From NCBI GenBank assembly GCA_028688905.1, contig JAQTXH010000001.1, forward strand, positions 62,001-126,000: a stretch of DNA of 64,000 nucleotides, written 5' to 3'. Positions 1-64,000 of this stretch are shown piece after piece. The DNA is from Acidiphilium sp. (lineage in GTDB: Bacteria > Pseudomonadota > Alphaproteobacteria > Acetobacterales > Acetobacteraceae). The stretch's first letter is position 1; each line of letters opens with the position of its first letter. A program made the position numbers and the translations under genes. The notes beneath the pieces were generated by a model, which made no database searches, was not told the DNA's origin, and was given only the letters and a program-made list of their open reading frames with translations.

Positions 1-237
1 CCGATAGCCCGTCTCTGTCATCCAGCGGGCCCGCGCCAGATGGCTTTCATGAACCGTTTTGGCACGGACGGGCTCCTGGGCCGGATTGAGGCCGAAGACA
101 ACTTGGACGACTTCGCGCCAGTCGGCGCCTTCTTCCTCGGCCATCAGCAATCGAAGATAGATCGCCAGATGTTGCTCGTCATAGGCGTTCAAGCGGTCGG
201 TGTGCGGCGGCCGGTCCTGGAAAGGCACCTGAGTCAT
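1..237 (-). CDS. DUF2285-domain protein (QseM-like), C-terminus cut by window edge
   Basis: The visible 79 residues begin MTQVPFQDRPPHTD and continue with the compact helical DUF2285 pattern (ADWREVVQVVFGLNP, then HLARARWM). The ATG is preceded by AGGGGG. Small stand-alone DUF2285 proteins in ICEs are known as QseM-type antiactivators, which bind the DUF2285-containing activator FseA and hold excision and transfer off; others of the family are DNA-binding regulators. The gene diverges from an XRE regulator gene, the same layout as qseM-qseC in ICEMlSymR7A, so a control role for transfer is inferred. Which subfamily it belongs to cannot be settled from the fragment. Confidence 0.8.
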   Translation of the reverse strand, partial: MTQVPFQDRPPHTDRLNAYDEQHLAIYLRLLMAEEEGADWREVVQVVFGLNPAQEPVRAKTVHESHLARARWMTETGYR

Positions 238-285
238 TGCGATCTACCCCCTAGAGATCAAAGCAATGTGTTAGCCATTCATTTA

Positions 286-331
286 CCGCGAATTTTTGCA
301 AGATTTGCGCCGCGAATACTTACACCGCGAT
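286..331. promoter_or_regulatory. Repeated CCGCGAAT-like boxes in divergent promoter region
   Basis: CCGCGAAT occurs at 286-293 and 310-317 and as CCGCGAT at 325-331, spaced 24 and 15 bp, within the intergenic region between the divergent DUF2285 and XRE genes. This could be an operator for one of the two XRE proteins. The spacing is irregular and the motif is short, so the call is weak. Confidence 0.3.
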
Positions 332-414
332 GCTTGGGGCGCATCACGTTGCTCGCGGAAATGGCAAACTGAGGCCTCCGCAGCGTCGATGAATAGCAAG
401 GGCATGTATGAATC

Positions 415-443
415 GGAACGATCATTCCTGGAACGATAGTTCC
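415..443. promoter_or_regulatory. Tandem imperfect palindromes, likely operator of the XRE gene
   Basis: Two 14-bp boxes, GGAACGATCATTCC (415-428, one mismatch from a perfect arm) and GGAACGATAGTTCC (430-443, perfect 5-bp arms), lie in direct tandem at a 15-bp pitch. They end 21 bp before the preferred start of the XRE gene. Paired dyads just upstream of a small Cro-like gene are the usual operator layout for autoregulation. The position also argues against an upstream ATG at 408 being the real start. Confidence 0.6.
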
Positions 444-464
444 TATTTCGGCTCCATCATCGCC

Positions 465-710
465 ATGGATCTTAAGGAGGTCATGGCGGTCAATCTGCGT
501 CGGTTGCGTCATGCGAAAGGGATGACGCAAGAGGAATTGGCCGAAAGGGCCGGGTTGAGCGCCCGGTACGTCGGAGGGATCGAACGCGCCGACGTCTCGG
601 CGAGCGTGACGGTGCTCGGCCGGATCGCGGAGGCGCTCGAAGTGGAAGCAACCGAACTGGTGCGCGCCGTGCCCGTGAAGGCTCGGAAAAAGGCGGCGGT
701 CGAGCCTTAG
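465..710 (+). CDS. XRE-family (Cro/cI-like) regulator, QseC-like
   Basis: This 81-residue protein is almost entirely one helix-turn-helix domain: NLRRLRHAKGMTQEELAERAGLS is followed by the recognition-helix region SARYVGGIER and ends with a short basic tail. It diverges from the DUF2285 gene, as qseC does from qseM in ICEMlSymR7A, where QseC sets the quorum-sensing-dependent transfer switch. The ATG at 465 was chosen because the first possible ATG (408) lies upstream of the operator-like palindromes and adds a tail unlike the family. Function as an autoregulator and controller of the neighbouring gene is inferred. Confidence 0.8.
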   Translation: MDLKEVMAVNLRRLRHAKGMTQEELAERAGLSARYVGGIERADVSASVTVLGRIAEALEVEATELVRAVPVKARKKAAVEP

Positions 711-729
711 TTTCTGTGACGACTGCGGT

Positions 730-942
730 TCACGTCTCGCGCCGGAAGAATTCGACAGGGTCCGCTTCAAGGACCTCGGCGAGCTTCTCCAGCATGTCGA
801 CGGTCGCGGAGTGCTGTTCGCGCTCCAGCATGCCAACATAGTTGCGATTGATGCCCGCACGGTCGGCAAGCTCCTCCTGCGACATGCTTTTGGCATGTCT
901 CAGTCTTCGCAGATTCGTGGCGACGATCTCCCGCAAGCTCAT
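730..942 (-). CDS. Second small XRE-family regulator
   Basis: A 70-residue helix-turn-helix protein starting MSLREIVATNLRRLRHAK, with SQEELADRAGINRNYVGMLER as the DNA-binding helices and VEFFRR at the end. It is related to the XRE protein at 465-710 but clearly distinct. The two genes are convergent, 19 bp apart. A GTG at 963 could add seven residues (MARRSHR); ATG 942 is preferred by likeness to the family. A TATATT box and a perfect palindrome sit directly upstream, suggesting short-leader transcription and autoregulation. Confidence 0.8.
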   Translation of the reverse strand: MSLREIVATNLRRLRHAKSMSQEELADRAGINRNYVGMLEREQHSATVDMLEKLAEVLEADPVEFFRRET

Positions 943-976
943 GCGGTGAGATCGCCGTGCCACCTAATATACTGCC

Positions 977-992
977 ACCTAGTGAACTAGGT
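977..992. promoter_or_regulatory. Perfect palindrome upstream of XRE gene (candidate operator)
   Basis: ACCTAGTGAACTAGGT has 7-bp perfect arms around a GA centre. On the minus strand it lies immediately before a TATATT-like -10 element of the XRE gene ending at 942. A half-site is repeated nearer the gene, since TGCCACCTA occurs twice. This placement would let the XRE protein shut off its own promoter. Confidence 0.55.
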
Positions 993-1039
993 ATTCCGCC
1001 CGTTCAAGGTTGGCGGTCGCTCTTGGAGCATAAGGCGAT

Positions 1040-1066
1040 GCCCCGCCCGGACCAGCCGGACGGGGC
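1040..1066 (-). terminator. GC-rich hairpin after the DUF736 gene
   Basis: GCCCCGCCCGG and CCGGACGGGGC form an 11-bp stem with one mismatch and a 5-nt loop, just beyond the stop codon of the DUF736 gene when read on the minus strand. There is no clear T-run after it, so it may instead be a processing or stability hairpin. Confidence 0.4.
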
Positions 1067-1079
1067 ATTGTAGGCGGGG

Positions 1080-1406
1080 TCAGTCGCTCCGGCGGCCGTT
1101 GGGGCGGGACCAGATCAGGCTGTAGCCTTCGCCCTCTTCGTCGTCGAAGAGGTTGGCGAAGATCGGGGCGGTGAAGCTCGGATCGTCGAGCTTGAGGCCC
1201 AGATAGTCGCGGCCCTCGTTGGAGCGCTTGGCCCAGGCGGCGCCGATCTCGACTCGGCCGACATAGACGCGGTGGCTGGGGCTGTTGTCGCCGGAGCGGG
1301 TGGTTTCGGGGACGATCCGGACGTTCTTGGCCTGGACCGAGAGGGTGACGATTTCGCCGGTGAATTCGTTCGAGCCGGTCTTCTTGAAGGTGCCGATGGT
1401 CGCCAT
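1080..1406 (-). CDS. DUF736 family protein
   Basis: The 108-residue protein begins MATIGTFKKTGSNEFTGEIVTL and contains the family's repeated small beta strands (VRIVPETTRSGDNSPSHRVY, EIGAAWAKRSNEGRDYLGLKLDDPSF). DUF736 genes are near-constant members of alphaproteobacterial conjugative elements, usually close to DUF2285 and XRE genes; their biochemical role is not established. The start is fixed by GGAGAA 6 nt upstream. The open frame continues upstream but without a likely start. A structured leader lies 115 nt upstream of the ATG and shares features with the leader of the DUF2493 gene. Confidence 0.9.
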   Translation of the reverse strand: MATIGTFKKTGSNEFTGEIVTLSVQAKNVRIVPETTRSGDNSPSHRVYVGRVEIGAAWAKRSNEGRDYLGLKLDDPSFTAPIFANLFDDEEGEGYSLIWSRPNGRRSD

Positions 1407-1997
1407 GGTAGTTCTCCTTGATCTTTGTTTCCGAGCCCGCACCATTGCGGCCTCGATGGTGATCGAAGGGCCGGAGGCGATCGACGGCGCACCCCGAAGG
1501 GGCTCGACAGCAAAGGAGGGGCTTTCTTGTCTCGCGAGGAATGACGGCGCAGCCGGCAGGGGAAGAAAGTTTTGACGCCGCTGTTGCGCCATAGGCGGTC
1601 GAGGCTTCAGCCGGCCTTCGGCCAGATCAATCCATCGAAGAGGCCGTTCGGTGCGCTCGGCCTGACAGAGCTGACATCAAGGGGAACTTGGCGACTTTCG
1701 AGTCACCGCGGAGGCTGGCGAGTAAATTCGACGGTGTTCTGTCCCCGACCAGGCAAACCGACGGATCTCCTGTTTCCGAGGCCAAGCTTCGGCTGTACGC
1801 CCTGCCTCGCACTTCGTTGGCCGTATGCGTGAGACCTCGCCACCTGGGCCAGACACCTCGACGGCCTGCCACGACGCCCGGTATTCTGCGACGACGCGGC
1901 GAGTTCCGACGCCGCACGGCCCTCATTCCGTGTTCGACGACGAGGACGGCGGGGATGCGGAAGCCTGATCCAGCCCCGCCCCGTCGACGTGATGGTG
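1407..1997. other. 591-bp region without a convincing gene; holds the DUF736 leader
   Basis: Open frames cross this stretch on both strands, but their translations are arginine/proline-rich and look like GC-driven noise, and none has a good ribosome site. The half nearest DUF736 holds a leader hairpin (1522-1569) and a second small hairpin with the loop CCCCGAAGGGG near 1494-1504. In the remainder (about 1600-1997) I see nothing recognisable. Confidence 0.6.
1522..1569 (-). ncRNA. Structured leader element A, copy 1 (DUF736 leader)
   Basis: On the minus strand a 7-bp stem (CTTTCTT with AAGAAAG) encloses a GC-rich inner part and the single-stranded sequence TCGCGAGAC next to the 3' arm. A second element at 4411-4474 has the same TCGCGAGAC in the same place but a different stem (CTATTTT with AAAATAG), that is, compensatory changes. 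Both lie about 115-125 nt before a start codon. This pattern is expected for a conserved cis-acting RNA. The function is unknown. Confidence 0.55.
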
Positions 1998-2438
1998 TCA
2001 GCCCCGCGCCAAGCCCTGTCCGGCTGGTCCGGGCGCGGCCATTCCGGTGAAGCGGACGAACGCCGTGACGCTGACAGCGACCGCGCCGATGACAGCGAAG
2101 ATCGTCTGCCAGGTTGGTGAAGGCATCGCCATCTGGGCGATTCCATGCGTGGCGCTGTAGCCAGCGACGGTGGCGGGCGCGACATAGAGAAGGATGATCA
2201 GGAGCCGAGCCCACGCCCATGGCACAACGGCGAGCGCAAGCTGGCCAAGGCCAAAGGTGACGCCGCCGGCTACAAGACCCACGGCAATGCCGCCGAGCAC
2301 GCCGGCCCCCGTGTGAAAGGCCCAGATGCCGATCGTCAGACCGGCGAAAAACGGCAGTGCGAACACAGCGAGGGTGAACAGCAGCCAGCAGATAAAGCCG
2401 ATGCCGACGATGACGAGGAGTGGTCCGAAGATGATCAT
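1998..2438 (-). CDS. Conserved polytopic membrane protein of the element
   Basis: This 146-residue protein starts MIIFGPLLVIVGIGFICWLL and has about four or five hydrophobic segments (two near the N-terminus, a glycine-rich one around residues 45-65, then LIILLYVAPATVAGYS and a final one ending in TAFVRFTGM). No catalytic motif is visible. The start has a GGAG sequence 9-12 nt upstream. It is followed upstream by another small membrane protein gene in the same direction. I cannot assign a function; a role in the cell envelope during transfer is possible but unsupported. Confidence 0.75.
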   Translation of the reverse strand: MIIFGPLLVIVGIGFICWLLFTLAVFALPFFAGLTIGIWAFHTGAGVLGGIAVGLVAGGVTFGLGQLALAVVPWAWARLLIILLYVAPATVAGYSATHGIAQMAMPSPTWQTIFAVIGAVAVSVTAFVRFTGMAAPGPAGQGLARG

Positions 2439-2586
2439 GGCGGTGTACTCCGTGAGATAGAGGTCTGACGGTCGCGCCTTCCACCACCACCACGGCGCGA
2501 CCGTGAGTATAGCCGCAAACAGGCGCCTGCGGGAGCGGAAATCCCGCTGGCCCTGTGCGGTCCAGCTTGCGTGGGGATGCGCCCCT

Positions 2587-2754
2587 TCATGGTTGGAAGG
2601 GGTCGAATTCGTGGATGACGGCGGCGGGATCGCCGTCATATTCGGCGGCCAGCATGACGCCGAAGTTGCCAGCGTCAGCATGAAAGACGACGACGCAGAC
2701 CATGAGAGTGATGGCGAGGTTCCAGCCGTTAGCGAATGCGAGGGCTTGAGACAT
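2587..2754 (-). CDS. Small single-span membrane protein
   Basis: A 55-residue protein with one hydrophobic segment (NLAITLMVCVVVFHADAG) and an acidic C-terminus ending HEFDPFQP. The ATG has AGGAG 8 nt upstream. The open frame runs on upstream, but that part overlaps a strongly structured leader. It probably forms a unit with the membrane protein gene downstream of it (148 bp apart). Function unknown. Confidence 0.65.
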   Translation of the reverse strand: MSQALAFANGWNLAITLMVCVVVFHADAGNFGVMLAAEYDGDPAAVIHEFDPFQP

Positions 2755-3074
2755 TGATCCGGCTCCTGTGCTGAGGCGGGGACCATCCCCGCGCGACAGG
2801 CGCCCGATGTGTTCGGCCGAGGGCCGCAATCACCGCGAAGGCGAAGACGCTGCGGCGGCACGCTTCGCGTAAGCCGACCCTTTACGGGTTGATGGCGTCA
2901 GGCCCTCGGCCGGACCAAGGATCAGCGCTGATAGACGCGGGGTGGCGCCCGCCGGCAGGAGCCGCCACTCAAAGGCCGTCGCGGACAATGCATGGAACCT
3001 CGTTGTCCTCACGGTGCGCTGGCCGATCGGCTAAGGTGTGCTTACGAGTCGACATGATGGTTGAGGCCTGCGGC
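2755..3074. other. Gap with a large nested hairpin leader
   Basis: No gene is convincing here. On the minus strand CGGCCGAGGGCC at 2814-2825 pairs perfectly with GGCCCTCGGCCG at 2901-2912 over 12 bp, and inside it CGCGAAG (2834-2840) pairs with CTTCGCG (2863-2869), with a further small hairpin at 2877-2889. The structure ends 60 nt before the start of the small membrane protein gene, so it is its likely 5' leader. Confidence 0.6.
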
Positions 3075-3284
3075 ATGGCGGAATTCACGGGACGCGACCT
3101 GCACCTGGTGAAGAAGGCGCTCGCCATTGCGGTGCTGGCGATCGAGCGGCAGCCGGGGCCGTTTCAATCGGCGTCCGATCAGAGCGATATGAAGGCGCTG
3201 CTCGACGGCCTGATCGAGAATGATGCGGAGTTGGCGCACTATGCTCGCGCGGCCCGGATCGCGGTGACGGGTGAACCGGACTGA
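3075..3284 (+). CDS. Small conserved helical protein
   Basis: A 69-residue protein, MAEFTGRDLHLVKKALAIAV onward, containing a helical repeat-like core (ERQPGPFQSASDQSDMKALLDGLIEN, then HYARAARIAV). It is the only plus-strand gene in this part of the element and converges on the DUF2493 gene. The ATG at 3075 has GAGG 11 nt upstream; an ATG seven codons earlier is possible. I do not recognise the function. Confidence 0.65.
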   Translation: MAEFTGRDLHLVKKALAIAVLAIERQPGPFQSASDQSDMKALLDGLIENDAELAHYARAARIAVTGEPD

Positions 3285-3357
3285 AAGGCGGTCTTGCGGA
3301 AAGCCGGTGATCCGCCTTTGCGGTTCGACGTCAATACGTATTGAGAAAAGGCGGCGC

Positions 3358-4287
3358 TCACGCGCCGCCGAACTTCCAGACCGGGATGCCGAGCTTCTTC
3401 GCCTTGTCGGCGAGGTTGTCCTGGATGCCGGTGCCAGGGAAGTGCAGGACGCCGATCGGCAGGGTCTCCAGCAATGTGTCGTTGCGCTTGAACGGCGCGG
3501 CCTTGGCGTGCTTCGTCCAGTCGGGTTTGAAGGCGATCTGCGTGACCTTCCGGTGGTCGGCCCATTTGGCGGCAATCAGCTCGGCGCCCTTGGGCGATCC
3601 GCCGTGCAGCAGCACCATGTCCGGATGCTTGGCGTGGACCTGATCGAGCTTGGCCCAGACCAGCCGATGATCGTTGAAGTCGAGCCCGCCGGTGAGTGCG
3701 ACCTTCGGACCCGGAGGCAGGAGCACCTGGTTGTCGGCGCGCTTCTTGGCGCTGAGGAAGTCGCGGCTGTCGATCATCGCCGAGGTCAGATTGCGATGGT
3801 TGACCTTCGACCCGTTGCGCGGCCGCCAAGCCGAGTGGGTGTGGCGCTCGAAGTGATCGGCGGCCTGGTCGCGCATCAGCTCGAAGGCGTTGCGGCGTTC
3901 GATCAGCGTCTGACCTTCCGCCGTCAGGCGTTCCAGCTCGACGGACTTGACCTCGCTGCCATCCTGTTCCCGTTGCGAGCGTTGCTGCGCCAGCTCGTTG
4001 TCATCGAGTTCACGCTCGATCCGGTCGATGGCCCGGTGGAAGACGTTCACCGTCGACCAGAGCAGGTCCTCGAGGTCGGGTTCGAGGCGAGTATCGGCAA
4101 GCGCCACCACGAGGGCATCGAAGATGTCGGAGATGCTGCCCGCGAGGATGTTCGCTTCGGGAAGCGGCCTGGGGTCGGGTTCGTCGTTGAAGGGACGGTA
4201 GCCATAGAGCTGGAGTTCGTGAAGGACCTGGTCGGTCGGGGATGAGGTGTGATGCGGCTCGAAATCGTCGTCGTGGTCGGTGGTCAT
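3358..4287 (-). CDS. DUF2493 (SLOG-like) domain protein
   Basis: The 309-residue protein has an acidic N-terminus (MTTDHDDDFEPHH), a helical middle with coiled-coil character around residues 75-150, and a C-terminal DUF2493 domain (VALTGGLDFNDHRLVWAKLD, then MVLLHGGSPKGAELIAAKWA and a final VLHFPGTGIQDNLADKAKKLGIP). The C-terminal glycine-rich turns are those of the SLOG nucleotide-binding superfamily. DUF2493 proteins are common in such mobile elements, but the ligand and role are not known. The start is supported by AAGGAAAG upstream. A structured leader of family A lies 123 nt upstream. Confidence 0.85.
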   Translation of the reverse strand: MTTDHDDDFEPHHTSSPTDQVLHELQLYGYRPFNDEPDPRPLPEANILAGSISDIFDALVVALADTRLEPDLEDLLWSTVNVFHRAIDRIERELDDNELAQQRSQREQDGSEVKSVELERLTAEGQTLIERRNAFELMRDQAADHFERHTHSAWRPRNGSKVNHRNLTSAMIDSRDFLSAKKRADNQVLLPPGPKVALTGGLDFNDHRLVWAKLDQVHAKHPDMVLLHGGSPKGAELIAAKWADHRKVTQIAFKPDWTKHAKAAPFKRNDTLLETLPIGVLHFPGTGIQDNLADKAKKLGIPVWKFGGA

Positions 4288-4410
4288 CGCGGCTTTCCTT
4301 GTCGGATCGGCCGCGCCCATCGCGGCCTTCATGGCGACGAAGGCGGCGGGCGGAACGGACCTGCACCCGCAGCGCAGTGGAGGGCCGAAGCCTCGGCGGA
4401 GGACCGCAGG

Positions 4411-4474
4411 GGGCCGACTATTTTGTCTCGCGATGGAAAGGCGGCCTTGGCCGCCGCCGGAAAATAGTCGGCCC
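4411..4474 (-). ncRNA. Structured leader element A, copy 2 (DUF2493 leader)
   Basis: The arms GGGCCGACTATTTT (4411-4424) and AAAATAGTCGGCCC (4461-4474) pair perfectly over 14 bp. Inside is a perfect GC hairpin (GGCGGCC TT GGCCGCC, 4440-4455). On the minus strand TCGCGAGAC lies directly before the 3' arm, exactly as in the DUF736 leader, while the stem sequence differs by compensating changes. The remaining gap between 4288 and 4616 holds no convincing gene. Confidence 0.6.
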
Positions 4475-4616
4475 ACAAGGTTGCCGGTCCGGGCCGCTTG
4501 CTGCCCGATCGCCCTCTCAGAAGGCCGTGGGCGTGGTCCTCTCCGACGCTGAGGGAAAGCATGACCGCCGACCGTGTGGCGTCGACGCTGCCGCGCCACC
4601 CCTCATCCCGTTTCGG

Positions 4617-5672
4617 CTATGCCGCCGGTTCCATGAAGCGGGCGACGTCCTGCGCCGCGATCTGCACCCGGCTTGCCGCCCGAAGCGTGTCGATCCCGAG
4701 CAGCCGGAGATCTTCGTTGAAGTCGCCGAGCCGTGGCGAGATCACGATCGCCTCGATCCCGACCTCCTGCGCTCGCTCGATCAACGTCGCCATCGCAAAA
4801 TCGCCTGCCGAATCGTCGTCGCGAGCGATGTAGAGTCGGCGCAACGTGTCCGGGAACAGGAGGGCGGAGAGGTGTGCAGCCGAGAGCGCCGCGACCATCG
4901 GGAGGGTCGGCAAGACGCATCGTAACGACAGCATCGTCTCGATGCCCTCACCGGCCGCCATCACTTCGCCCGCCACGCCAAATCGAACCGCGTGACCGAG
5001 GAGGTCGCCCATCGCCCGCCTCGGCGTGTCGATCGGCGCCTTGCCGAGCGTCGCCTCGCTGAAACCGCCTGGATCGAGCCAGGTGCGATGCGCGCCGGTC
5101 AGATGCCCCGCGAGATCGGTGACGGAAGCGATCATCGCCGGCCAGGTCTCGGTCGGGGAATGATCGTCCGGCCGATAGTAGCAGCGTGGGTGGAAGCGGA
5201 GGCTCCCGATTGCGTGCAAAGCCGCAATGCCGCGATTACGGAGATACGCTTCTACGAGAGTACGAGACATCGGCTGCGACATGGCGAACAGTCGCCGTGC
5301 CGCCTCCGGCGATCCAGTTGGAGCGGCTGGCGCTCGCGATCGATGCGGATTCGGCTCGGGCTCGGGATGCGGCAGACTGAGGAACGAACGCGCCTCATCG
5401 GCAACGTCCTTGAAGTCGACCAGGCCGCAGTTCTCGCGGATCACATCGAGCAGGTCGCCATGTTCGCCGGTGGCGGCGTCGGTCCATTTGCCGGCAGGCC
5501 CTTTCACCGACTCTTTGAGCCGGACGAACATCGAGCGGCCAGGCGTGTTGCGGGCGTCGCCTACAAGCCAATAGCCGCCCTCCCGTCGGCCGGAGGAGAG
5601 GTAATGGCGGCACACCGCCTCGGCATCGCGCGCGAGACGCTGGGCCAGTTCGGACGCGTCATGGCGTGCCAT
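4617..5672 (-). CDS. DUF7146/toprim domain protein (primase-like)
   Basis: The 351-residue protein starts MARHDASELAQRLARDAEAV. The N-terminal half has the KWTDAATGEHGDLLDVIR pattern seen in primase-like proteins of mobile elements. The C-terminal half is a toprim fold with the catalytic glutamate in AGEGIETMLSL and the metal-binding acidic cluster in YIARDDDSAGDFA. No zinc-ribbon cysteines are visible at the N-terminus, so it may need a partner or act on partly opened DNA. Its ATG shares one base with the stop codon of the upstream helicase gene, so the two are translationally coupled, suggesting a shared role in DNA priming or repair during transfer. Confidence 0.85.
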   Translation of the reverse strand: MARHDASELAQRLARDAEAVCRHYLSSGRREGGYWLVGDARNTPGRSMFVRLKESVKGPAGKWTDAATGEHGDLLDVIRENCGLVDFKDVADEARSFLSLPHPEPEPNPHRSRAPAAPTGSPEAARRLFAMSQPMSRTLVEAYLRNRGIAALHAIGSLRFHPRCYYRPDDHSPTETWPAMIASVTDLAGHLTGAHRTWLDPGGFSEATLGKAPIDTPRRAMGDLLGHAVRFGVAGEVMAAGEGIETMLSLRCVLPTLPMVAALSAAHLSALLFPDTLRRLYIARDDDSAGDFAMATLIERAQEVGIEAIVISPRLGDFNEDLRLLGIDTLRAASRVQIAAQDVARFMEPAA

Positions 5673-8600
5673 CACGCGGCCTCCCGCTCGCCGATGCGCT
5701 CGACAGGATAATGGTCGAGGACTTTCATCAGCACATCGGCACCGCTCGGATCGGTCGGCACGAACATCCGCAGCTTCCACGAGATGATCTCGCTGAAGAG
5801 GCCGTAGGCGCGCAGGCGGTCCCGCATCGTGTCGGTGAAGCCCGACAGCTCGATGCGGTGAGCGCCCATGACGCGCGCGCGATGGAGCTGCAAGCCCTCG
5901 GCGAGATCGAGAACGGTGCGGCCCTCCATCAGCGCCGCGAAGGCCGCATCCGGCGTCAGGGCGATGGTCCCGGTCACCGACGCGTTCGCCGCCCAGGCCG
6001 GCGAGACCCTTCGGCCGATGATGCGCTCACCCGCGTCGGTCTGGAGCCGATAGACCCGCGTCGACTCGTTCGGGAGCCGTCGCCAGATCGGTAGCAAGAG
6101 GCCGGCGACGACATGAATCGTGCTGTCGGCGAACTCGGGGACCTCAGACACTTCGCGAGCCCAAGTCGCGGCGAAAGCGTCCCGCTCCGCCGCCTGCCAG
6201 TGGCTGTCGTCCATCATCTTCAGCGACGCGTGATGATGCTCCAGCGGCCGGATCAGACGAACGCGGCGTTCGATCTCGCCATCGTCGAGCATCAGGCTCG
6301 GCGCCGGGATCTGCACGGCGGCGCGGCCCGAGCGCTCATTGACCAGCAGCGCGGCGCGGGGATCGGCGAGATGGCCCAACGCCTCATCGAGCGTCACCGG
6401 CCGATTGCGCCGGCGCTCGGTGATGGTGAGCAGCCGGGTCTCCGCGCCCGTCGCGGGATGGGTGTAAATCGCCCGGCGATCGGTGACGACGAAGCTTTCG
6501 GCCCGTAGCGTCTCCAAGCCGAGGTCATAGACGCCGCTGGCGATGGCGCCCTCGACCTTGGCGTTCAGCAACTGCTCGAACGCCGTAAAGAGCACGCCCT
6601 GCAGCTCGATGGTGAGCGCCAGCAGGCGGTTGAGGAACGTCGTGATCGGCGGCAGCTCGTCCTTGATGCCGCTCGCGTCCATGAGCTTGAGGCCCGTGGT
6701 GGCCTCGAACATCTGGAGCGAGCAGCCTTCGATCTTGCCGCGCACGAGCAGCATGTAGAGCTGGCGCAGCGCGTCGCGGGCGTAGTGGGATTCCAGATTG
6801 TCTTCGGGTCGGAATAAGCCCTGCCCCCCGGTCTGGCGCTGACCGCGCGTGATCGCGCCGAGCGTGTCCAGGCGGCGGGCGATGGTCGAGAGGAAGCGCT
6901 TCTCGGCCTTCACGTCCGTGGCGATCGGCCGGAACAGCGGCGGCTGCGCCTGGTTGGTGCGGTTGGTCCGCCCGAGGCCCTGGATCGCGGCGTCGGCCTT
7001 CCAGCCGGGTTCGAGCAGATAGTGGACGCGCAGCCGCCGGTTCCGCGCCGACAGTTCGGCGTGGTAACTGCGGCCCGTCCCGCCCGCCTCCGAGAACACA
7101 AGGATGCGCTTCAGGTCATCCATGAAGGCGGCGGTCTCGGCGAGGTTGGCGGATGCCGCGCGGTTCTCCACGACGAGGCGGTCACCCTTGCGCACCACGC
7201 GGCGCGAGCGTCCGGTCACTTCGGCGACGAGGTCCGTGCCGAAGCGCTGGACGATCTGGTCGAGCGCGCCGGGCACGGGCGGAAGCGATGCGAGCCGCTC
7301 GATCAGTTCGTTGCGTCGGGCGACGGCCTCTCGGCTCTCGACCGGCTGGCCATCGCGAAAGACGGGCCGGGACGAGAGATTCCCTTCGCTGTCGGTGAAC
7401 GGCTCGTAGAGCTGCACCGGGAAGGAATGAGCGAGGTAGTCGAGAACATACTCGCGCGGCGTGATGTCGACGCGGATGTCGTTCCATTCCTCGGTCGGGA
7501 TCTCGGCGAGCCGGCGTTCCATCAGCGCTTCGCCGGTCGAGACGATTTGCACCACGGCGGCATGGCCGTCGGCCAGGTCCTGATCGATCCTGCGGATCAG
7601 GGTCGGCGTCTTCATCGACGTGAGCAGATGGCCGAAGAAGCGCTGCTTGGCGCTCTCGAAGGCCGAGCGGGCGGCGGACTTCGCCTGCGCGTTCAGCGTC
7701 CCGCTCTCGCCGGTGATGTTGGCGGCCTGCATCGCCGCGTCGAGGTGATTGTGGATGATGGAGAACGCGCCGGCATAGGCGTCGTAGACCCGACGCTGCT
7801 CGTCGGTGAGTGGGTGCTCGACCAGCTCGTATTCGACGCCGTCATAGGAGAGCGAACGGGCGGTGTAGAGTCCGAGCGACCGGAGATCGCGGGCCAACAC
7901 CTCCATGGCGGCGACACCGCCATCCTCGATCGCCGCGACGAATTCGGCGCGCGTGGCGAAGGGAAAATCCTCGCCACCCCAGAGGCCGAGCCGCTGGGCG
8001 TAGGCGAGATTGTGGACGGTCGTTGCGCCGGTCGCCGACACATAGACCACGCGCGCGTCCGGCAGCGCGTGCTGCAAGCGCAAGCCCGCGCGGCCCTGCT
8101 GCGAGGGCGCGACATCGCCCCGCTCCCCCTTGCCGCCACCGGCGTTCTGCATGGCGTGGCTCTCGTCGAAAATGATCACTCCATCGAAATCGGAGCCCAA
8201 CCATTCAACGATCTGCCGGACGCGGGAAAGCTTCTCGCCGCGGTCGTCGGACCGCAGCGTAGCGTAGGTTAAAAATAGGACGCCTTCGGCGAGACGGATC
8301 GGCTTGCCCTGGGGGAACCGCGAGAGGGGCGTGATCAGCAGGCGCTCCATGCCGAGGGCCGACCAGTCGCGCTGGGCGTCCTCGAGCAGCTTGTCGGACT
8401 TCGAGATCCAGACCGCCTTGCGCCGGCCCTTCAACCAGTTGTCGAGGATGATGCAGGCTGACTGGCGCCCCTTGCCCGCGCCAGTGCCGTCGCCGAGCAT
8501 GAAGCCCCGGCGAAAGCGGACGGCGCTCGGCGCATCGTCACGGGCGGCGGTGACGAGATCGAAGGTCTCGTCCACCGTCCACGCGCCGGCGAGATAGTCG

Positions 8601-10006
8601 CCATGCGCCTCGCCAGCATAGATCACCGTCTCGAGCTGGGCGTCGGACAGGAGCGCGTCGCTGACGAGATTGATGGGCAGGCGCGGCCGATAGCTCGGCT
8701 TCGGCGGCGCGACCGAGGACATGGCGGCTGATTGCACGAGCTTGGTGGGGTGAGCCTGGGCGCCTGGAATCCGGATCGATTGGAGCCGGTATTCCTCATA
8801 GATCGCATCGCTGAGACGCGCGCCCTCGGGCGGCGTCCAGTCGATGGTCTCGTAATCGAGATCGACCGCCTCCGGATCGACAACGGACGGCTTGCCCAGT
8901 CCCGCCGGAGCGGCGCGCGCGAGATAGCCGCGCACGGTGCGCGGTGTGGCGGTGGCCGACACGGGGATGGCGAGGCCCGTCGCGAGCGGCAGCCTGTTCG
9001 GAACGAGCTCCGCAATCCAACCCAACAGGGTCGCAACGTCGGGCGCGATGCCCCGCGATTCCGGCAACGCCGCCGGGTCTTCGGCGGGCGCCTTGTCGAT
9101 GACGATCAGCCGCGTGTCGATCGTGGTGCCGTGCTTGGCGTAGACCGCACCGTCGATCGCGGCAGTGAACACGATCCGGCCGCGTTCCTGCAGCCGGACG
9201 AAGGCGTCGCGCCAGGCCGGGGCGTCCGGCCCGAAGTTCGCGCCGGTGATCGCCACCAACCGCCCGCCGCCGGCGAGACGCGCGAGCGCCGAAGCAATGT
9301 GGCGATAGGCGGTGTCGGCCATGCGGCCGGCGACGTTCGCCATCGCCGAGAAGGGTGGATTCATCAACACGACGCTCGGCACCGCGGCCGGATCAAGGTG
9401 ATCGTCGATCTGGGCGGCGTCGAAGCGCGTGACGGGAACGGCCGGAAAGAGGGAGGTGAGCAGCGCCGACCGGGTCTCGGCCAGCTCGTTCAGCTCGAGC
9501 GCGCCGCCGGCAATCTCGGCCAGGATGGCGAGGAGGCCGGTTCCGGCCGAAGGCTCCAGCACGCGGTCCGCAGGGCCGATGGCGGCTGCGGTCAGGGCCG
9601 CGAGGCCGAGCGGGGTCGGCGTGGAGAACTGCTGGAAGGCCTCACTCTCGGCGGAGCGGCGGGTGTGGGTCGGGAGAAGCCCGGCGATCTTGGTCAGGGC
9701 GGCAAGGCGCAAAGCCGGAGAGTCGGCTTTGCGGAACAGCGCCTTTCCGTATTTGCGTAGGAAGAGGACGGTCGCGGCCTCGCAGGCATCGTAGGCCGTC
9801 TTCCAGTCCCAGGCGCCAGAAGCGTCGGAAGCGCCGAAGGCCGCTTCCATGGCGGCGCGCAGGATCGCGGCGTCCACCCGCTGGCCACGTTCGAGATGCG
9901 GGAGGAGTCGCTCTGCGGCGGCGATGATGGCGCCAGCCGTGTCAGGATGAGGAACAGGCGACAGCGGCGCGGCCTGGTCGGCCGCGATCGGAGAAAGGTC
10001 ATTCAT
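5672..10006 (-). CDS. Methyltransferase-like / strawberry-notch helicase fusion
   Basis: A 1,444-residue protein. The N-terminal part is an adenine-type DNA methyltransferase fold with SAM motif VLEPSAGTG at about 149-157 and the catalytic NPPF at 216-219. The middle is a superfamily 2 helicase of the strawberry-notch type: Walker A in GDGTGAGKGR at about 505-514 and DESH at 614-617, with the C-terminal helicase motif LGRTNRTNQ and a long tail. Such fusions are standard in alphaproteobacterial conjugative elements; methylation activity is untested. The ATG at 10006 was chosen over upstream in-frame codons because the latter overlap a leader hairpin and lack family likeness. It is the first gene of a two-gene unit with the toprim protein. 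Confidence 0.9.
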   Translation of the reverse strand: MNDLSPIAADQAAPLSPVPHPDTAGAIIAAAERLLPHLERGQRVDAAILRAAMEAAFGASDASGAWDWKTAYDACEAATVLFLRKYGKALFRKADSPALRLAALTKIAGLLPTHTRRSAESEAFQQFSTPTPLGLAALTAAAIGPADRVLEPSAGTGLLAILAEIAGGALELNELAETRSALLTSLFPAVPVTRFDAAQIDDHLDPAAVPSVVLMNPPFSAMANVAGRMADTAYRHIASALARLAGGGRLVAITGANFGPDAPAWRDAFVRLQERGRIVFTAAIDGAVYAKHGTTIDTRLIVIDKAPAEDPAALPESRGIAPDVATLLGWIAELVPNRLPLATGLAIPVSATATPRTVRGYLARAAPAGLGKPSVVDPEAVDLDYETIDWTPPEGARLSDAIYEEYRLQSIRIPGAQAHPTKLVQSAAMSSVAPPKPSYRPRLPINLVSDALLSDAQLETVIYAGEAHGDYLAGAWTVDETFDLVTAARDDAPSAVRFRRGFMLGDGTGAGKGRQSACIILDNWLKGRRKAVWISKSDKLLEDAQRDWSALGMERLLITPLSRFPQGKPIRLAEGVLFLTYATLRSDDRGEKLSRVRQIVEWLGSDFDGVIIFDESHAMQNAGGGKGERGDVAPSQQGRAGLRLQHALPDARVVYVSATGATTVHNLAYAQRLGLWGGEDFPFATRAEFVAAIEDGGVAAMEVLARDLRSLGLYTARSLSYDGVEYELVEHPLTDEQRRVYDAYAGAFSIIHNHLDAAMQAANITGESGTLNAQAKSAARSAFESAKQRFFGHLLTSMKTPTLIRRIDQDLADGHAAVVQIVSTGEALMERRLAEIPTEEWNDIRVDITPREYVLDYLAHSFPVQLYEPFTDSEGNLSSRPVFRDGQPVESREAVARRNELIERLASLPPVPGALDQIVQRFGTDLVAEVTGRSRRVVRKGDRLVVENRAASANLAETAAFMDDLKRILVFSEAGGTGRSYHAELSARNRRLRVHYLLEPGWKADAAIQGLGRTNRTNQAQPPLFRPIATDVKAEKRFLSTIARRLDTLGAITRGQRQTGGQGLFRPEDNLESHYARDALRQLYMLLVRGKIEGCSLQMFEATTGLKLMDASGIKDELPPITTFLNRLLALTIELQGVLFTAFEQLLNAKVEGAIASGVYDLGLETLRAESFVVTDRRAIYTHPATGAETRLLTITERRRNRPVTLDEALGHLADPRAALLVNERSGRAAVQIPAPSLMLDDGEIERRVRLIRPLEHHHASLKMMDDSHWQAAERDAFAATWAREVSEVPEFADSTIHVVAGLLLPIWRRLPNESTRVYRLQTDAGERIIGRRVSPAWAANASVTGTIALTPDAAFAALMEGRTVLDLAEGLQLHRARVMGAHRIELSGFTDTMRDRLRAYGLFSEIISWKLRMFVPTDPSGADVLMKVLDHYPVERIGEREAA

Positions 10007-10036
10007 GAAGGGAGCCTCGGGAGAGCGGGAACGGGC

Positions 10037-10102
10037 GAGCCGGCCGGCGCTCTCTCTCGGACCGCACCGGCTCAAATCCCTCCCGGCCGCCCTCTCCCTC
10101 TC
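10037..10102 (-). ncRNA. Leader element B, copy 1 (helicase gene leader)
   Basis: GAGCCGG (10037-10043) and CCGGCTC (10067-10073) form a perfect 7-bp stem on the minus strand, with a GAGAGAGAG run in the enclosed part. Upstream lies the box GCCCTCTCCCTCTC (10089-10102, plus-strand sense), which recurs at nearly the same distance from the start codons of the parB-like and ardC-like genes. Its stem is less like those of the other two copies, so membership is tentative. Confidence 0.45.
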
Positions 10103-10103
10103 A

Positions 10104-10412
10104 TCACGCCGCCGCCTTCACGGCGCGCCACCACGCGATCCGCTCGTCGCGGCTGGCGTTGGCGAGTCGACGCAGGAGGTCGCCGTGGCAGGGAAGCGGC
10201 GCGCAGAAGCAGACAACGTCGCCGCCGCGCAGCTCGTCGAGCGCGCGCAGCAGATGGTGCTGATCCGCGAGCCAGCGTTCGTGCTTCGCGATGACGGCGG
10301 TCCGATCGCCGTCAGGGCCAATCCGAAACGGATTGCCCCATTTGCTGCCGCGGCCGATATAGACGGCGCCGGCTGGGACGCCAGTCACGCGCTTGTTGAG
10401 AACCTTGCACAT
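10104..10412 (-). CDS. DUF4326 domain protein
   Basis: The 102-residue protein has the DUF4326 signature: VYIGRGSKWGNPFRIG followed by AVIAKHERWLADQ and CFCAPLPCHGDLLRRLAN, with a paired-cysteine/histidine cluster (CFC, PCHGD). The family is frequent in phages and mobile elements and its molecular role is not known. The ATG is preceded by GGAGG about 9 nt upstream. The stop codon abuts the leader of the helicase gene, so both may be on one transcript. Confidence 0.85.
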   Translation of the reverse strand: MCKVLNKRVTGVPAGAVYIGRGSKWGNPFRIGPDGDRTAVIAKHERWLADQHHLLRALDELRGGDVVCFCAPLPCHGDLLRRLANASRDERIAWWRAVKAAA

Positions 10413-10587
10413 CTGCGCCGCCTCCGATCCGTTGGGCGGTTTCGGCCAGGGACGGCGCGAAGCGGCGACGGTCACGCGCCTTGCGCGGAAACGGCCTGCC
10501 CGTTGACCGGCGTCGCGCGTCGTCCAGGCAAGACAAGCCCGAGGATCGGGAGCGGCGTCACAAGGTTCGGAAGCGTGGCGTTGGCCG

Positions 10588-11232
10588 TCAGCCGAAACGG
10601 CGGCCGGCTGCGGTGAAGGTGTAAGCGTTCGCGGCGATGGACTCGTCAACGGATTCGTCCGAGGTGAGGTAGTCGTATTCGCGTTCGAGCTGGCGATAGA
10701 GCCAGCGCGCGAGATCGCGCAGCGCCTCGATGACGGTCTCCTCGGCGTCGGCCGTCATGTCCTGGTCGGTCGGGCTGTCGCGCTCGACCGAGATCGCCAT
10801 GCAGTATTCGTGGTAGTAGCGATCGCGGTGGGTCACGGTGGCGTGGAGCTGGTAGAAGTTCCGACGCTGGATGGCCTGCAGCGCATCCGCGATGCGGTGA
10901 AGCTCGACATCCTTCGGCGCATGGTCGCGGATCTTCCGAGGCGCGTCCTTCACGTAGCTATAGCGCCCTTCGAAACAGGCGCCGTCCCCCTGGCTCCAGA
11001 AGCCCGAAAACCAGATGCAGGGCTTGCCTCGTGTGCCGCCGCCGTAAAGGCGAACGGGTACGGTTTTCAGATCGACGCCGACGATCGCGCAGATACGCTC
11101 GAAGTCATCGTAGACGAACTCGAACCAGTCATAGTCGAAGCCGCTCTGGCGATACCAGTCACGGGCCTTCCCTCTGGCCGCGTCGGAGAGTTCGTCGAGG
11201 CGATAGACCGTGGTCTCGATGATCTCAGGCAT
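10588..11232 (-). CDS. Conserved accessory protein of conjugative elements (214 aa)
   Basis: Starts MPEIIETTVYRLDELSDAAR and is rich in aromatic and acidic residues (DWYRQSGFDYDWFEFVYDDFERI, WFSGFWSQGDGACFEG). Similar proteins are often labelled antitoxin of a stability system, but nothing in the sequence shows a toxin partner and I would not rely on that name. The ATG overlaps the end of the upstream gene by 8 nt and has GGAG 9 nt upstream, so it is coupled to it; an ATG at 11241 is too close to the ribosome site. Acidic, DNA-mimic-like composition and the antirestriction context make an anti-defence role conceivable. Confidence 0.75.
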   Translation of the reverse strand: MPEIIETTVYRLDELSDAARGKARDWYRQSGFDYDWFEFVYDDFERICAIVGVDLKTVPVRLYGGGTRGKPCIWFSGFWSQGDGACFEGRYSYVKDAPRKIRDHAPKDVELHRIADALQAIQRRNFYQLHATVTHRDRYYHEYCMAISVERDSPTDQDMTADAEETVIEALRDLARWLYRQLEREYDYLTSDESVDESIAANAYTFTAAGRRFG

Positions 11233-11635
11233 TGGGATCATCTCCTTCCAAGGCGCGGCACAGCCATTCGTTGGTGCCGGTCCAGTCGACGCTCTTGCGC
11301 GCGCCGAGGTCGATCACATGCGCGCCACCGCCGAAGGCATCGAGGCGCGGCTTCGAGCAGGTGTTGGCGTATTCGAAGCCCCAAAGGCCTTTGAGGTCGA
11401 ATTCCCCGGCGCAGAGCAGGACAAACGCGATCACCCGCTCAGGGTCTCCCGAGCAGTCGTCGTGGATCCAAAGTTCTGAACCACGTTCGCTTTGAATTGA
11501 GAGGTTGAAGCCGTCCGAGAAGCGAGGGCCATCTTCGTCCTCGGGCGCGTTGTCGTAGAGATAGAGGGCGCGCGCAGCGTTCTCGGGCGTGCCCACATCG
11601 AGCAGGCACGAGAAATGGGTGAAGTAGTCGGCCAT
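11225..11635 (-). CDS. Conserved hypothetical protein of the element (136 aa)
   Basis: An acidic protein starting MADYFTHFSCLLDVGTPENAARAL, with a likely beta-rich fold (SERGSELWIHDDCSGDPERVIAFVLLCAGEF; WGFEYANTCSKPRLDAFGGGA). It is translationally coupled to the next gene (8-nt overlap) and has AGGAGAC before its ATG. A GC hairpin of the type found before two other genes in this run lies 23-42 nt upstream. Function not recognised. Confidence 0.7.
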   Translation of the reverse strand: MADYFTHFSCLLDVGTPENAARALYLYDNAPEDEDGPRFSDGFNLSIQSERGSELWIHDDCSGDPERVIAFVLLCAGEFDLKGLWGFEYANTCSKPRLDAFGGGAHVIDLGARKSVDWTGTNEWLCRALEGDDPNA

Positions 11636-11658
11636 GTCAGTCTCCTTAAAATGCGAAA

Positions 11659-11677
11659 GCCCGGCGCGGGGCCGGGC
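11659..11677 (-). promoter_or_regulatory. Leader hairpin C, copy 1
   Basis: GCCCGGC and GCCGGGC form a perfect 7-bp stem with a 5-nt loop, flanked by ATGCGAAA and TCGGGTGGGTTCG-like sequence. Near-identical hairpins precede the genes starting at 12387 and 13379. Each sits between the preceding gene's end and the next ribosome site. Confidence 0.55.
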
Positions 11678-11704
11678 TTCGGGTGGGTTCGGATATGGTT
11701 GGGA

Positions 11705-11974
11705 TCAGGTGTCGGCCGGATCGTGGATGCGGTCGTCGTCGAACTCGACATCCTCGATGACGGGCTCATGGCCGTCCGGCCCGGTCCGGTCGATGTAGGC
11801 GATGACGCCTTCCCGTCGCTCGTCGGTGTCGATGTGTTCTGGGAACGCCGTCGATTCCATTGCGGCGGTCGCGGCTACTTTTGCCTTGACCGCTTCAGCA
11901 TCAGACGCAGCCTCGATGTTCACGCTGTCGAAGGCGCGAAGCCAGAAGGCAATCTTGACGACATATTCGGTCAT
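11705..11974 (-). CDS. Small conserved acidic protein (89 aa)
   Basis: Begins MTEYVVKIAFWLRAFDSVNIEA and ends in a strongly acidic tail (VIEDVEFDDDRIHDPADT). The N-terminal half looks like a small alpha/beta domain with SDAEAVKAKV as a helix. Its ATG overlaps the stop codon of the upstream gene by 4 nt (ATGA), so the two are co-translated. Function unknown; the acidity and position recall DNA-mimic anti-defence proteins, but that is only a guess. Confidence 0.7.
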   Translation of the reverse strand: MTEYVVKIAFWLRAFDSVNIEAASDAEAVKAKVAATAAMESTAFPEHIDTDERREGVIAYIDRTGPDGHEPVIEDVEFDDDRIHDPADT

Positions 11975-12387
11975 GGCATGACTCCTTCGTCGTCTGGATC
12001 GCGTGCGCCTGCGAGGATCGCCTCGGCCTTTGTGATCGCGGCGTGGGCCCGCTGGCGCCAGAACGGTTCGTCAGTCGGACCGCCATCGGACGGGAGCGCG
12101 AAGACCTTGAGCAGTCCGAGCAGAACCTCGAAGTGTTCGGCCTTACGCCGAAGGGCCTCGCCGAAATGCGGTGGGATCGAAAGCGCCGCGACGCTGTAGG
12201 GCGGGACGTCCCCCGGCCAGGCGCCGGTCACATAGGTCTCGCCGGCAGATTCGTAGTCCTCCTTCTGCCCCTCCCAGTCATCGTCTTCGATGGCCAGTCG
12301 GCAGGCTTCGGCCAGCGTGTCGGCTTGGTAGCTACGCTGGCGATCGATCGGAATTCGGTAGGTGGATTCGATGGTGAACGTGGTCAT
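11971..12387 (-). CDS. Conserved hypothetical protein of the element (138 aa)
   Basis: Starts MTTFTIESTYRIPIDRQRSYQADTLAEAC, an N-terminal domain similar in style to the downstream 89-residue protein (a beta strand, then DTLAEACRLAI helix), followed by an alpha-helical C-terminal half (HFGEALRRKAEHFEVLLGLLKVFAL). It has GGAGACC before the ATG and a leader hairpin 23 nt further up. It overlaps the next gene by 4 nt. Function not recognised. Confidence 0.7.
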   Translation of the reverse strand: MTTFTIESTYRIPIDRQRSYQADTLAEACRLAIEDDDWEGQKEDYESAGETYVTGAWPGDVPPYSVAALSIPPHFGEALRRKAEHFEVLLGLLKVFALPSDGGPTDEPFWRQRAHAAITKAEAILAGARDPDDEGVMP

Positions 12388-12409
12388 GACGGTCTCCAGA
12401 CATGCGAAA

Positions 12410-12426
12410 GCCCGGCAAGGCCGGGC
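12410..12426 (-). promoter_or_regulatory. Leader hairpin C, copy 2
   Basis: GCCCGGC and GCCGGGC, perfect 7-bp stem, 3-nt loop, flanked by the same ATGCGAAA and CGGGTGGGTTCG sequences as copy 1. On the minus strand the stem is followed by TTTCG, so weak termination or attenuation is possible. Confidence 0.55.
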
Positions 12427-12469
12427 TCGGGTGGGTTCGAAGTGGTTGGCGCTCGAAGCGCCGGGCCAG

Positions 12470-12889
12470 CTAGGCGGCGCTGGCGTCCAAAGCAGGCGGT
12501 GCGGCGCACGCGTCGTCGGTGCTCGCGCCGGACGTCACGGCGAAGGGATCGACCAGCTTGTGGATCGGCTGCGCGCGACCCATCCAGGGCTGGGCACGAA
12601 TGCAGCGCACCCAGTCGGCGAAGCTTGGGATGAAGCCGAGATCCTCGACGACGTGTTGTTCGCCGATCAGGCGCACGGGCACGACCCGGCCGGTCGAGAG
12701 TGTGATCGTCGCGCCGAAGAAGCGCTCCAGCATGAAGATGCCTTCAGCGTGATGCCGCAGCGCCCGATGCCGGAAGTCGGCGGTGATCGCCTTCGACTCG
12801 TCGAACCATTGATGCAGCGGCAGATAATCTTCCGCGACGCCGCCCCATTTCCTGACCGAGGAGAGGGCGTGGTGATAGCAATGTCCCAT
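12470..12889 (-). CDS. DUF6915 family protein
   Basis: The 139-residue protein has the family start MGHCYHHALSSVRKWGGVAEDYLPLHQWFDESK and the histidine-rich helix FRHRALRHHAEGIFMLERFFG, followed by GEQHVVEDLGFIPSFADW. The conserved histidines suggest metal binding, but no activity is established. The ATG lies 10 bp after the stop of the next upstream gene, whose end supplies GGAGG-like sequence. It is a frequent passenger in phage and ICE genomes. Confidence 0.8.
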   Translation of the reverse strand: MGHCYHHALSSVRKWGGVAEDYLPLHQWFDESKAITADFRHRALRHHAEGIFMLERFFGATITLSTGRVVPVRLIGEQHVVEDLGFIPSFADWVRCIRAQPWMGRAQPIHKLVDPFAVTSGASTDDACAAPPALDASAA

Positions 12890-12899
12890 GGCCGCCTCC

Positions 12900-13379
12900 T
12901 CAGAAGGTGTGGGTGTAGTTTTCGGAGGCGGTGTAGCGCTCGTTGTAATCGAGCGTGATCGTCTCCTCCTCGACGTCGAAGATGACGTCGCCATAAGCGC
13001 CGTCGTTATTCTCCCAGCCGCAATGGGTCTTTTCGAGAACGTCATAGGCCAGGCGCTCGACGGCTTCAGCGATGCTGATGGACGAACGCTTCGGCTCGGT
13101 CTGGTCCCAGACGGCCTCGGCCATTTCGATGGCTGCGCCAGGCATGGTGACGGCATCGTCGCCGGCCCGAGCTTCCACATTCTCGATCTGGCCGGAGTCG
13201 CCATAGCCGTCGAAGCTGACGACGACGCGGGTGACGCCGGCGAGCGCCAGTGCATTGAGCAGCGCGGCTTTGTTGAGGGTGAAAAGCTCGGCCTCGAGTT
13301 TGGCTTGGGCAGCCGCCTTGATCTCCCAATCGGAAAGCTGCGGAGCGGACTTGGACGTGGTGTCGGGTATGTCGGTCAT
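12900..13379 (-). CDS. DUF6878 family protein
   Basis: Starts MTDIPDTTSKSAPQLSDWEI and contains the pattern VTRVVVSFDGYGDSGQIENV with a C-terminal VIFDVEEETITLDYNERYT, matching DUF6878. At 159 residues it is full length. The protein is acidic, with a central helix-rich part. It is the upstream partner of the DUF6915 gene (10 bp apart) and is preceded by the third copy of the leader hairpin. Function unknown. Confidence 0.8.
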   Translation of the reverse strand: MTDIPDTTSKSAPQLSDWEIKAAAQAKLEAELFTLNKAALLNALALAGVTRVVVSFDGYGDSGQIENVEARAGDDAVTMPGAAIEMAEAVWDQTEPKRSSISIAEAVERLAYDVLEKTHCGWENNDGAYGDVIFDVEEETITLDYNERYTASENYTHTF

Positions 13380-13401
13380 GACGGTCTCCTGAAACGAAAA
13401 C

Positions 13402-13421
13402 GCCCGGCGCGAAGGCCGGGC
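13402..13421 (-). promoter_or_regulatory. Leader hairpin C, copy 3
   Basis: GCCCGGC and GCCGGGC, perfect 7-bp stem with a 6-nt loop, placed 22 nt before the start codon of the DUF6878 gene, with flanks resembling the other two copies (CGAAAAC, CGGGTCGGTTG). Confidence 0.5.
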
Positions 13422-13478
13422 GGTCGGGTCGGTTGAAGGGAAAAGACGCGGGACGGCCGAAGCCGCCCCGCGCGCGAG

Positions 13479-15608
13479 CTACTCGGCCGCGATCACCTGC
13501 GGCGCCTCGGCCTCGGCTTCTTCGTCTTCGGCGAGGAATTCGGGCAACGCCTCACCGTCGTCTTCGGCTTCGGTGGTTTCGATGGGCGCGTCGTCCGCGG
13601 TGGCGATCCGCAGCGGCTCCGCCAGCCAGCCGCTGTCGGCCAGGAGCCGTTCGGCCTCCTTGGCCATGTCGGCCTTCTTCAGATGGTCGATGAGCTGCGC
13701 CGCCCGCTCGCCCGCGCCTTCCTGCACCGCCTCCAGGATGCGAACCTTGGGCACCCGGCCGAGATAGTTCTCGACGGTCGGCCGCCAGCCGGCCTGCACC
13801 ATGTCGAGATCGACGGCCTGGGCGAGGCGATCGGCCTCGGCGATGCGCTGCTCGACCGTGTGGGACGAGACGCCCGCGCCGTAGCGGTCGCCCTTCTCGT
13901 AGAGCGCATTGACGCCGAAGGAGGCGCAATGGGCGAAGAGCGCCGCCTGGTCCTCGCCCTTGAGGGTGGTGAGCCAGTCCCAGAGATCGGCCTTGTCCTT
14001 GGGCAGCCGCTCTTCCCAGCCCTTGTGACGCGCGTCGATGGCCTTCGCCGCGGGCGTGTCCTTGAGCCCCTGTGCCTGCACCGGGAAGCTGGCGCTGCGG
14101 ACCGACACTTCCAACGCCGTCCCGTAGGAGAAATAGCGGGAGAAGACGTCGAGGCAGAACTTGTGTAGCACGGCCTGGAACGCGACGGCGGGCGTGCTCG
14201 CCAGCTTGTCCCGCAGCGCCAGCGTCCGCTCTGCGGTCAGCTCGGTCACGAGGCGGTCCGGGAGAGGCTTCAGGTCCTCGTCGTCCTCGTCCTCCGGTCC
14301 GGCGACCTGTCCGCCGATGGTGATGACGGCGCGCTGAACGACAGGCGCATCGGGATCGGCGCCGGTCGCCCGAGCCGTTGCGGGATCGGTGTCGCCGTCC
14401 TGCTCCGGCTCGCCCACGGGCGCTTCATCGTCCGGACGGACGTAACCACGGTCGACCGACAGCGCGCCTTCGGCATCGATGCTGACGAAGACGCCGGCGC
14501 GGGCGATGTCGGCAGGATCATAGGTGACGGGCCAATCGTCGAAGGCGGCGAGCGCCGCCTCGATCTCGCCGAGGCGTTCGTCCACTTCGTCCGGCAGCTC
14601 GTCGGCGCCGTCATACTCCTCCTCCAGTTTGGCATATTCCGCCTTCAGCGCGTCGATCGTCGCCTGCTCCTCGCTGGCGAGGTCGATGGCGGCGCCCTCC
14701 AGTTCGCGCAGGCCGCGGGTGTGCCCGTAGGGGAAGTCGATGGCGACCTCGATCCACTTCCAGCCCTCGGCGGCGATCGTCTCCGCCTCGGTCTTCAGCT
14801 TCTCGGCGACCAGGCCGTCCAGCAGCGCCATGTCTTCGAGCCAGCCGCCATCGTCGGACTGGAACAGGTCGCGCAGCACCACGCCGCCGGCGGCCTCATA
14901 GGCGTCGAGACCGACGAACACCGCTCGCCGGTCGGAGGCGCGCACCGTCTTCTCCGTCAGCATGCGGCGGATCTGGTAGGGCTCCTTCTGCCAACTGTCC
15001 TTGACCGACGTCCAGACCTGCACCTGGCGCGCATGGTCGGTGGTGACGGTGAAGGCCATGAGCTGCTCGAGCGACATGCCGTCCTCGGCGTAGACGTCCA
15101 GCAAGGCCGGCGCGACGGACGCCAAGCGCAGGCGCTGCTTCACGACGTTCACGCCGACGAAGAACGCCGCGGCGATGTCCTCCTCGGAGCGCCCCTTCTC
15201 ACGCAAGGCCTGGAAGGCGCGGAACTGATCGAGGGGATGCAGCGGCGCACGCTGGATATTCTCGGCTAGCGAGTCATCCTCGCCGAGGATATCGGTGCCC
15301 GGATCGCGGACCACGCACGGAACGGGCGCGGTCTTCGCCAGGCGCTTCTGTTTCACCAGCAGCTCGAGCGCCCGATAGCGCCGGCCGCCGGCCGGAATCT
15401 CGAACATTCCGGTCTCGGCGCCCTCGGCGTCGAGGACCGGCCGGACATTGAGACCCTGGAGCAGCGTGCGCCGGGCGATGTCCTCGGCCAGCTCCTCGAT
15501 CGAGACGCCGGCCTTCACGCGCCGGACGTTGGACTGGCTGAGCACCAGCTTGTTGAAGGGAATGTCGCGCGAGGACGACAGAGTGATCTTCTGAACCGCA
15601 GTAGCCAT
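13479..15608 (-). CDS. ParB-like nuclease/partition domain protein (long form)
   Basis: The 709-residue protein has an N-terminal ParB domain: LVLSQSNVRRVKAGVSIEEL, the GGRRYRAL box, and ENIQRAPLHPLDQF, followed by a helix-turn-helix (EEDIAAAFFVGVNVVKQRLRLAS). The remainder is long and acidic, ending in a glutamate/alanine-rich tail. Canonical ParB is about 280-300 residues, so this is the enlarged type found in alphaproteobacterial plasmids and ICEs. No parA is adjacent, so a role in DNA binding or gene control is as likely as partitioning. Its start codon directly follows a leader hairpin whose base touches the ribosome site. Confidence 0.88.
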   Translation of the reverse strand: MATAVQKITLSSSRDIPFNKLVLSQSNVRRVKAGVSIEELAEDIARRTLLQGLNVRPVLDAEGAETGMFEIPAGGRRYRALELLVKQKRLAKTAPVPCVVRDPGTDILGEDDSLAENIQRAPLHPLDQFRAFQALREKGRSEEDIAAAFFVGVNVVKQRLRLASVAPALLDVYAEDGMSLEQLMAFTVTTDHARQVQVWTSVKDSWQKEPYQIRRMLTEKTVRASDRRAVFVGLDAYEAAGGVVLRDLFQSDDGGWLEDMALLDGLVAEKLKTEAETIAAEGWKWIEVAIDFPYGHTRGLRELEGAAIDLASEEQATIDALKAEYAKLEEEYDGADELPDEVDERLGEIEAALAAFDDWPVTYDPADIARAGVFVSIDAEGALSVDRGYVRPDDEAPVGEPEQDGDTDPATARATGADPDAPVVQRAVITIGGQVAGPEDEDDEDLKPLPDRLVTELTAERTLALRDKLASTPAVAFQAVLHKFCLDVFSRYFSYGTALEVSVRSASFPVQAQGLKDTPAAKAIDARHKGWEERLPKDKADLWDWLTTLKGEDQAALFAHCASFGVNALYEKGDRYGAGVSSHTVEQRIAEADRLAQAVDLDMVQAGWRPTVENYLGRVPKVRILEAVQEGAGERAAQLIDHLKKADMAKEAERLLADSGWLAEPLRIATADDAPIETTEAEDDGEALPEFLAEDEEAEAEAPQVIAAE

Positions 15609-15620
15609 TGGGGTATTCTC

Positions 15621-15693
15621 CGCGGCGGGCGGCCGAGAGACTCTCTCTCGACCTCCAACCCGCCACGAAGACCGGCGCAGCCCTCTTCCTCTC
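15621..15693 (-). ncRNA. Leader element B, copy 2 (parB-like gene leader)
   Basis: On the minus strand CGTGGCGGG pairs with CCCGCCGCG (9 bp, one G-U) and encloses a perfect 7-bp hairpin (CGAGAGA/TCTCTCG, 15634-15650). The base of the outer stem runs straight into GGAGA, the ribosome site, 5-12 nt before the ATG. The box GCCCTCTTCCTCTC lies at 15680-15693. The ardC-like leader has the same design with a compensating base-pair change (A-U for G-C) in the outer stem. Confidence 0.6.
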
Positions 15694-15775
15694 GGGCCGC
15701 CGCGCGGGGCCTCCCTTAAAGAGCCGCTCCATTGCTAAGATGGCGTCAGGGCACGTTCATCGGGGATGAAGCGTA

Positions 15776-17029
15776 ATGGCAAAACGGATCATCACGGTCT
15801 TCTATGCTTGGCAGAGCGACCGGGATCAGAAAGGAAATCGACACTTCATCCGTCGCGCTCTCGACGATGCCGCCAAGCGCATCAATGACGATGGTGCCCT
15901 GGCGGTTGAGATTAAGGTCGATGCGGATACGGAGGGCGTCCTAGGCACGCCCCCGGTGACTGAAACGATCCTCAAAAAGATTGGCGCATCGGACATTTTC
16001 GTGCCGGACCTGACCTTCATCGCGCAAACCGACACGGGTAAGCTGACCCCCAACCCCAACGTCATGGCCGAATATGGCTACGCGCTTCGCGCGCTGACGT
16101 TCGAGGCGATGATGCCGGTCATGAACACACATTATGGCGCGCCGACTGAGTTGCCGTTCGACCTGGGCCATGTTCGCCATCCCACCCAGTATGATTTGCC
16201 CCCGGCTAGCCCCGACGGAGCACGGCGTGCAGCCCGGGCCGTCCTCTCCGAAAAGTTGGAAGCCATAATGAGGTTGATGGCCCAGAATATTCTCAGCAAA
16301 GCGCGCACGGATAATCCGTTTGTGCCCATCGCGCCGGTGCGGCCGCCCGCCTTTTTCTTTCAGCCCAACGATGTGCTGCTGAATTTCGGCTATCCCGGCG
16401 AGCAGGAGATGCGGTTCAAAAGAAATCGGGCCATCTTTCTGCGGCTCTATCCGACCTATGCGGATCAGCCACGTGTCGGCTTGAGCCGGGCAATTGAGGT
16501 CGCCCAGCGATTGATGCCGCTGCAGCGCGTGATCACGTCCCCACACAACCGCAACGACTGGGGCGCTATCAATCTCCAGCCACATGGCGACGGTATTACA
16601 AGCTTCACCCAGATCTTCGAGACCGGCGAACTTTGGGGCGCGAGCGAAGAGCCGTTCAGAACGGGCAACCCGTCATTTGTCGCGGCGATCGGCGCGGAAA
16701 AGGCGTTCGTGGCGGCTTTGGAGAACCACCGTCTTGTTTACGAGAGAGAACTCAAGCTCCGCCCGCCCTTTACCGTCGAGTTCGGAGCAGTCGGCCTGAC
16801 GGATCAGCACCTGCTTGTGCCCAGTGTCGAATTTCCTTCGGGGGAATATGCGGGACCGATCCGAAAGGACAGCTTTTGCCGGTCGTTCCAACTAGGCAGC
16901 TTCGACGCGACGGAGTGGACGTCCGCCCTCAGAGATTTTCTCATCGATTTCTATGACCTGGCGGCGGTGGACCGGTCGAAGGTTCTCACGGACGCCATCG
17001 TCGCGGCGAACCAACTGCCCCCGCGCTAA
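15776..17029 (+). CDS. TIR-like nucleotide-binding domain protein (putative defence effector)
   Basis: The 417-residue protein begins MAKRIITVFYAWQSDRDQKGN. Residues 1 to about 165 look like a TIR-like fold: the first strand with FYAWQSD, a strand DIFVPDLTFI, and NPNVMAEYGYALRAL, where the glutamate is in the position of the TIR NADase catalytic residue. The roughly 250-residue C-terminal part is not recognised. It is the only plus-strand gene between two minus-strand backbone genes, so it looks like inserted cargo. By analogy with TIR-domain phage-defence effectors it may cleave NAD or bind a nucleotide signal; the sensor could be the C-terminal part. The start is the first ATG after a GATGAAGCG ribosome site. 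Confidence 0.65.
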   Translation: MAKRIITVFYAWQSDRDQKGNRHFIRRALDDAAKRINDDGALAVEIKVDADTEGVLGTPPVTETILKKIGASDIFVPDLTFIAQTDTGKLTPNPNVMAEYGYALRALTFEAMMPVMNTHYGAPTELPFDLGHVRHPTQYDLPPASPDGARRAARAVLSEKLEAIMRLMAQNILSKARTDNPFVPIAPVRPPAFFFQPNDVLLNFGYPGEQEMRFKRNRAIFLRLYPTYADQPRVGLSRAIEVAQRLMPLQRVITSPHNRNDWGAINLQPHGDGITSFTQIFETGELWGASEEPFRTGNPSFVAAIGAEKAFVAALENHRLVYERELKLRPPFTVEFGAVGLTDQHLLVPSVEFPSGEYAGPIRKDSFCRSFQLGSFDATEWTSALRDFLIDFYDLAAVDRSKVLTDAIVAANQLPPR

Positions 17030-17033
17030 CCCG

Positions 17034-17990
17034 TCACGCCGCCTCCCGTTCACTATCAGCCTCGCCGAGGACGCGGTCGTGATCGGGCAGAAAGCCCAGG
17101 ATCCAGTCGGCTGCCTTGCTGGCCTGGGAGGCTGCGCGCACGACGGCGCGGTTGTCCTCGCGCAGCACCTCCAGCCAGGAGCCGATATAGTCCGCGTGCC
17201 GCACAGTCGGAACGATGCCGAGCGACGCGCAGCAGAACGCGGCGTTCATCTCCGCCACCAATTCCTCGAATGCATACTTCTTGCTGCCGAACGTGCCGCC
17301 CAGGTCACGGCCGAGACGGGACGGATGGCCGCTGGCGTGCCCCAGCTCGTGCAGAGCCGTGCGGTGCCAGTTGATCGGCTCGAAATAGGCCTGCGGCGGC
17401 GGGACCATCACGAAGTCGGGCCCCGGCGCATAGAAGGCGCGATTGCCGCCGATGCGGAAGTCGACGCCGGTCGCGCGGATTAGCGCCTCGACCCTGGGCT
17501 CGATCAGGCCCGGCAGCGGCGGTGGTGCAACGGCCGCAACCTCGGCCGGCAGGTTTTCGCATTGGGCGGCATTGAAGACGGTGAACCGCTTCAGGAATGG
17601 GATCGCAGCCGCTTCCTCGCCGGTCTCGCGGGCGCGTCGCTTCTCGTCGTCGGGCACGAAGCGGTCGGCATAGACCACGGTGGTGCCGTGCTCGCCCTTG
17701 CGCACGTTGCCGCCGAGCGAGAGCGCCTGGCGAAAGGTGAGCCAGCTCTGAGCGGGGAAGCCGTGCTCGATGACGGCGCCCCAAAGGATCAGTACGTTGA
17801 TCCCGGAATACTGCCGGCCGGTGGCTGCATTCCTCGGCATAGCGAGCGACGCCTTCGCCGCGGCCGTTCCCCAGGGTTGGACCCAGGGCACACGGCCGGC
17901 CTCCAGCTCGGCGATGATCTTGCCGGTGATTTCGTCATAGAGGCTCGCCCGGTCCTGGCCGGCGCGAGCGGGAGCGGTCTTGCTGGACAT
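17034..17990 (-). CDS. ArdC-like antirestriction protein with zinc-peptidase domain
   Basis: The 318-residue protein has the ArdC N-terminal single-stranded-DNA-binding region (VPWVQPW at about 35-41, NAATGRQYSGINVLILW at 54-70) and a C-terminal zincin domain with HELGH at 214-218 and a downstream glutamate in FEELVAEMN. ArdC proteins enter the recipient with the transferred strand and protect it from restriction. Length and motifs are complete. The ATG is preceded by GGAGA at the base of a leader hairpin. It is notable that the same element encodes restriction enzymes immediately downstream on the other strand. Confidence 0.92.
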   Translation of the reverse strand: MSSKTAPARAGQDRASLYDEITGKIIAELEAGRVPWVQPWGTAAAKASLAMPRNAATGRQYSGINVLILWGAVIEHGFPAQSWLTFRQALSLGGNVRKGEHGTTVVYADRFVPDDEKRRARETGEEAAAIPFLKRFTVFNAAQCENLPAEVAAVAPPPLPGLIEPRVEALIRATGVDFRIGGNRAFYAPGPDFVMVPPPQAYFEPINWHRTALHELGHASGHPSRLGRDLGGTFGSKKYAFEELVAEMNAAFCCASLGIVPTVRHADYIGSWLEVLREDNRAVVRAASQASKAADWILGFLPDHDRVLGEADSEREAA

Positions 17991-18331
17991 CGCGGATCTC
18001 CGCGACGGGCGCCGGAGGCCTCTCCTCCAGCCCTCAACCCGTCACGGCGAACCCGGTCCGCACTCTCACTCTAAAGGGGGCGTTGCGGGGACCTCCCCGC
18101 AGAAGGGGGTGTGTCGGCGACACTGGCGTCGACCAGGGGGAAGGCTTTCCCCCCAAGAGGCTCACCTCGGATCAACGACCACTCTGGTTCCAACGATCAC
18201 GTCTTTGATTTCCAATTATCATGCTCCACGGCTCCAAATTCCTGGACTTCCGCTCTACCGGTGAATGTTCTTTATTTGTTCACGTCGGCGCGCTACATTG
18301 CCGATTGAAGAATTAACGGTTTTGCTGCAAG
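17991..18331. other. 341-bp divergent region: ardC leader and promoter area of the defence block
   Basis: The left third holds leader element B of the ardC-like gene. A GC hairpin (GGGGGAAGG...CCCCC, about 18137-18156) lies in the middle. The right third is AT-richer and probably carries the promoter of the plus-strand defence genes, but I cannot identify -35/-10 boxes with confidence. I see no gene. Confidence 0.5.
18001..18072 (-). ncRNA. Leader element B, copy 3 (ardC-like gene leader)
   Basis: CGTGACGGG pairs with CCCGTCGCG over 9 bp (one G-U) on the minus strand, enclosing GGAGG/CCTCC (18014-18028). The outer stem abuts GGAGA before the ATG, as in the parB-like leader. Compared with that leader one G-C pair is replaced by A-U, a compensating change. 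The purine box (GCACTCTCACTCT in plus-strand sense, 18060-18072) is also shared. Confidence 0.6.
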
Positions 18332-18340
18332 GTGGCACTG

Positions 18341-18370
18341 TGCCGCGGAATGCCGCGGATTGCTGCGGAG
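18341..18370. promoter_or_regulatory. Three 10-bp tandem repeats containing CCGCGG
   Basis: TGCCGCGGAA, TGCCGCGGAT and TGCTGCGGAG follow each other without gaps. The first two contain CCGCGG, the site cut by Eco29kI, whose homologue is encoded 1.5 kb downstream. The repeats sit at the start of the first gene of the restriction-modification unit. One-turn spacing fits an operator for the ribbon-helix-helix protein, or a methylation-sensitive control site. Confidence 0.5.
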
Positions 18371-18580
18371 GCCGGTTTGGGCAAGGATGGCCGCGACGCG
18401 GAACGGGTGACCACGACCCTGACGCGTAAGCAGAAGGCCGAACTGGATCGTCTCGCAAAGGCGCAGGGCGTGAAGGTGGCTTGGCTAGTGCGGCGGGCTG
18501 TCGAGAGATTCTTGGAAGAAGCTGCGGGCGGGCCGTTGTTACCGCTGGACCTGAATGGGGGCGAAGATGCAAAGCGCTGA
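18350..18580 (+). CDS. Ribbon-helix-helix (CopG-like) protein, candidate controller
   Basis: The conserved part is VTTTLTRKQKAELDRLAKAQ followed by GVKVAWLVRRAVERFLEEA, the strand-helix-helix of a CopG/Arc-type DNA-binding dimer. About 76 residues from the ATG chosen; a GTG at 18332 or one near 18407 are alternatives, because no start has a clear ribosome site and the upstream part overlaps the CCGCGG repeats. The end overlaps the methyltransferase start by 14 nt. The location in front of a restriction-modification pair suggests it acts as its transcriptional controller, in place of the usual C protein. Confidence 0.65.
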   Translation: MPRIAAEAGLGKDGRDAERVTTTLTRKQKAELDRLAKAQGVKVAWLVRRAVERFLEEAAGGPLLPLDLNGGEDAKR

Positions 18581-19736
18581 ACTCTTCGCTGGCTGTGGGG
18601 GTCTAGCCCTTGGAATGTCCCATGCGGGGTTTCGACACCAGCATATGGCGGAGTTTGACCAGGACGCGGTCGCGACGGTCTTGCACAACAAGGCAAAGGG
18701 CATTGAGCACGTCCGGGACTGGCCGATGGGTCTGCAGGATGTCCGAGAGATCGACTGGAAGAAGCTGACCTCCCTTGATCTCGTTTCTGGCGGACCTCCC
18801 TGTCAGCCATTTGGAATTGGCGGGAAAAAGCATGGCCAGGACGACCATCGTGATATGTGGCCCGAGGCCATTCGAGCGGTACGAGAGGCAAAACCGCGGC
18901 TGATCTTGTTCGAGAATGTGAGGAATCTCGCTGGTCCCCGCTTCCGCCCCTATCTTGAGTGGATCGTCTCGAATCTTGAGCGACCAGGAATGATCCGCAG
19001 ACTAGAAGAGTCGCATGCCGAGCATCGCGCGCGGCTGGCGACCTCCAAGAGTCGCAAGGATTACAAGGTTGTTTGGCAGCTTGTGAACGCCGCCGATTTT
19101 GGCGCGGCTCAAATCAGGCACCGCGTTCTGATCTTTGGGATCAGAAGCGATCTCGATGTCGTTCCGACGCCGATGCCGCCGACCCATTCGCGTGATCGAC
19201 TTCTCTGGGAGCAATATGTCACCGGGGAATATTGGGCTCGCCATGGCCTGAAGAGGCGCCGCACCCCCATTCTTCAGCAGGACCACGCGCGCATTGAACG
19301 ATTGAAACGGGCGGACATAGAGCCGGCTGGAGCTCCATGGGTGACGGTCCGGGATGTGTTGAAGGGTCTCGGCGAACCGAACGGCAAGCGCAACCATGTC
19401 CTGCAGATCGGCGCGCGAATTTACCCGGGTCACACTGGAAGTCCCCTGGACCTTCCCGCGAAGGCTCTGAAGGCGGGTGATCATGGTGTTCCCGGCGGCG
19501 AGAATATGATGGTGCGTGACGACGGGTCGGTTCGCTACTTCACGACCCGAGAGGCCGCGCGACTGGTGGGCTTGCCGGACGACTACGAGTTTCCGCGGTC
19601 GTGGACGGAGAGCATGCGACAGCTTGGAAACGCGGTTCCAGCCCCCCTCGGAGCCGCCGCTGGTCGTTGGTTGGCCGCGCAGGTCGGCGGGGGAAAGGCC
19701 CTCGGCGGCCTAGCTTCCACACGTCGTGCGGCGTAG
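18567..19736 (+). CDS. DNA (cytosine-5) methyltransferase of an Eco29kI-like R-M system
   Basis: 389 residues with the ordered C5 motifs: I ELFAGCGGLALGM, IV GGPPCQPFG with the catalytic cysteine at about 79, VI LFENVRNLAG, VIII AAQIRHRVLIFG, and X QLGNAVPAPLG. It is followed by an Eco29kI-like GIY-YIG endonuclease gene, whose partner methyltransferase in the known system modifies CCGCGG. The specificity here is inferred from the neighbour. The ATG at 18567 has GGGGGCGAAG upstream. Confidence 0.92.
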   Translation: MQSAELFAGCGGLALGMSHAGFRHQHMAEFDQDAVATVLHNKAKGIEHVRDWPMGLQDVREIDWKKLTSLDLVSGGPPCQPFGIGGKKHGQDDHRDMWPEAIRAVREAKPRLILFENVRNLAGPRFRPYLEWIVSNLERPGMIRRLEESHAEHRARLATSKSRKDYKVVWQLVNAADFGAAQIRHRVLIFGIRSDLDVVPTPMPPTHSRDRLLWEQYVTGEYWARHGLKRRRTPILQQDHARIERLKRADIEPAGAPWVTVRDVLKGLGEPNGKRNHVLQIGARIYPGHTGSPLDLPAKALKAGDHGVPGGENMMVRDDGSVRYFTTREAARLVGLPDDYEFPRSWTESMRQLGNAVPAPLGAAAGRWLAAQVGGGKALGGLASTRRAA

Positions 19737-19811
19737 ATTTGTCCTTTATTTCAGCCGGAGGGCGAGTCGCGGCCGTTAGACCTCGTTTCGGCTACCGAGG
19801 GGGTTTAGTGG

Positions 19812-20759
19812 ATGGCGCTCGCACCAGATCGAGCCGCGATTAAGGCACTTGAGGACGCGCTTGCCGCTGTGCTCTCGGCGGCCGGTAGCAATCCTCCCCA
19901 AGCGGTTGTTCGTCGAATTCGCGAGGGTTTAGCGGCACACGCCAACGCGGTGGAAGCGGCGCGTTCGTCCACCGATCCAATTCGCATGCCCCGCGCGACG
20001 TTTGATCCCGCCGATCCAAAAGCGATCGGCCGAATGGTCTCGATCGCGCTCCTTGCTCAGCCTCTCGTGGCGTTGGCCGATGTTCGACCGGCCTATGGTT
20101 CGGGTGTCTATGCGATCTATTATCGGGGCGATCATCCGCTATATGGCGGCATCTCAGGATCAGAGACGCCGATCTACGTCGGTAAGGCTGATCCCGCGAA
20201 TGATGATGCCAGCACCACGCGCGAGCAGGGCCCGAAACTTACGGGGCGTTTATTGGAGCACGCGGGCACGATCGGCACCGCGGAAGGCTACGCTGACAAG
20301 CTTCCGTCCCATCTATCAGCCATAAGGCTCGCGGACTTCGTTTGCCGCCGACTTGTCTGCGCCACGAATGCCCAACTGGTCGCGGAAAAACATCTCATTC
20401 GGACCTTCTGGCCGATCTGGAACTCGGAGACCAAAGCCTGTTGGGGAATGAGCAAGCATGGCGACGCGGCGACCACGCGAGCCAACAAGCGTTCTCCGTG
20501 GGATGTCGTGCATCCTGGACGACTCTGGGCATTGGATGAGCGGCTGGCGGACTCGCTGATGCCGGATGAGATCGCCAAGCGAATCGCCGCAACGCTGGAA
20601 CGGGTGCCGGCGCGACAGGATCATGCCGCGCTACTGGAGGAGATGTTGGCCGGCTTTCGTCAGGACGATGCCGTTTCAGTGGTTCCCGAGGTTCCGCCAG
20701 TGGGTGAGGACGTCGCGGGTCCCGAGCCGGATGAGGCTGGCGGTGTCGACGACGAATGA
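19812..20759 (+). CDS. Eco29kI-like GIY-YIG restriction endonuclease
   Basis: The 315-residue protein carries a GIY-YIG nuclease core: GVYAIYY at 98-104, IYVGKA at 121-126, the arginine helix KLTGRLLEHAG, and a glutamate in AEKHLIRTFWPIWN, all in the order of Eco29kI. Eco29kI is about 214 residues and cuts CCGCGG; this protein has roughly 90 extra residues at the N-terminus and a proline/acidic C-terminal tail. The start has GAGGGGG upstream. The next gene (Vsr) begins inside its end. Specificity is predicted, not shown. Confidence 0.85.
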   Translation: MALAPDRAAIKALEDALAAVLSAAGSNPPQAVVRRIREGLAAHANAVEAARSSTDPIRMPRATFDPADPKAIGRMVSIALLAQPLVALADVRPAYGSGVYAIYYRGDHPLYGGISGSETPIYVGKADPANDDASTTREQGPKLTGRLLEHAGTIGTAEGYADKLPSHLSAIRLADFVCRRLVCATNAQLVAEKHLIRTFWPIWNSETKACWGMSKHGDAATTRANKRSPWDVVHPGRLWALDERLADSLMPDEIAKRIAATLERVPARQDHAALLEEMLAGFRQDDAVSVVPEVPPVGEDVAGPEPDEAGGVDDE

Positions 20760-21219
20760 AACGGATGCCGCCAGAAGCGCGCAGATGTCCCGCATACGAG
20801 GGCGTGACACCAAGCCGGAAATCCGCGTGCGTCGGGCGCTTCACGCGGCGGGATTGCGATACCGCCTTCATGCGAAGGATTTGCCCGGAAAGCCCGACCT
20901 TGTCTTTCGGGGCCGGCGGATAGCACTGTTCGTCCACGGGTGTTTCTGGCACCAGCATCCGGATCCGGATTGCAAGCTCTCTCGAATGCCGAAGTCGAAG
21001 CTCGATTTCTGGCGCCCGAAACTTGAGGGCAACAGGTTACGCGACGAAAAAACACGATCCGCGCTGGAAACGAATGGTTGGACGGTGGTCGAGGTTTGGG
21101 AGTGCGAGACCAAACCTGACCACTTGCGGCGACTGGTTGCTAGACTTCAGACGATAAACCCGCCGCGCGCGGCGGAAGTTAAATCCCGATCCATAGTTGG
21201 GGCAAAGGCGGGGAAATGA
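20743..21219 (+). CDS. vsr: Very short patch repair (Vsr) endonuclease
   Basis: 158 residues from a GTG that overlaps the end of the endonuclease gene by 17 nt and has GAGG about 10 nt upstream. The Vsr core is intact: MSRIRGRDTKPEIRVRRALH, GKPDLVFRGRRIALFVHGCFWHQH with the catalytic aspartate and the zinc-site histidine and cysteine, and WTVVEVWECE. Vsr nicks T-G mismatches that arise when 5-methylcytosine deaminates, so it complements the C5 methyltransferase. In MORC-type restriction systems a Vsr-like nuclease may also act as the cutting subunit. Confidence 0.92.
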   Translation: MSTTNETDAARSAQMSRIRGRDTKPEIRVRRALHAAGLRYRLHAKDLPGKPDLVFRGRRIALFVHGCFWHQHPDPDCKLSRMPKSKLDFWRPKLEGNRLRDEKTRSALETNGWTVVEVWECETKPDHLRRLVARLQTINPPRAAEVKSRSIVGAKAGK

Positions 21220-23561
21220 CTCAGGAACTGGATCTCACACCCGCGCCGCGCGTGCTGCAGATGCTCGGCGAAATCAATCTCGAGCAATGGCGGTGCCTGG
21301 CCGAGCTCATCGATAACTCCATCGATGGCTTCATTGACGCAGCGAGGGCCGGCGCGCCGATCGCACAGCCCGAGATCGCGGTCAGCATACCGACCGCCGA
21401 TACCGAAAACGCGAGGGTGTCCGTCAAGGACAATGGGCCCGGTATGTCTCTGGAGACCTTGGAGAACGCGCTTCGGGCGGGCTGGTCGGGAAACGATCCG
21501 CTGTCGAAGCTCGGCCTTTTTGGGATGGGCTTCAATATCGCCACCGCGCGCCTTGGCATCGTGACCGAGGTCTGGACAAGCCGGCGGGGCGATCCGGAAC
21601 AGGTTGGCGTTCGCATTGATCTTGAGGAGCTTAGGGCCTCTGGGAACTACAAGGTCCCACGCCAGACGCGTGCCAAGACGAATCATGAGGACCACGGCAC
21701 GGAGATTGTCGTGACGCGGCTGAAGCCGGAGCAGCGAGCCTATCTGGCGCGAGCGAACAACCGCGCAACGATCAAGAAGCATTTGGCCAAGACCTATTCG
21801 TCGCTTCTCTCCAATTCGGAGGCGGGGGCGATCCGGTTGATGCTGGGCGGCGCGCGGGTCACGCCACTCCGCCCCTGCGTCTGGGACGCCAGCCGGTCGG
21901 TCGAGCTGCCTGATGGCACCACCGTTAGTGCCGTAGAGCAGTTCGATGTCGCGCTCGCGCCGAGGCGATATTGCGAGCATTGCATGCGGACGTTGGCGAG
22001 CGATCAAGAGCAGTGCCCCACCGGAAGCGCTCACTGCGCGATCGTCGAGACCCCGCGCAGAGTCAAGGGCTGGGTCGGCATCCAGAGATACTTGGACAAG
22101 ACGGACTTCGGAATCGACTTCATCAGAAATGGTCGAAAGATTGAAATTGGGACGAAGGATCTTTTCATCTGGAACGACGGGGAGACTCAGGAGGTCGAGT
22201 ATCCGATCGATGATCCGCGAAGCCGAGGTCGCTTCATAGGAGAGATCCACCTCGACCATTGCCAGGTGAGCTACACTAAGAATCGCTTCGAGCGAGACGA
22301 TCCGGCATGGAACGAGATGGTCCGGGTGGTTCGGGGCGAGGGCCCGTTACGGCCCAACACCGCGCGCCAGAAGGGTTTCGATGGCAATCAGACCCCGCTG
22401 TACAAGCTGTTTCAAGCTTTCCGCCGCACCAGCCCACAAGGCAAGAATGGTCTGTGGTCTAGGATCATGGTCGTTCAGGACAACGATCGCGCCCAGCAAA
22501 TGGCGGGCGCGTTCGCGAACGCCGACGCCGAGTATCTAACGGACGAGCGCTGGTGGCAGCTCGTCGAAGAGCAGGACGCGAAGATTCTCGGCGACACGCC
22601 TGGCGGTGGCGACGGCGCGGCGATACCTCCGGGGTTTCTTGGAGGCGATTCTGGTACGGAGGGCGGTGGCGATGGTGGTGGTGCCCCACCCAGCGGCGAG
22701 CAGCCTCCCGCCGCATCCCCGGTAACGCCCGAGCCGGCCCCCGCGCGGCGACCGATATTCGAGCTCACCCGCAAGTATGTTCATCCCACGTACCGCGCGG
22801 AGTTCGATGTCGAGGCTTTCGCCGTCGATCCAGCTGATCCACAATTGCCGGCGGGGCAGCCGTGGGCGGTCCGCTTGGACAACGTCGCGACACGCACCTA
22901 TTCGTATCTCGTCGATACGGCGCACGACGTGTTTCGATCCTCGACGATGACTCCCCTCGACGCTTTGCTCGTCGATCTGACTTACCGAACAATCGAGTTT
23001 CTCCGCGGGCATAGCCAGGATGCCACGCCGGCGGGTGTCCTCGCGGATTTTCGCGCCGAGTATTGTGGCGACACTCGACTGGACGAGCAGGAAATCATCG
23101 CGCTAGCGGGCAATATCCTAACCGATATCTGCCGTTCCGTGGCCGGCCTTATTAACGGACAATCCGCCGAGGCGATGTATGGCGAACTGACGGACCGCGA
23201 GAAGGAAGGAATCGCTCGCCGGATGGCTGGTCGCGGTGTCGCAGATCCTCGAGCGCTCATCGGGGACGGCCGGTACTGGGATTATGCCGATGGAGGCACG
23301 GTTCGCCGCTTCTTCCAGAGACATCCCGAGCTATTTCTCGACGGGAAGTATTGGGAGGATGTGTACGCCGCTCTTGATTTCGGCGCGCCCGATGTCACGA
23401 ACGACGCGAAGGCGGCAACGGTCGCGCGCTATGACGCATATCTGGGGGACGCCATATGGCTCGCTGATCAAACGCCGGCGGACTTGGCAAGGGCCTCGCG
23501 AGACACCGTGATCCGAGCGACTTGTTCGCTTCGTCTTCTCAGACCGGACGTCATGATGTGA
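21216..23561 (+). CDS. MORC/MutL-like GHKL ATPase of a restriction system
   Basis: 781 residues. The GHKL ATPase has the N box AELIDNSIDG (E30, N34), the G1 box KDNGPGM (71-77) and the G2 box LGLFGMGF (99-106). A second domain carries a four-cysteine zinc site (CEHC at 253-256, C267, C274), and the middle contains a Gly/Pro-rich linker (about 470-510). MORC-like ATPases encoded beside C5 methyltransferases, Vsr and helicases were described by Iyer, Abhiman and Aravind (2008) as mobile restriction systems. The start overlaps vsr by 4 nt (ATGA), and its end overlaps the helicase gene by 4 nt. Confidence 0.88.
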   Translation: MTQELDLTPAPRVLQMLGEINLEQWRCLAELIDNSIDGFIDAARAGAPIAQPEIAVSIPTADTENARVSVKDNGPGMSLETLENALRAGWSGNDPLSKLGLFGMGFNIATARLGIVTEVWTSRRGDPEQVGVRIDLEELRASGNYKVPRQTRAKTNHEDHGTEIVVTRLKPEQRAYLARANNRATIKKHLAKTYSSLLSNSEAGAIRLMLGGARVTPLRPCVWDASRSVELPDGTTVSAVEQFDVALAPRRYCEHCMRTLASDQEQCPTGSAHCAIVETPRRVKGWVGIQRYLDKTDFGIDFIRNGRKIEIGTKDLFIWNDGETQEVEYPIDDPRSRGRFIGEIHLDHCQVSYTKNRFERDDPAWNEMVRVVRGEGPLRPNTARQKGFDGNQTPLYKLFQAFRRTSPQGKNGLWSRIMVVQDNDRAQQMAGAFANADAEYLTDERWWQLVEEQDAKILGDTPGGGDGAAIPPGFLGGDSGTEGGGDGGGAPPSGEQPPAASPVTPEPAPARRPIFELTRKYVHPTYRAEFDVEAFAVDPADPQLPAGQPWAVRLDNVATRTYSYLVDTAHDVFRSSTMTPLDALLVDLTYRTIEFLRGHSQDATPAGVLADFRAEYCGDTRLDEQEIIALAGNILTDICRSVAGLINGQSAEAMYGELTDREKEGIARRMAGRGVADPRALIGDGRYWDYADGGTVRRFFQRHPELFLDGKYWEDVYAALDFGAPDVTNDAKAATVARYDAYLGDAIWLADQTPADLARASRDTVIRATCSLRLLRPDVMM

Positions 23562-25234
23562 CCGCAGAACCATTCCTCCACACCCAACGGCTGCTACGTG
23601 GGCCATGGCAAGCCTTCGAGCGGGACGTGGCTCGGCTGCTCGTGTGCAACGGTTTTGAGGATGTCAGGCTCATCGGGGGTTCCGGCGACGCGGGCGCCGA
23701 TGTCCTTGGTGTCAAGAATGCCGAGCTATGGGTGATACAGTGCAAGTTCACCACCAACGGATATCCGTCGCCGGCCGCTGTCGATCAGGTCGGCGAAGCG
23801 GCGCGATATTATCAGGCTGATCGAATCTACGTCGCCACGAGCCGTCGCGCTGGGCCCGCGATGCTGGCATCGGTTCGCCGTTGGGCGGCGCTTGGCATCG
23901 AGATCGGTGTTCTTGAGCCGGCGACCCTGCTTGAGATGGCGCGGCGCAGCCCGGAGTATCCGGCCAGCAGACGCGATCTTCGCGACTATCAGCTCGATGC
24001 CGTCGATCGGTTCGTTGGATCCCTGCGCGAAACGGGCCGGGGACAGGTGGTCCTTGCGACGGGACTCGGAAAGACGGTTGTGTTGGCCGAGAGCGTCGCC
24101 CAGCTTTTTCGCGACGAGGCGATACCCGGCGGTCGGGCGCTGGTGCTCGCTGGCACGAGGGAATTGGTCGATCAGCTACAGAGGGCGTTTTGGGACCAGC
24201 TTCCGAAGTGGGTTCCAACCCATCGCTTGATCGGCGGCGAATTTCCCTCGGAATGGAATGGGATCACGTTCGCGACTGTTCAAAGCGCCGTCTCGCGGCT
24301 CGACGCGCTGCCTGACTTTGGGGTCGTCCTGATCGACGAGGCGCACCACGTGGGCTCCGATACCTTCCGCCGGGTAACCGACAAGATGGCTGAGGCGATG
24401 ATCGGCGGCGTCACAGCGACCCCATGGCGGGGCGACGGTTATGACATTGACCACTTGCTGGGCCCGCCGGTCGTGCGAATTGGAATCGCGGAGGGTCTCC
24501 GGAGGGGGTTTCTTTGCGAGGCGGATTACCGCTTGCTCGCGGACAACATCGATTGGTCTTTCGTGCGATCGCACTCGCGCAACAGCTATTCGATCACACA
24601 GCTGAACAAGCTGTTGCTGCTCCCAACGCGCGACGAGGAAGCGGCGCGCGCGATCCGGGACACCTTCGACAAGGAGTCTCGACGCTCGGCGATAATCTTC
24701 TGTTCGTCGGTTACGCACGCGAAAAGCTTCGCGGCCATGCTGAGGCTGTTCGGTTTTCGCGCCGAGCCAATCACTGGCGACATGACGCCTCGGGAACGTG
24801 ATCGCACGATGGTGGCCTTTCGTAAGGGCTCGCTAGACGTTGTGACGACCCGTGACTTGTTCAACGAGGGAGTCGACGTCCCCGACGTTGACATGATCGT
24901 TTTCATGCGGGTCACGCACAGCAGGCGGATCTTCGTGCAGCAACTGGGCCGAGGGCTACGCATCAGCCCCAGGAAAAAGAAGGTTGTCGTTCTCGACTTC
25001 GTTAGCGACCTGCGGCGCCTCGCCGAGGTCGTCGAACTTGAGAAAGCCGTCCGGGGCGATGTCGAGCGGCTGCGTCTGCCTGGCGTCATCCAATTCCGTG
25101 ACGAGGGTGCCGGGAGCTTCATGCTGGATTGGATGAAGGACCAAGCCGATTTATTCACCCGCGAGGGAGATCCGACACTAGAGCTGCCCGCTTTCGATTT
25201 CCCGGCCCCTCATAACAGAGGCGGCATTCAATGA
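23558..25234 (+). CDS. Mrr-type nuclease fused to DEAD/DEAH helicase
   Basis: 558 residues from a GTG overlapping the stop of the ATPase gene (GTGA). The N-terminal 120 residues are an Mrr-like nuclease: FERDVARLLVCNGFEDV, GDAGADV (43-49) and QCK (61-63). Then a superfamily 2 helicase: ATGLGKT at 167-173, DEAH at 260-263, the TATPWRGDG motif, and QQLGRGLRIS as motif VI. The fusion would couple DNA translocation to cleavage, making it the probable motor and nuclease of the MORC-type complex. It overlaps the next gene by 4 nt. Confidence 0.9.
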   Translation: MTAEPFLHTQRLLRGPWQAFERDVARLLVCNGFEDVRLIGGSGDAGADVLGVKNAELWVIQCKFTTNGYPSPAAVDQVGEAARYYQADRIYVATSRRAGPAMLASVRRWAALGIEIGVLEPATLLEMARRSPEYPASRRDLRDYQLDAVDRFVGSLRETGRGQVVLATGLGKTVVLAESVAQLFRDEAIPGGRALVLAGTRELVDQLQRAFWDQLPKWVPTHRLIGGEFPSEWNGITFATVQSAVSRLDALPDFGVVLIDEAHHVGSDTFRRVTDKMAEAMIGGVTATPWRGDGYDIDHLLGPPVVRIGIAEGLRRGFLCEADYRLLADNIDWSFVRSHSRNSYSITQLNKLLLLPTRDEEAARAIRDTFDKESRRSAIIFCSSVTHAKSFAAMLRLFGFRAEPITGDMTPRERDRTMVAFRKGSLDVVTTRDLFNEGVDVPDVDMIVFMRVTHSRRIFVQQLGRGLRISPRKKKVVVLDFVSDLRRLAEVVELEKAVRGDVERLRLPGVIQFRDEGAGSFMLDWMKDQADLFTREGDPTLELPAFDFPAPHNRGGIQ

Positions 25235-25761
25235 CGGCCATTCCAACAACGGTACGTGATGCGTTGAGGGACAGGCTCTGGGCACAGTGCGATGACCTCG
25301 GATGGATGTCGCTACCCGACACAGAACGCGCCCGTTACTACGAGCTTTGGACGCGCGATTCCTCGATCGGCGGACAACTGGCCCATGTGATGGATGCGCG
25401 AAAGGTACGCGTCTACATCAAGGATTCCTTGGTGAAGCCCTATGTCCGGGCGCGGCTATCCCTGAACGAAGCCGAGGTCTGGCGATTACTCGGACTCACG
25501 AGCGGGGACCGGGCGGTCCACATCTATATCAAGCCTCACGGTCGCAGGACCGAGGATGGCCGAGTGATCGGATGGGGCCGCAGCCGAGATTGGAAATCTG
25601 TCTTAATGGCGGTTTTCGAGCGCGGTCGGGCGCAGAGTTCCTTTTCGTCGTTCGGTGTTGTCCTGTTGGAGAGCGGGAAGACCGAGGCCGAACGATCCCG
25701 TGGACTTGTTCGAGAAGCCGCGCAGCGACTTGGTATCGAAAAACTAGCCTGGCTGGAGTGA
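25231..25761 (+). CDS. Unknown protein in the defence operon (176 aa)
   Basis: Starts MTAIPTTVRDALRDRLWAQCDDLGWMSLPDTER, then a likely alpha/beta body with VRVYIKDSLVKPYVRARLS, DRAVHIYIKPHGRRTEDGRVIGWGRSRDW and a final helix GLVREAAQRLGIEKLAWLE. The basic strand-rich centre could bind nucleic acid. The ATG overlaps the helicase stop by 4 nt, so it is co-translated and probably a partner of that protein. I cannot place it in a family. Confidence 0.8.
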   Translation: MTAIPTTVRDALRDRLWAQCDDLGWMSLPDTERARYYELWTRDSSIGGQLAHVMDARKVRVYIKDSLVKPYVRARLSLNEAEVWRLLGLTSGDRAVHIYIKPHGRRTEDGRVIGWGRSRDWKSVLMAVFERGRAQSSFSSFGVVLLESGKTEAERSRGLVREAAQRLGIEKLAWLE

Positions 25762-25763
25762 TC

Positions 25764-26906
25764 ATGAGGGAGAAGTATCCGGGCTGGTATCCAAAGTCGG
25801 CGGCGGAGGCCTCAGCTTTGTGGGACAACGCTATATTTGTCCCCGATGCGAATGTTCTGCTGCACTGCCTCCGGCATCCCGCCGCAGTACGCGAAGAGCT
25901 TCTGCGACTGTTCGATGCGCTAAAGGAATCGTTGTGGATTCCGTACCAGGTTGGGCTTGAGTTTCATCGCAATCGTCTGGATGTCGAACTGGGCGCGCAG
26001 GATGCCTATGAGGCATTGATAAAGGATCAGGAGGCGGTCCTTGAGAAAGCGCGCGAGAGGCTGCGTCAGCTCCGCGCCCACCCGACGATCAGCGTCGCTA
26101 AGGAACTCGCCGCGCTAGATATGTTCGCCGGAGATTTTCGCGGTCGGATGATCGCGGCGCAGGCGGCGCACCCAGTTCAGGAGATCGCCGACGCCGTCGC
26201 TAAGCTCACACAGCTTTTGAACGGACGAATTGGTGACAAGTGGAAGCCCGAGCAACTCGCTGCGGTGAAGAAAGAAGGCGAGGATCGCTATTCGAAGAAG
26301 ATCCCACCTGGATACAAGGACGCTAAGAAGGACAGTGGGGAGTTCGACAAATTCGGCGATCTCATTATCTGGAAAGACATGATCGCGAAGGCCAAATCCG
26401 ACAAGCGGCCTATAATATTTATATCCGACGACGCCAAGGAAGACTGGTGGTGGATTCACAAAGGTCGGAAGCTCGGCCCTCGCCCGGAGTTGATCGAGGA
26501 GTTTCGAGCAGGGTCAGACCAAGATTTTCACATTTATGAGTTCGGCCAGTTCTTGCGGTTCGCGGCGGAGCGCTTCCCAGAAATCCAGGCGGGTGTCGAT
26601 CAGGTGGAGAAAAGCCTGCAGGACGACGAGCGTGCTCGTCGGAGACAGAGCGAGGTAGCGGAGGCAATCGAGACGCGAGCAAAGGTTCGAGAGCTTGAGG
26701 ATGAACGAGATCAGATCATTGCCGTCTTGTCGGGCGCGCCTGGTGCATCGATGCCGGTCGCGCCGGTCGATAGGGTCGCCCTCAGAACACGGCTGGGCGA
26801 GCTTACTGCGGAACTGGAAGCTCACCAGCAACGACCAGACGAGGCGGTCTTAGCTGCTCCAGGCGGCGATGATTTCGCCGCAGTAGCGGAGGAACGCACA
26901 TCATGA
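25764..26906 (+). CDS. PIN-like nuclease domain protein (DUF4935 type)
   Basis: 380 residues. The PIN-like acidic positions are visible: FVPDANVLLHCL (D28), GLEFHRNR, FGDLIIWKDMI and IIFISDDAKEDWW. A long charged helical region (about 270-340, VEKSLQDDERARRRQSEVAE) looks like a coiled coil. The ATG at 25764 follows GGAG by 7 nt and lies 2 bp after the preceding stop. PIN-like nucleases of this type are frequent in defence neighbourhoods and are expected to cut RNA, so it may be an abortive-infection arm of the system. Confidence 0.82.
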   Translation: MREKYPGWYPKSAAEASALWDNAIFVPDANVLLHCLRHPAAVREELLRLFDALKESLWIPYQVGLEFHRNRLDVELGAQDAYEALIKDQEAVLEKARERLRQLRAHPTISVAKELAALDMFAGDFRGRMIAAQAAHPVQEIADAVAKLTQLLNGRIGDKWKPEQLAAVKKEGEDRYSKKIPPGYKDAKKDSGEFDKFGDLIIWKDMIAKAKSDKRPIIFISDDAKEDWWWIHKGRKLGPRPELIEEFRAGSDQDFHIYEFGQFLRFAAERFPEIQAGVDQVEKSLQDDERARRRQSEVAEAIETRAKVRELEDERDQIIAVLSGAPGASMPVAPVDRVALRTRLGELTAELEAHQQRPDEAVLAAPGGDDFAAVAEERTS

Positions 26907-26966
26907 GCCGCGCTATGATCGCTTGTGCCGTCGATTCCGGTGGGTTCGATCGATAGGAAGCCAGCC

Positions 26967-27689
26967 ATGCACAAGATCGAGGAATTCGTCGACGAACGGC
27001 AGAAGTCGTGGTGCATCCACTGCGCGAGGCCGCTCGCGGGCCTTGAAACCAACGAGGATCATGTCCCGTCAAAGGGCCTCTTGGCGAAGCCGCGCCCACA
27101 CCACCTGCCGATCGTGATAATCTGCAAAGAATGCAACACCGGCTTTTCGTTGGATGAGCAGTACGTGGTGACGTTTCTGAGTTGTGTCCTGGCGGGTTCT
27201 ACCGACCCTGAGAAGCAGTCGAACTCGAGCGCTGCACGAGCCCTTGTCGATAGCACTGCGCTGCGCGCGCGGATCGAGCGATCGCGGACCGAGTATGTGA
27301 CGCACGGTGGAGAGACGCGCGTCCTATGGAAACCGGATTCGAGCCGCGTCGAGCGAGTGGTGCTGAAGAATGCGCGTGGGCACGCTTATTTCGAGTACGG
27401 CGAACCGATGTTGGATGCTCCGGCCCACATGTTGATTGTCCCGCTGGAATGTATGACGACGGAGCAGCGCGATGACTTTGAGGGGCTAAGCGACCAAGGA
27501 AGCCTCGCGGCCTGGCCGGAGGTCGGGAGCCGCATGCTGACACGCCTAATTACTGGCGAGGACACGGAAGGCGAATGGGTCGTCGTCCAAGAAGGAATCT
27601 ACCGCTATTCCGTACAGCAGGATGGTGGTCTGCGGGTGCGGTCCGTCCTGTCGGAATACCTAGCCACCGAAGTTCGTTGGGGGCATTAG
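26967..27689 (+). CDS. HNH-type endonuclease
   Basis: 240 residues. The N-terminal zinc-anchored HNH motif is clear: WCIHCARPL (C16, C19), NEDHVPS (D31, H32) and IICKECNTGF (C53, C56). The rest (about 160 residues) has no family likeness that I recognise. AGGAAG precedes the ATG. It is the last gene of the plus-strand defence block, 60 bp after the PIN-like gene, and may be a nuclease subunit or an independent anti-phage protein. Confidence 0.8.
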   Translation: MHKIEEFVDERQKSWCIHCARPLAGLETNEDHVPSKGLLAKPRPHHLPIVIICKECNTGFSLDEQYVVTFLSCVLAGSTDPEKQSNSSAARALVDSTALRARIERSRTEYVTHGGETRVLWKPDSSRVERVVLKNARGHAYFEYGEPMLDAPAHMLIVPLECMTTEQRDDFEGLSDQGSLAAWPEVGSRMLTRLITGEDTEGEWVVVQEGIYRYSVQQDGGLRVRSVLSEYLATEVRWGH

Positions 27690-27858
27690 CCAGATAGCCC
27701 ACAGAGCGGTGTGCAGCCATCGGTGGATGGCGAAGCTTGCGTTTCAACGACAGCCAAGATTCGCCAATGAACCTTGCCAAACAAAGATCGAGATCAGCCT
27801 CAACCGCCAGCGTGTTGGCGATTAGATCGTCTGGATCATGTGGCAGAAATTACGCGTG

Positions 27859-27939
<81 letters not shown>

Positions 27940-28186
27940 AACGTGGAACTACTCTCCGCTGATCACTCTGGTCAACGATGCTCTGACGCGGTTGAAGCCG
28001 GTCCGAGTCGTCGATCACCTGATGGCATTTACCTGTCGGCGCCTACGCCGGAGTTTCCGCCGAGGTGGTTGCAATGTGGTTGCAACGCCTCCTGTCAACG
28101 TCGATCCAAAAACCTCTCTGTCTCTAACTTCTTCAATTCACTGCCAAAATCGACCCACAAAACGCAGCCCAGCCTTGATACTCTCG

Positions 28187-28227
28187 CCTTCGGAGGGCAA
28201 CGCTCTATCCAGCTGAACTACAGGTCC
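28187..28227 (-). pseudogene. 5' half of the native tRNA-Arg(CCG), cut in the anticodon arm (att junction)
   Basis: On the minus strand it reads GGACCTGTAGTTCAGCTGGA and continues through the D arm to the anticodon stem TTGCC, loop CTCCGAA and GGC, after which pairing with the stem fails. The 3' half is missing. A break at the anticodon loop is the usual crossover position for tyrosine-recombinase integration into tRNA genes. It is taken as the right chromosomal junction of the element. Confidence 0.75.
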
Positions 28228-28260
28228 GGCAGGTTGCTCTAGCCCGGTTCGGCGCGCGGT

Positions 28261-29265
28261 TCAATGCTCGGCGCTGAAAATCATCGCGTTGGTTGCCGCG
28301 TCGGACCGCAGGGGTCGGTTTGGGTGCAGGATGAAGCCGATAATGTCGTCGGTCGGCGTGGCGCGCTGGTGATCGAGCAGCATCAGATGATAGTCGGGCG
28401 GATAATAGGCGGTGCGGTCGCTGCTCGACGCCGGCAATTCCCGCCAGCACGCCGCCATCGCGGATTTCGGGATCAACTGGTCGTGGCCGCCATATAAAAT
28501 AAGCGCGTGCGGCGGCGCAAAGCGCGCGCAAGCCGCCTGGGCTTGGCCCATCAGCCGGGCCAGACCGGCGATCGTGGCGATTCGGGTCGCGTGAATGGTA
28601 AGCGGGTCTTGGGAAAATGCGATCAGGGCCGGAATATTGTCGCTGGCGCGGATATGCGCTTGCTGCCCGGTCAGGCGCAGTCCTGGCGCGAACATGTTGG
28701 TGATCGCAAGGCTGGCGCGCAGGGGCGATGCCAGGGCCTTGCCGCCCCAAACCGCTGGGGAGACCAGAACATACGAGGCAACAGCCGCATCGCCCTGCGC
28801 GCCCAGCAGCAAAGCGACGGCTCCCCCCATGCTTTCGCCCATCACGCTGAGCGGCACGCCGGGAAACCGCCGGTGCAGTGTTGCAACCATCTGGCGGGCG
28901 TCGGACACCAGCCGGGCGGTGCCGGGCCAGTAGCCGCGCCCCGGTGCCGCCCCGAAGCCACGCTGGTCAGGGGCAAAAACGGCAATTCCAGCGGCAGCCA
29001 AGCGTGGTGCTGGCATGACCCAAGCGTCACGGCTGTCGTTGAACCCATGCAAGGCCAAGACCACGGCGCGCGGATCGCGGCCTGGTCGCCACGCGCGATA
29101 GGGCAGGCGGGCACCGCTGGCGAGGGTGAAGTCACCATCGGTGACAATGGGATGCCGTGCCGTGCTCGTGGGGATGCGAAACGGTGCGGCGCAGCCGGAC
29201 AGGGCGAGGATTGCAAGGATCAGGAGTCCGGCTCGATAGGCATTCACGGCGAGATTCGGTATCAT
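28261..29265 (-). CDS. Alpha/beta-hydrolase lipoprotein (monoacylglycerol lipase-like)
   Basis: 334 residues with an N-terminal lipoprotein signal (LAILALSGCAAP, lipobox cysteine at about 25). The hydrolase core has the oxyanion strand VVLALHGFNDS, the nucleophile elbow GESMGGA, a late aspartate in LYGGHDQLIP and the histidine in DYHLMLLDH. It resembles lysophospholipase/monoglyceride lipase. It would be anchored in the membrane facing the periplasm. It is the first chromosomal gene beside the integrated element. Confidence 0.88.
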   Translation of the reverse strand: MIPNLAVNAYRAGLLILAILALSGCAAPFRIPTSTARHPIVTDGDFTLASGARLPYRAWRPGRDPRAVVLALHGFNDSRDAWVMPAPRLAAAGIAVFAPDQRGFGAAPGRGYWPGTARLVSDARQMVATLHRRFPGVPLSVMGESMGGAVALLLGAQGDAAVASYVLVSPAVWGGKALASPLRASLAITNMFAPGLRLTGQQAHIRASDNIPALIAFSQDPLTIHATRIATIAGLARLMGQAQAACARFAPPHALILYGGHDQLIPKSAMAACWRELPASSSDRTAYYPPDYHLMLLDHQRATPTDDIIGFILHPNRPLRSDAATNAMIFSAEH

Positions 29266-29295
29266 GGATCGTCGATATCAAGCAAAGAGGGTTCC

Positions 29296-29490
29296 ATGCC
29301 GGACGCGCCACCATCGCCAGTGTTTGAAACATTCCAGGTTCACGATCGCGTGGTCGCCTGCGATGGCGGCGGCGAACCCATGGGACACCCACGGGTATTT
29401 CTTAAAATCGAGGACCAGGAAATCATCTGCCCGTATTGCTCGCGGCACTATGTGCTGGTGGCAGATGCGGCATCCGGTTCCGCACATTGA
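29296..29490 (+). CDS. Zinc-finger (CHCC, NDUFS6-like) domain protein
   Basis: 64 residues with the zinc site of the family: VACDGGGEPMGHPRVFLKI, QEIICPYCSRHYVL (one early cysteine, one histidine and the CPYC pair). In alphaproteobacteria this small protein corresponds to the NDUFS6-type accessory protein of complex I. GAGG lies 6-9 nt before the ATG. Its stop overlaps the proposed TTG start of polA. Confidence 0.85.
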   Translation: MPDAPPSPVFETFQVHDRVVACDGGGEPMGHPRVFLKIEDQEIICPYCSRHYVLVADAASGSAH

Positions 29491-32231
29491 GCGCCAAACG
29501 TCTCGTTCTGGTGGATGGCTCGGGGTTCATTTTCCGCGCCTTCCATGCATTGCCGCCGATGACGCGGGAAGATGGCACGCCGGTGAACGCGGTGTTCGGT
29601 TTCTGCAACATGCTGGCCCGCCTGTTGAAGGACCACACCGGCACCCATCTCGCGGTAATTTTCGATGCCGGTCGCACCACATTCCGCAACACCATCGACC
29701 CGCGCTACAAAGCGCAGCGTCCGGAACCGCCCGCGGAACTCATCCCGCAATTCGCATTGGTGCGCGAGGCAACACGGGCCTTCGCGGTACCCGCGATCGA
29801 GCTTGAGGGGTTCGAGGCCGATGATTTGATCGCGAGCTACGCCGAGGCGATGAAAGCCGCGGGCGGCGAGGTGGTGATCGTGTCGTCCGACAAGGATTTG
29901 ATGCAGTTGCTCGGTAACGGCGTTTCGATGCTCGACCCGATCAAATCCACCCCGATCGGCCCCGATGAAGTGATCGCGAAATTCGGCGTAACCCCGGCGC
30001 AGATGGTCGATGCCCAGGCCCTGATGGGCGATGCGGTCGATAACGTCCCCGGTGTGGCGGGGATCGGGCCGAAGGGTGCGGCGCAGTTGATCGGCGAATA
30101 CGGCACGCTCGAGGCGATATTGGCGGCGGCGGCATCGGGGGCGATGAAGCCATCGAAGCGGCGCGACACGCTGGTGGCCCATGCGGACGAAGCGCGGATT
30201 TCGCGCTTGCTGGTGGAACTGCGGCGCGACGTCGCTCTGCCGGTGCCGATCGACCAACTGTTGTTAGTGCCGCATCACGATGGCGCGCTGCATGATTTTC
30301 TCGATGCGCAAGGCTTCAAAAGCATCAAGGCACGGCTAGGGCTTGATGGATTGACCCACCGCAACGACGATCGGGCGCTGGCGGCGCTGGAGGTTCCAAC
30401 CTCTGCGATTGAACTAACGCCGGATCTTCCGTTCGGCCCCTATGAAACGATCGATACCGAGGCGGCGCTCGACCGCTGGGTCGCGGCGATCGTCAGCGCC
30501 GGGCTGGTCGCCATCGATACCGAAACCACCGATCTGAACGCGCGGCGCACCCGACTGGTGGGGATTTCGCTCGCGACTGCGCCGGGGGTGGCGGCGTATC
30601 TGCCGCTCGGGCATGAGCTTGGCGAGCAATTGCCGCGCGTGCTGGTGTGCGCGAAGCTCGCACCGATCCTCAACGATCCCGCAATCCTCAAGATTTTTCA
30701 CAACGCGAAGTTCGATCTGCACGTGTTGGCCGGAGCCGGTCTGGCGGATGCAGCCCCGATCGACGATACCATGCTGATCTCCTACGCGCTGGAAGCCGGC
30801 GCGCATGGCCATGGCATGGATGAATTGTCGGCCCTGCACCTCGATCATCAACCGATCGCCTACGACGCGGTCACCGGCACCGGACGCAACCGAACCAGTT
30901 TTTCCGCCGTGCCGATCGAGCGCGCTACCGCCTATGCCGCCGAAGATGCAGACGTGACCTTGCGATTGTGGCACCTACTCCGGCCACGCCTGCGTTCAGC
31001 CCACGCGTTGGCGCTGTATGAAACCCTGGAACGCCGCCTGATTCCGGTGCTGCTCGATATGGAACGCGCCGGGATCATGGTTGACCGCGATGATCTGGTC
31101 GCGATGTCGTCGGAGTTCGCCCGCCGGATGGATGACATCCAGCGCGATATCGAAAAACTCGTTGGCCACGCCTTCAACCTTGGCAGCCCGAAGCAGCTGG
31201 GCGAGATTTTGTTCGACGAGATGAAACTGCCCGGCGGCAAGCGCACCAAAACAGGTGCCTGGGGCACCGATGCGGCGGTGCTCGACGAACTGGCCGAGGC
31301 AGGGCACGAATTGCCGGTACGTATTCTTGAATGGCGACAGCTGCAAAAATTGAAATCGACGTATGCCGATGCTCTGGTCACCGAAATCGACATCGAAGAC
31401 CGAAGGGTGCATACCAGATTCGCCCAGGCGATCGCCGCGACCGGGCGGTTGTCCTCGAACGATCCGAATTTGCAGAACATCCCGATCCGCACAATGGAAG
31501 GTGCCCGAATCAGGCGGGCGTTCATCGCGGCCCCCGGATGCAAATTGATCTCGGCGGATTACTCGCAAATCGAGCTTCGGCTGCTCGCGCATGTCGCGGA
31601 TATTCCAGCACTGAAGGCCAGTTTCAGCAACAGCGAGGACATTCACGCCCGCACCGCCTCCGAGGTGTTTGGTGTGCCGATGGAAGGAATGGACCCGGCC
31701 ACCCGGCGGCGTGCCAAGGCGATCAATTTCGGAATCATCTACGGGATTTCGGCGTTTGGCCTGGCGCGTCAGCTTGGCATCGATAACAGCGAGGCCAAGC
31801 GCTATATCGACGCCTATTTCGCGCGCTACCCGGAAATTCGTCGTTACATGAACGAAACGCGCGAATTTGCCCGCACCCATGGCTATGTCGCCACTCCGTT
31901 CGGCCGGCGGTGCTATGTGCCTGGCATCGCCGACAAAAATCCGGCGCGGCGCGGCTATGCTGAGCGTCAGGCGATCAATGCACCGTTGCAGGGCGGAGCG
32001 GCGGACATCATCAAGCGGGCGATGGTGCGGCTACCTGCCATCATCGCGGCATCGGGTCTGCCGATCCGGCTTTTGTTGCAAGTCCACGATGAATTATTAT
32101 TCGAAGCGCCGGCCGATCAGGCGGAGGCGGCGGCTTCCCTGGCGCGCGAGGTGATGCAAGGGGCGGCGGTTTTGTCGGTGCCGCTGCTGGTCGAGGCGGG
32201 CATCGGGGTGAACTGGTCCGACGCTCACTGA
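29487..32231 (+). CDS. polA: DNA polymerase I
   Basis: 914 residues. 5'-nuclease domain at the N-terminus (RLVLVDGSGFIFRAFHALPP, EGFEADDLIASYA, VSSDKDLMQL), a 3'-5' exonuclease domain with the DxE motif intact (AIDTETTDL), and the polymerase with motif A SADYSQIELRLLAH, motif B RRRAKAINFGIIYG and motif C QVHDELLFE. Proofreading residues therefore look functional. The start is taken as TTG at 29487, giving the family's LSAKRLVLVDG beginning and a 4-nt overlap with the zinc-finger gene; no better start is present. Confidence 0.95.
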   Translation: MSAKRLVLVDGSGFIFRAFHALPPMTREDGTPVNAVFGFCNMLARLLKDHTGTHLAVIFDAGRTTFRNTIDPRYKAQRPEPPAELIPQFALVREATRAFAVPAIELEGFEADDLIASYAEAMKAAGGEVVIVSSDKDLMQLLGNGVSMLDPIKSTPIGPDEVIAKFGVTPAQMVDAQALMGDAVDNVPGVAGIGPKGAAQLIGEYGTLEAILAAAASGAMKPSKRRDTLVAHADEARISRLLVELRRDVALPVPIDQLLLVPHHDGALHDFLDAQGFKSIKARLGLDGLTHRNDDRALAALEVPTSAIELTPDLPFGPYETIDTEAALDRWVAAIVSAGLVAIDTETTDLNARRTRLVGISLATAPGVAAYLPLGHELGEQLPRVLVCAKLAPILNDPAILKIFHNAKFDLHVLAGAGLADAAPIDDTMLISYALEAGAHGHGMDELSALHLDHQPIAYDAVTGTGRNRTSFSAVPIERATAYAAEDADVTLRLWHLLRPRLRSAHALALYETLERRLIPVLLDMERAGIMVDRDDLVAMSSEFARRMDDIQRDIEKLVGHAFNLGSPKQLGEILFDEMKLPGGKRTKTGAWGTDAAVLDELAEAGHELPVRILEWRQLQKLKSTYADALVTEIDIEDRRVHTRFAQAIAATGRLSSNDPNLQNIPIRTMEGARIRRAFIAAPGCKLISADYSQIELRLLAHVADIPALKASFSNSEDIHARTASEVFGVPMEGMDPATRRRAKAINFGIIYGISAFGLARQLGIDNSEAKRYIDAYFARYPEIRRYMNETREFARTHGYVATPFGRRCYVPGIADKNPARRGYAERQAINAPLQGGAADIIKRAMVRLPAIIAASGLPIRLLLQVHDELLFEAPADQAEAAASLAREVMQGAAVLSVPLLVEAGIGVNWSDAH

Positions 32232-32249
32232 ACTCAATCTGAACCGGAA

Positions 32250-32762
32250 TCAGTCCGGATCAGCAGACCCTTTACGGGATAAGCCGCGCCGCAACCGCGC
32301 CAGGGCCTCGCCGATCGGGCCTTCCGGCAACGTCACCGACGAGGCGGGGAGCGGGATGCTACCAGGCAGAACCCGGCGCGACGGTACCGGTTTTTGGCCG
32401 GCCGGCTGCTTCATATCGGTAAATCGCAGCCGTTCGACCGGGGTACCACCCAGAGCAAGGTTGACCCGCGCGATCAAGCCCGGCCCCATATGCTGTAATT
32501 CGAGCGCGTCCGGCCCGGCGCAGCCCAGCGTAAGGGTGCCCGCGGCGCATTTCACCGGCAGGCTGCGTGCCGCGATATCGGGGCCAGCGATGGCTGGCCA
32601 ATCCTCGATCAACGTCGCCATAACCGCACCACGGCGGCGCAGAGCCGGGCGTAGAACGGGTGCCAAAAGGGCGGCAATACCGCGTGGCGCATAATGCCGT
32701 GCTGGCTCGACAGGCTGCGGTTTTATCGCCACTGAGCGTTTCCGTGAACCCTTCTCCGCCAT
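32250..32762 (-). CDS. dciA: DUF721/DciA family protein
   Basis: 170 residues with the DciA core: ALLAPVLRPALRRRGAVMATLIEDWPAIAGPDIAARSLPVKCA and ALELQHMGPGLIARVN. DciA is the replicative-helicase loader or operator in bacteria lacking DnaC. In many alphaproteobacteria it is next to mutY, as here, which supports the call. The two genes are divergent and their 5' ends overlap by about 19 bp. Confidence 0.85.
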   Translation of the reverse strand: MAEKGSRKRSVAIKPQPVEPARHYAPRGIAALLAPVLRPALRRRGAVMATLIEDWPAIAGPDIAARSLPVKCAAGTLTLGCAGPDALELQHMGPGLIARVNLALGGTPVERLRFTDMKQPAGQKPVPSRRVLPGSIPLPASSVTLPEGPIGEALARLRRGLSRKGSADPD

Positions 32763-33775
32763 CCGCTACCCTGTTGCTCCGTTGGTATCGCGCGCACCGT
32801 CGTGTGTTGCCCTGGCGCGCCGCCGATCGCCTCGACCCGTATCACGTCTGGCTCAGCGAGATCATGCTGCAACAGACCGTGGTCGCGACTGTCATACCCT
32901 ATTTCAACCGTTTTATCGACCGGTTTCCCACCATCGCAGCGCTGGCGCAGGCTCCGGATGACGAGGTGCTCGGGCTTTGGGCCGGGCTTGGCTATTACGC
33001 GCGCGCGCGTAACCTGATCGCCTGCGCCCGCGCCATCGCCGAATTGGGCGCTTTTCCCGCAACGATCGAGGGGTTGCGCGCCCTGCCGGGCATTGGTCCC
33101 TACACGGCGGCGGCGATCGGCGCGATCGCGTTCGGGCTTGCGGTCGTGCCGGTCGATGGCAATGTCGAGCGCGTCACGGCGCGGGTTTTTGCGATCGACG
33201 CCCCGTTACCCGGCGCAAAGCCAGACATTGCTGCGGCGGCCTTACGTCTGGGCGATCAGGCCGCAGCGGTGCGAGCGCCAGGTGATTTCGTCCAGGCGCT
33301 CTTCGACCTGGGAGCGACGATCTGCACGCCGCGCAACCCTTCGTGCCTGATCTGTCCCTGGCAAGGGTCGTGCGCGGCGCGAGCGCGGGGTATCGCCGCC
33401 GATCTGCCGCGCCGGGCACCGAAGGCCGTGCGGCCGGTCCGCCTTGGCACCGTGTATCTGCTCCGTGACCACGCAGGCATGATCGGTCTGCGCCGCCGTC
33501 CACCTAAGGGATTGCTGGGCGGCATGTTCGAACTGCCCGGAACCGCCTGGGAGAGCGTTTTGCCCGCGCAAGCGCCCCCGACGCCGGCACAGTGGCGCGA
33601 CGCCGGCACGATCGAGCATGTCTTCACCCATTTTCGATTGTTTCTGCATGTCAAGGCGGCGACGATCGCGAGCCTGCCACCGCCGCTAGCCGCAGCCCCG
33701 ATCGATGCGCCATTGCCAAGTGTCATGCGCAAGGCTGTCACGGCAGGCCTGGCCGCGCTCAATCGGCCCTGCTGA
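32744..33775 (+). CDS. mutY: A/G-specific adenine glycosylase
   Basis: 343 residues from a GTG. The MutY landmarks are present: LPWRAADRLDPYHVWLSEIMLQQT, the helix-hairpin-helix GIGPYTAAAIGAIAFG with the catalytic aspartate in VPVDGNVERV, and the 4Fe-4S ligands CTPRNPSCLICPWQGSC. A NUDIX-like C-terminal domain for 8-oxoG recognition follows (GLRRRPPKGLLGGMFELPG). It removes adenine opposite 8-oxoguanine. The start lies inside the 5' end of dciA; an earlier start would overlap further. Confidence 0.93.
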   Translation: MNPSPPSATLLLRWYRAHRRVLPWRAADRLDPYHVWLSEIMLQQTVVATVIPYFNRFIDRFPTIAALAQAPDDEVLGLWAGLGYYARARNLIACARAIAELGAFPATIEGLRALPGIGPYTAAAIGAIAFGLAVVPVDGNVERVTARVFAIDAPLPGAKPDIAAAALRLGDQAAAVRAPGDFVQALFDLGATICTPRNPSCLICPWQGSCAARARGIAADLPRRAPKAVRPVRLGTVYLLRDHAGMIGLRRRPPKGLLGGMFELPGTAWESVLPAQAPPTPAQWRDAGTIEHVFTHFRLFLHVKAATIASLPPPLAAAPIDAPLPSVMRKAVTAGLAALNRPC

Positions 33776-33904
33776 TACCAACCGGGTTGGTGGGTGCAGT
33801 TGCCGATGGTTCCGGCGACCGTTCGGATCGCTGGAACGGCAACGGAGGGGGCGGCGCGCGAAACAGAGACGAAGACCATCGGTCATTCTTTATAGCGTTG
33901 GTAT
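33775..33904. repeat. Possible small element with inverted ends after mutY
   Basis: ATACCAAC at 33775-33782 is matched in inverted orientation by GTTGGTAT at 33897-33904; including the next two bases outward the match is 9 of 10. Directly at the left end is a 15-bp palindrome (ACCAACC G GGTTGGT, 33777-33791). The 130-bp segment encodes nothing and could be a miniature element or REP-like sequence. With only one copy in the window this is tentative. Confidence 0.3.
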
Positions 33905-33930
33905 GACTGCTGTCAGACACAAAAGTTCCG

Positions 33931-33962
33931 CAAAAAAAACCTCCGACGCGGAACGTCGGAGG
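33931..33962 (-). terminator. Rho-independent terminator for aceA transcript
   Basis: A perfect 9-bp stem (CCTCCGACG/CGTCGGAGG) with a 5-nt loop is followed on the minus strand by eight T residues. It lies about 160 nt after the aceA stop codon, beyond the dispersed repeat. Confidence 0.85.
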
Positions 33963-34008
33963 CATGTCGGCATATTGGTGCCGGCCCGGTGCCGGACACC
34001 CCGGGCGA

Positions 34009-34111
34009 TAGAGCCTGATCGTTTAAGGACGAACAGGCTCTATCTTTCTTTTTGCAAGCAATTTCAGCGCATTCGGTTGCCACAAGGGCGTCAACTTTAA
34101 GCAATATTGCT
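34009..34111. repeat. Dispersed ~103-bp intergenic repeat, copy 1
   Basis: One end carries the hairpin GAGCCTG...CAGGCTC, the other the perfect palindrome AGCAATATTGCT (34100-34111). A clearly similar copy in opposite orientation lies at 58247-58349. A short frame across it would encode the shared peptide ATEC.EIA and SLNDQAL in both copies, but it has no start signal, so I treat it as a non-coding repeat. Confidence 0.75.
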
Positions 34112-34119
34112 CTAAAAAC

Positions 34120-35505
34120 TCAGTAGTCCGGCGAGCTGGCCGCCCAGCTATGGTGGTGAACCAGGCCGTCGTCATGGTCAGGGGCGTGGTCGGTTTTGCT
34201 GGCCTGCTCATGGAACTGCGCGGTCTCGGTGCTGCCGGCCATTGCCGTGGTCGATGCCTGGCCCGCCGAGATCGCCACAGCGACGGCATCGAAATAGGAG
34301 GTGCCAACCTCGCGCTGATGACGGGTCGCGGTGTAGCCCTGCGGTTCGGCGGCGAATTCCGCCTGTTGCAGTTCTGAATAGGCCGCCATACCGCGTTCGG
34401 CATAGCCCTTCGCCAACTGGAACATCGAATAGTTGAGCGAATGGAATCCGGCCAGGGTCACGAACTGGAACTTGTAGCCCATCGCAGCGATTTCTTGCTG
34501 GAACGATGCGATTTTTTCCGGACTCAGCTTCTTTTTCCAGTTGAAGCTGGGCGAGCAGTTATAAGCCATCATCTTGCCGGGGAACTGCTTGTGGATCGCC
34601 TCGGCGAACTGGCGTGCTTCCTCAAGGTTCGGCTCGGAGGTCTCCCACCAGAGCAGATCGGCATAGGGCGCGTAAGCAAGGCTGCGGGCGATGGCGTATT
34701 CGACGCCGAGGTTCGGCTTGATCCGGTAGAAGCCCTCCGGGGTGCGCTCGCCGGTGATGAACGGGCGGTCACGCTCATCGACATCGGCGGTGAGCAACTG
34801 CGCCGCGTGGCTATCGGTGCGGCAGAGCAGAATGGTGGACACGCCCTCGACATCGGCGGCGAGGCGGGCGGCGTTCAGGGTACGGATGTGCTGGCTGATC
34901 GGCACCAGGACCTTGCCGCCGAGATGGCCGCACTTCTTTTCCGAAGCCAACTGGTCCTCGAAATGCACGCCGGCAGCACCGGCCTCGATCATCGACTTCA
35001 TCAGTTCGTAGGCATTCAGCGCGCCGCCAAAACCGGCTTCGGCGTCGGCAATGATCGGTGCCATCCAGTAAGTGCTGGTGTCGCCTTCCATGCGCGAAAT
35101 CTGATCGGCGCGGCGCAGGGCGGCATTGATCCGCCGAACCACGATCGGCACCGAGTTTGCCGGATAGAGCGACTGGTCGGGATACATTTCACCCGAAATA
35201 TTCGCATCCGCCGCAACCTGCCAGCCGGAGAGGTAAATTGCCTTCAGCCCGGCCTTGACCTGCTGCATCGCCTGGTTGCCGGTGAGCGCGCCGAGCGTGT
35301 TCACATAGGCTTCGGAATTGAGCAGGTTCCACAGACGGTTGGCACCCATTTCGGCGAGGGTGTGCCGGACGCGGAAATTACCGGCGAGCTTCTCGACATC
35401 CGCCGGAGTATAGTCACGCTTGATACCGGCAAAGCGATCTGGCGCAACCGAGATACCGCCGGGCAAGCCCTCGGGCGAAAAATTGGCGGTGGGGAACTGT
35501 GACAT
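34120..35505 (-). CDS. aceA: Isocitrate lyase
   Basis: 461 residues, [17 protein letters not shown] at the start. The active-site loop KKCGHLGGK is intact, as are [30 protein letters not shown] and [12 protein letters not shown]. It splits isocitrate to succinate and glyoxylate for growth on acetate or fatty acids. AGGAGATCACC precedes the ATG. It diverges from a RamB/ScfR-type regulator, with a nested palindrome between them, so acetate-dependent control is likely. Confidence 0.96.
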
Positions 35506-35632
35506 GGTGATCTCCTGATTTAGGCGATAAGAGGCGATACGAATAGCGCGTGGCACCTTGGCCATGAGTGAATTATTTACGCTGCGATCGCGAATGTCAC
35601 GCGATTTCTTGGAATGAAACGCCGAAACCAGT

Positions 35633-35685
35633 GGTAAAATTGACAGAAAAAATTTACAATGTGTAAATCATGAAAATATTTTACC
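35633..35685. promoter_or_regulatory. Nested palindromes in the aceA/regulator intergenic region
   Basis: ATTTACA ATG TGTAAAT (35652-35668) is a perfect dyad with 7-bp arms. GGTAAAAT (35633-35640) and ATTTTACC (35678-35685) form an outer inverted pair centred within one base of the same point. The position, 20 bp before the regulator start and about 130 bp before aceA, fits a shared operator for the divergent genes. Confidence 0.65.
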
Positions 35686-35704
35686 CTGATTTGAGGCAAA
35701 ACGC

Positions 35705-37102
35705 GTGTCCAATCCATTGATCGGTAGAATCGTGCGCCGTTTGCGCCAGGAGCAGAAGCTGACCCAGCAGCGGCTCGCGAGCCGGCTGGGCATTTCGACT
35801 TCCTACCTCAACCTGATCGAGCACGACCAGCGCGGCGTTACCGCGACACTGTTGATCAAGTTGACCGAGATATTGCAGGTCGATCTTGCCGCTTTGTCGG
35901 GTTCGGACGAGCGCCAGACCGAACAGGCCCTGCGGGAAACCTTCGCCGACCCGCTACTTGGCACCGATCCGGTACCGGATGCCGAGTCGCAACTACTCGC
36001 CGCTTCGGCACCGGCGGCGGCGCAGGCGGTGCTGGGGTTGTATCGGGCCTTTCAGGCGGTGCGCGAGGAAACCGGCGGCATCACCCTGCCGTCCGGGCGG
36101 AAGATTCTGTTGCCGAACGAGGAAGTACGGGATTTTTTCCACGAGCACGCCAATCATTTTCCCGAACTTGAGGACGCCGCCGAGGCGATGGGGGCGGAAC
36201 TGCCGGCGGCGGCCTTGGGAATGAACCACGCGCTGGCCGAACGGTTGCGGCATAAGCACGGGCTGGTGGTATCGGTCGCCCCGTTACCCGGCGCACTGCG
36301 GATCTATGATCCAGCCGCGCGCCACTTGCGTCTTTCAGAAATTCTGCCGCGCGAGAGCCGGGGCTTTCAAATGGCGTTCCAGTTGGGCTTGCTTGAGGTG
36401 CGCGACCTGATCGAGCCAATCGTGAAACAGGCGGCCATGACCACGCGTGACGCCGGCGAATTGTTGCGGATTGGGCTGATCAATTATTTCGCAGGCGCGG
36501 TGCTGATGCCCTATGTGTCATTTTTGGAAGCGGCGGCCGATCTGCGCCATGATGTCGAACATCTGGCGATGCGGTTCGGCGTCTCGTTCGAACAGGCGTG
36601 CCACCGGCTATCGACCTTGCAGCGTAACGGCGTGCGCGGCGTACCGTTCTTTTTCCTGCGCGTCGATCCAGCGGGAAACGTCTCGAAGCGGTTTTCGGCG
36701 GCGGGGTTTCCCTTCGCGCGCTTCGGCGGCAATTGTCCGCGCTGGGTGGTGTATTCCGCCTTTGCCTCGCCCGGTACGGTGCGGGTGCAGGTGGCGCAAT
36801 TGCCCGATGGCGCGACCTATCTATGCTTCGCCCGCACCATCGTTGCCGCTCCCACCCACTGGGGCGAACCGCCGGCGGTGCGGGTCGTGGCGATGGGCTG
36901 CGAAATCAACCGGGCCACCGAAGTCGTCTATGCCGACGGCATCGAGATTGCCCATGCCACAGTGGGCATCGGCCTGTCCTGCCGGTTGTGCGACCGCCAG
37001 GATTGCCACTCGCGCGCCTTTCCGCCGTTGGCCCACCGGCTGGCCCTCGATGTCTCGACCACCAGCAGCAGCCCGTACCGGTTCGAGCCGACGCGCGGGT
37101 GA
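35705..37102 (+). CDS. RamB/ScfR-type XRE + ImmA/IrrE-like regulator
   Basis: 465 residues from a GTG. An N-terminal XRE helix-turn-helix (RIVRRLRQEQKLTQQRLASRLGISTSYLNLIEH) is followed by an IrrE-like/DUF2083 middle and a C-terminal region with a cysteine cluster (GIGLSCRLCDRQDCHSRAFPP). Relatives (RamB in Corynebacterium, ScfR-like proteins in Gram-negatives) control acetate, propionate and glyoxylate genes and may sense an acyl-CoA. The divergent partner is aceA, which makes it the probable local regulator. Confidence 0.9.
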   Translation: MSNPLIGRIVRRLRQEQKLTQQRLASRLGISTSYLNLIEHDQRGVTATLLIKLTEILQVDLAALSGSDERQTEQALRETFADPLLGTDPVPDAESQLLAASAPAAAQAVLGLYRAFQAVREETGGITLPSGRKILLPNEEVRDFFHEHANHFPELEDAAEAMGAELPAAALGMNHALAERLRHKHGLVVSVAPLPGALRIYDPAARHLRLSEILPRESRGFQMAFQLGLLEVRDLIEPIVKQAAMTTRDAGELLRIGLINYFAGAVLMPYVSFLEAAADLRHDVEHLAMRFGVSFEQACHRLSTLQRNGVRGVPFFFLRVDPAGNVSKRFSAAGFPFARFGGNCPRWVVYSAFASPGTVRVQVAQLPDGATYLCFARTIVAAPTHWGEPPAVRVVAMGCEINRATEVVYADGIEIAHATVGIGLSCRLCDRQDCHSRAFPPLAHRLALDVSTTSSSPYRFEPTRG

Positions 37103-37120
37103 GGCCCGGAGCATCAGGCT

Positions 37121-37699
37121 CTATCGCATCATCGGTGACAGCCCGTTGCCGCCGGGAAGCAGATACTGGCTGGCGAACATCGTCGCGTGATTGGCCAGCG
37201 GGACCGCCGGGAAATGTGCCAGCAAGGCCAGGGCCTGTGCCGGCGGCATGGTAAATCCAGGGCTGGATAACGCCAGCACCGCGCCCGGCCGGTTGCCGCG
37301 CCGCAACTGCCGCGCGGCACCGATCAACGCATCCACCACGGTTTGCGACGGGGTGCCGGGGGCGATGCCGAGAATCGAGCGTACCTGCGCCCGCGCTTGG
37401 AGCATCGCCTGCTTGGCCAGGGTGTTCATCCCCACCCAGCGGGCACCGGTGGCGAATTGTCCCGCCATCGCATCGAGCGAGGCGATCGCGACCGCCATGC
37501 GCGCCGGATGGCCTTGTATCGCCGCCGGGTGGGCAAAGGCGTAGGTCGCCGCGTTGGTCGCTTCGAATGCCGGGTCTTCGCCGACGATCGAGTGGCTGAA
37601 CGTGCTGAACGGCAGATAACCGATCGAGGGCGCGGGCGTTTCCAGCGCGCAACCGGCGAGCGCGAGTGTCATGAACGGTATGATCATCGAGCGGTGCAT
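37121..37699 (-). CDS. Hypothetical lipoprotein
   Basis: 192 residues. The N-terminus MHRSMIIPFMTLALAGCALE is a lipoprotein signal with lipobox LAGC. The mature part is alanine-rich and helical with no domain that I recognise (MAVAIASLDAMAGQFATGARW, TVVDALIGAARQLRRGN). It probably sits in the cell envelope. It converges on the regulator gene. Confidence 0.75.
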   Translation of the reverse strand: MHRSMIIPFMTLALAGCALETPAPSIGYLPFSTFSHSIVGEDPAFEATNAATYAFAHPAAIQGHPARMAVAIASLDAMAGQFATGARWVGMNTLAKQAMLQARAQVRSILGIAPGTPSQTVVDALIGAARQLRRGNRPGAVLALSSPGFTMPPAQALALLAHFPAVPLANHATMFASQYLLPGGNGLSPMMR

Positions 37700-37764
37700 G
37701 GCGGCCTCCGGTAAGAAAGGTGGTGTCGTCCGGAAGGCGGGCAGGTCACAAGTGCTTGAGGCTG

Positions 37765-38235
37765 TCAGCTATCGGTGCGCGGCACCCAGGGGATGCGCGC
37801 GATGTCGATGCCCTCATCGGCCAAAGCCTCGGTCTCGGCGTCGCTGGCCTCGCCATAAATGCGGTGCGGCGCAACGGCACCCTCATGGATGCGCCGCGCC
37901 TCGGTCGCGAAATCGGGACCGACGTAATCGCAGCGCTGCTCGACCTCGTGGCGGACGCGGGCGAACATCGCACGCAGTTCATCGGGCATCCGCCCGGCAA
38001 CGGCGGTGCCGGTTGCGGGTGCCGGTGCTGCTACCGGCTGGTTGACGGCCGGTGCCTCCGCTACCCGGGTTTTGCCGCCAATTCGCGGTGCCATCAGTGC
38101 GCGCGATACCGCGTGATCGCCGCAACGCGGGCATTCCAGCATGCCGCGCCCGGCCTGTTGGTCGAAACTGGCGCTGCTTTTGAACCAGCCATCGAACTCA
38201 TGGCCGGCGGCGCATTGCAATTGGTAGTGGATCAT
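37765..38235 (-). CDS. DUF1178 family protein
   Basis: 156 residues with the family beginning MIHYQLQCAAGHEFDGWFKSS and a two-cysteine knuckle (LECPRCGDHAVSRALMAPRI), ending HRIYGEASDAETEALADEGI. The N-terminal histidine and cysteines suggest zinc binding. Biological role unknown. It overlaps the upstream grxC gene by 4 nt, so the two are co-translated, which hints at a thiol or metal connection. Confidence 0.9.
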   Translation of the reverse strand: MIHYQLQCAAGHEFDGWFKSSASFDQQAGRGMLECPRCGDHAVSRALMAPRIGGKTRVAEAPAVNQPVAAPAPATGTAVAGRMPDELRAMFARVRHEVEQRCDYVGPDFATEARRIHEGAVAPHRIYGEASDAETEALADEGIDIARIPWVPRTDS

Positions 38236-38489
38236 GTGGTGAACAGCGGATCGAGCTGGCCGGAGCGGTCGAGCGCCAGAAGCTCGTCGCAGCCGCCGAT
38301 CGATCGACCATCAATGAAAATCTGTGGCATCGTAGTGCCGCCGTTCGATCGCATCGTGGCGTCCCGGCGGGCGGCCGAGCCGTGCGGCGCGTCGATTTCG
38401 GTGAAGGCAACGCCCTTGTCGCGCAGTAGTTTGAGGGCGCGGCTGCAATAGGGACAGAACGGTTGAGTGTAGATTTCGACATTCGGCAT
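38232..38489 (-). CDS. grxC: Glutaredoxin 3
   Basis: 85 residues with the CPYC active site (VEIYTQPFCPYCSRALKLL), the cis-proline loop (TTMPQIFIDG) and the glycine pair (SIGGCDELLAL). It reduces disulfides with glutathione. The ATG at 38489 gives the standard length; an upstream frame of 29 codons has no family likeness. It is coupled to DUF1178. Confidence 0.93.
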   Translation of the reverse strand: MPNVEIYTQPFCPYCSRALKLLRDKGVAFTEIDAPHGSAARRDATMRSNGGTTMPQIFIDGRSIGGCDELLALDRSGQLDPLFTT

Positions 38490-38532
38490 GATGCCAATCA
38501 CATACGCGACCGCGATGATAGCGCAAGAGTGT

Positions 38533-39258
38533 TTAGCTTTCGTGATGGTCCGCCACGCGTGCAAGGGCGAGCACATCGACGGCGGCGGCCCCGGCTTCGT
38601 AGAGTGTGATGGCGCAGGACGATGCTGTGGCCCCAGAGGTCAGAACGTCGTCGATCAGCAGGATGGTACGGCCGATGATCGCCGCCGCGCGGCCCGGGCG
38701 CACCGCGATGGCACCGCGTAGCGCGACTTCCCGATCGTGTTGGTCAAGCTCGGCGAGCGGCCGGGTGGCGCGGGTGCGGATCAGCCCGTCGATCAAAACC
38801 GGTCGGGCCGCAAGCTTGCCGAGCGCGCGGGCGAGTTGCCCGGCCTGATTATAGCCGCGCGCGGCGAGGCGGCGCTTGTGCAGGGGTACCGGGACCAGAA
38901 CATCGGCGCGGGCGATCAATTCGGCACCGGGGCGGAGCAGCAGACGCGCCAGACCGGCGGCGGCTTCAGGGCGATCGGCGTATTTGAACGGCAGGATCAG
39001 GCGTTTTGCCGCTGGGCCGTAGCGCATGGCGGCGCGTGCCGCGCGAAAGCTCGGCGGGTCCCAGTCGCAGGCGGTACACAGCGGTGCCGGTTCGGCGAGC
39101 GGCAGACCGCAGTGGCCGCAAAACGGAGCGGTGATGAATTCGGTGCCGGCGAAGCAAGTCACGCAAAGCTGGCCGGCCCCGGCGGCGGGTTCGGTGCAGG
39201 ACAGGCACTGCGCCGGAAGCAGAATATTCAGGGTCGCACGGGCCAGCGACCTCAGCAT
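38533..39258 (-). CDS. comF: ComF family phosphoribosyltransferase-like protein
   Basis: 241 residues. N-terminal zinc-binding cysteines (QCLSCTEPA, CVTC, CGHCGLPLAE, CTAC) and a C-terminal PRTase fold with the PRPP loop ILLIDDVLTSGATASSC, plus VPVPLHKRRLAARGYNQA. ComF proteins work in DNA uptake in competent bacteria; in alphaproteobacteria the role is less defined. It is head-to-head with a methyltransferase gene, 45 bp apart, as is frequent in this class. Confidence 0.9.
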   Translation of the reverse strand: MLRSLARATLNILLPAQCLSCTEPAAGAGQLCVTCFAGTEFITAPFCGHCGLPLAEPAPLCTACDWDPPSFRAARAAMRYGPAAKRLILPFKYADRPEAAAGLARLLLRPGAELIARADVLVPVPLHKRRLAARGYNQAGQLARALGKLAARPVLIDGLIRTRATRPLAELDQHDREVALRGAIAVRPGRAAAIIGRTILLIDDVLTSGATASSCAITLYEAGAAAVDVLALARVADHHES

Positions 39259-39303
39259 TCCGGGGGGTTTCCGCGCCGGTTCGCCTGCGCCACAAGCGGG
39301 GTC

Positions 39304-40092
39304 ATGAGCGAGCAGATGAACGAAATGGTGATTTTCGATCGCGGCGCGGTCAGTGCCCACCGCAACCGCGCCGCGTCCCGCCTCGCGCGGGTTCGCCCCG
39401 TGCTCGACGATCTGGCGGCGCGGCTGCTCGACCGGCTGGACGATACCGGCCGGCAATTTTCCTCAGCCCTCGATATCGGCGGCCGCGGTGTCGTCGCACC
39501 GAGGTTGGTGGCCCGCGGACTTTCGGTAATCTCGATCGATCTTTCGGCGCGTATGGCCGCTGTGGCTGGTGGCGCGGCGGCGGTGGCCGACGAGGAATAT
39601 CTGCCATTTGCCACGCAGAGTTTCGATCTCATTGTCGCCCATCTGTCGCTGCACTGGGTGAACGATTTGCCGGGCGCGTTGATCCAGTTGCGCCGCGCCC
39701 TGAAACCGGAGGGGTTATGTCTCGTCAGCCTGCCGCTGCTCGGCACTCTGGGCGGGTTGCGGGCGGCGCTCATCGAGGCCGAAGCGGCGTTGACCGGCGG
39801 GGCCGCGCCACGGGTATCGCCCTTTCCGGAACTCGCCGATTGTGCGGGGCTGATGCAGCGGGCGGGATTCGCCCTGCCGATTGCCGAGCGGGAAGTGATC
39901 GATTTCGACTACGCCAATCCATTCGCGCTGTTGCGCGATCTGCGCGACGCCGGCGAGACCAACGCGACCATTGCCCGTTCGCGCCGCGTGGCCCCGCGCG
40001 CGCTGTTTCCGAGGGCGCTGGCGGTTCTGGCGCAGGAGGGGCGTATTCGTGTGCCGCTGCATATGGCGGTTCTGACCGGCTGGGGATCATAA
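39304..40092 (+). CDS. SAM-dependent methyltransferase (NDUFAF5/BioC-like)
   Basis: 262 residues. Begins MSEQMNEMVIFDRGAVSAHRNRAASR, with the SAM-binding ALDIGGRG, SIDLSARMA and the post-motif FDLIVAHLSLHWVNDLPGAL. The FDR..V..HR.RAA opening is typical of the alphaproteobacterial NDUFAF5 homologue, which in mitochondria hydroxylates an arginine of complex I; the BioC-like alternative acts on malonyl-ACP. Here the former is more likely. The end overlaps radC by 6 bp in convergent orientation. Confidence 0.82.
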   Translation: MSEQMNEMVIFDRGAVSAHRNRAASRLARVRPVLDDLAARLLDRLDDTGRQFSSALDIGGRGVVAPRLVARGLSVISIDLSARMAAVAGGAAAVADEEYLPFATQSFDLIVAHLSLHWVNDLPGALIQLRRALKPEGLCLVSLPLLGTLGGLRAALIEAEAALTGGAAPRVSPFPELADCAGLMQRAGFALPIAEREVIDFDYANPFALLRDLRDAGETNATIARSRRVAPRALFPRALAVLAQEGRIRVPLHMAVLTGWGS

Positions 40093-40851
40093 CAATCCCA
40101 ATCTTTTCAGACTGACCCATTTGCCGTTGCCAATAATCACGTGGTCATGCAGCACAATCGCCAGCGTGGTCGCCGCTTGCTTGATCTCGCGGGTCATCGC
40201 GATATCCTCCTGCGAGGGCGTCGGGTCGCCGCTCGGGTGATTGTGGACCAGGATGATCGCGGTGGCATGGTGTTCCAGCGCGCGCTTGACCAACTCGCGC
40301 GGGTAGATCGGCGTGTGGTTGACGGTGCCCTGGCTCTGCACCTCGTCGGCGATCAACCGGTTGCGATGATCGAGAAACAGCACCCGTGCCTGTTCCACCC
40401 GCTCGCGCGCCAGCACGGCGGTCAGGTATTCGATCAGCCGGTCCCAATGGTTGAGCACCGGTCGATAAATCACCTCGGCCCTGACCAAACGCAGTGCCGC
40501 CGCCTGGACGATTTTCAGCGCCGCCGCTCCCGACTCTCCCAATCCCTCGATAGCGAGCAGCTCCGCCACCGGTGCCGCGATCGCTTGGGCATAGGAGCCG
40601 AACCGCGCGACCAGCGCGCGGGCAATCGGCTTGGTATCGCGCCGGGGCAACGCCAGGAACAGCATCATTTCCAAAACTTCATGATCGGCCAGCGACTCCG
40701 GCCCCGCCTTCAGCAGGCGGGTGCGCAATCGGGCGCGATGACCGGCAGCACCATGGATGGCGGGATCGTCAGGGTCGGCACCCCCAGGTGCTACCCCATC
40801 GAGTGGTAGTTCGTCCGACGACAATCTAAGCGTGTTCAAGCGTTTTGACAC
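40087..40851 (-). CDS. radC: RadC family JAB/JAMM-domain protein
   Basis: 254 residues with a helix-hairpin-helix region (LLAIEGLGESGAAALKIVQA) and the RadC JAMM motif HNHPSGDPTPSQED. The function is not established despite the name; a DNA-repair role has been disputed. The start is uncertain: the GTG at 40851 lies inside a perfect 16-bp inverted repeat and lacks a ribosome site, so translation may begin further in or be controlled by that structure. Confidence 0.88.
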   Translation of the reverse strand: MSKRLNTLRLSSDELPLDGVAPGGADPDDPAIHGAAGHRARLRTRLLKAGPESLADHEVLEMMLFLALPRRDTKPIARALVARFGSYAQAIAAPVAELLAIEGLGESGAAALKIVQAAALRLVRAEVIYRPVLNHWDRLIEYLTAVLARERVEQARVLFLDHRNRLIADEVQSQGTVNHTPIYPRELVKRALEHHATAIILVHNHPSGDPTPSQEDIAMTREIKQAATTLAIVLHDHVIIGNGKWVSLKRLGLL

Positions 40852-40865
40852 ACGCTTAGATTGTC
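40820..40865. repeat. Perfect 16-bp inverted repeat spanning the radC start
   Basis: GACAATCTAAGCGTGT (40820-40835) and ACACGCTTAGATTGTC (40850-40865) are exact complements with a 14-nt loop. No T-run follows on either strand, so it is not a plain terminator. It covers the first codons of radC and could fold over its start, or be a binding site or a remnant of a mobile sequence. Confidence 0.8.
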
Positions 40866-40891
40866 ACAATCACAGCAATTTGGAAAGCCGA

Positions 40892-41689
40892 TCAGATTGT
40901 GGCGGGAATGCTCTCGCCGGACGCCAAGGTGAAAACCTCGCATCCGGTATCGGTAATCCCGATCATATGCTCGAACTGGGCGGACAGGCTGCGGTCACGG
41001 GTCACCGCTGTCCAGCCATCTTCAAGAATTTTCACTTCCGGCCGTCCGGCATTGACCATCGGCTCGATCGTAAAGAACATCCCGGGTTTCAGCAGCGGCC
41101 CATCGCCCTTGCGGCCGAAATGCAGCACGTTGGGCGGCTCGTGGAAGCGCCGACCGATGCCGTGGCCGCAGAAATCCCGCACCACAGTGTAGCGCTGCGC
41201 TTCGACATAGCTCTGGATGGCATAACCGATATCGCCGAACCGTCCGCCGGGCTTGGCGGCGGCGATACCCCGCAGCAAGGATTGATACGTCACATCGATC
41301 AGCCGTCGTGCCTTGGTCGAGGCGGTGCCCGCGACATACATCCGGCTGGAATCGCCGTGCCAACCGTCCAGGATGACAGTGATGTCGATATTCAGCACGT
41401 CACCATCCATCAGCACGCGGTCGCCCGGAATGCCGTGGCACACCACGTGATTGATCGAAATGCAGGTCGATTTCGGAAAGCCGCGATAGTTCAGCGGCGC
41501 TGGAATCGCATGGTGTGCCATGATGTAGTCATGGCAAATCAAATCGATCTCGCCGGTGGTGATGCCGGGGTGAACATGGCTGCCCACCATGTCGAGAACC
41601 TCGGCGGCGAGGGCACCGGCCGCGCGCATCGGCGCGAAATCGGCCGGGGTGTGGATGCTGATTTGCCGCTGCTCGGCCCCGCCGTCCAT
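40892..41689 (-). CDS. map: Methionine aminopeptidase, type I
   Basis: 265 residues. The five metal ligands are in place: the aspartates in LNIDITVILDGWHGDSSR, the histidine in CGHGIGRRFHEPPNV, and the glutamates in FFTIEPMVN and SLSAQFEHMIGI. It removes initiator methionine from new proteins. ATG 41689 has GGAG about 9-12 nt upstream and gives the family length; a longer frame upstream has no likeness. radC follows 41 bp downstream. Confidence 0.94.
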   Translation of the reverse strand: MDGGAEQRQISIHTPADFAPMRAAGALAAEVLDMVGSHVHPGITTGEIDLICHDYIMAHHAIPAPLNYRGFPKSTCISINHVVCHGIPGDRVLMDGDVLNIDITVILDGWHGDSSRMYVAGTASTKARRLIDVTYQSLLRGIAAAKPGGRFGDIGYAIQSYVEAQRYTVVRDFCGHGIGRRFHEPPNVLHFGRKGDGPLLKPGMFFTIEPMVNAGRPEVKILEDGWTAVTRDRSLSAQFEHMIGITDTGCEVFTLASGESIPATI

Positions 41690-41726
41690 CAGGAGTGCTC
41701 CGTCACTGTCATGATCATCATCATCC

Positions 41727-42938
41727 CTAAATGATCTCGGCAGCGCGCGATGGCAAGTTCGCCAGCTTGCGCGCGAGCACGAGGCCGAGGCCGAGCAGCG
41801 CCACAATCATTGCGACGACGCCGTTCCACCCGGCAAAACTCCAGGCAAATCCGCCGATTGATCCCGCCACGCTGGAGCCGAGGTAGTATAAGAACAAGTA
41901 CAGAGCCGCCGCTTGCGCCCGCGCGCCGCGTGCCTGCGCACCGACCCAGGAACTCGCCACCGAGTGGCTGGCAAAAAACCCGAAGGTGACCAGCGCGATC
42001 CCGAGCACGATCAGCGGAAGCCAGCCAGACAAAGTGATCACCGCCCCCAGCAACTCACTCGCAATGCCCCATGGCAGCATTCGGGCGCGACCGAACCGGC
42101 TGGCGAGATGGCCCATCCAGGCCGAACTGACGACGCCGACCAGATAGACCGCGAAAATCAACCCCACCGTCGTCTGCGACAAATCGAACGGCGGGGTCAG
42201 CAACCGGAACGTGATGTAATTGTATACCGTGACGAATGCACCCATGATCAGGAACGCTTCGGCGAACAACAACCGCAGCGCCGGGTCGGCCAGATGCGCC
42301 CGATAGCCGCGAACAAGGGAACCGATCGCCAGGCTGCGGCGAACAAAATGTCGTGATGGCGGCAGACGAGACGCAAACACCAGCCCCGAAGCCAGCCCGA
42401 CCGCGCCGATCGCCGTCACCGCCCAGCGCCAGCCGAAAGCATCGGCCAGAACCCCGGTCAGCAGCCGCCCGGTCATGCCGCCGAACCCGCTGCCGCCGAC
42501 ATACAGCCCCATCGCCAAACCGATCGATTTCGGATGCATCTCCTCGGCCAGATATCCCATCGCGACCGCCGGCAGGCCCGACAACACCAGCCCGATCGCC
42601 GCCCGCATCACCAGAAACCAGCCCCAGTGCGGAATCGTAGCCGAAACCATGGTCAGCAGTGCCGCCCCGATGATCGACCCCGCCATGATCGCCTTGCGGC
42701 CCCAGGCTTCCGAGAGTGCGCTGGCGATCAGCAACGCCCCCGCAAGAGTGAACGTGGTCGCCGACAATGCCAGACTCGCCACCATCGGTGTCACCCGGAA
42801 ATCCACCGCGAACACCGGCAACAGCGGTTGCACGCAATACATCAGTGCAAACGTGGCGAATCCGGCGGCGAACATGGCCAGATTGGTGCGCCGGAACGCT
42901 GTGCCGCCATGCTGAATGAACTCGATGGTGTCGATCAT
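41727..42938 (-). CDS. MFS transporter (YnfM-like)
   Basis: 403 residues with 12 predicted hydrophobic spans. The MFS cytoplasmic motif appears as SALSEAWGRKAIMAGS after span 2 and again in shortened form (GHLASRFGRARMLPWG). The pattern FALMYCVQPLLPVFAVDFRV is typical of the YnfM/arabinose-efflux-like group of drug or metabolite exporters. Substrate unknown. It is upstream of map on the same strand with 37 bp between them. Confidence 0.85.
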   Translation of the reverse strand: MIDTIEFIQHGGTAFRRTNLAMFAAGFATFALMYCVQPLLPVFAVDFRVTPMVASLALSATTFTLAGALLIASALSEAWGRKAIMAGSIIGAALLTMVSATIPHWGWFLVMRAAIGLVLSGLPAVAMGYLAEEMHPKSIGLAMGLYVGGSGFGGMTGRLLTGVLADAFGWRWAVTAIGAVGLASGLVFASRLPPSRHFVRRSLAIGSLVRGYRAHLADPALRLLFAEAFLIMGAFVTVYNYITFRLLTPPFDLSQTTVGLIFAVYLVGVVSSAWMGHLASRFGRARMLPWGIASELLGAVITLSGWLPLIVLGIALVTFGFFASHSVASSWVGAQARGARAQAAALYLFLYYLGSSVAGSIGGFAWSFAGWNGVVAMIVALLGLGLVLARKLANLPSRAAEII

Positions 42939-43015
42939 CCGCCATCAATGGCAGCTTCTGTGCCTCGGTTTCCATACTGCCCGATGCAATTCACCCGCGC
43001 CCGGAACGCAGCCGG

Positions 43016-43426
43016 TCATTTATGCGACCAGGGCAGTCCCTGGTGCTTCCAACCCGCCACATTGCCACGATGGCCGCGCTGGTCATGCGGCCCCTCGAAC
43101 CCATCCTTGATGTTATAAACATTCTTGTACCCAGCCTCGAGTGCGGCACGCGCGGCGGCGAGGCTGCGCCCCCCGGTGCGGCACAGGAAATAGATATGAT
43201 GATCCACTCCCACGCCGGCCGCCTGCAGTTGATCGAGAAATTGCGGGTTCGGCTGCATGGTGGGGAAGACCTGCCATTCAACGGGTACGATCGGCTTGCC
43301 GGTTTGCGACAGGTCGGGCATGCCGACAAAATGCCATTCCGCGGTCGTCCGCACGTCGCACAGCACGGCGTCGGGGTTGCTCATCAAGGCTTCCCAGACT
43401 TGTTTGGGTGCTACATCGTCAATCAT
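43016..43426 (-). CDS. Rhodanese-like sulfurtransferase
   Basis: 136 residues, a single rhodanese domain with the active-site loop FLCRTGGRS (persulfide-forming cysteine), LCDVRTTAEWHFVGMPD near the N-terminus and the end YNIKDGFEGPHDQRGHRGNVAGWKHQGLPW. GGAGG lies 6-9 nt before the ATG at 43426, which is why I prefer it to the one four codons upstream. It diverges from cysteine synthase, suggesting shared sulfur metabolism. Confidence 0.92.
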   Translation of the reverse strand: MIDDVAPKQVWEALMSNPDAVLCDVRTTAEWHFVGMPDLSQTGKPIVPVEWQVFPTMQPNPQFLDQLQAAGVGVDHHIYFLCRTGGRSLAAARAALEAGYKNVYNIKDGFEGPHDQRGHRGNVAGWKHQGLPWSHK

Positions 43427-43516
43427 GCTTTCCTCCATTAGGATGGTGGTTACGTTCGCTCGCTGTGCCCCGCGCGGCTGATATATTCAAGACACCTGAT
43501 CGATGAGGACCACGTT

Positions 43517-44518
43517 ATGACCATAACATCCTGTGCCGGCATCGCCGACGGCCTGGCCGGTGCCATCGGGGACACACCGCTGATCCGTCTCGCGCGCGCA
43601 TCGGATGCTACCGGCTGCACGATTCTAGGCAAGGCGGAATTCATGAACCCCGGCGGTTCGGTCAAGGATCGCGCTGCCCTCGCCATGATCGAAGCGGCGG
43701 AGGCGTCGGGCGCATTGAAGCCGGGCGGCATCATCGTCGAAGGCACCGCCGGCAATACCGGCATCGGCCTCACCCTGGTCGCCAATGCCCGCGGCTATCG
43801 CTGCATCATCGTGATGCCGGAAACCCAGAGCCGCGAGAAGATCGATTTTCTCCGGATGATCGGAGCCGATCTGCGCCTGGTGCCGGCGAAACCCTATCGC
43901 GATCAAGGCAATTACGTGCATGTATCGCGCCGGGTCGCCGAGGAAACCGGGGCATTCTGGGCCAATCAGTTCGACAACACCGCGAATCGCGAAGGCCATC
44001 GCCGCACCACCGGGGCGGAAATCTGGGCGCAGACCGCAGGCAGGGTCGATGCTTTCACGTGCTCCTGCGGCACCGGCGGTACCCTTGCCGGAGTCGCCAT
44101 GGCGCTGAAGGCGCACAAGCCGGACGTCAAAATCGTCCTGGCCGATCCTGAAGGCAGCGGGCTTTATGGTTGGGTGAAATCGGGCGATCTCACGCCCAGC
44201 GGCTCCTCGATCACCGAGGGCATCGGTCAGTCGCGGGTCACCGCCAACCTCGAAGGCGCACCGATCGACGATGCGGTGCGCATCCCCGATGCCGAGGCGC
44301 TGATGCAAATATTCGATCTGATGATCCACGAGGGCTTATCGGTCGGCGGCTCCGCCGGCATCAACGTCGCCGCCGCCCTCCGCGTCGCGCGCGATCTGGG
44401 ACCGGGACACACCGTGGTCACCATCCTGTGCGATGGCGCGGCGCGTTATCAGTCAAAGCTGTTCAACCCGGATTTCCTGCGCAGCAAAAACCTGCCGGTG
44501 CCGCCCTGGATGGAATAG
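43517..44518 (+). CDS. cysK: Cysteine synthase A
   Basis: 333 residues, a fold-type II PLP enzyme. The PLP lysine is in MNPGGSVKDRAALAM, the substrate loop is VEGTAGNTGIG, and the phosphate-binding turn is SCGTGGTLAGVAMAL. A C-terminal extension ends SKNLPVPPWME, as in the alphaproteobacterial form. It makes cysteine from O-acetylserine and sulfide. It diverges from the rhodanese gene. Confidence 0.93.
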   Translation: MTITSCAGIADGLAGAIGDTPLIRLARASDATGCTILGKAEFMNPGGSVKDRAALAMIEAAEASGALKPGGIIVEGTAGNTGIGLTLVANARGYRCIIVMPETQSREKIDFLRMIGADLRLVPAKPYRDQGNYVHVSRRVAEETGAFWANQFDNTANREGHRRTTGAEIWAQTAGRVDAFTCSCGTGGTLAGVAMALKAHKPDVKIVLADPEGSGLYGWVKSGDLTPSGSSITEGIGQSRVTANLEGAPIDDAVRIPDAEALMQIFDLMIHEGLSVGGSAGINVAAALRVARDLGPGHTVVTILCDGAARYQSKLFNPDFLRSKNLPVPPWME

Positions 44519-44524
44519 GCTGCA

Positions 44525-45250
44525 TCAGAAGCGCCGATACGTCAGAACCAGCACGTCGCGAAACGCGGGCTGGCCGGGGTCGATCGGCACCACTGGCGTC
44601 ACCCCATGAAACACCCGCCGGTCATCGACCAAGGCGGCGTCGCGCGGGTGGGTGAGGGTAAAGCTGCCCAGGGTGTCACCGTGCAAATCGTGGATGGTGG
44701 TGGTGCCCTGTTCGATGTTGACGCGCCGCACCATCAGCACCAGCACGAAATCCACCCCATCGCGATGCATCCCCTCCGGTGTCGGCAGGCCGGTACCGTC
44801 GGGACCGGCCTCGATACGGAACTGATGCGCCTCAATATGCCACGCCACCTCACCCCCCGGCTCTTCAAACAGCGCACGGGTGAATCCGAGCAGCGCCTGG
44901 AAACTCGCCCCGTCGGCCACTGCGGGGTCGATCGGCTCGAACCAGCGTTCCACCCCGCCGTTCAGTATGTTGTAGTCGCGCGCCTGATAATGCGGTTGAT
45001 GCGGCGCGCGGCGGATTTCGCCATTCGGCGCGGCTGTAAAGACTCCGAAACGCCGACGGCGATAGCGCCCGCCGTCGGCCATATAGGTATCGAGCGGCAT
45101 GCCGTCCCAGCTTGCGGCGAAGCGGTTCCATGCCTCGGGCGCAACCACCCCCGCCGGCAGCATCGCATCGAGGGCGGCACCGTCGAGAAAGGCAAATCCG
45201 TCGGTGTGCAACTGTTTGGCCAGATAGTGGCGTTTGCTGATCGCGTTCAT
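44525..45250 (-). CDS. 2OG-Fe dioxygenase family protein
   Basis: 241 residues. The iron-binding histidine and aspartate are in TPEGMHRDGVDFVLVL and the distal histidine and arginine region in RVFHGVTPV...DVLVLTYRRF, matching the 2OG-Fe dioxygenase family that includes free amino-acid hydroxylases such as the L-isoleucine dioxygenase IDO. Start choice is uncertain between ATG codons at 45250 and 45268, neither with a strong ribosome site. The substrate is unknown, possibly a free amino acid. It converges on cysK with 6 bp between stops. Confidence 0.85.
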   Translation of the reverse strand: MNAISKRHYLAKQLHTDGFAFLDGAALDAMLPAGVVAPEAWNRFAASWDGMPLDTYMADGGRYRRRRFGVFTAAPNGEIRRAPHQPHYQARDYNILNGGVERWFEPIDPAVADGASFQALLGFTRALFEEPGGEVAWHIEAHQFRIEAGPDGTGLPTPEGMHRDGVDFVLVLMVRRVNIEQGTTTIHDLHGDTLGSFTLTHPRDAALVDDRRVFHGVTPVVPIDPGQPAFRDVLVLTYRRF

Positions 45251-45304
45251 GATCGGATAATTTAGCATCGTCGCGCGGGGAATAGATCTGGGCCAGGGCG
45301 TAGT

Positions 45305-47734
45305 TCAGCCATTCGCGGGACTGGATGCCGGTGTTGCCGGCCCTGGCGATCCTGAAGCGGCGACGGGAGCAGTCTCGGGCTTCGTCGGGGGAGCGGCGGA
45401 TTTGGGCGTGCCGAAAGCGGCTCGGAACTCGGCAGGGTCGATGGTGATCTTCTGGTAGTTGTAGGGCAGCTCGATCCCTTCGGCGTCGAACCTGATTTTG
45501 ATCCGCCGGTTGAATTCGCGCCGCACCGCGTACTGCTTGCCGGCCGGCGTCTTGATCCGCCCCACGATATTCACCGATGAAGCCCCGAACTGATCCAGCC
45601 CCCATAACTCCAGGTCGTTGCTGATCTGCGCCGCCCAGGTTGGCTCCGCCCGCATCGTCTCGAAAATTTCCTGGATCACCGCCTGCACATGATCGATATT
45701 CTCGTTATAACCAACCCCGATATCGATCGGCGCGTAGCCGAAATCGCGCGACGCATTGGCCACCGTGGTGACCGAACTGAACGGAATGATGTTCAGCGAC
45801 CCATCGCCGCCGCGCAACCTGATGGTGCGGATCGACAGTTTTTCGACGGTGCCGGAAACCCCGGCCAGAGTCACCCAGTCGCCCACCTGCATCGCGTCCT
45901 CCAACAACAGGAACAGGCCGGTAATGATGTCCTGCACCAGTTTTTGTGAGCCGAATCCGATTGCGAGGCCAAAAATCGATAGTCCGCCGAGCAGCAGCGT
46001 GACATTCACCCCCACCGCACTCAGCACCACCAAAGCGACGATCACCAGAATGACCACCAGCAGCGTGGTGCGCAGCATCGGCAGCAGCGTCCGGTAGCGC
46101 GCTGCCCGGCCCGGCCGCCCCTGGCGGACCAGACGCTCGGCCTGGCCCTCCATCGCGGCGTTGACGATCTCCCACGCGATCAGCCCGATCAGCCCGGCCA
46201 ACCCGATGGTAATCGTCGCCGACACCATACGCTGCCCGATCCGGGTGACCGCGAACCAGTCGAGAATGCCCAAACCCCAGAGTTGCAGAATAACCAGCAC
46301 CGCGATCACGCCGAACACCGCCCTGATCACCAGTTTGAACACCGGCAGATAGAGCTTGGCCCGGGCGTGCAGCCCGGGGTATTGGGCGCGCCACGGCTCC
46401 TCGTCGTCGAACAGCAACTCCAGCCCATGCGCCAGCCATGCGGACAGGCTGCGCGCCAGTGCCGCAACCACCGCGAACACCAGCACGATCCGCAACATGA
46501 TCACGAAGGCATGCGGCACGCCGATCGCCCAGGCAATCCAGAGCGCGACAATATAAAACAGCGCCAGGATATGCCACGATCGCGCCAGCCCTGCGCGCAT
46601 TGCGCCGATGAAACCATTGCTTGCGGCCGCGCCATCCCGGTCGCCCCGAATGATCGCGGCGACCGGCCGGCGCGCTTGCAGCACCATGATCGCGACCATC
46701 ACATGCACGATCAGCGACACCAGCTTGACCAGCACCTGACTTGCCGCCTGATACAGGCCGAACAATGTGCCGGTCGCAATCGCGGCATAGCCGAACGCAA
46801 TCACCCCGATCAGCCGGCGCAGCCACGTCACCAGCCAGAGCGCCCGGCGGTCGGTGGTGCGGATCAGGCGGATGTCGCGCGCGCCCGGCGCAAGCAAAAA
46901 GCGGGCGCATTCAAGCACCAGGCGGCAGGCCATATAGGCATTGAGGACCGCGACAACCACGAGTTTCGCCACCCGCTCGCTCGCCAGATTGCCCGAAAGC
47001 CAGACAAAGCCGATCAGCGCAAACACCAGGATCGGGGTCAGCGAGAGCATGAAATGGCCGATCGCGAAGGGCAGGCGCCGGAACCAGCGGCGCAGTGACC
47101 GCCGGCGCGGCAGTTTTTCGGTCTGCCCGGCTTCGGCGGCGGCAAGCCCTGCTTCATCCTCGGCTCTCCGCGCGTCGCGCCATCGCGCGGCCCGGCGCAG
47201 CAACGCGCTTCGGGGGCGACGCAGCACGACCATGACAAGGTATTCGCCCGCCAGAGCGGTGAGCAGCACTGCCGCCAGCCGAAGCGCTGCGTGAACCACG
47301 GTCTGGCGCAGCCATCCATCGGTCGCGACGAAGACCAGCCAGCGCCAGACCAGCCTGACGTCGGTCGCCTCGCGCAGGGCACCCCCGATGTCGGTCAGCA
47401 CCAGCCGGGCCTTCAGTTCGGCCTCCTGGATGAACCCGAGTCCAATGCCGACCGAGGGCGCGACCGCCGGTTGCACCGTCGGTGACTTCATCGCCTGTAG
47501 CGTGGCGATCAGGGCGGTGCGCTGCGCCGGGTTGTTCAGCGTCGCGATGGCCGCGTCGATCTGGGCCGCGGTCAGAGTCGCGGGAGGCTTCGTGGCCGGC
47601 GGTGCCGCCGGCTTTGCTGTCGAATGACCGACCAGTTCAGCGAGCGGACTCCCTGCGGCGCGACTGGACGGCATCATGGCCATCACGCCAACGAGGAGAC
47701 AAAAAACCATCAAAAAGGGGCGAAACCGGCACAT
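45305..47734 (-). CDS. Large MscS-type mechanosensitive channel
   Basis: 809 residues. A signal peptide (MCRFRPFLMVFCLLVGVMAMMPSSRAA), a periplasmic alanine-rich region, then about ten transmembrane spans and the MscS pore and beta domain (LLLGGLSIFGLAIGFGSQKL, DIITGLFLLLEDAMQVGDWV, RTIRLRGGDGSLNIIPFSSV). This is the extended type, like MscK/MscM or YbdG-like proteins, which opens under membrane tension to protect against osmotic downshock. ATG 47734 was chosen because it places the signal peptide at the N-terminus. Confidence 0.9.
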   Translation of the reverse strand: MCRFRPFLMVFCLLVGVMAMMPSSRAAGSPLAELVGHSTAKPAAPPATKPPATLTAAQIDAAIATLNNPAQRTALIATLQAMKSPTVQPAVAPSVGIGLGFIQEAELKARLVLTDIGGALREATDVRLVWRWLVFVATDGWLRQTVVHAALRLAAVLLTALAGEYLVMVVLRRPRSALLRRAARWRDARRAEDEAGLAAAEAGQTEKLPRRRSLRRWFRRLPFAIGHFMLSLTPILVFALIGFVWLSGNLASERVAKLVVVAVLNAYMACRLVLECARFLLAPGARDIRLIRTTDRRALWLVTWLRRLIGVIAFGYAAIATGTLFGLYQAASQVLVKLVSLIVHVMVAIMVLQARRPVAAIIRGDRDGAAASNGFIGAMRAGLARSWHILALFYIVALWIAWAIGVPHAFVIMLRIVLVFAVVAALARSLSAWLAHGLELLFDDEEPWRAQYPGLHARAKLYLPVFKLVIRAVFGVIAVLVILQLWGLGILDWFAVTRIGQRMVSATITIGLAGLIGLIAWEIVNAAMEGQAERLVRQGRPGRAARYRTLLPMLRTTLLVVILVIVALVVLSAVGVNVTLLLGGLSIFGLAIGFGSQKLVQDIITGLFLLLEDAMQVGDWVTLAGVSGTVEKLSIRTIRLRGGDGSLNIIPFSSVTTVANASRDFGYAPIDIGVGYNENIDHVQAVIQEIFETMRAEPTWAAQISNDLELWGLDQFGASSVNIVGRIKTPAGKQYAVRREFNRRIKIRFDAEGIELPYNYQKITIDPAEFRAAFGTPKSAAPPTKPETAPVAASGSPGPATPASSPANG

Positions 47735-47802
47735 GATCTCGGGGGGCACAGCACGATTTGTCCAAAATGGCACGCTCAGCCGCTCGGGTCTCAGACACAA
47801 AG

Positions 47803-50223
47803 CTATGCTTCCTCGGTGTCCTCCTCCTCGCCGTCGACCGCGACGGCATCATCGCGCTGTGGGCGAGGAATTACCCATGTGTGGGTTCCTATCGTAATTT
47901 CGACAGAGTCGCCGCTTACGTCAGTGCGATACCGTAATCCTAGGTCCAGAAGCTGACGTTCTCGCACCGCGATGCTTTCGATAGGGTCTTTTATATAGCG
48001 TTTAACGAATGTGGCGATCTCCACGCCAGATAGCTCGGAAAGATGAATCCACACCTCGTCACCCAAGAACACACGGCCGCCAGCGTCCTGAAAAGCCTTG
48101 GTAATTGCTGTCAGCTTAGGGTTTGGCGTAGGGTCCATCACCATGAGAACCGGCGTAAAACCAGAGGCAGCACAATCACGCGGAAACGCAAGCTCCTCGG
48201 AAAAACGCCCTTGCCCGGATGCCGCAATCGTGATTCTGTCCTTAAATTCATAGGCTATTTTCTCACCGCCGACCTCGACAATGCAATCAACTTGACGCCC
48301 TTTGCTTGAGTCTTCGGCCCGTTTTACGGGAGATGCTTTAGCACTTACGGATCGACCGCCAAGCGACTCTGTCAGCATTGGTTCGAACAAGTACCCCGTT
48401 TCCTGTGCGGACCGGTTGTCAATATCATAGACCCATTTTCGCCACGTCAGCCAGGACGCTAGCGCTTCGACCGGCACAATTCCATATTCGAGCAATCCCC
48501 GACGGGCAACCTGTTCCATGGTTGGCAAGGGCTGTGTGCGTAGAATAACCTCATACTTCCGGCGATGGCGATGAAGCTTCGTAATGCAGCGAAAAATCAC
48601 ACGGAAGTTCTCTACTTCCTTGCGGCACGTCAGAAAGAAACTACCAAAATCAAACGGTCGGGTCTCGTCCCGTGTAAACCAGCCAATCGGCACATTATAA
48701 TAATTTCCGTCTGGAATGTCCCTGGCCCACGCCGGTATCAATGTGTGATGCGCTAAATCTCGCAAAACTACCGCCACAAGACGGCCCATTTCCCGATCAC
48801 TCATCGAAATCGGGCCTAAGTTGCGGCCGTCGGCTATAGTCTTCCGGTCCTCGGGGCCTAAACGGGCATATTCTTCTGCCCCAAACAAGCTTTGTTGTTG
48901 TGCTTTCGGTCGTTTGGATGGAGGCATGCGAGTGTGTCCGTTCGTTTGAATTATCGCCTTAAGGCGAGCATCGGTAGCCTGTAGCGCGGGCGACATCCCA
49001 AGGGCTTCGGTCAGGCGGTAGCCGATCAGCCCTGGTGGGACGCTCTTGCCAACACCTGCGGTGTCAGCGCCCGCTCCCTCATGAGTGGCTTGCATCCACC
49101 TTGCCAGCACGCCAGCTACCAAAGGCGGAAACGCGTTGCCGATTTGAGTGGCGACAGCCTGGAATCCGCCCTGGAAATCATGGCTGTCCGGGAAGCTTTG
49201 GAGCCTGGCGCACTCTCGCAGAGACAGAGGTCGATCAAGACCGGGGTGGATTAATTCCCGAGGGGAAAACGAGGTAATGGTAAGTGAAGCATGATCGGCA
49301 TCAAGACGCCGAATCCCGGCCGGGGCTCCGCCACGCTTCTCAGTGGGCATGCCATCCGTCACTCGTCGAAAAGCCCTGCTTCGAAAGCTTTCTGGCCAAA
49401 GCTCCTCGGGTAGATTCCGCAAAGACTGTCCTGGTTTAAGAAGCTTGATGCGTTCGGCATCTCGGTCAAATTTAACAACGGCATGAGCGCGAGGACCGGG
49501 TGGCCGTGTTCGCATGCGAGCGTCGTAGTCTGTGACCGGAGCATCTGCGGCATATGCCACACACTGCAAATGGGACGCAGCCGGAACCGGCGGTAAGCCA
49601 GCGATGGCCTCACCGAGTGTGACTGATCCGACACCCGTGCTTCCACGATGCTTTTTGCCGTCGAAGGAATGTGTGGCCTCTGGTAGATGGCAGTTGATGC
49701 CATGCCGATTACCAACAATCAGAACCCTCTTGCGAGCCTGTGGCATACCCCATTGTGCGAAGTTTACTTTGTCAACGCGGAACGAATAGCCAAGCTCTGT
49801 GAACTTCTCAGCTAATCCAACGATGGCATCCCCGCCTCCACTCGTCAAAATGCCCTCAACGTTTTCGAACAGGAACCATGATGGGCGAAGGCGAGAGACG
49901 ACCTCCAAATATGAGAAGACTAAGTGATTCCGGGGATCACTATGGACACGCGCACCCGCCATGCTGAATCCTTGGCAGGGTGGCCCCCCTATTACGGCAA
50001 ATACGTCATGTCGCCCTTTTCTCGCTTCAACTTCGCGCACAATGCGCTCTGTTTCAGCACCAATGTCGGCACGAATAACCGCATCAGATACATTTGCTCT
50101 GTAGGTTGCAACCGCGTCCTTATCAAGCTCAGCTGCGAGAGTAGGACGCAGACCAGCATCCGAGAATCCCCGTGAGAGGCCGCCTGCACCGGAAAAAAGG
50201 GAAACGATAATGGAATTCGACAT
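47803..50223 (-). CDS. C5 cytosine methyltransferase fused to PD-(D/E)XK endonuclease
   Basis: 806 residues. Residues 1-380 are a complete C5 methyltransferase: LFSGAGGLSRGF, GGPPCQGFS (C83), LFENVEGI, WGMPQARKRVLIVG and TQIGNAFPPLVAG. After a polar linker, residues about 450-806 look like a restriction endonuclease with D646 in KGRQVDCIVEVGG and E659/K661 in IAYEFKDR. A Q-rich core (SGQGRFSEELAF) follows. One-chain Type II systems normally fuse nucleases to adenine, not C5, methyltransferases, so this is unusual. It is inserted between core genes and its base composition is clearly AT-richer than theirs, suggesting recent gain. Target unknown. Confidence 0.85.
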   Translation of the reverse strand: MSNSIIVSLFSGAGGLSRGFSDAGLRPTLAAELDKDAVATYRANVSDAVIRADIGAETERIVREVEARKGRHDVFAVIGGPPCQGFSMAGARVHSDPRNHLVFSYLEVVSRLRPSWFLFENVEGILTSGGGDAIVGLAEKFTELGYSFRVDKVNFAQWGMPQARKRVLIVGNRHGINCHLPEATHSFDGKKHRGSTGVGSVTLGEAIAGLPPVPAASHLQCVAYAADAPVTDYDARMRTRPPGPRAHAVVKFDRDAERIKLLKPGQSLRNLPEELWPESFRSRAFRRVTDGMPTEKRGGAPAGIRRLDADHASLTITSFSPRELIHPGLDRPLSLRECARLQSFPDSHDFQGGFQAVATQIGNAFPPLVAGVLARWMQATHEGAGADTAGVGKSVPPGLIGYRLTEALGMSPALQATDARLKAIIQTNGHTRMPPSKRPKAQQQSLFGAEEYARLGPEDRKTIADGRNLGPISMSDREMGRLVAVVLRDLAHHTLIPAWARDIPDGNYYNVPIGWFTRDETRPFDFGSFFLTCRKEVENFRVIFRCITKLHRHRRKYEVILRTQPLPTMEQVARRGLLEYGIVPVEALASWLTWRKWVYDIDNRSAQETGYLFEPMLTESLGGRSVSAKASPVKRAEDSSKGRQVDCIVEVGGEKIAYEFKDRITIAASGQGRFSEELAFPRDCAASGFTPVLMVMDPTPNPKLTAITKAFQDAGGRVFLGDEVWIHLSELSGVEIATFVKRYIKDPIESIAVRERQLLDLGLRYRTDVSGDSVEITIGTHTWVIPRPQRDDAVAVDGEEEDTEEA

Positions 50224-50359
50224 ATGCGGACTCTAGGCTCTGTCAGAAAATTGGAATAGCCCACACCGGATGGGGGGTAACCCCATCTCTGTGAAAGCGC
50301 CAGCGAACGCGATGTCAACCGCGCCGGCACCCCTACCGGCGACGTAATTTGCACTCTAT

Positions 50360-50557
50360 ATGATCCAGATGCGCGATTTTCTCATTGTACTTCTTGGACT
50401 TGATATGATCGCCGTGGTCGCCGTGCTGCTCACCGGCGCGATCGGTATGACCACCGGAGCCGATCCGCGCCGGCAAAACCGGCTGATGCGCTGGCGCGTC
50501 GGGCTGCAGGCGATCGCGATTGCCCTTGTGGTGGTGTTGATTTTGTACGGTCGCTGA
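50360..50557 (+). CDS. HIG1/twin-transmembrane domain protein
   Basis: 65 residues with two membrane spans (FLIVLLGLDMIAVVAVLLTGAIGM and AIAIALVVVLILYG) around the conserved cytoplasmic QNRLMRWRVGLQ stretch, the signature of the HIG1 domain. Homologues associate with respiratory complexes. An ATG three codons in (50369) is an alternative start. The next gene starts 2 bp after its stop. Confidence 0.82.
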   Translation: MIQMRDFLIVLLGLDMIAVVAVLLTGAIGMTTGADPRRQNRLMRWRVGLQAIAIALVVVLILYGR

Positions 50558-50559
50558 GC

Positions 50560-51267
50560 GTGGTGACGCCAAGGGCGGTGCTGTTCGATGTATTCGGCAC
50601 ATTGGTCGATTGGCGCGGCAGCGTGATCGCCGGCCTGTCGGCGTTCGGGGCCGCGCGTGGCATCACCGCCGACTGGGCCGAAATCGCCGATGGCTGGCGA
50701 CGTGCTTATCGCCCCTCGATGGACCGGGTCAGGCGCGGCATGGTGCCCTGGACCATTCTGGACGATCTGCACCGCGACGCCCTGATGGAGATTGCCCGGC
50801 GGCACGATATCGGCCCGCTCGACGATGATGATTGCGAGCAATTGGTGTCGTTATGGCATCGCTTGGCACCGTGGCCGGATGTGGTCGCCGGGCTGGGGCG
50901 GCTCAAGCGCGTCGCCATCATCGGTCCGTTGTCGAACGGCCACCTGGCGCTTCAGGTGTCACTGGCTAAACGCAACGGGTTCCCATGGGATGTCACGTTC
51001 GGTGCCGACATATTTCGTCACTACAAACCGGACGCCGAGGTGTATCTCGGTGCGTGCGATTTTCTTGGCCTTGCCCCGGATGAGGTCATGCTGGCCGCGG
51101 CGCATAACGACGATCTGGCCGCCGCCGCGAGCTTCGGCTTGACGACCGCATTCATTTGCCGGCCCGCCGAGCACGGTCCGGCTACCGGTGATCGGGCCAA
51201 GCCGTCGGGTCCTTGGGACATCGTGGCCGATTCGGTCGGCAATCTCGCGGACCGGCTTGGAGGCTGA
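50560..51267 (+). CDS. Haloacid dehalogenase type II-like HAD hydrolase
   Basis: 235 residues from GTG. HAD motif I is AVLFDVFGTLVDW, motif II IGPLSNGH, the lysine is in FRHYKPDAEVYLGA, and the acidic motif IV VMLAAAHNDDLAAAASFG. These match L-2-haloacid dehalogenases, though many relatives act on phosphates. It follows the HIG1-type gene by 2 bp and is likely co-transcribed with it. Confidence 0.88.
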   Translation: MVTPRAVLFDVFGTLVDWRGSVIAGLSAFGAARGITADWAEIADGWRRAYRPSMDRVRRGMVPWTILDDLHRDALMEIARRHDIGPLDDDDCEQLVSLWHRLAPWPDVVAGLGRLKRVAIIGPLSNGHLALQVSLAKRNGFPWDVTFGADIFRHYKPDAEVYLGACDFLGLAPDEVMLAAAHNDDLAAAASFGLTTAFICRPAEHGPATGDRAKPSGPWDIVADSVGNLADRLGG

Positions 51268-51271
51268 ACCT

Positions 51272-52237
51272 TCAGGCTTCATCCCGCAGATCGCGCCGCA
51301 TCAGGCGGTCCATACTCTGGACCAAACTTTGTTGCCCCGCGAGCAGGAGTGTCACCGACTCGGTAATCGGCATGTCGCACCCCGCCGCATGGGCGCGGGC
51401 AAGCAGGGCAGGGGCGGTGGCGATGCCCTCGATCACGCCTGCCGCGGTATCGGGCTTTTTGCCCTGCCCCAACGCCAGCCCGGCCCGGTAATTCCGGCTG
51501 GCACCGCCGGTCGCGGTCAGGATCAGGTCGCCTAGTCCGGCCAGCCCGGCGATGGTGTCCGCCGATCCGCCCAACGCCACCGCCAACCGGGCGATTTCGG
51601 CCAGACCGCGTGTAATCAGCGCCGCCCGCGCATTCTCACCCAGCCCCGCGCCGATCACCGCGCCGGCGGCAATGGCAATCACGTTTTTCGCGGCACCGCC
51701 AAGGGCGGCACCCATCGCGTCGGCACTGCCGTAAAGGCGAAATTTTGGAGTGGCCAAGGCCGTGAGCAATACGTGTCGCGCCGATGCATCCACCATCGCC
51801 AGCACAGCGGCGGCGGGCAGACCCGCTGCGATCTCATGGGCGAAATTCGGCCCGGTCAACAGCGCCACTGGGCGGGCGATCGCACAGTCCGCCACAATCT
51901 CCGGCCCCAGCGCGCCGCTCTCACGCTCCATGCCCTTGCAACACAGCACCAGTGCCCCGGACGCGTCGGGCAACCGCGCCAGTGTCGCCCGCAGATGCTG
52001 AAACGGCGGACAGAGTAACGTAAGGGCGGCCTCCGGCGGCACCTCGGCGATGGCGAGGGAGGGCGGCAGCACCGCGCCAGGCAGCCGGGGGTTGATCCGG
52101 GAGGTTGCCAGTGCCTGCGCCCGTGCGGCGTCGCGCGCGACCAGAACGGTCTTGCGGCCTGCCTGGGCATACAGCACCGCCAGCGCGGTACCCCAGGCTC
52201 CGGACCCCACGACCGCAATATCGGCCCCCCTATTCAT
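51272..52237 (-). CDS. gpsA: Glycerol-3-phosphate dehydrogenase (NAD(P)+)
   Basis: 321 residues. Starts with the Rossmann signature IAVVGSGAWGTALAVLYAQAGRKTVLVARD, then CCKGMERESG, TGPNFAHEIAAGLPAA and the catalytic lysine region LGGAAKNVIAIAAGAV. It supplies sn-glycerol-3-phosphate for phospholipids. ATG 52237 gives the family start; it overlaps the end of rlmJ by 8 nt. Confidence 0.94.
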   Translation of the reverse strand: MNRGADIAVVGSGAWGTALAVLYAQAGRKTVLVARDAARAQALATSRINPRLPGAVLPPSLAIAEVPPEAALTLLCPPFQHLRATLARLPDASGALVLCCKGMERESGALGPEIVADCAIARPVALLTGPNFAHEIAAGLPAAAVLAMVDASARHVLLTALATPKFRLYGSADAMGAALGGAAKNVIAIAAGAVIGAGLGENARAALITRGLAEIARLAVALGGSADTIAGLAGLGDLILTATGGASRNYRAGLALGQGKKPDTAAGVIEGIATAPALLARAHAAGCDMPITESVTLLLAGQQSLVQSMDRLMRRDLRDEA

Positions 52238-53042
52238 CGGCCAACCGGGTGATCGTCGCCGCGCCATCCGCCTCGCCCAGGGTTTCGCGCAGCGCCGCGA
52301 GCACCGGTACTGCCGCGGCCTCGAACCCATATGGCGGATTGACGATCAGCAGACCGCACCCGTTCAGCCGCGCCGGATCGAGCGGTTCGCGCAACAACAC
52401 CTCGCACGCAATGATGTCCGTCATCCGCCGCGTCGCCAGATCGGCGAAAAAATCCCGCACCGGTGCCCGATGCTTGACCGGATACCATGCGGCGAACACC
52501 CCGACGGGGAAGCGTTGCCACGCCGCAGCGAGGGTGTGCGCCAGTGTGGCGAATTCATCGGCCTTCTCGAACGGCGGATCGATCAGCACCAGCGCCCGCC
52601 GCTCGGGCGGCGGCAGCAGCGCGATCATCGCCTCATACCCATCGCGCCAATGCACCTGAACCTGCGGATCGCCGCGAAACCGGCGTTTCAGCGCGGCGGC
52701 ATCGTCAGGGTGCCATTCGCACAGCGCCAGACGGTCCCGCGGCCGCAGCAGGGCGCGCGCCAGAACTGGGGAGCCAGGGTAGACATCGGTATCGCCCACC
52801 AGATCGTGAAAATCGGCGAGGGCTGGCGGCGGCATTTGGCGCAGCCTGCCGATGCCGGAGCGCCATTCGCCGGTCTTAGCCGCCTCGATACCGGCCAAAT
52901 CATACGCCCCAATCCCCGCATGGGTGTCGAGCACGAACAGCGGCTTCGGTTTGGCGATCATCGCGCGCAGCAACACCACCAGCAGCGCGTGCTTGACGCA
53001 GTCGGCGGCGTTGCCGGCATGATAGGCGTGGCGATAGTTCAT
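52230..53042 (-). CDS. rlmJ: 23S rRNA (adenine-2030-N6)-methyltransferase RlmJ
   Basis: 270 residues starting MNYRHAYHAGNAADCVKHALL, the defining RlmJ N-terminus. The SAM motif follows (PLFVLDTHAGIGAYDL), and the catalytic DPPF occurs in RALVLIDPPFEKADEF. It methylates A2030 of 23S rRNA. An in-frame start 10 codons upstream is less likely. gpsA begins within its last codons, so the genes are coupled. Confidence 0.94.
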   Translation of the reverse strand: MNYRHAYHAGNAADCVKHALLVVLLRAMIAKPKPLFVLDTHAGIGAYDLAGIEAAKTGEWRSGIGRLRQMPPPALADFHDLVGDTDVYPGSPVLARALLRPRDRLALCEWHPDDAAALKRRFRGDPQVQVHWRDGYEAMIALLPPPERRALVLIDPPFEKADEFATLAHTLAAAWQRFPVGVFAAWYPVKHRAPVRDFFADLATRRMTDIIACEVLLREPLDPARLNGCGLLIVNPPYGFEAAAVPVLAALRETLGEADGAATITRLADE

Positions 53043-53153
53043 CGTGGCCACTCTGATAATCAACCCCGTCATATTGCGCCAGATGGGCGCGCCCGCTTCA
53101 ATATTTGACGCCCCCGCATTCGGGCCTATTTGATAAGCTACGAGGAGAATTGA

Positions 53154-55001
53154 ATGACCCGCTTGAGGCCCCTGGCCGCACCGGACGATCTGGCCGGAGG
53201 CGGCGCGCCCGCTGACCTCCGGGTGTCAGCCTACGGCGACCTGCCCGAATGGAACCTGTCCGATCTTTATGCCGGCACCGATGATCCTGCCATTACCGGC
53301 GATCTGGTACGGCTGGCCGCCGCGAGCGCCGGGTTCAACGCGAGCTATCGCGGCCTCGTCACCACGCTCGACGGCACGGCGCTGGCCGAGGCGATCGGCC
53401 GTTACGAGGCGATCGCGCAGGGGTTGGCGCGGCTGCACGCTTTCGCGCAACTCATCTTCAGTGCCGATGCGACGCGGCCGGCCTCGGGCCAGTTCTATCA
53501 ATCGGTCGCCGAACGAGCGAGCGACGCTGGTTCCGCGCTGCTGTTTTTCCCCCTCGAACTCAATCGGATCGACGACGCCGCTCTCGACGCCCGCCTGACC
53601 GATCCCGCGCTGGCACCCTACGCGCCCTGGCTGCGCGATCTGCGCGCCTTGCGCCCGCACCAGCTTTCCGACGAGATTGAATCCCTGCTGCACGATAAAA
53701 ACGTCACCGGCCACGCCGCCTGGTCACGCCTGTTCGATGAAACCATTGCCGGCTTGCGACTGACGCTGGGCGGCGAGGAGGTGACGCTGAGCACCGCCCT
53801 CAACCGCCTGTCCGACCCCGATCGGGCGGTGCGCGAAGCCGCTGGCCGAGCCATCGGCGGTGTGCTCATCCGCCATGTCAAACTATTCACCCTGATCACC
53901 AACACCATCGCCAAGGACAAGGCGATCGAGGATCGCTGGCGGCACGATCCGACGCCCGTCGCCGCCCGCAACCGGGCCAACCGGGTCGAGGACGTTGTGG
54001 TGAGCGCCCTGGTCGCGGCCGTCACCCAATCCTACCCGCGCCTCGCGCATCGCTACTATATGCTGAAATCCCGCTGGCTCGGTCTCGCTCGGCTGGAATA
54101 CTGGGACCGCAACGCGCCGCTGCCCGGTGACGCCGATCCGTTGATCCGCTGGGATGCGGCGCGCGCCCATGTTCTCGGGGCCTACGCCGGTTTCAGCCCG
54201 AATCTGGCCGCCATCGGCGCGCGGTTTTTCGATCACGCCTGGATCGATGCGGTGCCGCGCCCCGGCAAATCGGGCGGAGCCTTCGCCCATCCGACCGTGC
54301 CGGACGCGCATCCCTACATCCTGCTGAATTATCACGGACGGGTGCGTGATGTGATGACGCTGGCGCATGAACTCGGCCACGGCATTCACCAGGTGCTCGC
54401 CGCCGGTCAGGGGTTTCTGATGGCGCAAACCCCGCTCACCCTGGCCGAAACCGCCAGCGTGTTCGGCGAAATGCTGACCTTCCGCGCATTGCTCGACGCC
54501 GAGACCGATCCGGCGCGCCGCCGCCTGATGCTGGCGCACAAAATCGAGGACATGCTCAACACAGTGGTGCGCCAGATCGCGTTTTTCCAGTTCGAGCAGC
54601 GCCTGCATCAGCGCCGCCGGACCAGCGAGTTGCTGCCCGAGGAGATCGGCGCGATCTGGCTCGACGTGCAACGCGAAAGCCTGGGTCCCGCCTTCAATTT
54701 TTCCGACGAGTACCGGATGTACTGGGCCTATGTGCCGCATTTCATCCACTCGCCGTTCTATGTTTACGCCTATGCGTTCGGCGACTGCCTGGTCAATGCG
54801 CTGTACGGCATTTATCGCGATGAGGCGGCAATGGGCCGAGCTGACGACTTTGTCCAACGCTACACCGCCATGCTGCGCGCGGGGGGTACCAAGCGCCACG
54901 GCGACTTGCTGGCCCCCTTCGGCCTCGATGCTGCCGACCTTGCGTTCTGGCAACGCGGCCTCGATGTCATAGCCGGATTTATCGACGAACTGGAAGATTG
55001 A
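53154..55001 (+). CDS. M3 family oligoendopeptidase (PepF-like)
   Basis: 615 residues. The zinc-binding motif is LAHELGHGIHQVL with the third ligand in LAETASVFGEML; the usual PepF N-terminus (YGDLPEWNLSDLYAGTDDPA) is present. It degrades oligopeptides in the cytoplasm. AGGAGA lies just before the ATG. It leads a plus-strand series with the AarF-type kinase and a methyltransferase, the gaps being 6 and 2 bp. Confidence 0.93.
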   Translation: MTRLRPLAAPDDLAGGGAPADLRVSAYGDLPEWNLSDLYAGTDDPAITGDLVRLAAASAGFNASYRGLVTTLDGTALAEAIGRYEAIAQGLARLHAFAQLIFSADATRPASGQFYQSVAERASDAGSALLFFPLELNRIDDAALDARLTDPALAPYAPWLRDLRALRPHQLSDEIESLLHDKNVTGHAAWSRLFDETIAGLRLTLGGEEVTLSTALNRLSDPDRAVREAAGRAIGGVLIRHVKLFTLITNTIAKDKAIEDRWRHDPTPVAARNRANRVEDVVVSALVAAVTQSYPRLAHRYYMLKSRWLGLARLEYWDRNAPLPGDADPLIRWDAARAHVLGAYAGFSPNLAAIGARFFDHAWIDAVPRPGKSGGAFAHPTVPDAHPYILLNYHGRVRDVMTLAHELGHGIHQVLAAGQGFLMAQTPLTLAETASVFGEMLTFRALLDAETDPARRRLMLAHKIEDMLNTVVRQIAFFQFEQRLHQRRRTSELLPEEIGAIWLDVQRESLGPAFNFSDEYRMYWAYVPHFIHSPFYVYAYAFGDCLVNALYGIYRDEAAMGRADDFVQRYTAMLRAGGTKRHGDLLAPFGLDAADLAFWQRGLDVIAGFIDELED

Positions 55002-55007
55002 GACAGA

Positions 55008-56366
55008 ATGATCAACGAAGCGGATTCTGGGGGCACCCTGTTCGGTGAGTTCAAGCGGTTCGCCCGCACCTCGGGGGCGATGTCCGGCATCGCGGCACGG
55101 GTCGCGGGCGAGCGGATGTTCGGTATCAAGACCGATCGCTCGCGCCACGCTGAAGACCTCAAAACCATCCTCGGCGGTCTCAAGGGGCCGATGATGAAGG
55201 TGGCGCAAATCCTCACCACCATCCCGGACGCCTTGCCCGAGGAATACGCCCGCGAACTCGCCCAGTTGCAGTCTAACGCCCCGGCGATGGGCTGGGTGTT
55301 CGTCCGCCGCCGGATGGCCGCCGAACTGGGACCGAACTGGGAGAGCAAGTTCAAAACCTTCGGTCGCGAAGCCGCCGCCGCCGCCAGCTTGGGTCAGGTG
55401 CATCGCGCAATGCTGCCCGATGGCCAGGACGTCGCCTGCAAACTGCAATATCCCGATATGCCCAGCACGGTCGAAGCCGATCTGCGGCAGTTGAAGCTGG
55501 CGATGGCGGTCTACAAGCGGATGGATAACGCGATCCATCAGGACGATATTTATGTCGAACTCGCGACACGGCTGCGCGAGGAGCTTGATTACCAGCGCGA
55601 GGCGGCACAGACCCGGCTCTACACCGTTATGTTAGAGGGGCAGCCGGACATTGTTATTCCAACGCCGATCCCCGCCTATTCGACCAGACGCCTTCTCACC
55701 ATGTCGTGGCTCACCGGCGCCGGGATGCAGGCCTGGCTTGATACCAACCCCGATCAGGCAAGTCGCAACCGGATCGCCCGCGCGCTGTTCCGGGCATGGT
55801 ACGTGCCATTCTACCGCTTCGGCGTGATCCACGGCGATCCACACCTCGGCAATTATCAGGTCAACCCGGACGGTGGCATCAACCTGCTCGATTTCGGGTC
55901 GATCCGGGTGTTCCGTTCGAATTTCGTGGCCGGCGTGATCGAATTGTTTGAAGCCATCCGTACCAGCAACGACGATCAAGCTTACCACGCCTACAAAATT
56001 TGGGGATTTACCGACATCACCAAGGAAAAGCTCGACGTCTTGAACGACTGGGCGCGCTTCCTCTATGAACCGCTCATGCAGGATCGCGTCCGCCCAATTC
56101 AGGAAACCAACGACGTCACCTACGGCCGCAGCGTGGCGGAACGGGTCCACGAAGGGCTGAAACGCACCGGCGGCGTCCGCCCGCCGCGCGAGTTCGTGCT
56201 GATGGACCGCTCCGCGATCGGGCTGGGCAGCGTGTTTTTGCGTCTTCGCGCTGAATTGAACTGGCAGCAATTGTTCCACGAGACCGTCGCCGATTTTGAT
56301 GAAGCCTCCCTCGACGCCCGGCAAAGCCATGCACTGGCCGCGGCCGGCGTGCCGAAGCCGCTATAG
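55008..56366 (+). CDS. AarF/ABC1/UbiB family atypical kinase
   Basis: 452 residues. The family KxGQ-like segment reads LKGPMMKVAQIL, then the Ala-rich loop AAAASLGQVHRA, the ATP-binding lysine in VACKLQYPD and the metal loop LLDFGSIR after HGDPHLGNY. UbiB proteins bind ATP and support coenzyme Q synthesis or lipid handling; the exact role of this group is open. The KxGQ glutamine position is kept although the first glycine is replaced by valine-alanine. Confidence 0.88.
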   Translation: MINEADSGGTLFGEFKRFARTSGAMSGIAARVAGERMFGIKTDRSRHAEDLKTILGGLKGPMMKVAQILTTIPDALPEEYARELAQLQSNAPAMGWVFVRRRMAAELGPNWESKFKTFGREAAAAASLGQVHRAMLPDGQDVACKLQYPDMPSTVEADLRQLKLAMAVYKRMDNAIHQDDIYVELATRLREELDYQREAAQTRLYTVMLEGQPDIVIPTPIPAYSTRRLLTMSWLTGAGMQAWLDTNPDQASRNRIARALFRAWYVPFYRFGVIHGDPHLGNYQVNPDGGINLLDFGSIRVFRSNFVAGVIELFEAIRTSNDDQAYHAYKIWGFTDITKEKLDVLNDWARFLYEPLMQDRVRPIQETNDVTYGRSVAERVHEGLKRTGGVRPPREFVLMDRSAIGLGSVFLRLRAELNWQQLFHETVADFDEASLDARQSHALAAAGVPKPL

Positions 56367-56368
56367 TC

Positions 56369-57067
56369 ATGGCAATCCTGCAACGCGGCCTGCGCGGCGG
56401 GCTGATGGCCCGTGCCTATCGCAAGATTCTGCACTCCTGGTATCTCAACGACATCGCCTTCGATGTCCGATTGCACGCGAAACATGAAGCGGTCGCCTAC
56501 ATCATCGGAAACATGCAAGCCGCGATGATGCTGCGCGACCGGTTCGACCTGCTGCGCTTTGCCCTTGCGCGCGCCCCCACCGAAGGGCTGGTGCTGGAAT
56601 TCGGCGTCGAGAAAGGCCTCTCGATCGCCTGCCTCGCCAATGCGACCCAGCGGACCGTCCATGGTTTCGATTCGTTTCAGGGCCTGCCAGAAGACTGGTC
56701 CGGCACCGCGGCACCGCGTGGCACGTTCGACCGCCGCGGCCAATTGCCGAAGGTGCCCGCCAACGTGCGCCTGCATGTCGGCTGGTTCGATGCGACCTTG
56801 CCGCAATTTCTGGCGCAAATCCCCGAACCCGTCGCACTCCTGCACGTGGATTGCGATATCTATTCCTCGACTAAAACGATTTTTTCCCTGTTAGGTCCGC
56901 GCATCGGAACCGGCACGGTGATCGTGTTCGATGAATACTTCAACTACCCCGGCTGGCGGCAGCATGAATACAAGGCGTTCCAGGAGTTCTGTACCGATCA
57001 AGGCCGGGCCTATCGCTATCTCGGCTATGCCGGCGAGAAGGGCCACGTCGCGGTGATCATGGTCTGA
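56369..57067 (+). CDS. TylF/MycF-like SAM-dependent methyltransferase
   Basis: 232 residues. The SAM motif VLEFGVEKGLSIACLAN is followed by VHGFDSFQGLPEDWSG, a metal/catalytic region LLHVDCDIYSSTKTIF and IVFDEYFNYPGWRQHEYKAFQEF. These fit macrocin O-methyltransferase-like enzymes, a wide family also acting on sugars and small molecules in non-producers. No biosynthetic genes are nearby, so the substrate is unknown. Starts 2 bp after the AarF-type gene. Confidence 0.82.
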   Translation: MAILQRGLRGGLMARAYRKILHSWYLNDIAFDVRLHAKHEAVAYIIGNMQAAMMLRDRFDLLRFALARAPTEGLVLEFGVEKGLSIACLANATQRTVHGFDSFQGLPEDWSGTAAPRGTFDRRGQLPKVPANVRLHVGWFDATLPQFLAQIPEPVALLHVDCDIYSSTKTIFSLLGPRIGTGTVIVFDEYFNYPGWRQHEYKAFQEFCTDQGRAYRYLGYAGEKGHVAVIMV

Positions 57068-57076
57068 CGATCTACG

Positions 57077-58208
57077 TCAACTCGCCTGCGCCGAAGCCTC
57101 GCTGCGGGTCGCGCCCACCCGTGCCGCTAGCGACGCCGCCATGAACTCGTCCAAATTCCCGTTCAGCACCGACTCCGGATTGCCGCTCTCCCAGTTGGTC
57201 CGCAAATCCTTCACCAGTTGATACGGTGCCAGCACATACGACCTGATCTGATGCCCCCAGCCGATATCGCGCTTGGTGCTCTCGGTCGCCGCACTGGCAA
57301 CCTCGCGCCGCTGCAACTCCGCCTCGTACATCCGCGCCTTCAGCATCGCCATCGCGGTCGCCCGGTTGCGATGCTGGCTGCGATCGGTCTGGCAGGCGAC
57401 GATGATCCCGGTCGGAATATGGGTGATCCGGATGGCACTTTCGGTCTTGTTGACGTGCTGGCCACCCGCACCCGAGGCGCGATAGGTATCGACCTTCAGA
57501 TCCGATGGGTCGATCTCGATCTCGATCGTGTCGTCCACCACCGGATATACCCACACGCTGGCGAAACTGGTCTGGCGGCGGGCATTGGCATCGAACGGCG
57601 AGATTCGCACAAGGCGATGCACGCCGGCCTCGGTCTTCAGCCAGCCATAGGCGTTCATCCCGGTGATTTGCAGTGTCACCGATTTGATGCCGGCCTGTTC
57701 GCCCTCCGACTGATCGAGCATCGCCACCTTGTAGCCGTGCTGTTCGGCCCAGCGGGTGTACATGCGCATCAGCATTTCCGCCCAATCCTGCGCCTCGGTA
57801 CCCCCGGCACCGGCGTTGATTTCCATGTAGGCGTCGTTCGCATCGGCCTCGCCTGAGAGCAGGCTTTCGATTTCGCGGCGCTTGGCCTCTTCGGAAATCC
57901 GTCGCAGCATCGCCTCGGCTTCGGTCAATACGGCCTGATCGCCCTCGGCTTCGGCGAGTTCGACCAGCATCAGCGCATCATCGGTGTCGCGTTCCATGGC
58001 GCGCACCGCATCGGTTTGGGTCAGAATGCGGGTGCGTTCGCGCAACAAGGCCTGCGCCTCGGCAGCGTTATTCCACAGTTGCGGGTCTTCGGCCTGGGAG
58101 TTCAGCCGGTCGAGTTTATCGAGCGAAGCATCCCAGTCAAAGATGCCTCCTCAGCAGGGCCACGCTTTGCGTGATCTGCTCGGCAAGAGCTTGGGTTTCG
58201 GCGGACAT
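57077..58208 (-). CDS. prfB: Peptide chain release factor 2, with programmed +1 frameshift
   Basis: The protein is about 376 residues and is read in two frames. Frame one is 23 codons (MSAETQALAEQITQSVALLRRHL) and ends at an in-frame TGA; a +1 shift at CTT-T continues with DWDASLDKLDRLNSQAED and on to the C-terminal catalytic domain. The GGQ motif is RASGAGGQHVNKTESAIRITH and the stop-recognition region is present. This is the classical autoregulated prfB arrangement, so the broken frame is not a mutation. Low RF2 favours the shift and restores RF2. Confidence 0.96.
58137..58151 (-). promoter_or_regulatory. prfB programmed frameshift site
   Basis: On the minus strand the sequence is AGGAGG CAT CTT TGA C: an internal Shine-Dalgarno (58146-58151), then the slippery CTT (58140-58142) and the TGA (58137-58139). 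The spacing is that of the E. coli site. TGA is recognised by RF2 itself, which makes the loop self-regulating. Confidence 0.96.
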
Positions 58209-58246
58209 TGGTGTTTATTCCATCAATAAGGGGTGGCGGCGGCTCG

Positions 58247-58349
58247 AGCAATATTGCTTGAGGTTGACGCACCTGCGGCAACTGAATGCAATGAAATCGC
58301 TCGCAAAAATAAAAATAGAGCCTGTTCGGCCTTAAACGATCAGGCTCTA
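58247..58349. repeat. Dispersed ~103-bp intergenic repeat, copy 2
   Basis: Same element as at 34009-34111 in the opposite orientation, with the palindrome AGCAATATTGCT (58247-58258) at one end and the hairpin GAGCCTG...CAGGCTC at the other. By eye roughly four bases in five agree. The hairpin end overlaps the stop codon of the penicillin-binding protein gene and is followed on that strand by a T-rich stretch, so it can serve as its terminator. Confidence 0.75.
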
Positions 58350-60965
58350 ATACAGGCCACCCAGCGATTTGTCGACACTCGGCGCGGGCGGCGGCGGACT
58401 GCCCGGGCCATGGCCGGCCGCGTTCGCCGGATTGAAATCATGCTGCGCGTTCTGGTCGCCCGACGTGGAGAGCGAACCGCCCAGCCCCAGCGGATTATCC
58501 GCCACCAACCCGAGGTTGGATTGGCTTCCCGGTGTCTGCCCCGGTTTGAACGCCTCGGTCACGGTCTGACTACCGAACGTAACCTGCGCCAGTGTCATTC
58601 CGGCGGGTGTCGGGAAATTGATCACCGGCTGTCCTTTCAGGGCAACCTTCATGAACTGGTTCCATGCCGGCCCGCACACGTTGCCGCCGGTCTGATTTTT
58701 GCCCAGATCGCGTGGCGTGTCGTAGCCAATCCAACAGCCGGTCACCATTTGCGGAATGAAGCCGATGAACCAGGCATCGTTGAAATTATTGGTGGTACCG
58801 GTTTTACCGGCAATGGGCCGATGCAGCCCGGCCACCGCCGGCACGCCGGTGCCAAATTCGGTCACGTTCCGCATCATCATGATCACCTGATACACGCTGT
58901 CAGGATCGGCGAGTTGCGCGCCCGGCCGGTTGAGCACCGGTGGCTGATCCGCCGATCCGTCCATGCAATTGGCGCAGGACTGATCAGGGGCCTGGTACAA
59001 TATGTGTCCGTCAGGCGCGGTCACACTGTCGATCAGCGAGGGTTCCACCTGCCTTCCGTATTCATCGAGCGCCGCATAGCCCCGTACCATCCGCCACAGC
59101 GTGGTATCGAGCGCGCCGATCGCCGCCGGGTAGATCAGCGGCATGTGATGCACGATGCGGAACCGCTCGAAATTGGCGGCGACGTTCGCCAGCCCCACCC
59201 GGCGCACCAGATGCAGCGTCGCGAGGTTGAGCGACTGCTCGATCGCATAAAATACCGGCACCGGCCCGAGGAAGCTCATTTCGTAGTCTCCTGGCCGGTA
59301 GAGCTGCCCATCGGCCATGCGCTGGGTAAACGGCGCATCCAATATGGTCGCATCCGGCTGGAGTCCCGCCTGCATTGCGGTGAGGTAGTCGAACGGCTTG
59401 ACGCTCGACCCCGGTTGCCGATGTGCCTGGGTCGCCCGGTTGTAGGGACTCATCCGGTTGCTCCAGCCCCCGACCATGATGCTGACCCGGCCGGTTTCAG
59501 GGTCAAGGCTCAGCATCGACCCTTCGACCACTGGGATCTGTTCGAGCGAGACGGTGCCACCCTTGGCCGGTTTATGGGGGTCGATCATCACCACGTCGCC
59601 GGGCTTGAGCATCTGATCCACGCTCCGCAGCAGCGGCCCCGGCGCGCCGTGGACCAGCGGCCGCCCCCATTGCAGGGCCGCAAGGCTCAGCGTACCGGTG
59701 CGCGTCGCCGCCGGATTATCGCCCTGGATCCAGCCGATATGGGCGAGGGCAGGGGTTTCGCTGACCACCACGCCGAGCCGCCACCGCCGCCGCAGCCCCG
59801 GCGGGGTCGGCTGTTTGGCCAGTGCCGGTGCCCAGTCGCTCGCCAGATCGGCCACATTCAGCCGTGATACCGGCCCATGATAGAAGCCGAATTCATGATC
59901 GTAGGACTCCAGCCGGTTTCGCATCGCATCCATGGCTGCGGTCTGCAATTTCGGATTAAGGCTGGTCCGCACGATCAGCCCGCCCTCCATGGTGGTCTTT
60001 TCGCCGAACATCTGGACCAGCTGCGCCTCGACCGCATTGATGAAATAACCGGCACCCGGCACCGGCCGCGAACCCGCCGCCGCCTTCGGCAATAACGGCG
60101 ACGCCAGCGCAATCCTGGCTTCGGCATTGGTGATCACGCCGTCGTCGCGCATCCGCCGAATCACCCAGTTCCGCCGGTCCAGCGCGCGATGGGGATGCAG
60201 AAAGGGATTGTAATTGGTGGGCGCTTTCGGCAGGCCACCCAGCATTGCCGCTTCGGCAATGGTCAGCTTCGACAGCGGCTTGTCGAAATACGCTTCCGCC
60301 GCCGCCGCCACGCCCCAGGAATTCTGCCCGAGGTAAATCTCGTTCAAATAAAGCGTGAGAATCCGCTGCTTGCTCATCGCCCGATTCACCCGCAGCGCCA
60401 GAATCGCTTCCTTAATCTTGCGGGTGAAATCGATCCGGTTATCGAGCAGCATGTTCTTGACCACCTGCATCGTGATGGTCGAAGCACCCAGCGGTCGCTC
60501 ATGGCTGCCCAGCCTTGTCATATCGACAAACCCGGCCCGAACGATCGCCAGCGGATCGATGCCCGGCTCGGTCCAGAAATTACGGTCCTCGGCGGAAATG
60601 AAGGCGCGCGACACCACTTGCGGAATCCGGTCGTACGGCACGTAAATCCGGTGCTGGGTGCCGAGGGCGGCGATCAGCCGAAAGTTATCGGCGTAAATCC
60701 GGGTTTCCAGCGGCGGCTCGTAGTGGCGCAGTTTGGCGACACTGGGCAGCCCATTGCTGAAATACAAAAACAGGCCGCCGCCCACCACCAGACCGCCGAC
60801 GATACCGAACAGCGCCAGCCGATAGAGGCCGCGCGCCATCACACCGCCGGCAATGCGGGCGAGGCCCGGTCGGGTTTTACGCTTGCGCGGCGGCTGCGGT
60901 GTCCGTTGCGACCGGCGTGCTTTGTCGTTTGCCAGGCGATCGCCGGCTTTCAGGGGTCCAGACAT
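58347..60965 (-). CDS. Class A penicillin-binding protein (PBP1A-type)
   Basis: 872 residues. Short basic cytoplasmic part, one membrane span (LALFGIVGGLVVGGGLFLYFS), then a glycosyltransferase domain (AFISAEDRNFWTEPGIDP, RPLGASTITMQVVKNMLL, KIKEAILALRVN) and a transpeptidase domain (QPGSSVKPFDYLTAM with the catalytic serine, and KTGTTNNFNDAWFIG). It polymerises and cross-links peptidoglycan. ATG 60965 has AAGGAG upstream. A proline/glycine-rich tail follows the transpeptidase. The stop codon lies in the dispersed repeat. Confidence 0.94.
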   Translation of the reverse strand: MSGPLKAGDRLANDKARRSQRTPQPPRKRKTRPGLARIAGGVMARGLYRLALFGIVGGLVVGGGLFLYFSNGLPSVAKLRHYEPPLETRIYADNFRLIAALGTQHRIYVPYDRIPQVVSRAFISAEDRNFWTEPGIDPLAIVRAGFVDMTRLGSHERPLGASTITMQVVKNMLLDNRIDFTRKIKEAILALRVNRAMSKQRILTLYLNEIYLGQNSWGVAAAAEAYFDKPLSKLTIAEAAMLGGLPKAPTNYNPFLHPHRALDRRNWVIRRMRDDGVITNAEARIALASPLLPKAAAGSRPVPGAGYFINAVEAQLVQMFGEKTTMEGGLIVRTSLNPKLQTAAMDAMRNRLESYDHEFGFYHGPVSRLNVADLASDWAPALAKQPTPPGLRRRWRLGVVVSETPALAHIGWIQGDNPAATRTGTLSLAALQWGRPLVHGAPGPLLRSVDQMLKPGDVVMIDPHKPAKGGTVSLEQIPVVEGSMLSLDPETGRVSIMVGGWSNRMSPYNRATQAHRQPGSSVKPFDYLTAMQAGLQPDATILDAPFTQRMADGQLYRPGDYEMSFLGPVPVFYAIEQSLNLATLHLVRRVGLANVAANFERFRIVHHMPLIYPAAIGALDTTLWRMVRGYAALDEYGRQVEPSLIDSVTAPDGHILYQAPDQSCANCMDGSADQPPVLNRPGAQLADPDSVYQVIMMMRNVTEFGTGVPAVAGLHRPIAGKTGTTNNFNDAWFIGFIPQMVTGCWIGYDTPRDLGKNQTGGNVCGPAWNQFMKVALKGQPVINFPTPAGMTLAQVTFGSQTVTEAFKPGQTPGSQSNLGLVADNPLGLGGSLSTSGDQNAQHDFNPANAAGHGPGSPPPPAPSVDKSLGGLY

Positions 60966-61127
60966 GGCGCGCTCCTTAGCACCCAATATGCGAGGGGGCG
61001 AGCATCGCCATGAACGGCGTGCCGGTTAAATATTGGCAACGAAACCGTGCGCATTTGCCGGCGGATGTGGTGGCACGCGCGGGGCCGCCTTGCAGAACCG
61101 CGCATGCTTGGATATAGGCCGCTCCAC

Positions 61128-61204
61128 CGGAGTGTAGCTCAGCCTGGTAGAGCACTGTGTTCGGGACGCAGGGGCCGGAGGTTCGAATCCTCTCACTCCG
61201 ACCA
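61128..61204 (+). tRNA. tRNA-Pro (anticodon CGG)
   Basis: 77 nt with encoded CCA. Acceptor stem CGGAGTG/CACTCCG, anticodon arm CTGTG-TTCGGGA-CGCAG giving anticodon CGG, T-loop TTCGAAT. All stems pair. It reads codon CCG. A tRNA gene is a potential integration site, but no disturbed copy lies nearby. Confidence 0.95.
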
Positions 61205-61257
61205 TTCCCGCAATTGGCATTTTTATGTCGCCGCCGCGCGCCATGACATTATTCAAT

Positions 61258-61293
61258 ATCTCCCCCGTCGCCTACATCTCCCCCGTCGCCTAC
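61258..61293. repeat. Two tandem 18-bp repeats
   Basis: ATCTCCCCCGTCGCCTAC is present twice in direct succession, in the gap between tRNA-Pro and the MFS transporter gene. It looks like a simple tandem duplication; I see no regulatory meaning. Confidence 0.85.
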
Positions 61294-61384
61294 CCGGATC
61301 ACAGGTTTGCGATGCGTTTTTATTGCTGGTAGATGTCATCTAACAGGGTAGCGTGCCTGACGCAGGGCTACCGAGGGGGCAACG

Positions 61385-62611
61385 ATGTCACAAACGATAA
61401 ATCCAATGGCCGAACCCGATCTCGCGGTAGCCCGCAAGGTCGTGATCGCGGCGTTTCTCGGTTGGACTCTCGACGCCTTCGATTTTTTTATTCTGATTTT
61501 CACCTTTTCAGCGGTCGCCAAAACCTTTCACGTCGGCATCACGGCTGTGACCGTGGCGGTCACCCTCACGCTGGCCATGCGCGCGGTGGGTGCGGTGATT
61601 TTTGGCCGCCTGGCCGACCGGTTCGGTCGCCGGCCGATTCTGATGTTGAACATTCTGGCGTTTTCATTTTTTGAACTCGCCACCGGTTTCGCCCCGACCC
61701 TCACCGTGTTCATGATCCTGCGCGCGCTCTACGGCATCGCGATGGGCGGTGAGTGGGGCATCGGGTCATCCCTTACCATGGAGACCATTCCGGTGCGCTG
61801 GCGCGGCTGGGTGTCCGGGCTGCTGCAATCGGGCTATCCGGCCGGTTATTTCCTGGCGACGCTGCTGTTCGGCTTCGCCTTCCCCTATGTCGGGTGGCGC
61901 GGCATGTTCATCATCGGGGCTTTACCGGCGTTGCTTGTGCTTTATATCCGCTCTTCGGTGCCGGAAAGCCCGATCTGGCGCGAGATGGCCAAGCAGCCGC
62001 GGGTGCCGGTCTCCCAGGTGCTCCGCAAGCATCTCGGCCTCACCCTCTACGCCGTCATCCTGATGATGGCGTTCAACTTCTTCTCCCACGGCTCGCAGGA
62101 TCTCTACCCTAACGTATTCCTCGGCGTGGAGCATCACTTCAGCCACGCGACCATCACCACCATCGCCCTAATCTATAATCTGGGCGCGATGATCGGCGGC
62201 ATCGCTTTCGGATTCCTGTCGCAGAAAATCGGACGGCGTCTGACCATTGGCATCGCGGCCGGGTTGGCATTGCCGTTGATCCCGCTGTGGGCGTTTTCGA
62301 TGACCCCGGTAATGCTGGGACTCGGCGCGTTCCTGATGCAAATTTGCGTCCAGGGGGCGTGGGGCGTCATTCCGGTGCATCTGAACGAATTGTCGCCCAA
62401 GGAAATCCGCGCGACCTTCCCCGGTTTCGTCTACCAGCTTGGCAACTTTCTGGCGTCGTACAATGCGACGCTTCAGGCCAGTTTCGCCGCCTCGCACGGC
62501 CATAATTACGGTCTGGCGATGGCGCTGGTCATTGGCGTTGTCGCGGTGGTCATCGTCGTGCTGATGATTTTCGGCCCGGAATCGAAAAACGTGTCGATGG
62601 CGCATAGTTGA
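61385..62611 (+). CDS. MFS transporter, sialate/lactate:H+ symporter (SHS) type
   Basis: 408 residues with 12 spans. The MFS motif FGRLADRFGRRPILML follows span 2, and AMGGEWGIGSSLTMETIPVRWRGW is characteristic of the SHS/metabolite-H+ symporter group (NanT, Jen1-like lactate and pyruvate permeases). The opening segment LGWTLDAFDFFILIF supports this. Likely imports a small carboxylate; the exact substrate is open. Confidence 0.87.
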   Translation: MSQTINPMAEPDLAVARKVVIAAFLGWTLDAFDFFILIFTFSAVAKTFHVGITAVTVAVTLTLAMRAVGAVIFGRLADRFGRRPILMLNILAFSFFELATGFAPTLTVFMILRALYGIAMGGEWGIGSSLTMETIPVRWRGWVSGLLQSGYPAGYFLATLLFGFAFPYVGWRGMFIIGALPALLVLYIRSSVPESPIWREMAKQPRVPVSQVLRKHLGLTLYAVILMMAFNFFSHGSQDLYPNVFLGVEHHFSHATITTIALIYNLGAMIGGIAFGFLSQKIGRRLTIGIAAGLALPLIPLWAFSMTPVMLGLGAFLMQICVQGAWGVIPVHLNELSPKEIRATFPGFVYQLGNFLASYNATLQASFAASHGHNYGLAMALVIGVVAVVIVVLMIFGPESKNVSMAHS

Positions 62612-62617
62612 CCGAAG

Positions 62618-62642
62618 GGCGGCGGGCACCGCTGCCGCCTTT
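62618..62642 (+). terminator. Weak hairpin after the MFS gene
   Basis: GGCGGC (62618-62623) and GCCGCC (62634-62639) pair with a 10-nt loop and are followed by TTTC. A second hairpin, CAGCCGCC/GGCGGCTG, lies at 62724-62750. Either might end transcription before the sppA-like gene. Confidence 0.35.
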
Positions 62643-62784
62643 CATTGCTGCGCCAACGCGTCGGATTGGTCGCGCCCGGCGTTGGGCACGGCGTTGAGCA
62701 CGACATTGAAATTGTGTGATCGCCAGCCGCCTTGCGGGGCTTGGCGGCTGACCGCATAATCGGGCCTCACCAGCGAGGCCGCGC

Positions 62785-64000
62785 ATGAACGACACCGAGC
62801 AACCCCGATCCGTCCTGAGCCGCATTCTGTCGGCGCTGTGGGGTATCGCGAAAATTGTGGTGTTCGCACTGGGCATCGTGCTCCTGTTGGTGCTGCTGCT
62901 GTCCTATGCGGCGGTGCGGCACTTCGAAGCCCGCGCGATCAAGCCGCTGCCAGCCCATTTTGCCCTGACCCTCAACCTCACCCGGTCCCCGGACGATGCC
63001 CCGCCCGCTCCGGCCTGGATGCGGTTTGGCGAAGCCGCCCAGCCCAATCTGGTCGAAACCATCCAGGCGATCGACCGTGCCCGGCATGACGCTCGCGTGA
63101 CCGGCATCGACATCGAACTCGGCGGCGGGTGCTGCTCGCTGACCACCGCCGAGGAACTGCATAACGCCATCGCCCGGTTCCGCGGTGAAACCAACAAGCC
63201 GGTGATCGCGCGTGCGATGTCGTTCGATGGCGCGTCCGGCCTCGGGGCCTACGTCGTGGCCACTGCCGCCAGCCGGATCGAGCTTTCCGCCGCCGGCGAT
63301 TTCGGCGTCACCGGCCTCTCCTTGCAAACCCCGTTCGCCGCCGGACTGCTCCAGAAAGTCGGGGTTGCGGCCCAGTTCGAGCATATCGGCAAATACAAGA
63401 CCTATCCACAAATGTTCACCCGGTCCGCGCCGTCGAAGGCGAACACCGAAATGCTCGATAGTCTGGCCGGCTCGCTCTACGATTCCGCGCTGGCCCCGAT
63501 TGCGGCGCGGCTGAATGAAACGCCCGATCAAATCAAGGCGCTGCTCGATCAGGCACCGTTGAGTGCCGATCAGGCCAGACAGGATCACCTGATCGATGCG
63601 GTGCTGCCGCTCGATGCCAGGATCGATCACTTTCCCGGCGGCACCTCCGGGTTGAGCCGTTACGTCGCGGACGCGCCCGAACCCGCGCCGGATGCCGCCA
63701 AGGTCGCGCTGATCATCGCCAGCGGCGACATCGAAGCGCCTTCGGACAGCAGCAACACCGGCAAGATCGATCCCCACCATCTCGCCGATGAAATCAGCGA
63801 TGCCATCGACGACAAGGCGATCAAGGCCATTGTGCTGCGGCTCGACACCCCGGGCGGCACCGTCACCGGTTCGGCGCTGATCGGGGCCGAGGTCGCGCGG
63901 GCCAGTGCCGCGCACAAGCCGCTGATCGTCTCGATGGGCGCGCTCGACGCCTCGGGTGGCTACTGGGTATCGAGCCACGGCGCGGTGCTGGTGGCCGATC
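62785..64000 (+). CDS. sppA: Long-form signal peptide peptidase SppA (S49), C-terminus cut by window end
   Basis: 405 residues are visible. An N-terminal membrane anchor (IVVFALGIVLLLVLLLSYAAV) is followed by the first S49 domain with the lysine-containing motif FEHIGKYKTYPQMFTRSAPS, and by the second with VLRLDTPGGTVTGS and the catalytic-serine loop DASGGYWVSSHG. This is the tandem-domain type like E. coli SppA (67K), which degrades cleaved signal peptides in the membrane. GAGG precedes the ATG. The remainder of the gene lies beyond the window. Confidence 0.9.
   Translation, partial: MNDTEQPRSVLSRILSALWGIAKIVVFALGIVLLLVLLLSYAAVRHFEARAIKPLPAHFALTLNLTRSPDDAPPAPAWMRFGEAAQPNLVETIQAIDRARHDARVTGIDIELGGGCCSLTTAEELHNAIARFRGETNKPVIARAMSFDGASGLGAYVVATAASRIELSAAGDFGVTGLSLQTPFAAGLLQKVGVAAQFEHIGKYKTYPQMFTRSAPSKANTEMLDSLAGSLYDSALAPIAARLNETPDQIKALLDQAPLSADQARQDHLIDAVLPLDARIDHFPGGTSGLSRYVADAPEPAPDAAKVALIIASGDIEAPSDSSNTGKIDPHHLADEISDAIDDKAIKAIVLRLDTPGGTVTGSALIGAEVARASAAHKPLIVSMGALDASGGYWVSSHGAVLVAD

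Follow-up and report, generated by a model that had tools for sequence, protein, structure and literature searches.

Nine genes lie on one strand within a short stretch of Acidiphilium sp. DNA, and the question that they raise is whether they act as one defence system or are independent genes that have come to rest beside one another. The whole stretch analysed here ('the window', 64,000 nt) contains nine plus-strand ORFs between positions 18332 and 27689, and an ORF check of the window confirmed all nine at the coordinates given by an earlier sequence-only reading. The favoured interpretation, to which a probability of about 0.5 is assigned, is that the block is a two-armed restriction–modification (R-M) system on mobile DNA, in which an Eco29kI-like arm and an ATP-driven arm consisting of a MORC ATPase, an Mrr-helicase and a 176-aa protein (U176) would share a single methyltransferase (MTase).

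Gene content of the block

The features of the block are listed in Table 1. Pfam searches supported the families to which its genes had already been assigned. Four junctions are firm overlaps of at least 4 nt, as had been claimed, and up to six overlap depending on the start codons chosen. The overlap is 14 or 26 nt for RHH/MTase, 4 nt for Vsr/MORC and for helicase/U176, and 4 nt (GTG 23558) or 40 nt (TTG start) for MORC/helicase; GIY/Vsr overlap by 17 nt if GTG 20743 is the Vsr start, and U176/PIN by 4 nt if GTG 25758 is that of PIN.

Table 1. Positions of the block genes and adjoining features in the window
Feature	Position	Strand	Basis
Candidate promoter, TTGAAG - 17 nt - CAAGGT	18305..18333	+	Comparative inference from by-eye reading of the 12-locus alignment
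Operator-like array, three repeats (CCGCGG/CCGCGG/CTGCGG), 10-bp spacing	18343..18368	+	Conservation in 12 loci
RHH (ribbon-helix-helix) regulator	18377..18580	+	Pfam RHH_1 1.3e-6; conserved start context
C5 cytosine MTase with Eco29kI-type recognition region	18567..19736 (alternative start 18555)	+	PF00145 DNA_methylase 2.1e-52
Eco29kI-like GIY-YIG restriction endonuclease	19812..20759	+	PF09517 RE_Eco29kI 5.9e-27
Vsr-type endonuclease	20743..21219 (GTG 20743 or ATG 20785)	+	Vsr 2.1e-29; TIGR00632 1e-40
MORC-family GHKL ATPase, conserved cysteines, uncharacterised C-terminal region	21216..23561	+	HATPase_c_3 5e-12
Mrr-type nuclease domain fused to SF2 helicase	23558..25234	+	Mrr_cat 8.5e-11 (residues 15-100); ResIII 8.5e-23; Helicase_C 7.4e-19
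U176, uncharacterised 176-aa protein	25231..25761	+	Present with helicase at MORC loci
PIN_8 nuclease	25764..26906 (alternative start GTG 25758)	+	PF18476 4.2e-55
HNH-like protein, occasional neighbour	26925..27689	+	HNH_5 0.013, below cut-off
tRNA-Arg(ccg), possible integration landmark adjoining the block	27859..27935	-	35-nt imperfect copy at 28187-28221

Alignment of the GIY-YIG nuclease revealed residues matching Y49, Y76, R104, H108, E142 and N154 of R.Eco29kI, and the conserved motif residues of Vsr were also present. Across members of the respective families, the D, QxK, GKT and DEAH motifs of the Mrr-helicase were near-invariant, and both the ATPase motifs of MORC and the acidic motifs of PIN_8 were kept.

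The best matches of the MORC protein model were MORC3, MORC2, SMCHD1 and MORC4, and the three PDB sequences matched by the MORC profile at E ≤ 0.001 were MORC3 (two) and MORC4 (one). Its S5 motif, GIDFIRNGRKI, fits the pattern GhXhhpXXRhl, taken from the first-type MORC R-M operon of Iyer et al. (2008), at 10 of 11 positions, the exception being a lysine at an expected hydrophobic position that is present in 94 of 104 members. No match to MORC was found among 50,697 phage records. Against NCBIfam the helicase scored better with RadD (3.6e-35) than with XPB (1.3e-20) or rad25 (4.6e-8), all below the cut-offs of the models.

No match to U176 was found in Pfam, PADLOC, NCBIfam or PHROGs. Its AF2 model had a pLDDT of 94, and a fold search returned weak matches, none at E ≤ 0.001; 4zqu, 4g6u, EcoT38I, FANCM-FAAP24 and RPB5 presumably have a restriction-type fold in common. 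An active PD-(D/E)XK nuclease was considered for U176 and rejected, D109 and D120-x-K122 not being kept across 60 sequences and the fold matches being weak. The protein is probably a non-catalytic third partner of the MORC–helicase pair.

An imperfect 35-nt copy of the tRNA-Arg(ccg) gene is present at 28187-28221. A tRNA-bounded island was considered and set aside: this copy is some 250 bp distant, and the window showed no further copy exceeding 14 nt.

Recurrence and exchange of cassettes

The 80 genome loci compared were the best of 192 relatives and were not dereplicated, with apparent near-copies by profile scores (L030/L039/L060, L028/L055 and L038/L049). The first eight genes were found in the same order and on the same strand in 12 of these 80 loci, and the block is therefore more than a chance assembly. 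The proposal that an R-M pair is followed by a Vsr–MORC–Mrr-helicase group extending into U176 and PIN thus describes a recurrent unit, whose parts are not confined to separate loci. The ninth gene had been included in the proposal, and here it failed: HNH homologues occurred in three of the 54 complete loci (those with at least 9 kb of DNA on both sides), which ruled HNH out as a member of the conserved unit and marks it as occasional cargo.

All 54 complete loci contained a C5 MTase and 50 contained Vsr, with a GIY-YIG nuclease in 30 (23 strong Eco29kI-like and seven weaker GIY-YIG relatives). PIN (22 loci) and RHH (16 loci) were each present in a minority and are therefore not essential to the core. 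MORC, the Mrr-helicase and U176 (the triad) are near-inseparable, helicase and U176 both being present at 70 of the 75 MORC loci whose available sequence reached far enough downstream. Their tight coupling is also conserved: adjacent genes overlapped or lay no more than 20 bp apart in 89 of 90 MORC–helicase pairs and in 79 of 79 helicase–U176 pairs. In 22 of the complete loci the MTase, Vsr and the triad occurred with no GIY nuclease in the flanking DNA available (up to 10 kb on each side), and the triad is therefore the evident restriction arm there. In 15 loci a 233-aa protein is encoded upstream of MORC; the idea that it might be a further nuclease was dropped, since neither Pfam nor PADLOC gave a match. 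In two actinomycetes (L076 and L091) PIN_8 and U176 are fused in one protein, which ties PIN to U176, a link that was unavailable to the sequence-only reading.

Elsewhere the R-M pair occurs separately from the MORC group and partners are swapped, and the combination is therefore an assembly of exchangeable cassettes. A Xanthomonas plasmid carries RHH–MTase–Eco29kI without MORC. In a Herbaspirillum locus (L042) the MORC, helicase, U176 and PIN proteins have 86-95 % identity, whereas the MTase (48 %) and the GIY-YIG nuclease (36 %) are different ones. The MTase and MORC trees (91 and 90 rows, respectively, near-identical loci and short fragments being left out, L001-L015 being left out of both trees and counts, and GIY labels merging strong Eco29kI-like proteins with weaker relatives) revealed different histories. 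Relatives were located on plasmids, chromosomes and viral-collection contigs, some adjoining CBASS-type genes and others Nsn genes. PIN_8 was found in 61 plasmid records, and two of the 20 listed were also in the MORC list.

The MORC-free Xanthomonas cassette, the differing MTase and MORC histories, the sporadic HNH and the plasmid records of PIN_8 would all suit an alternative in which an Eco29kI-type R-M system, a MORC–helicase–U176 group with Vsr, and a PIN nuclease are independent defence genes parked together, linked by co-mobility only. The recurring eight-gene order, the conserved junctions and the PIN_8–U176 fusions argue against it, as does a single recognition signature that stays with the triad despite swaps, and we consider this explanation rather unlikely.

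Recognition signature and operator-like array

The recognition region of the MTase aligns with that of an MTase encoded on a Salmonella plasmid next to a nuclease of the Eco29kI family, and both contain the signature KAGxHG(V/T)(P/A/S)GGE. This signature was present in 53 of the 54 complete loci, compared with none of 30 control C5 MTases; the sole miss was L060, in which the MTase is broken. The motif was loosened to the version used (89 with, 13 without) because an initial one had been overly strict (69 and 33, respectively), these counts covering 102 ORFs, each 300 aa or longer, from L016-L120 and the window, with near-copies and two unrelated MTases included. On the basis of the shared recognition region and the CCGCGG array described below, the MTase is predicted to recognize CCGCGG and to methylate its second C; M.Eco29kI is described as methylating the second C. 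Site avoidance was rejected as a further sign of this specificity: CCGCGG occurs 33 times in the window against 59 expected, and no specific depletion can be claimed since GGCGCC is scarcer still (32 against 82.6 expected).

Mrr-type nucleases are known chiefly as cutters of modified DNA, which weighs against the two-armed reading. The Mrr_cat domain, and a best PADLOC match to a type IV restriction model (helicase part only), could point to a type IV-like arm in which the Mrr-helicase and MORC attack phage DNA with foreign modifications, leaving unmodified DNA to the MTase/Eco29kI pair, so that modified and unmodified phages would both be covered. Since every complete locus has a C5 MTase, nearly always with the one signature, an arm cutting 5mC would have to spare host CCGCGG; this explanation seems improbable.

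The array is kept in 12 loci, window included, and the DNA 5' of it differs between them. Its core pattern has one copy in the 3.41-Mb genome of the organism, with none for the reverse or control patterns and none in 100 shuffles of the window. The RHH gene probably starts at TTG 18377, because the context xTG-GGN-AAR-GAY-GG is kept in the same number of loci (12, window included) and the preceding DNA is the conserved array; GTG 18332, the start proposed earlier, is probably too far upstream. A scan for the sigma-70 consensus found no promoter within 18200-18600, near the array or elsewhere in the block. The CCGCGG repeats of the array match the site predicted for the neighbouring MTase; CCGCGG was not found in the array region of L053 or of the Xanthomonas cassette. 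A search of viral contigs with the array 20-mer gave two matches (L127 and L128); no block genes were found in the flanking DNA available there, and these matches therefore probably represent chance or another use.

Five of six decayed array repeats are CTGCGG or CCGCAG, as deamination of a methylated second C would give. Such decay, the prevalence of Vsr and a parallel with the Dcm–Vsr–MutL–UvrD pathway drawn by Iyer et al. (PMC2292703) might suggest a very-short-patch-repair machine, in which Vsr, a MutL-like MORC and the helicase repair deaminated CCGCGG and there is no restriction arm. The triad, however, persists without Vsr in four of the 54 complete loci, the Mrr nuclease residues are intact and a PIN effector is present. 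The distribution is also rare and patchy, with U176 found in two of 398 and one of 395 genomes (the organism's own genome counted in both), and a pure repair role is highly improbable.

A candidate two-armed system and its relatives

In the two-armed R-M system favoured here, the C5 MTase would mark CCGCGG, with the second C as the predicted position, and the Eco29kI-like GIY-YIG nuclease of the first arm would cut unmarked CCGCGG with no need for ATP. The second arm would be an ATP-driven complex of the triad, in which the MORC ATPase may close on DNA as a clamp or loop-holder, the helicase would move DNA for cutting by its Mrr domain, and U176 may link the parts as a basic subunit with a structural or DNA-binding role. 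Vsr would repair T:G mismatches arising from deamination of the marked C, and PIN_8, joined via U176, may be a late RNA- or DNA-cutting effector. RHH would repress the operon from an array containing the MTase's own target, and methylation could therefore tune operon expression. We infer a role in defence and a site shared by both arms; the triad could also act independently of the methylation site, which was counted against the two-armed reading, as were the lack of a fold match for U176, the minority occurrence of PIN and RHH, the array regions without CCGCGG, the absence of specific site avoidance in the window, the negative promoter scan and the lack of MORC matches in the phage records. 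A fuller version is possible but doubtful: a distinct architecture in which one C5 MTase would license two unrelated arms for one site (a GIY-YIG cutter, and an ATP-driven MORC clamp working with an Mrr nuclease that translocates). U176 would be a hub that also recruits the PIN effector, and the promoter array of target sites would report methylation state.

That MORC-like ATPases occur with C5 MTases, Vsr and helicases agrees with the text of Iyer, Abhiman and Aravind (2008; PMC2292703). The block resembles the first-type MORC R-M operon of that paper in combining a MORC-family GHKL ATPase, a restriction-fold nuclease fused to an SF2 helicase (Rad25-like in their text), and a linked C5 MTase and Vsr. 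It differs in its U176-like small partner, Eco29kI nuclease, PIN_8 and operator, none of which appears in the text, as distinct from the figures, of that description. The parts of the block are modular, and their MORC/helicase/C5-MTase/Vsr theme was already published, as the sequence-only reading had noted.

Compared with the Eco29kI Type II R-M system, as portrayed in the text of PMC1952068 and PMC3039593, the block has the same MTase signature and a GIY-YIG nuclease in which the six active-site residues are all present, but here the pair is joined to Vsr, PIN and an arm that is putatively ATP-dependent. Gene order also differs, and no RHH is annotated beside the Eco29kI-family pair on the Salmonella plasmid. 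The defence cassettes of mza and related Z1 systems (PMC9523054) likewise combine a C5 methyltransferase with proteins linked to MORC; no Z1 Pfam match was found in the nine proteins, and MzaB matched at 0.027 (PADLOC) and at 17.2 bits against a cut-off of 850 bits (NCBIfam). As in the HEF_HK/Response_reg_2 paraMORC elements (PMC8011034), a HATPase_c_3 protein adjoins a C5 MTase and Vsr, and the nine proteins gave no HEF_HK or Response_reg_2 Pfam match. Nor is this a Type III R-M system (adenine Mod MTase with Res), the sole MTase of the nine proteins being a C5 enzyme according to Pfam. The literature searched, which excluded most subscription journals, contained no description of a MORC–helicase–U176 or an Eco29kI–MORC system; PMC3482391 names both Eco29kI and MORC. 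New here are U176, which lacks any library match, the PIN_8–U176 fusions, the single Eco29kI-type signature and the CCGCGG array before the RHH start.

Bacterial MORCs have been called poorly understood (PMC8011034), and eukaryotic MORC2 has been described as a DNA compaction machine (PMC12216690). In the present cassette two distinct cutting machines, one simple and one ATP-driven, appear to share a single DNA-marking enzyme, and the cassette thereby offers a compact, testable case of the possible part played by MORC ATPases in bacterial defence. The cassette recurs on plasmids and chromosomes, a near-constant MORC partner (U176) can be named and a likely target site given. Naturally occurring variants that have or lack GIY, Vsr and PIN provide material for asking what MORC adds to restriction, and the array offers a simple test case for methylation-dependent control of an R-M operon.

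Gene content and recurrence of the block

The sequence-only reading had placed nine plus-strand ORFs in the block, all of which were confirmed as present: a regulator, a C5 methyltransferase (MTase), an Eco29kI-like GIY-YIG nuclease (GIY), Vsr, a MORC ATPase, an Mrr-helicase, an uncharacterised 176-aa protein (U176), a PIN_8 nuclease (PIN) and an HNH-like gene. Its family names agreed with Pfam, PADLOC and NCBIfam except on two points: the regulator belongs to the ribbon-helix-helix type (RHH), with a probable start at TTG 18377, and the HNH-like match of the last gene is weak (0.013, Pfam). No match to U176 was found in Pfam, PADLOC, NCBIfam or PHROGs, the PHROGs comparison having covered six of the nine proteins, and 60 U176 relatives gave only stray weak matches against Pfam (best 0.0038).

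Genome contigs were searched with a MORC alignment, the best 80 of 192 relatives were used, and profiles built from the nine window genes were run over the ORFs of the locus set. Among these best 80 loci, the order RHH-MTase-GIY-Vsr-MORC-helicase-U176-PIN occurred on one strand in 12, spanning at least seven families (L030, L039 and L060 look like near-copies, L060 being disrupted), MORC-helicase-U176 in order in 71 and MORC-helicase-U176-PIN in order in 24. With at least 2.6 kb available past MORC (75 loci), the helicase lay downstream in 74 and helicase plus U176 in 70; the five loci without both were L036, L061, L066, L077 and L081. The 54 complete loci, with at least 9 kb on each side, contained MTase (54), Vsr (50), helicase (53), U176 (53), PIN (22), RHH (16) and HNH (3). 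A GIY-YIG nuclease was present in 30 of them (23 strong Eco29kI-like, seven weaker), and 22 carried MTase, Vsr, helicase and U176 with no GIY in the up to 10 kb covered on each side. Adjacent MORC-helicase (89 of 90) and helicase-U176 (79 of 79) pairs overlapped or lay no more than 20 bp apart, with exact 4-nt overlaps in 36 and 56, respectively; the longest frame was taken as the start, which makes larger overlaps upper bounds.

Fifteen loci encode a member of a 233-aa family close to MORC, in most cases viewed with the opposite orientation; the one member tested had no Pfam or PADLOC match.

Coordinates of features in the window and in related loci
Feature	Record	Position	Strand	Description
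Mobile-element-like genes, upstream	Window	3358-17990		SLOG, DUF7146-Toprim, strawberry-notch helicase, DUF6915, ParB-like, ArdC anti-restriction; two stretches in common with Xanthobacter locus L023
Repeat array	Window	18343-18368		CCGCGG, CCGCGG, CTGCGG, 10-bp spacing; directly upstream of RHH start
Probable RHH start	Window	18377	+	TTG
U176	Window	25231-25761	+	
Partial copy of tRNA-Arg(ccg)	Window	28187-28221		35 nt, imperfect (91 %), ~250 bp past the tRNA
806-aa protein	Window	47803-50223	-	C5 methylase domain at residues 6-376; no family given for C-terminal half; adjoins mechanosensitive channel gene
MORC core and CBASS-type genes, adjoining	L018, Deinococcus plasmid pDrdI	8977-18972		Nucleotidyltransferase, E2, Mov34/JAB, SAVED
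MORC-PIN chimera	L036	10001-12712		MORC reads in frame into PIN
NsnA/NsnB defence matches	L068	14768-17070		After MORC core
233-aa family, example	L072	9172-9873	-	
PIN_8-type protein	Klebsiella plasmid NZ_CP042487.1, 5.2 kb	1172-2083		Plasmid outside the MORC list

U176 and its partners

The U176 model (pLDDT 94, pTM 0.83) has a helical N-terminal part followed by an alpha/beta part, and no match at E 0.001 was found in the PDB or a viral library. Among the top PDB matches, all weaker than this, restriction-type folds (CDI toxin chains, EcoT38I and FANCM-FAAP24) stand next to unrelated ones. Within the family G47, K64 and W115 are invariant, the remaining conserved positions are often basic or aromatic, and no conserved nuclease motif was found; we infer that U176 is probably a non-catalytic, DNA-binding or scaffold component. 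The MORC model (pLDDT 84.5, pTM 0.58) best matched MORC3, MORC2, SMCHD1 and MORC4, and its C-terminal region is uncharacterised.

U176 was found in two of 398 genomes drawn from the phylum and one of 395 from the order, the window's own genome being counted in both; the second positive genome of the phylum draw carried MORC-helicase-U176 and an MTase. All three plasmid records matching U176 contained MORC, as did three of four viral-collection loci found via U176, in the form MORC-helicase-U176; L103, a viral-collection locus near a contig end, held the helicase end and U176.

One proteobacterial-type clade of the MORC tree has 23 rows, of which 21 carry PIN, the exceptions being L033, whose contig ends within the helicase, and L036, a MORC-PIN chimera from which helicase and U176 are missing. 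In the actinomycete loci L076 and L091 a single protein comprises a PIN_8 domain and then a second U176 domain; no U176 match was found in a third PIN protein of actinomycete type (L113). PIN_8 matches occurred in 61 plasmid records.

Recognition signature and exchange of the R-M pair

The signature KAGxHG(V/T)(P/A/S)GGE was found in the MTase of 53 of the 54 complete loci; the sole exception, L060, has a broken MTase. None of the 30 C5 MTases used for comparison, each 300 aa or longer, has it. Applying that length limit to the MTase ORFs of L016-L120 and the window gave 102, of which 89 carry the signature, the 13 without it including distant viral and archaeal loci, and it also occurs in a Salmonella plasmid MTase adjoining an Eco29kI-family nuclease. 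M.Eco29kI is described as methylating the second C of CCGCGG.

Relative to the window, identity in L042 is 91 % for MORC, 95 % for the helicase, 89 % for U176, 86 % for PIN and 72 % for Vsr, but 48 % for the MTase and 36 % for GIY; RHH is absent. The opposite pattern was seen in L026, L027, L030 and L043 (MTase 75-80 %, GIY 83-88 %; MORC 65-66 %, U176 63-66 %), with the helicase (84-85 %) outside this split. Thus the R-M pair and the genes downstream of it swap partners, with a break near the GIY/Vsr junction. A Xanthomonas citri plasmid, the one whose gene content was viewed among five such Xanthomonas records, carries RHH-MTase-Eco29kI without MORC (nuclease 57.9 % identity over 78 % of the query), and its MTase clusters with those of the window and L053 (support 100/100). 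The strongest rival explanation, that independent systems travel together, is less probable than the reading proposed below; the constant recognition signature, the tight junctions and the PIN_8-U176 fusions all tell against pure co-travel.

The CCGCGG array and a proposed two-armed reading

The array is kept in 12 window-type loci, the window included, and the DNA upstream of it is not conserved. At least two intact CCGCGG copies lie 10 bp apart in 11 of the 12; the two of L036 are spaced at 20 bp. The CCGCGGNNNGCCGCGG pattern matched once in the 3.41 Mb of the window's own genome, with no match in reverse or control, and a longer array pattern had none in 100 shuffles of the window. Over 80 loci, 20 CCGCGG pairs were spaced at 10 bp and nine at 20 bp, with 0-4 at each other spacing to 60 bp; the arrays explain the excess. 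Six of the 12 arrays contain a decayed repeat, which in five is CTGCGG or CCGCAG, the pattern expected if a methylated second C were lost; that of L025 departs from it. L053 has three CTGCGG in the array region, and no CCGCGG was found in that of the X. citri plasmid.

By eye, a TTG precedes the array in all 12 loci and extends to TTGA in 10 of them; a gap of 17 nt, or of 16 nt in L027, separates it from CAnnnT or TAnnnT. Were this pair a promoter, the array would lie at the transcription start. A sigma-70 consensus scan of the array region found no promoter. In another subtype (L035, L040, L062 and L068) a different common repeat of GTGGTGTAA-GTGGTGCA type was seen by eye upstream of RHH, and is perhaps the operator of that subtype.

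The theme of MORC, helicase-nuclease, C5 MTase and Vsr has been known since 2008 (Iyer et al., PMC2292703). The literature searched yielded no description of U176 as a near-constant third partner, of a PIN_8 link to MORC-helicase-U176, of exchange of R-M pairs sharing one recognition type, or of a target-site array before such an operon. We propose a two-armed reading in which one C5 MTase, with predicted site CCGCGG, would serve both the Eco29kI-like nuclease and an ATP-driven arm of MORC, helicase and U176; it is least secure on the role of PIN and on the sharing of the CCGCGG mark by the second arm. The shared recognition signature, together with the specificity of M.Eco29kI, suggests that MORC, helicase and U176 may depend on the CCGCGG methyl mark.
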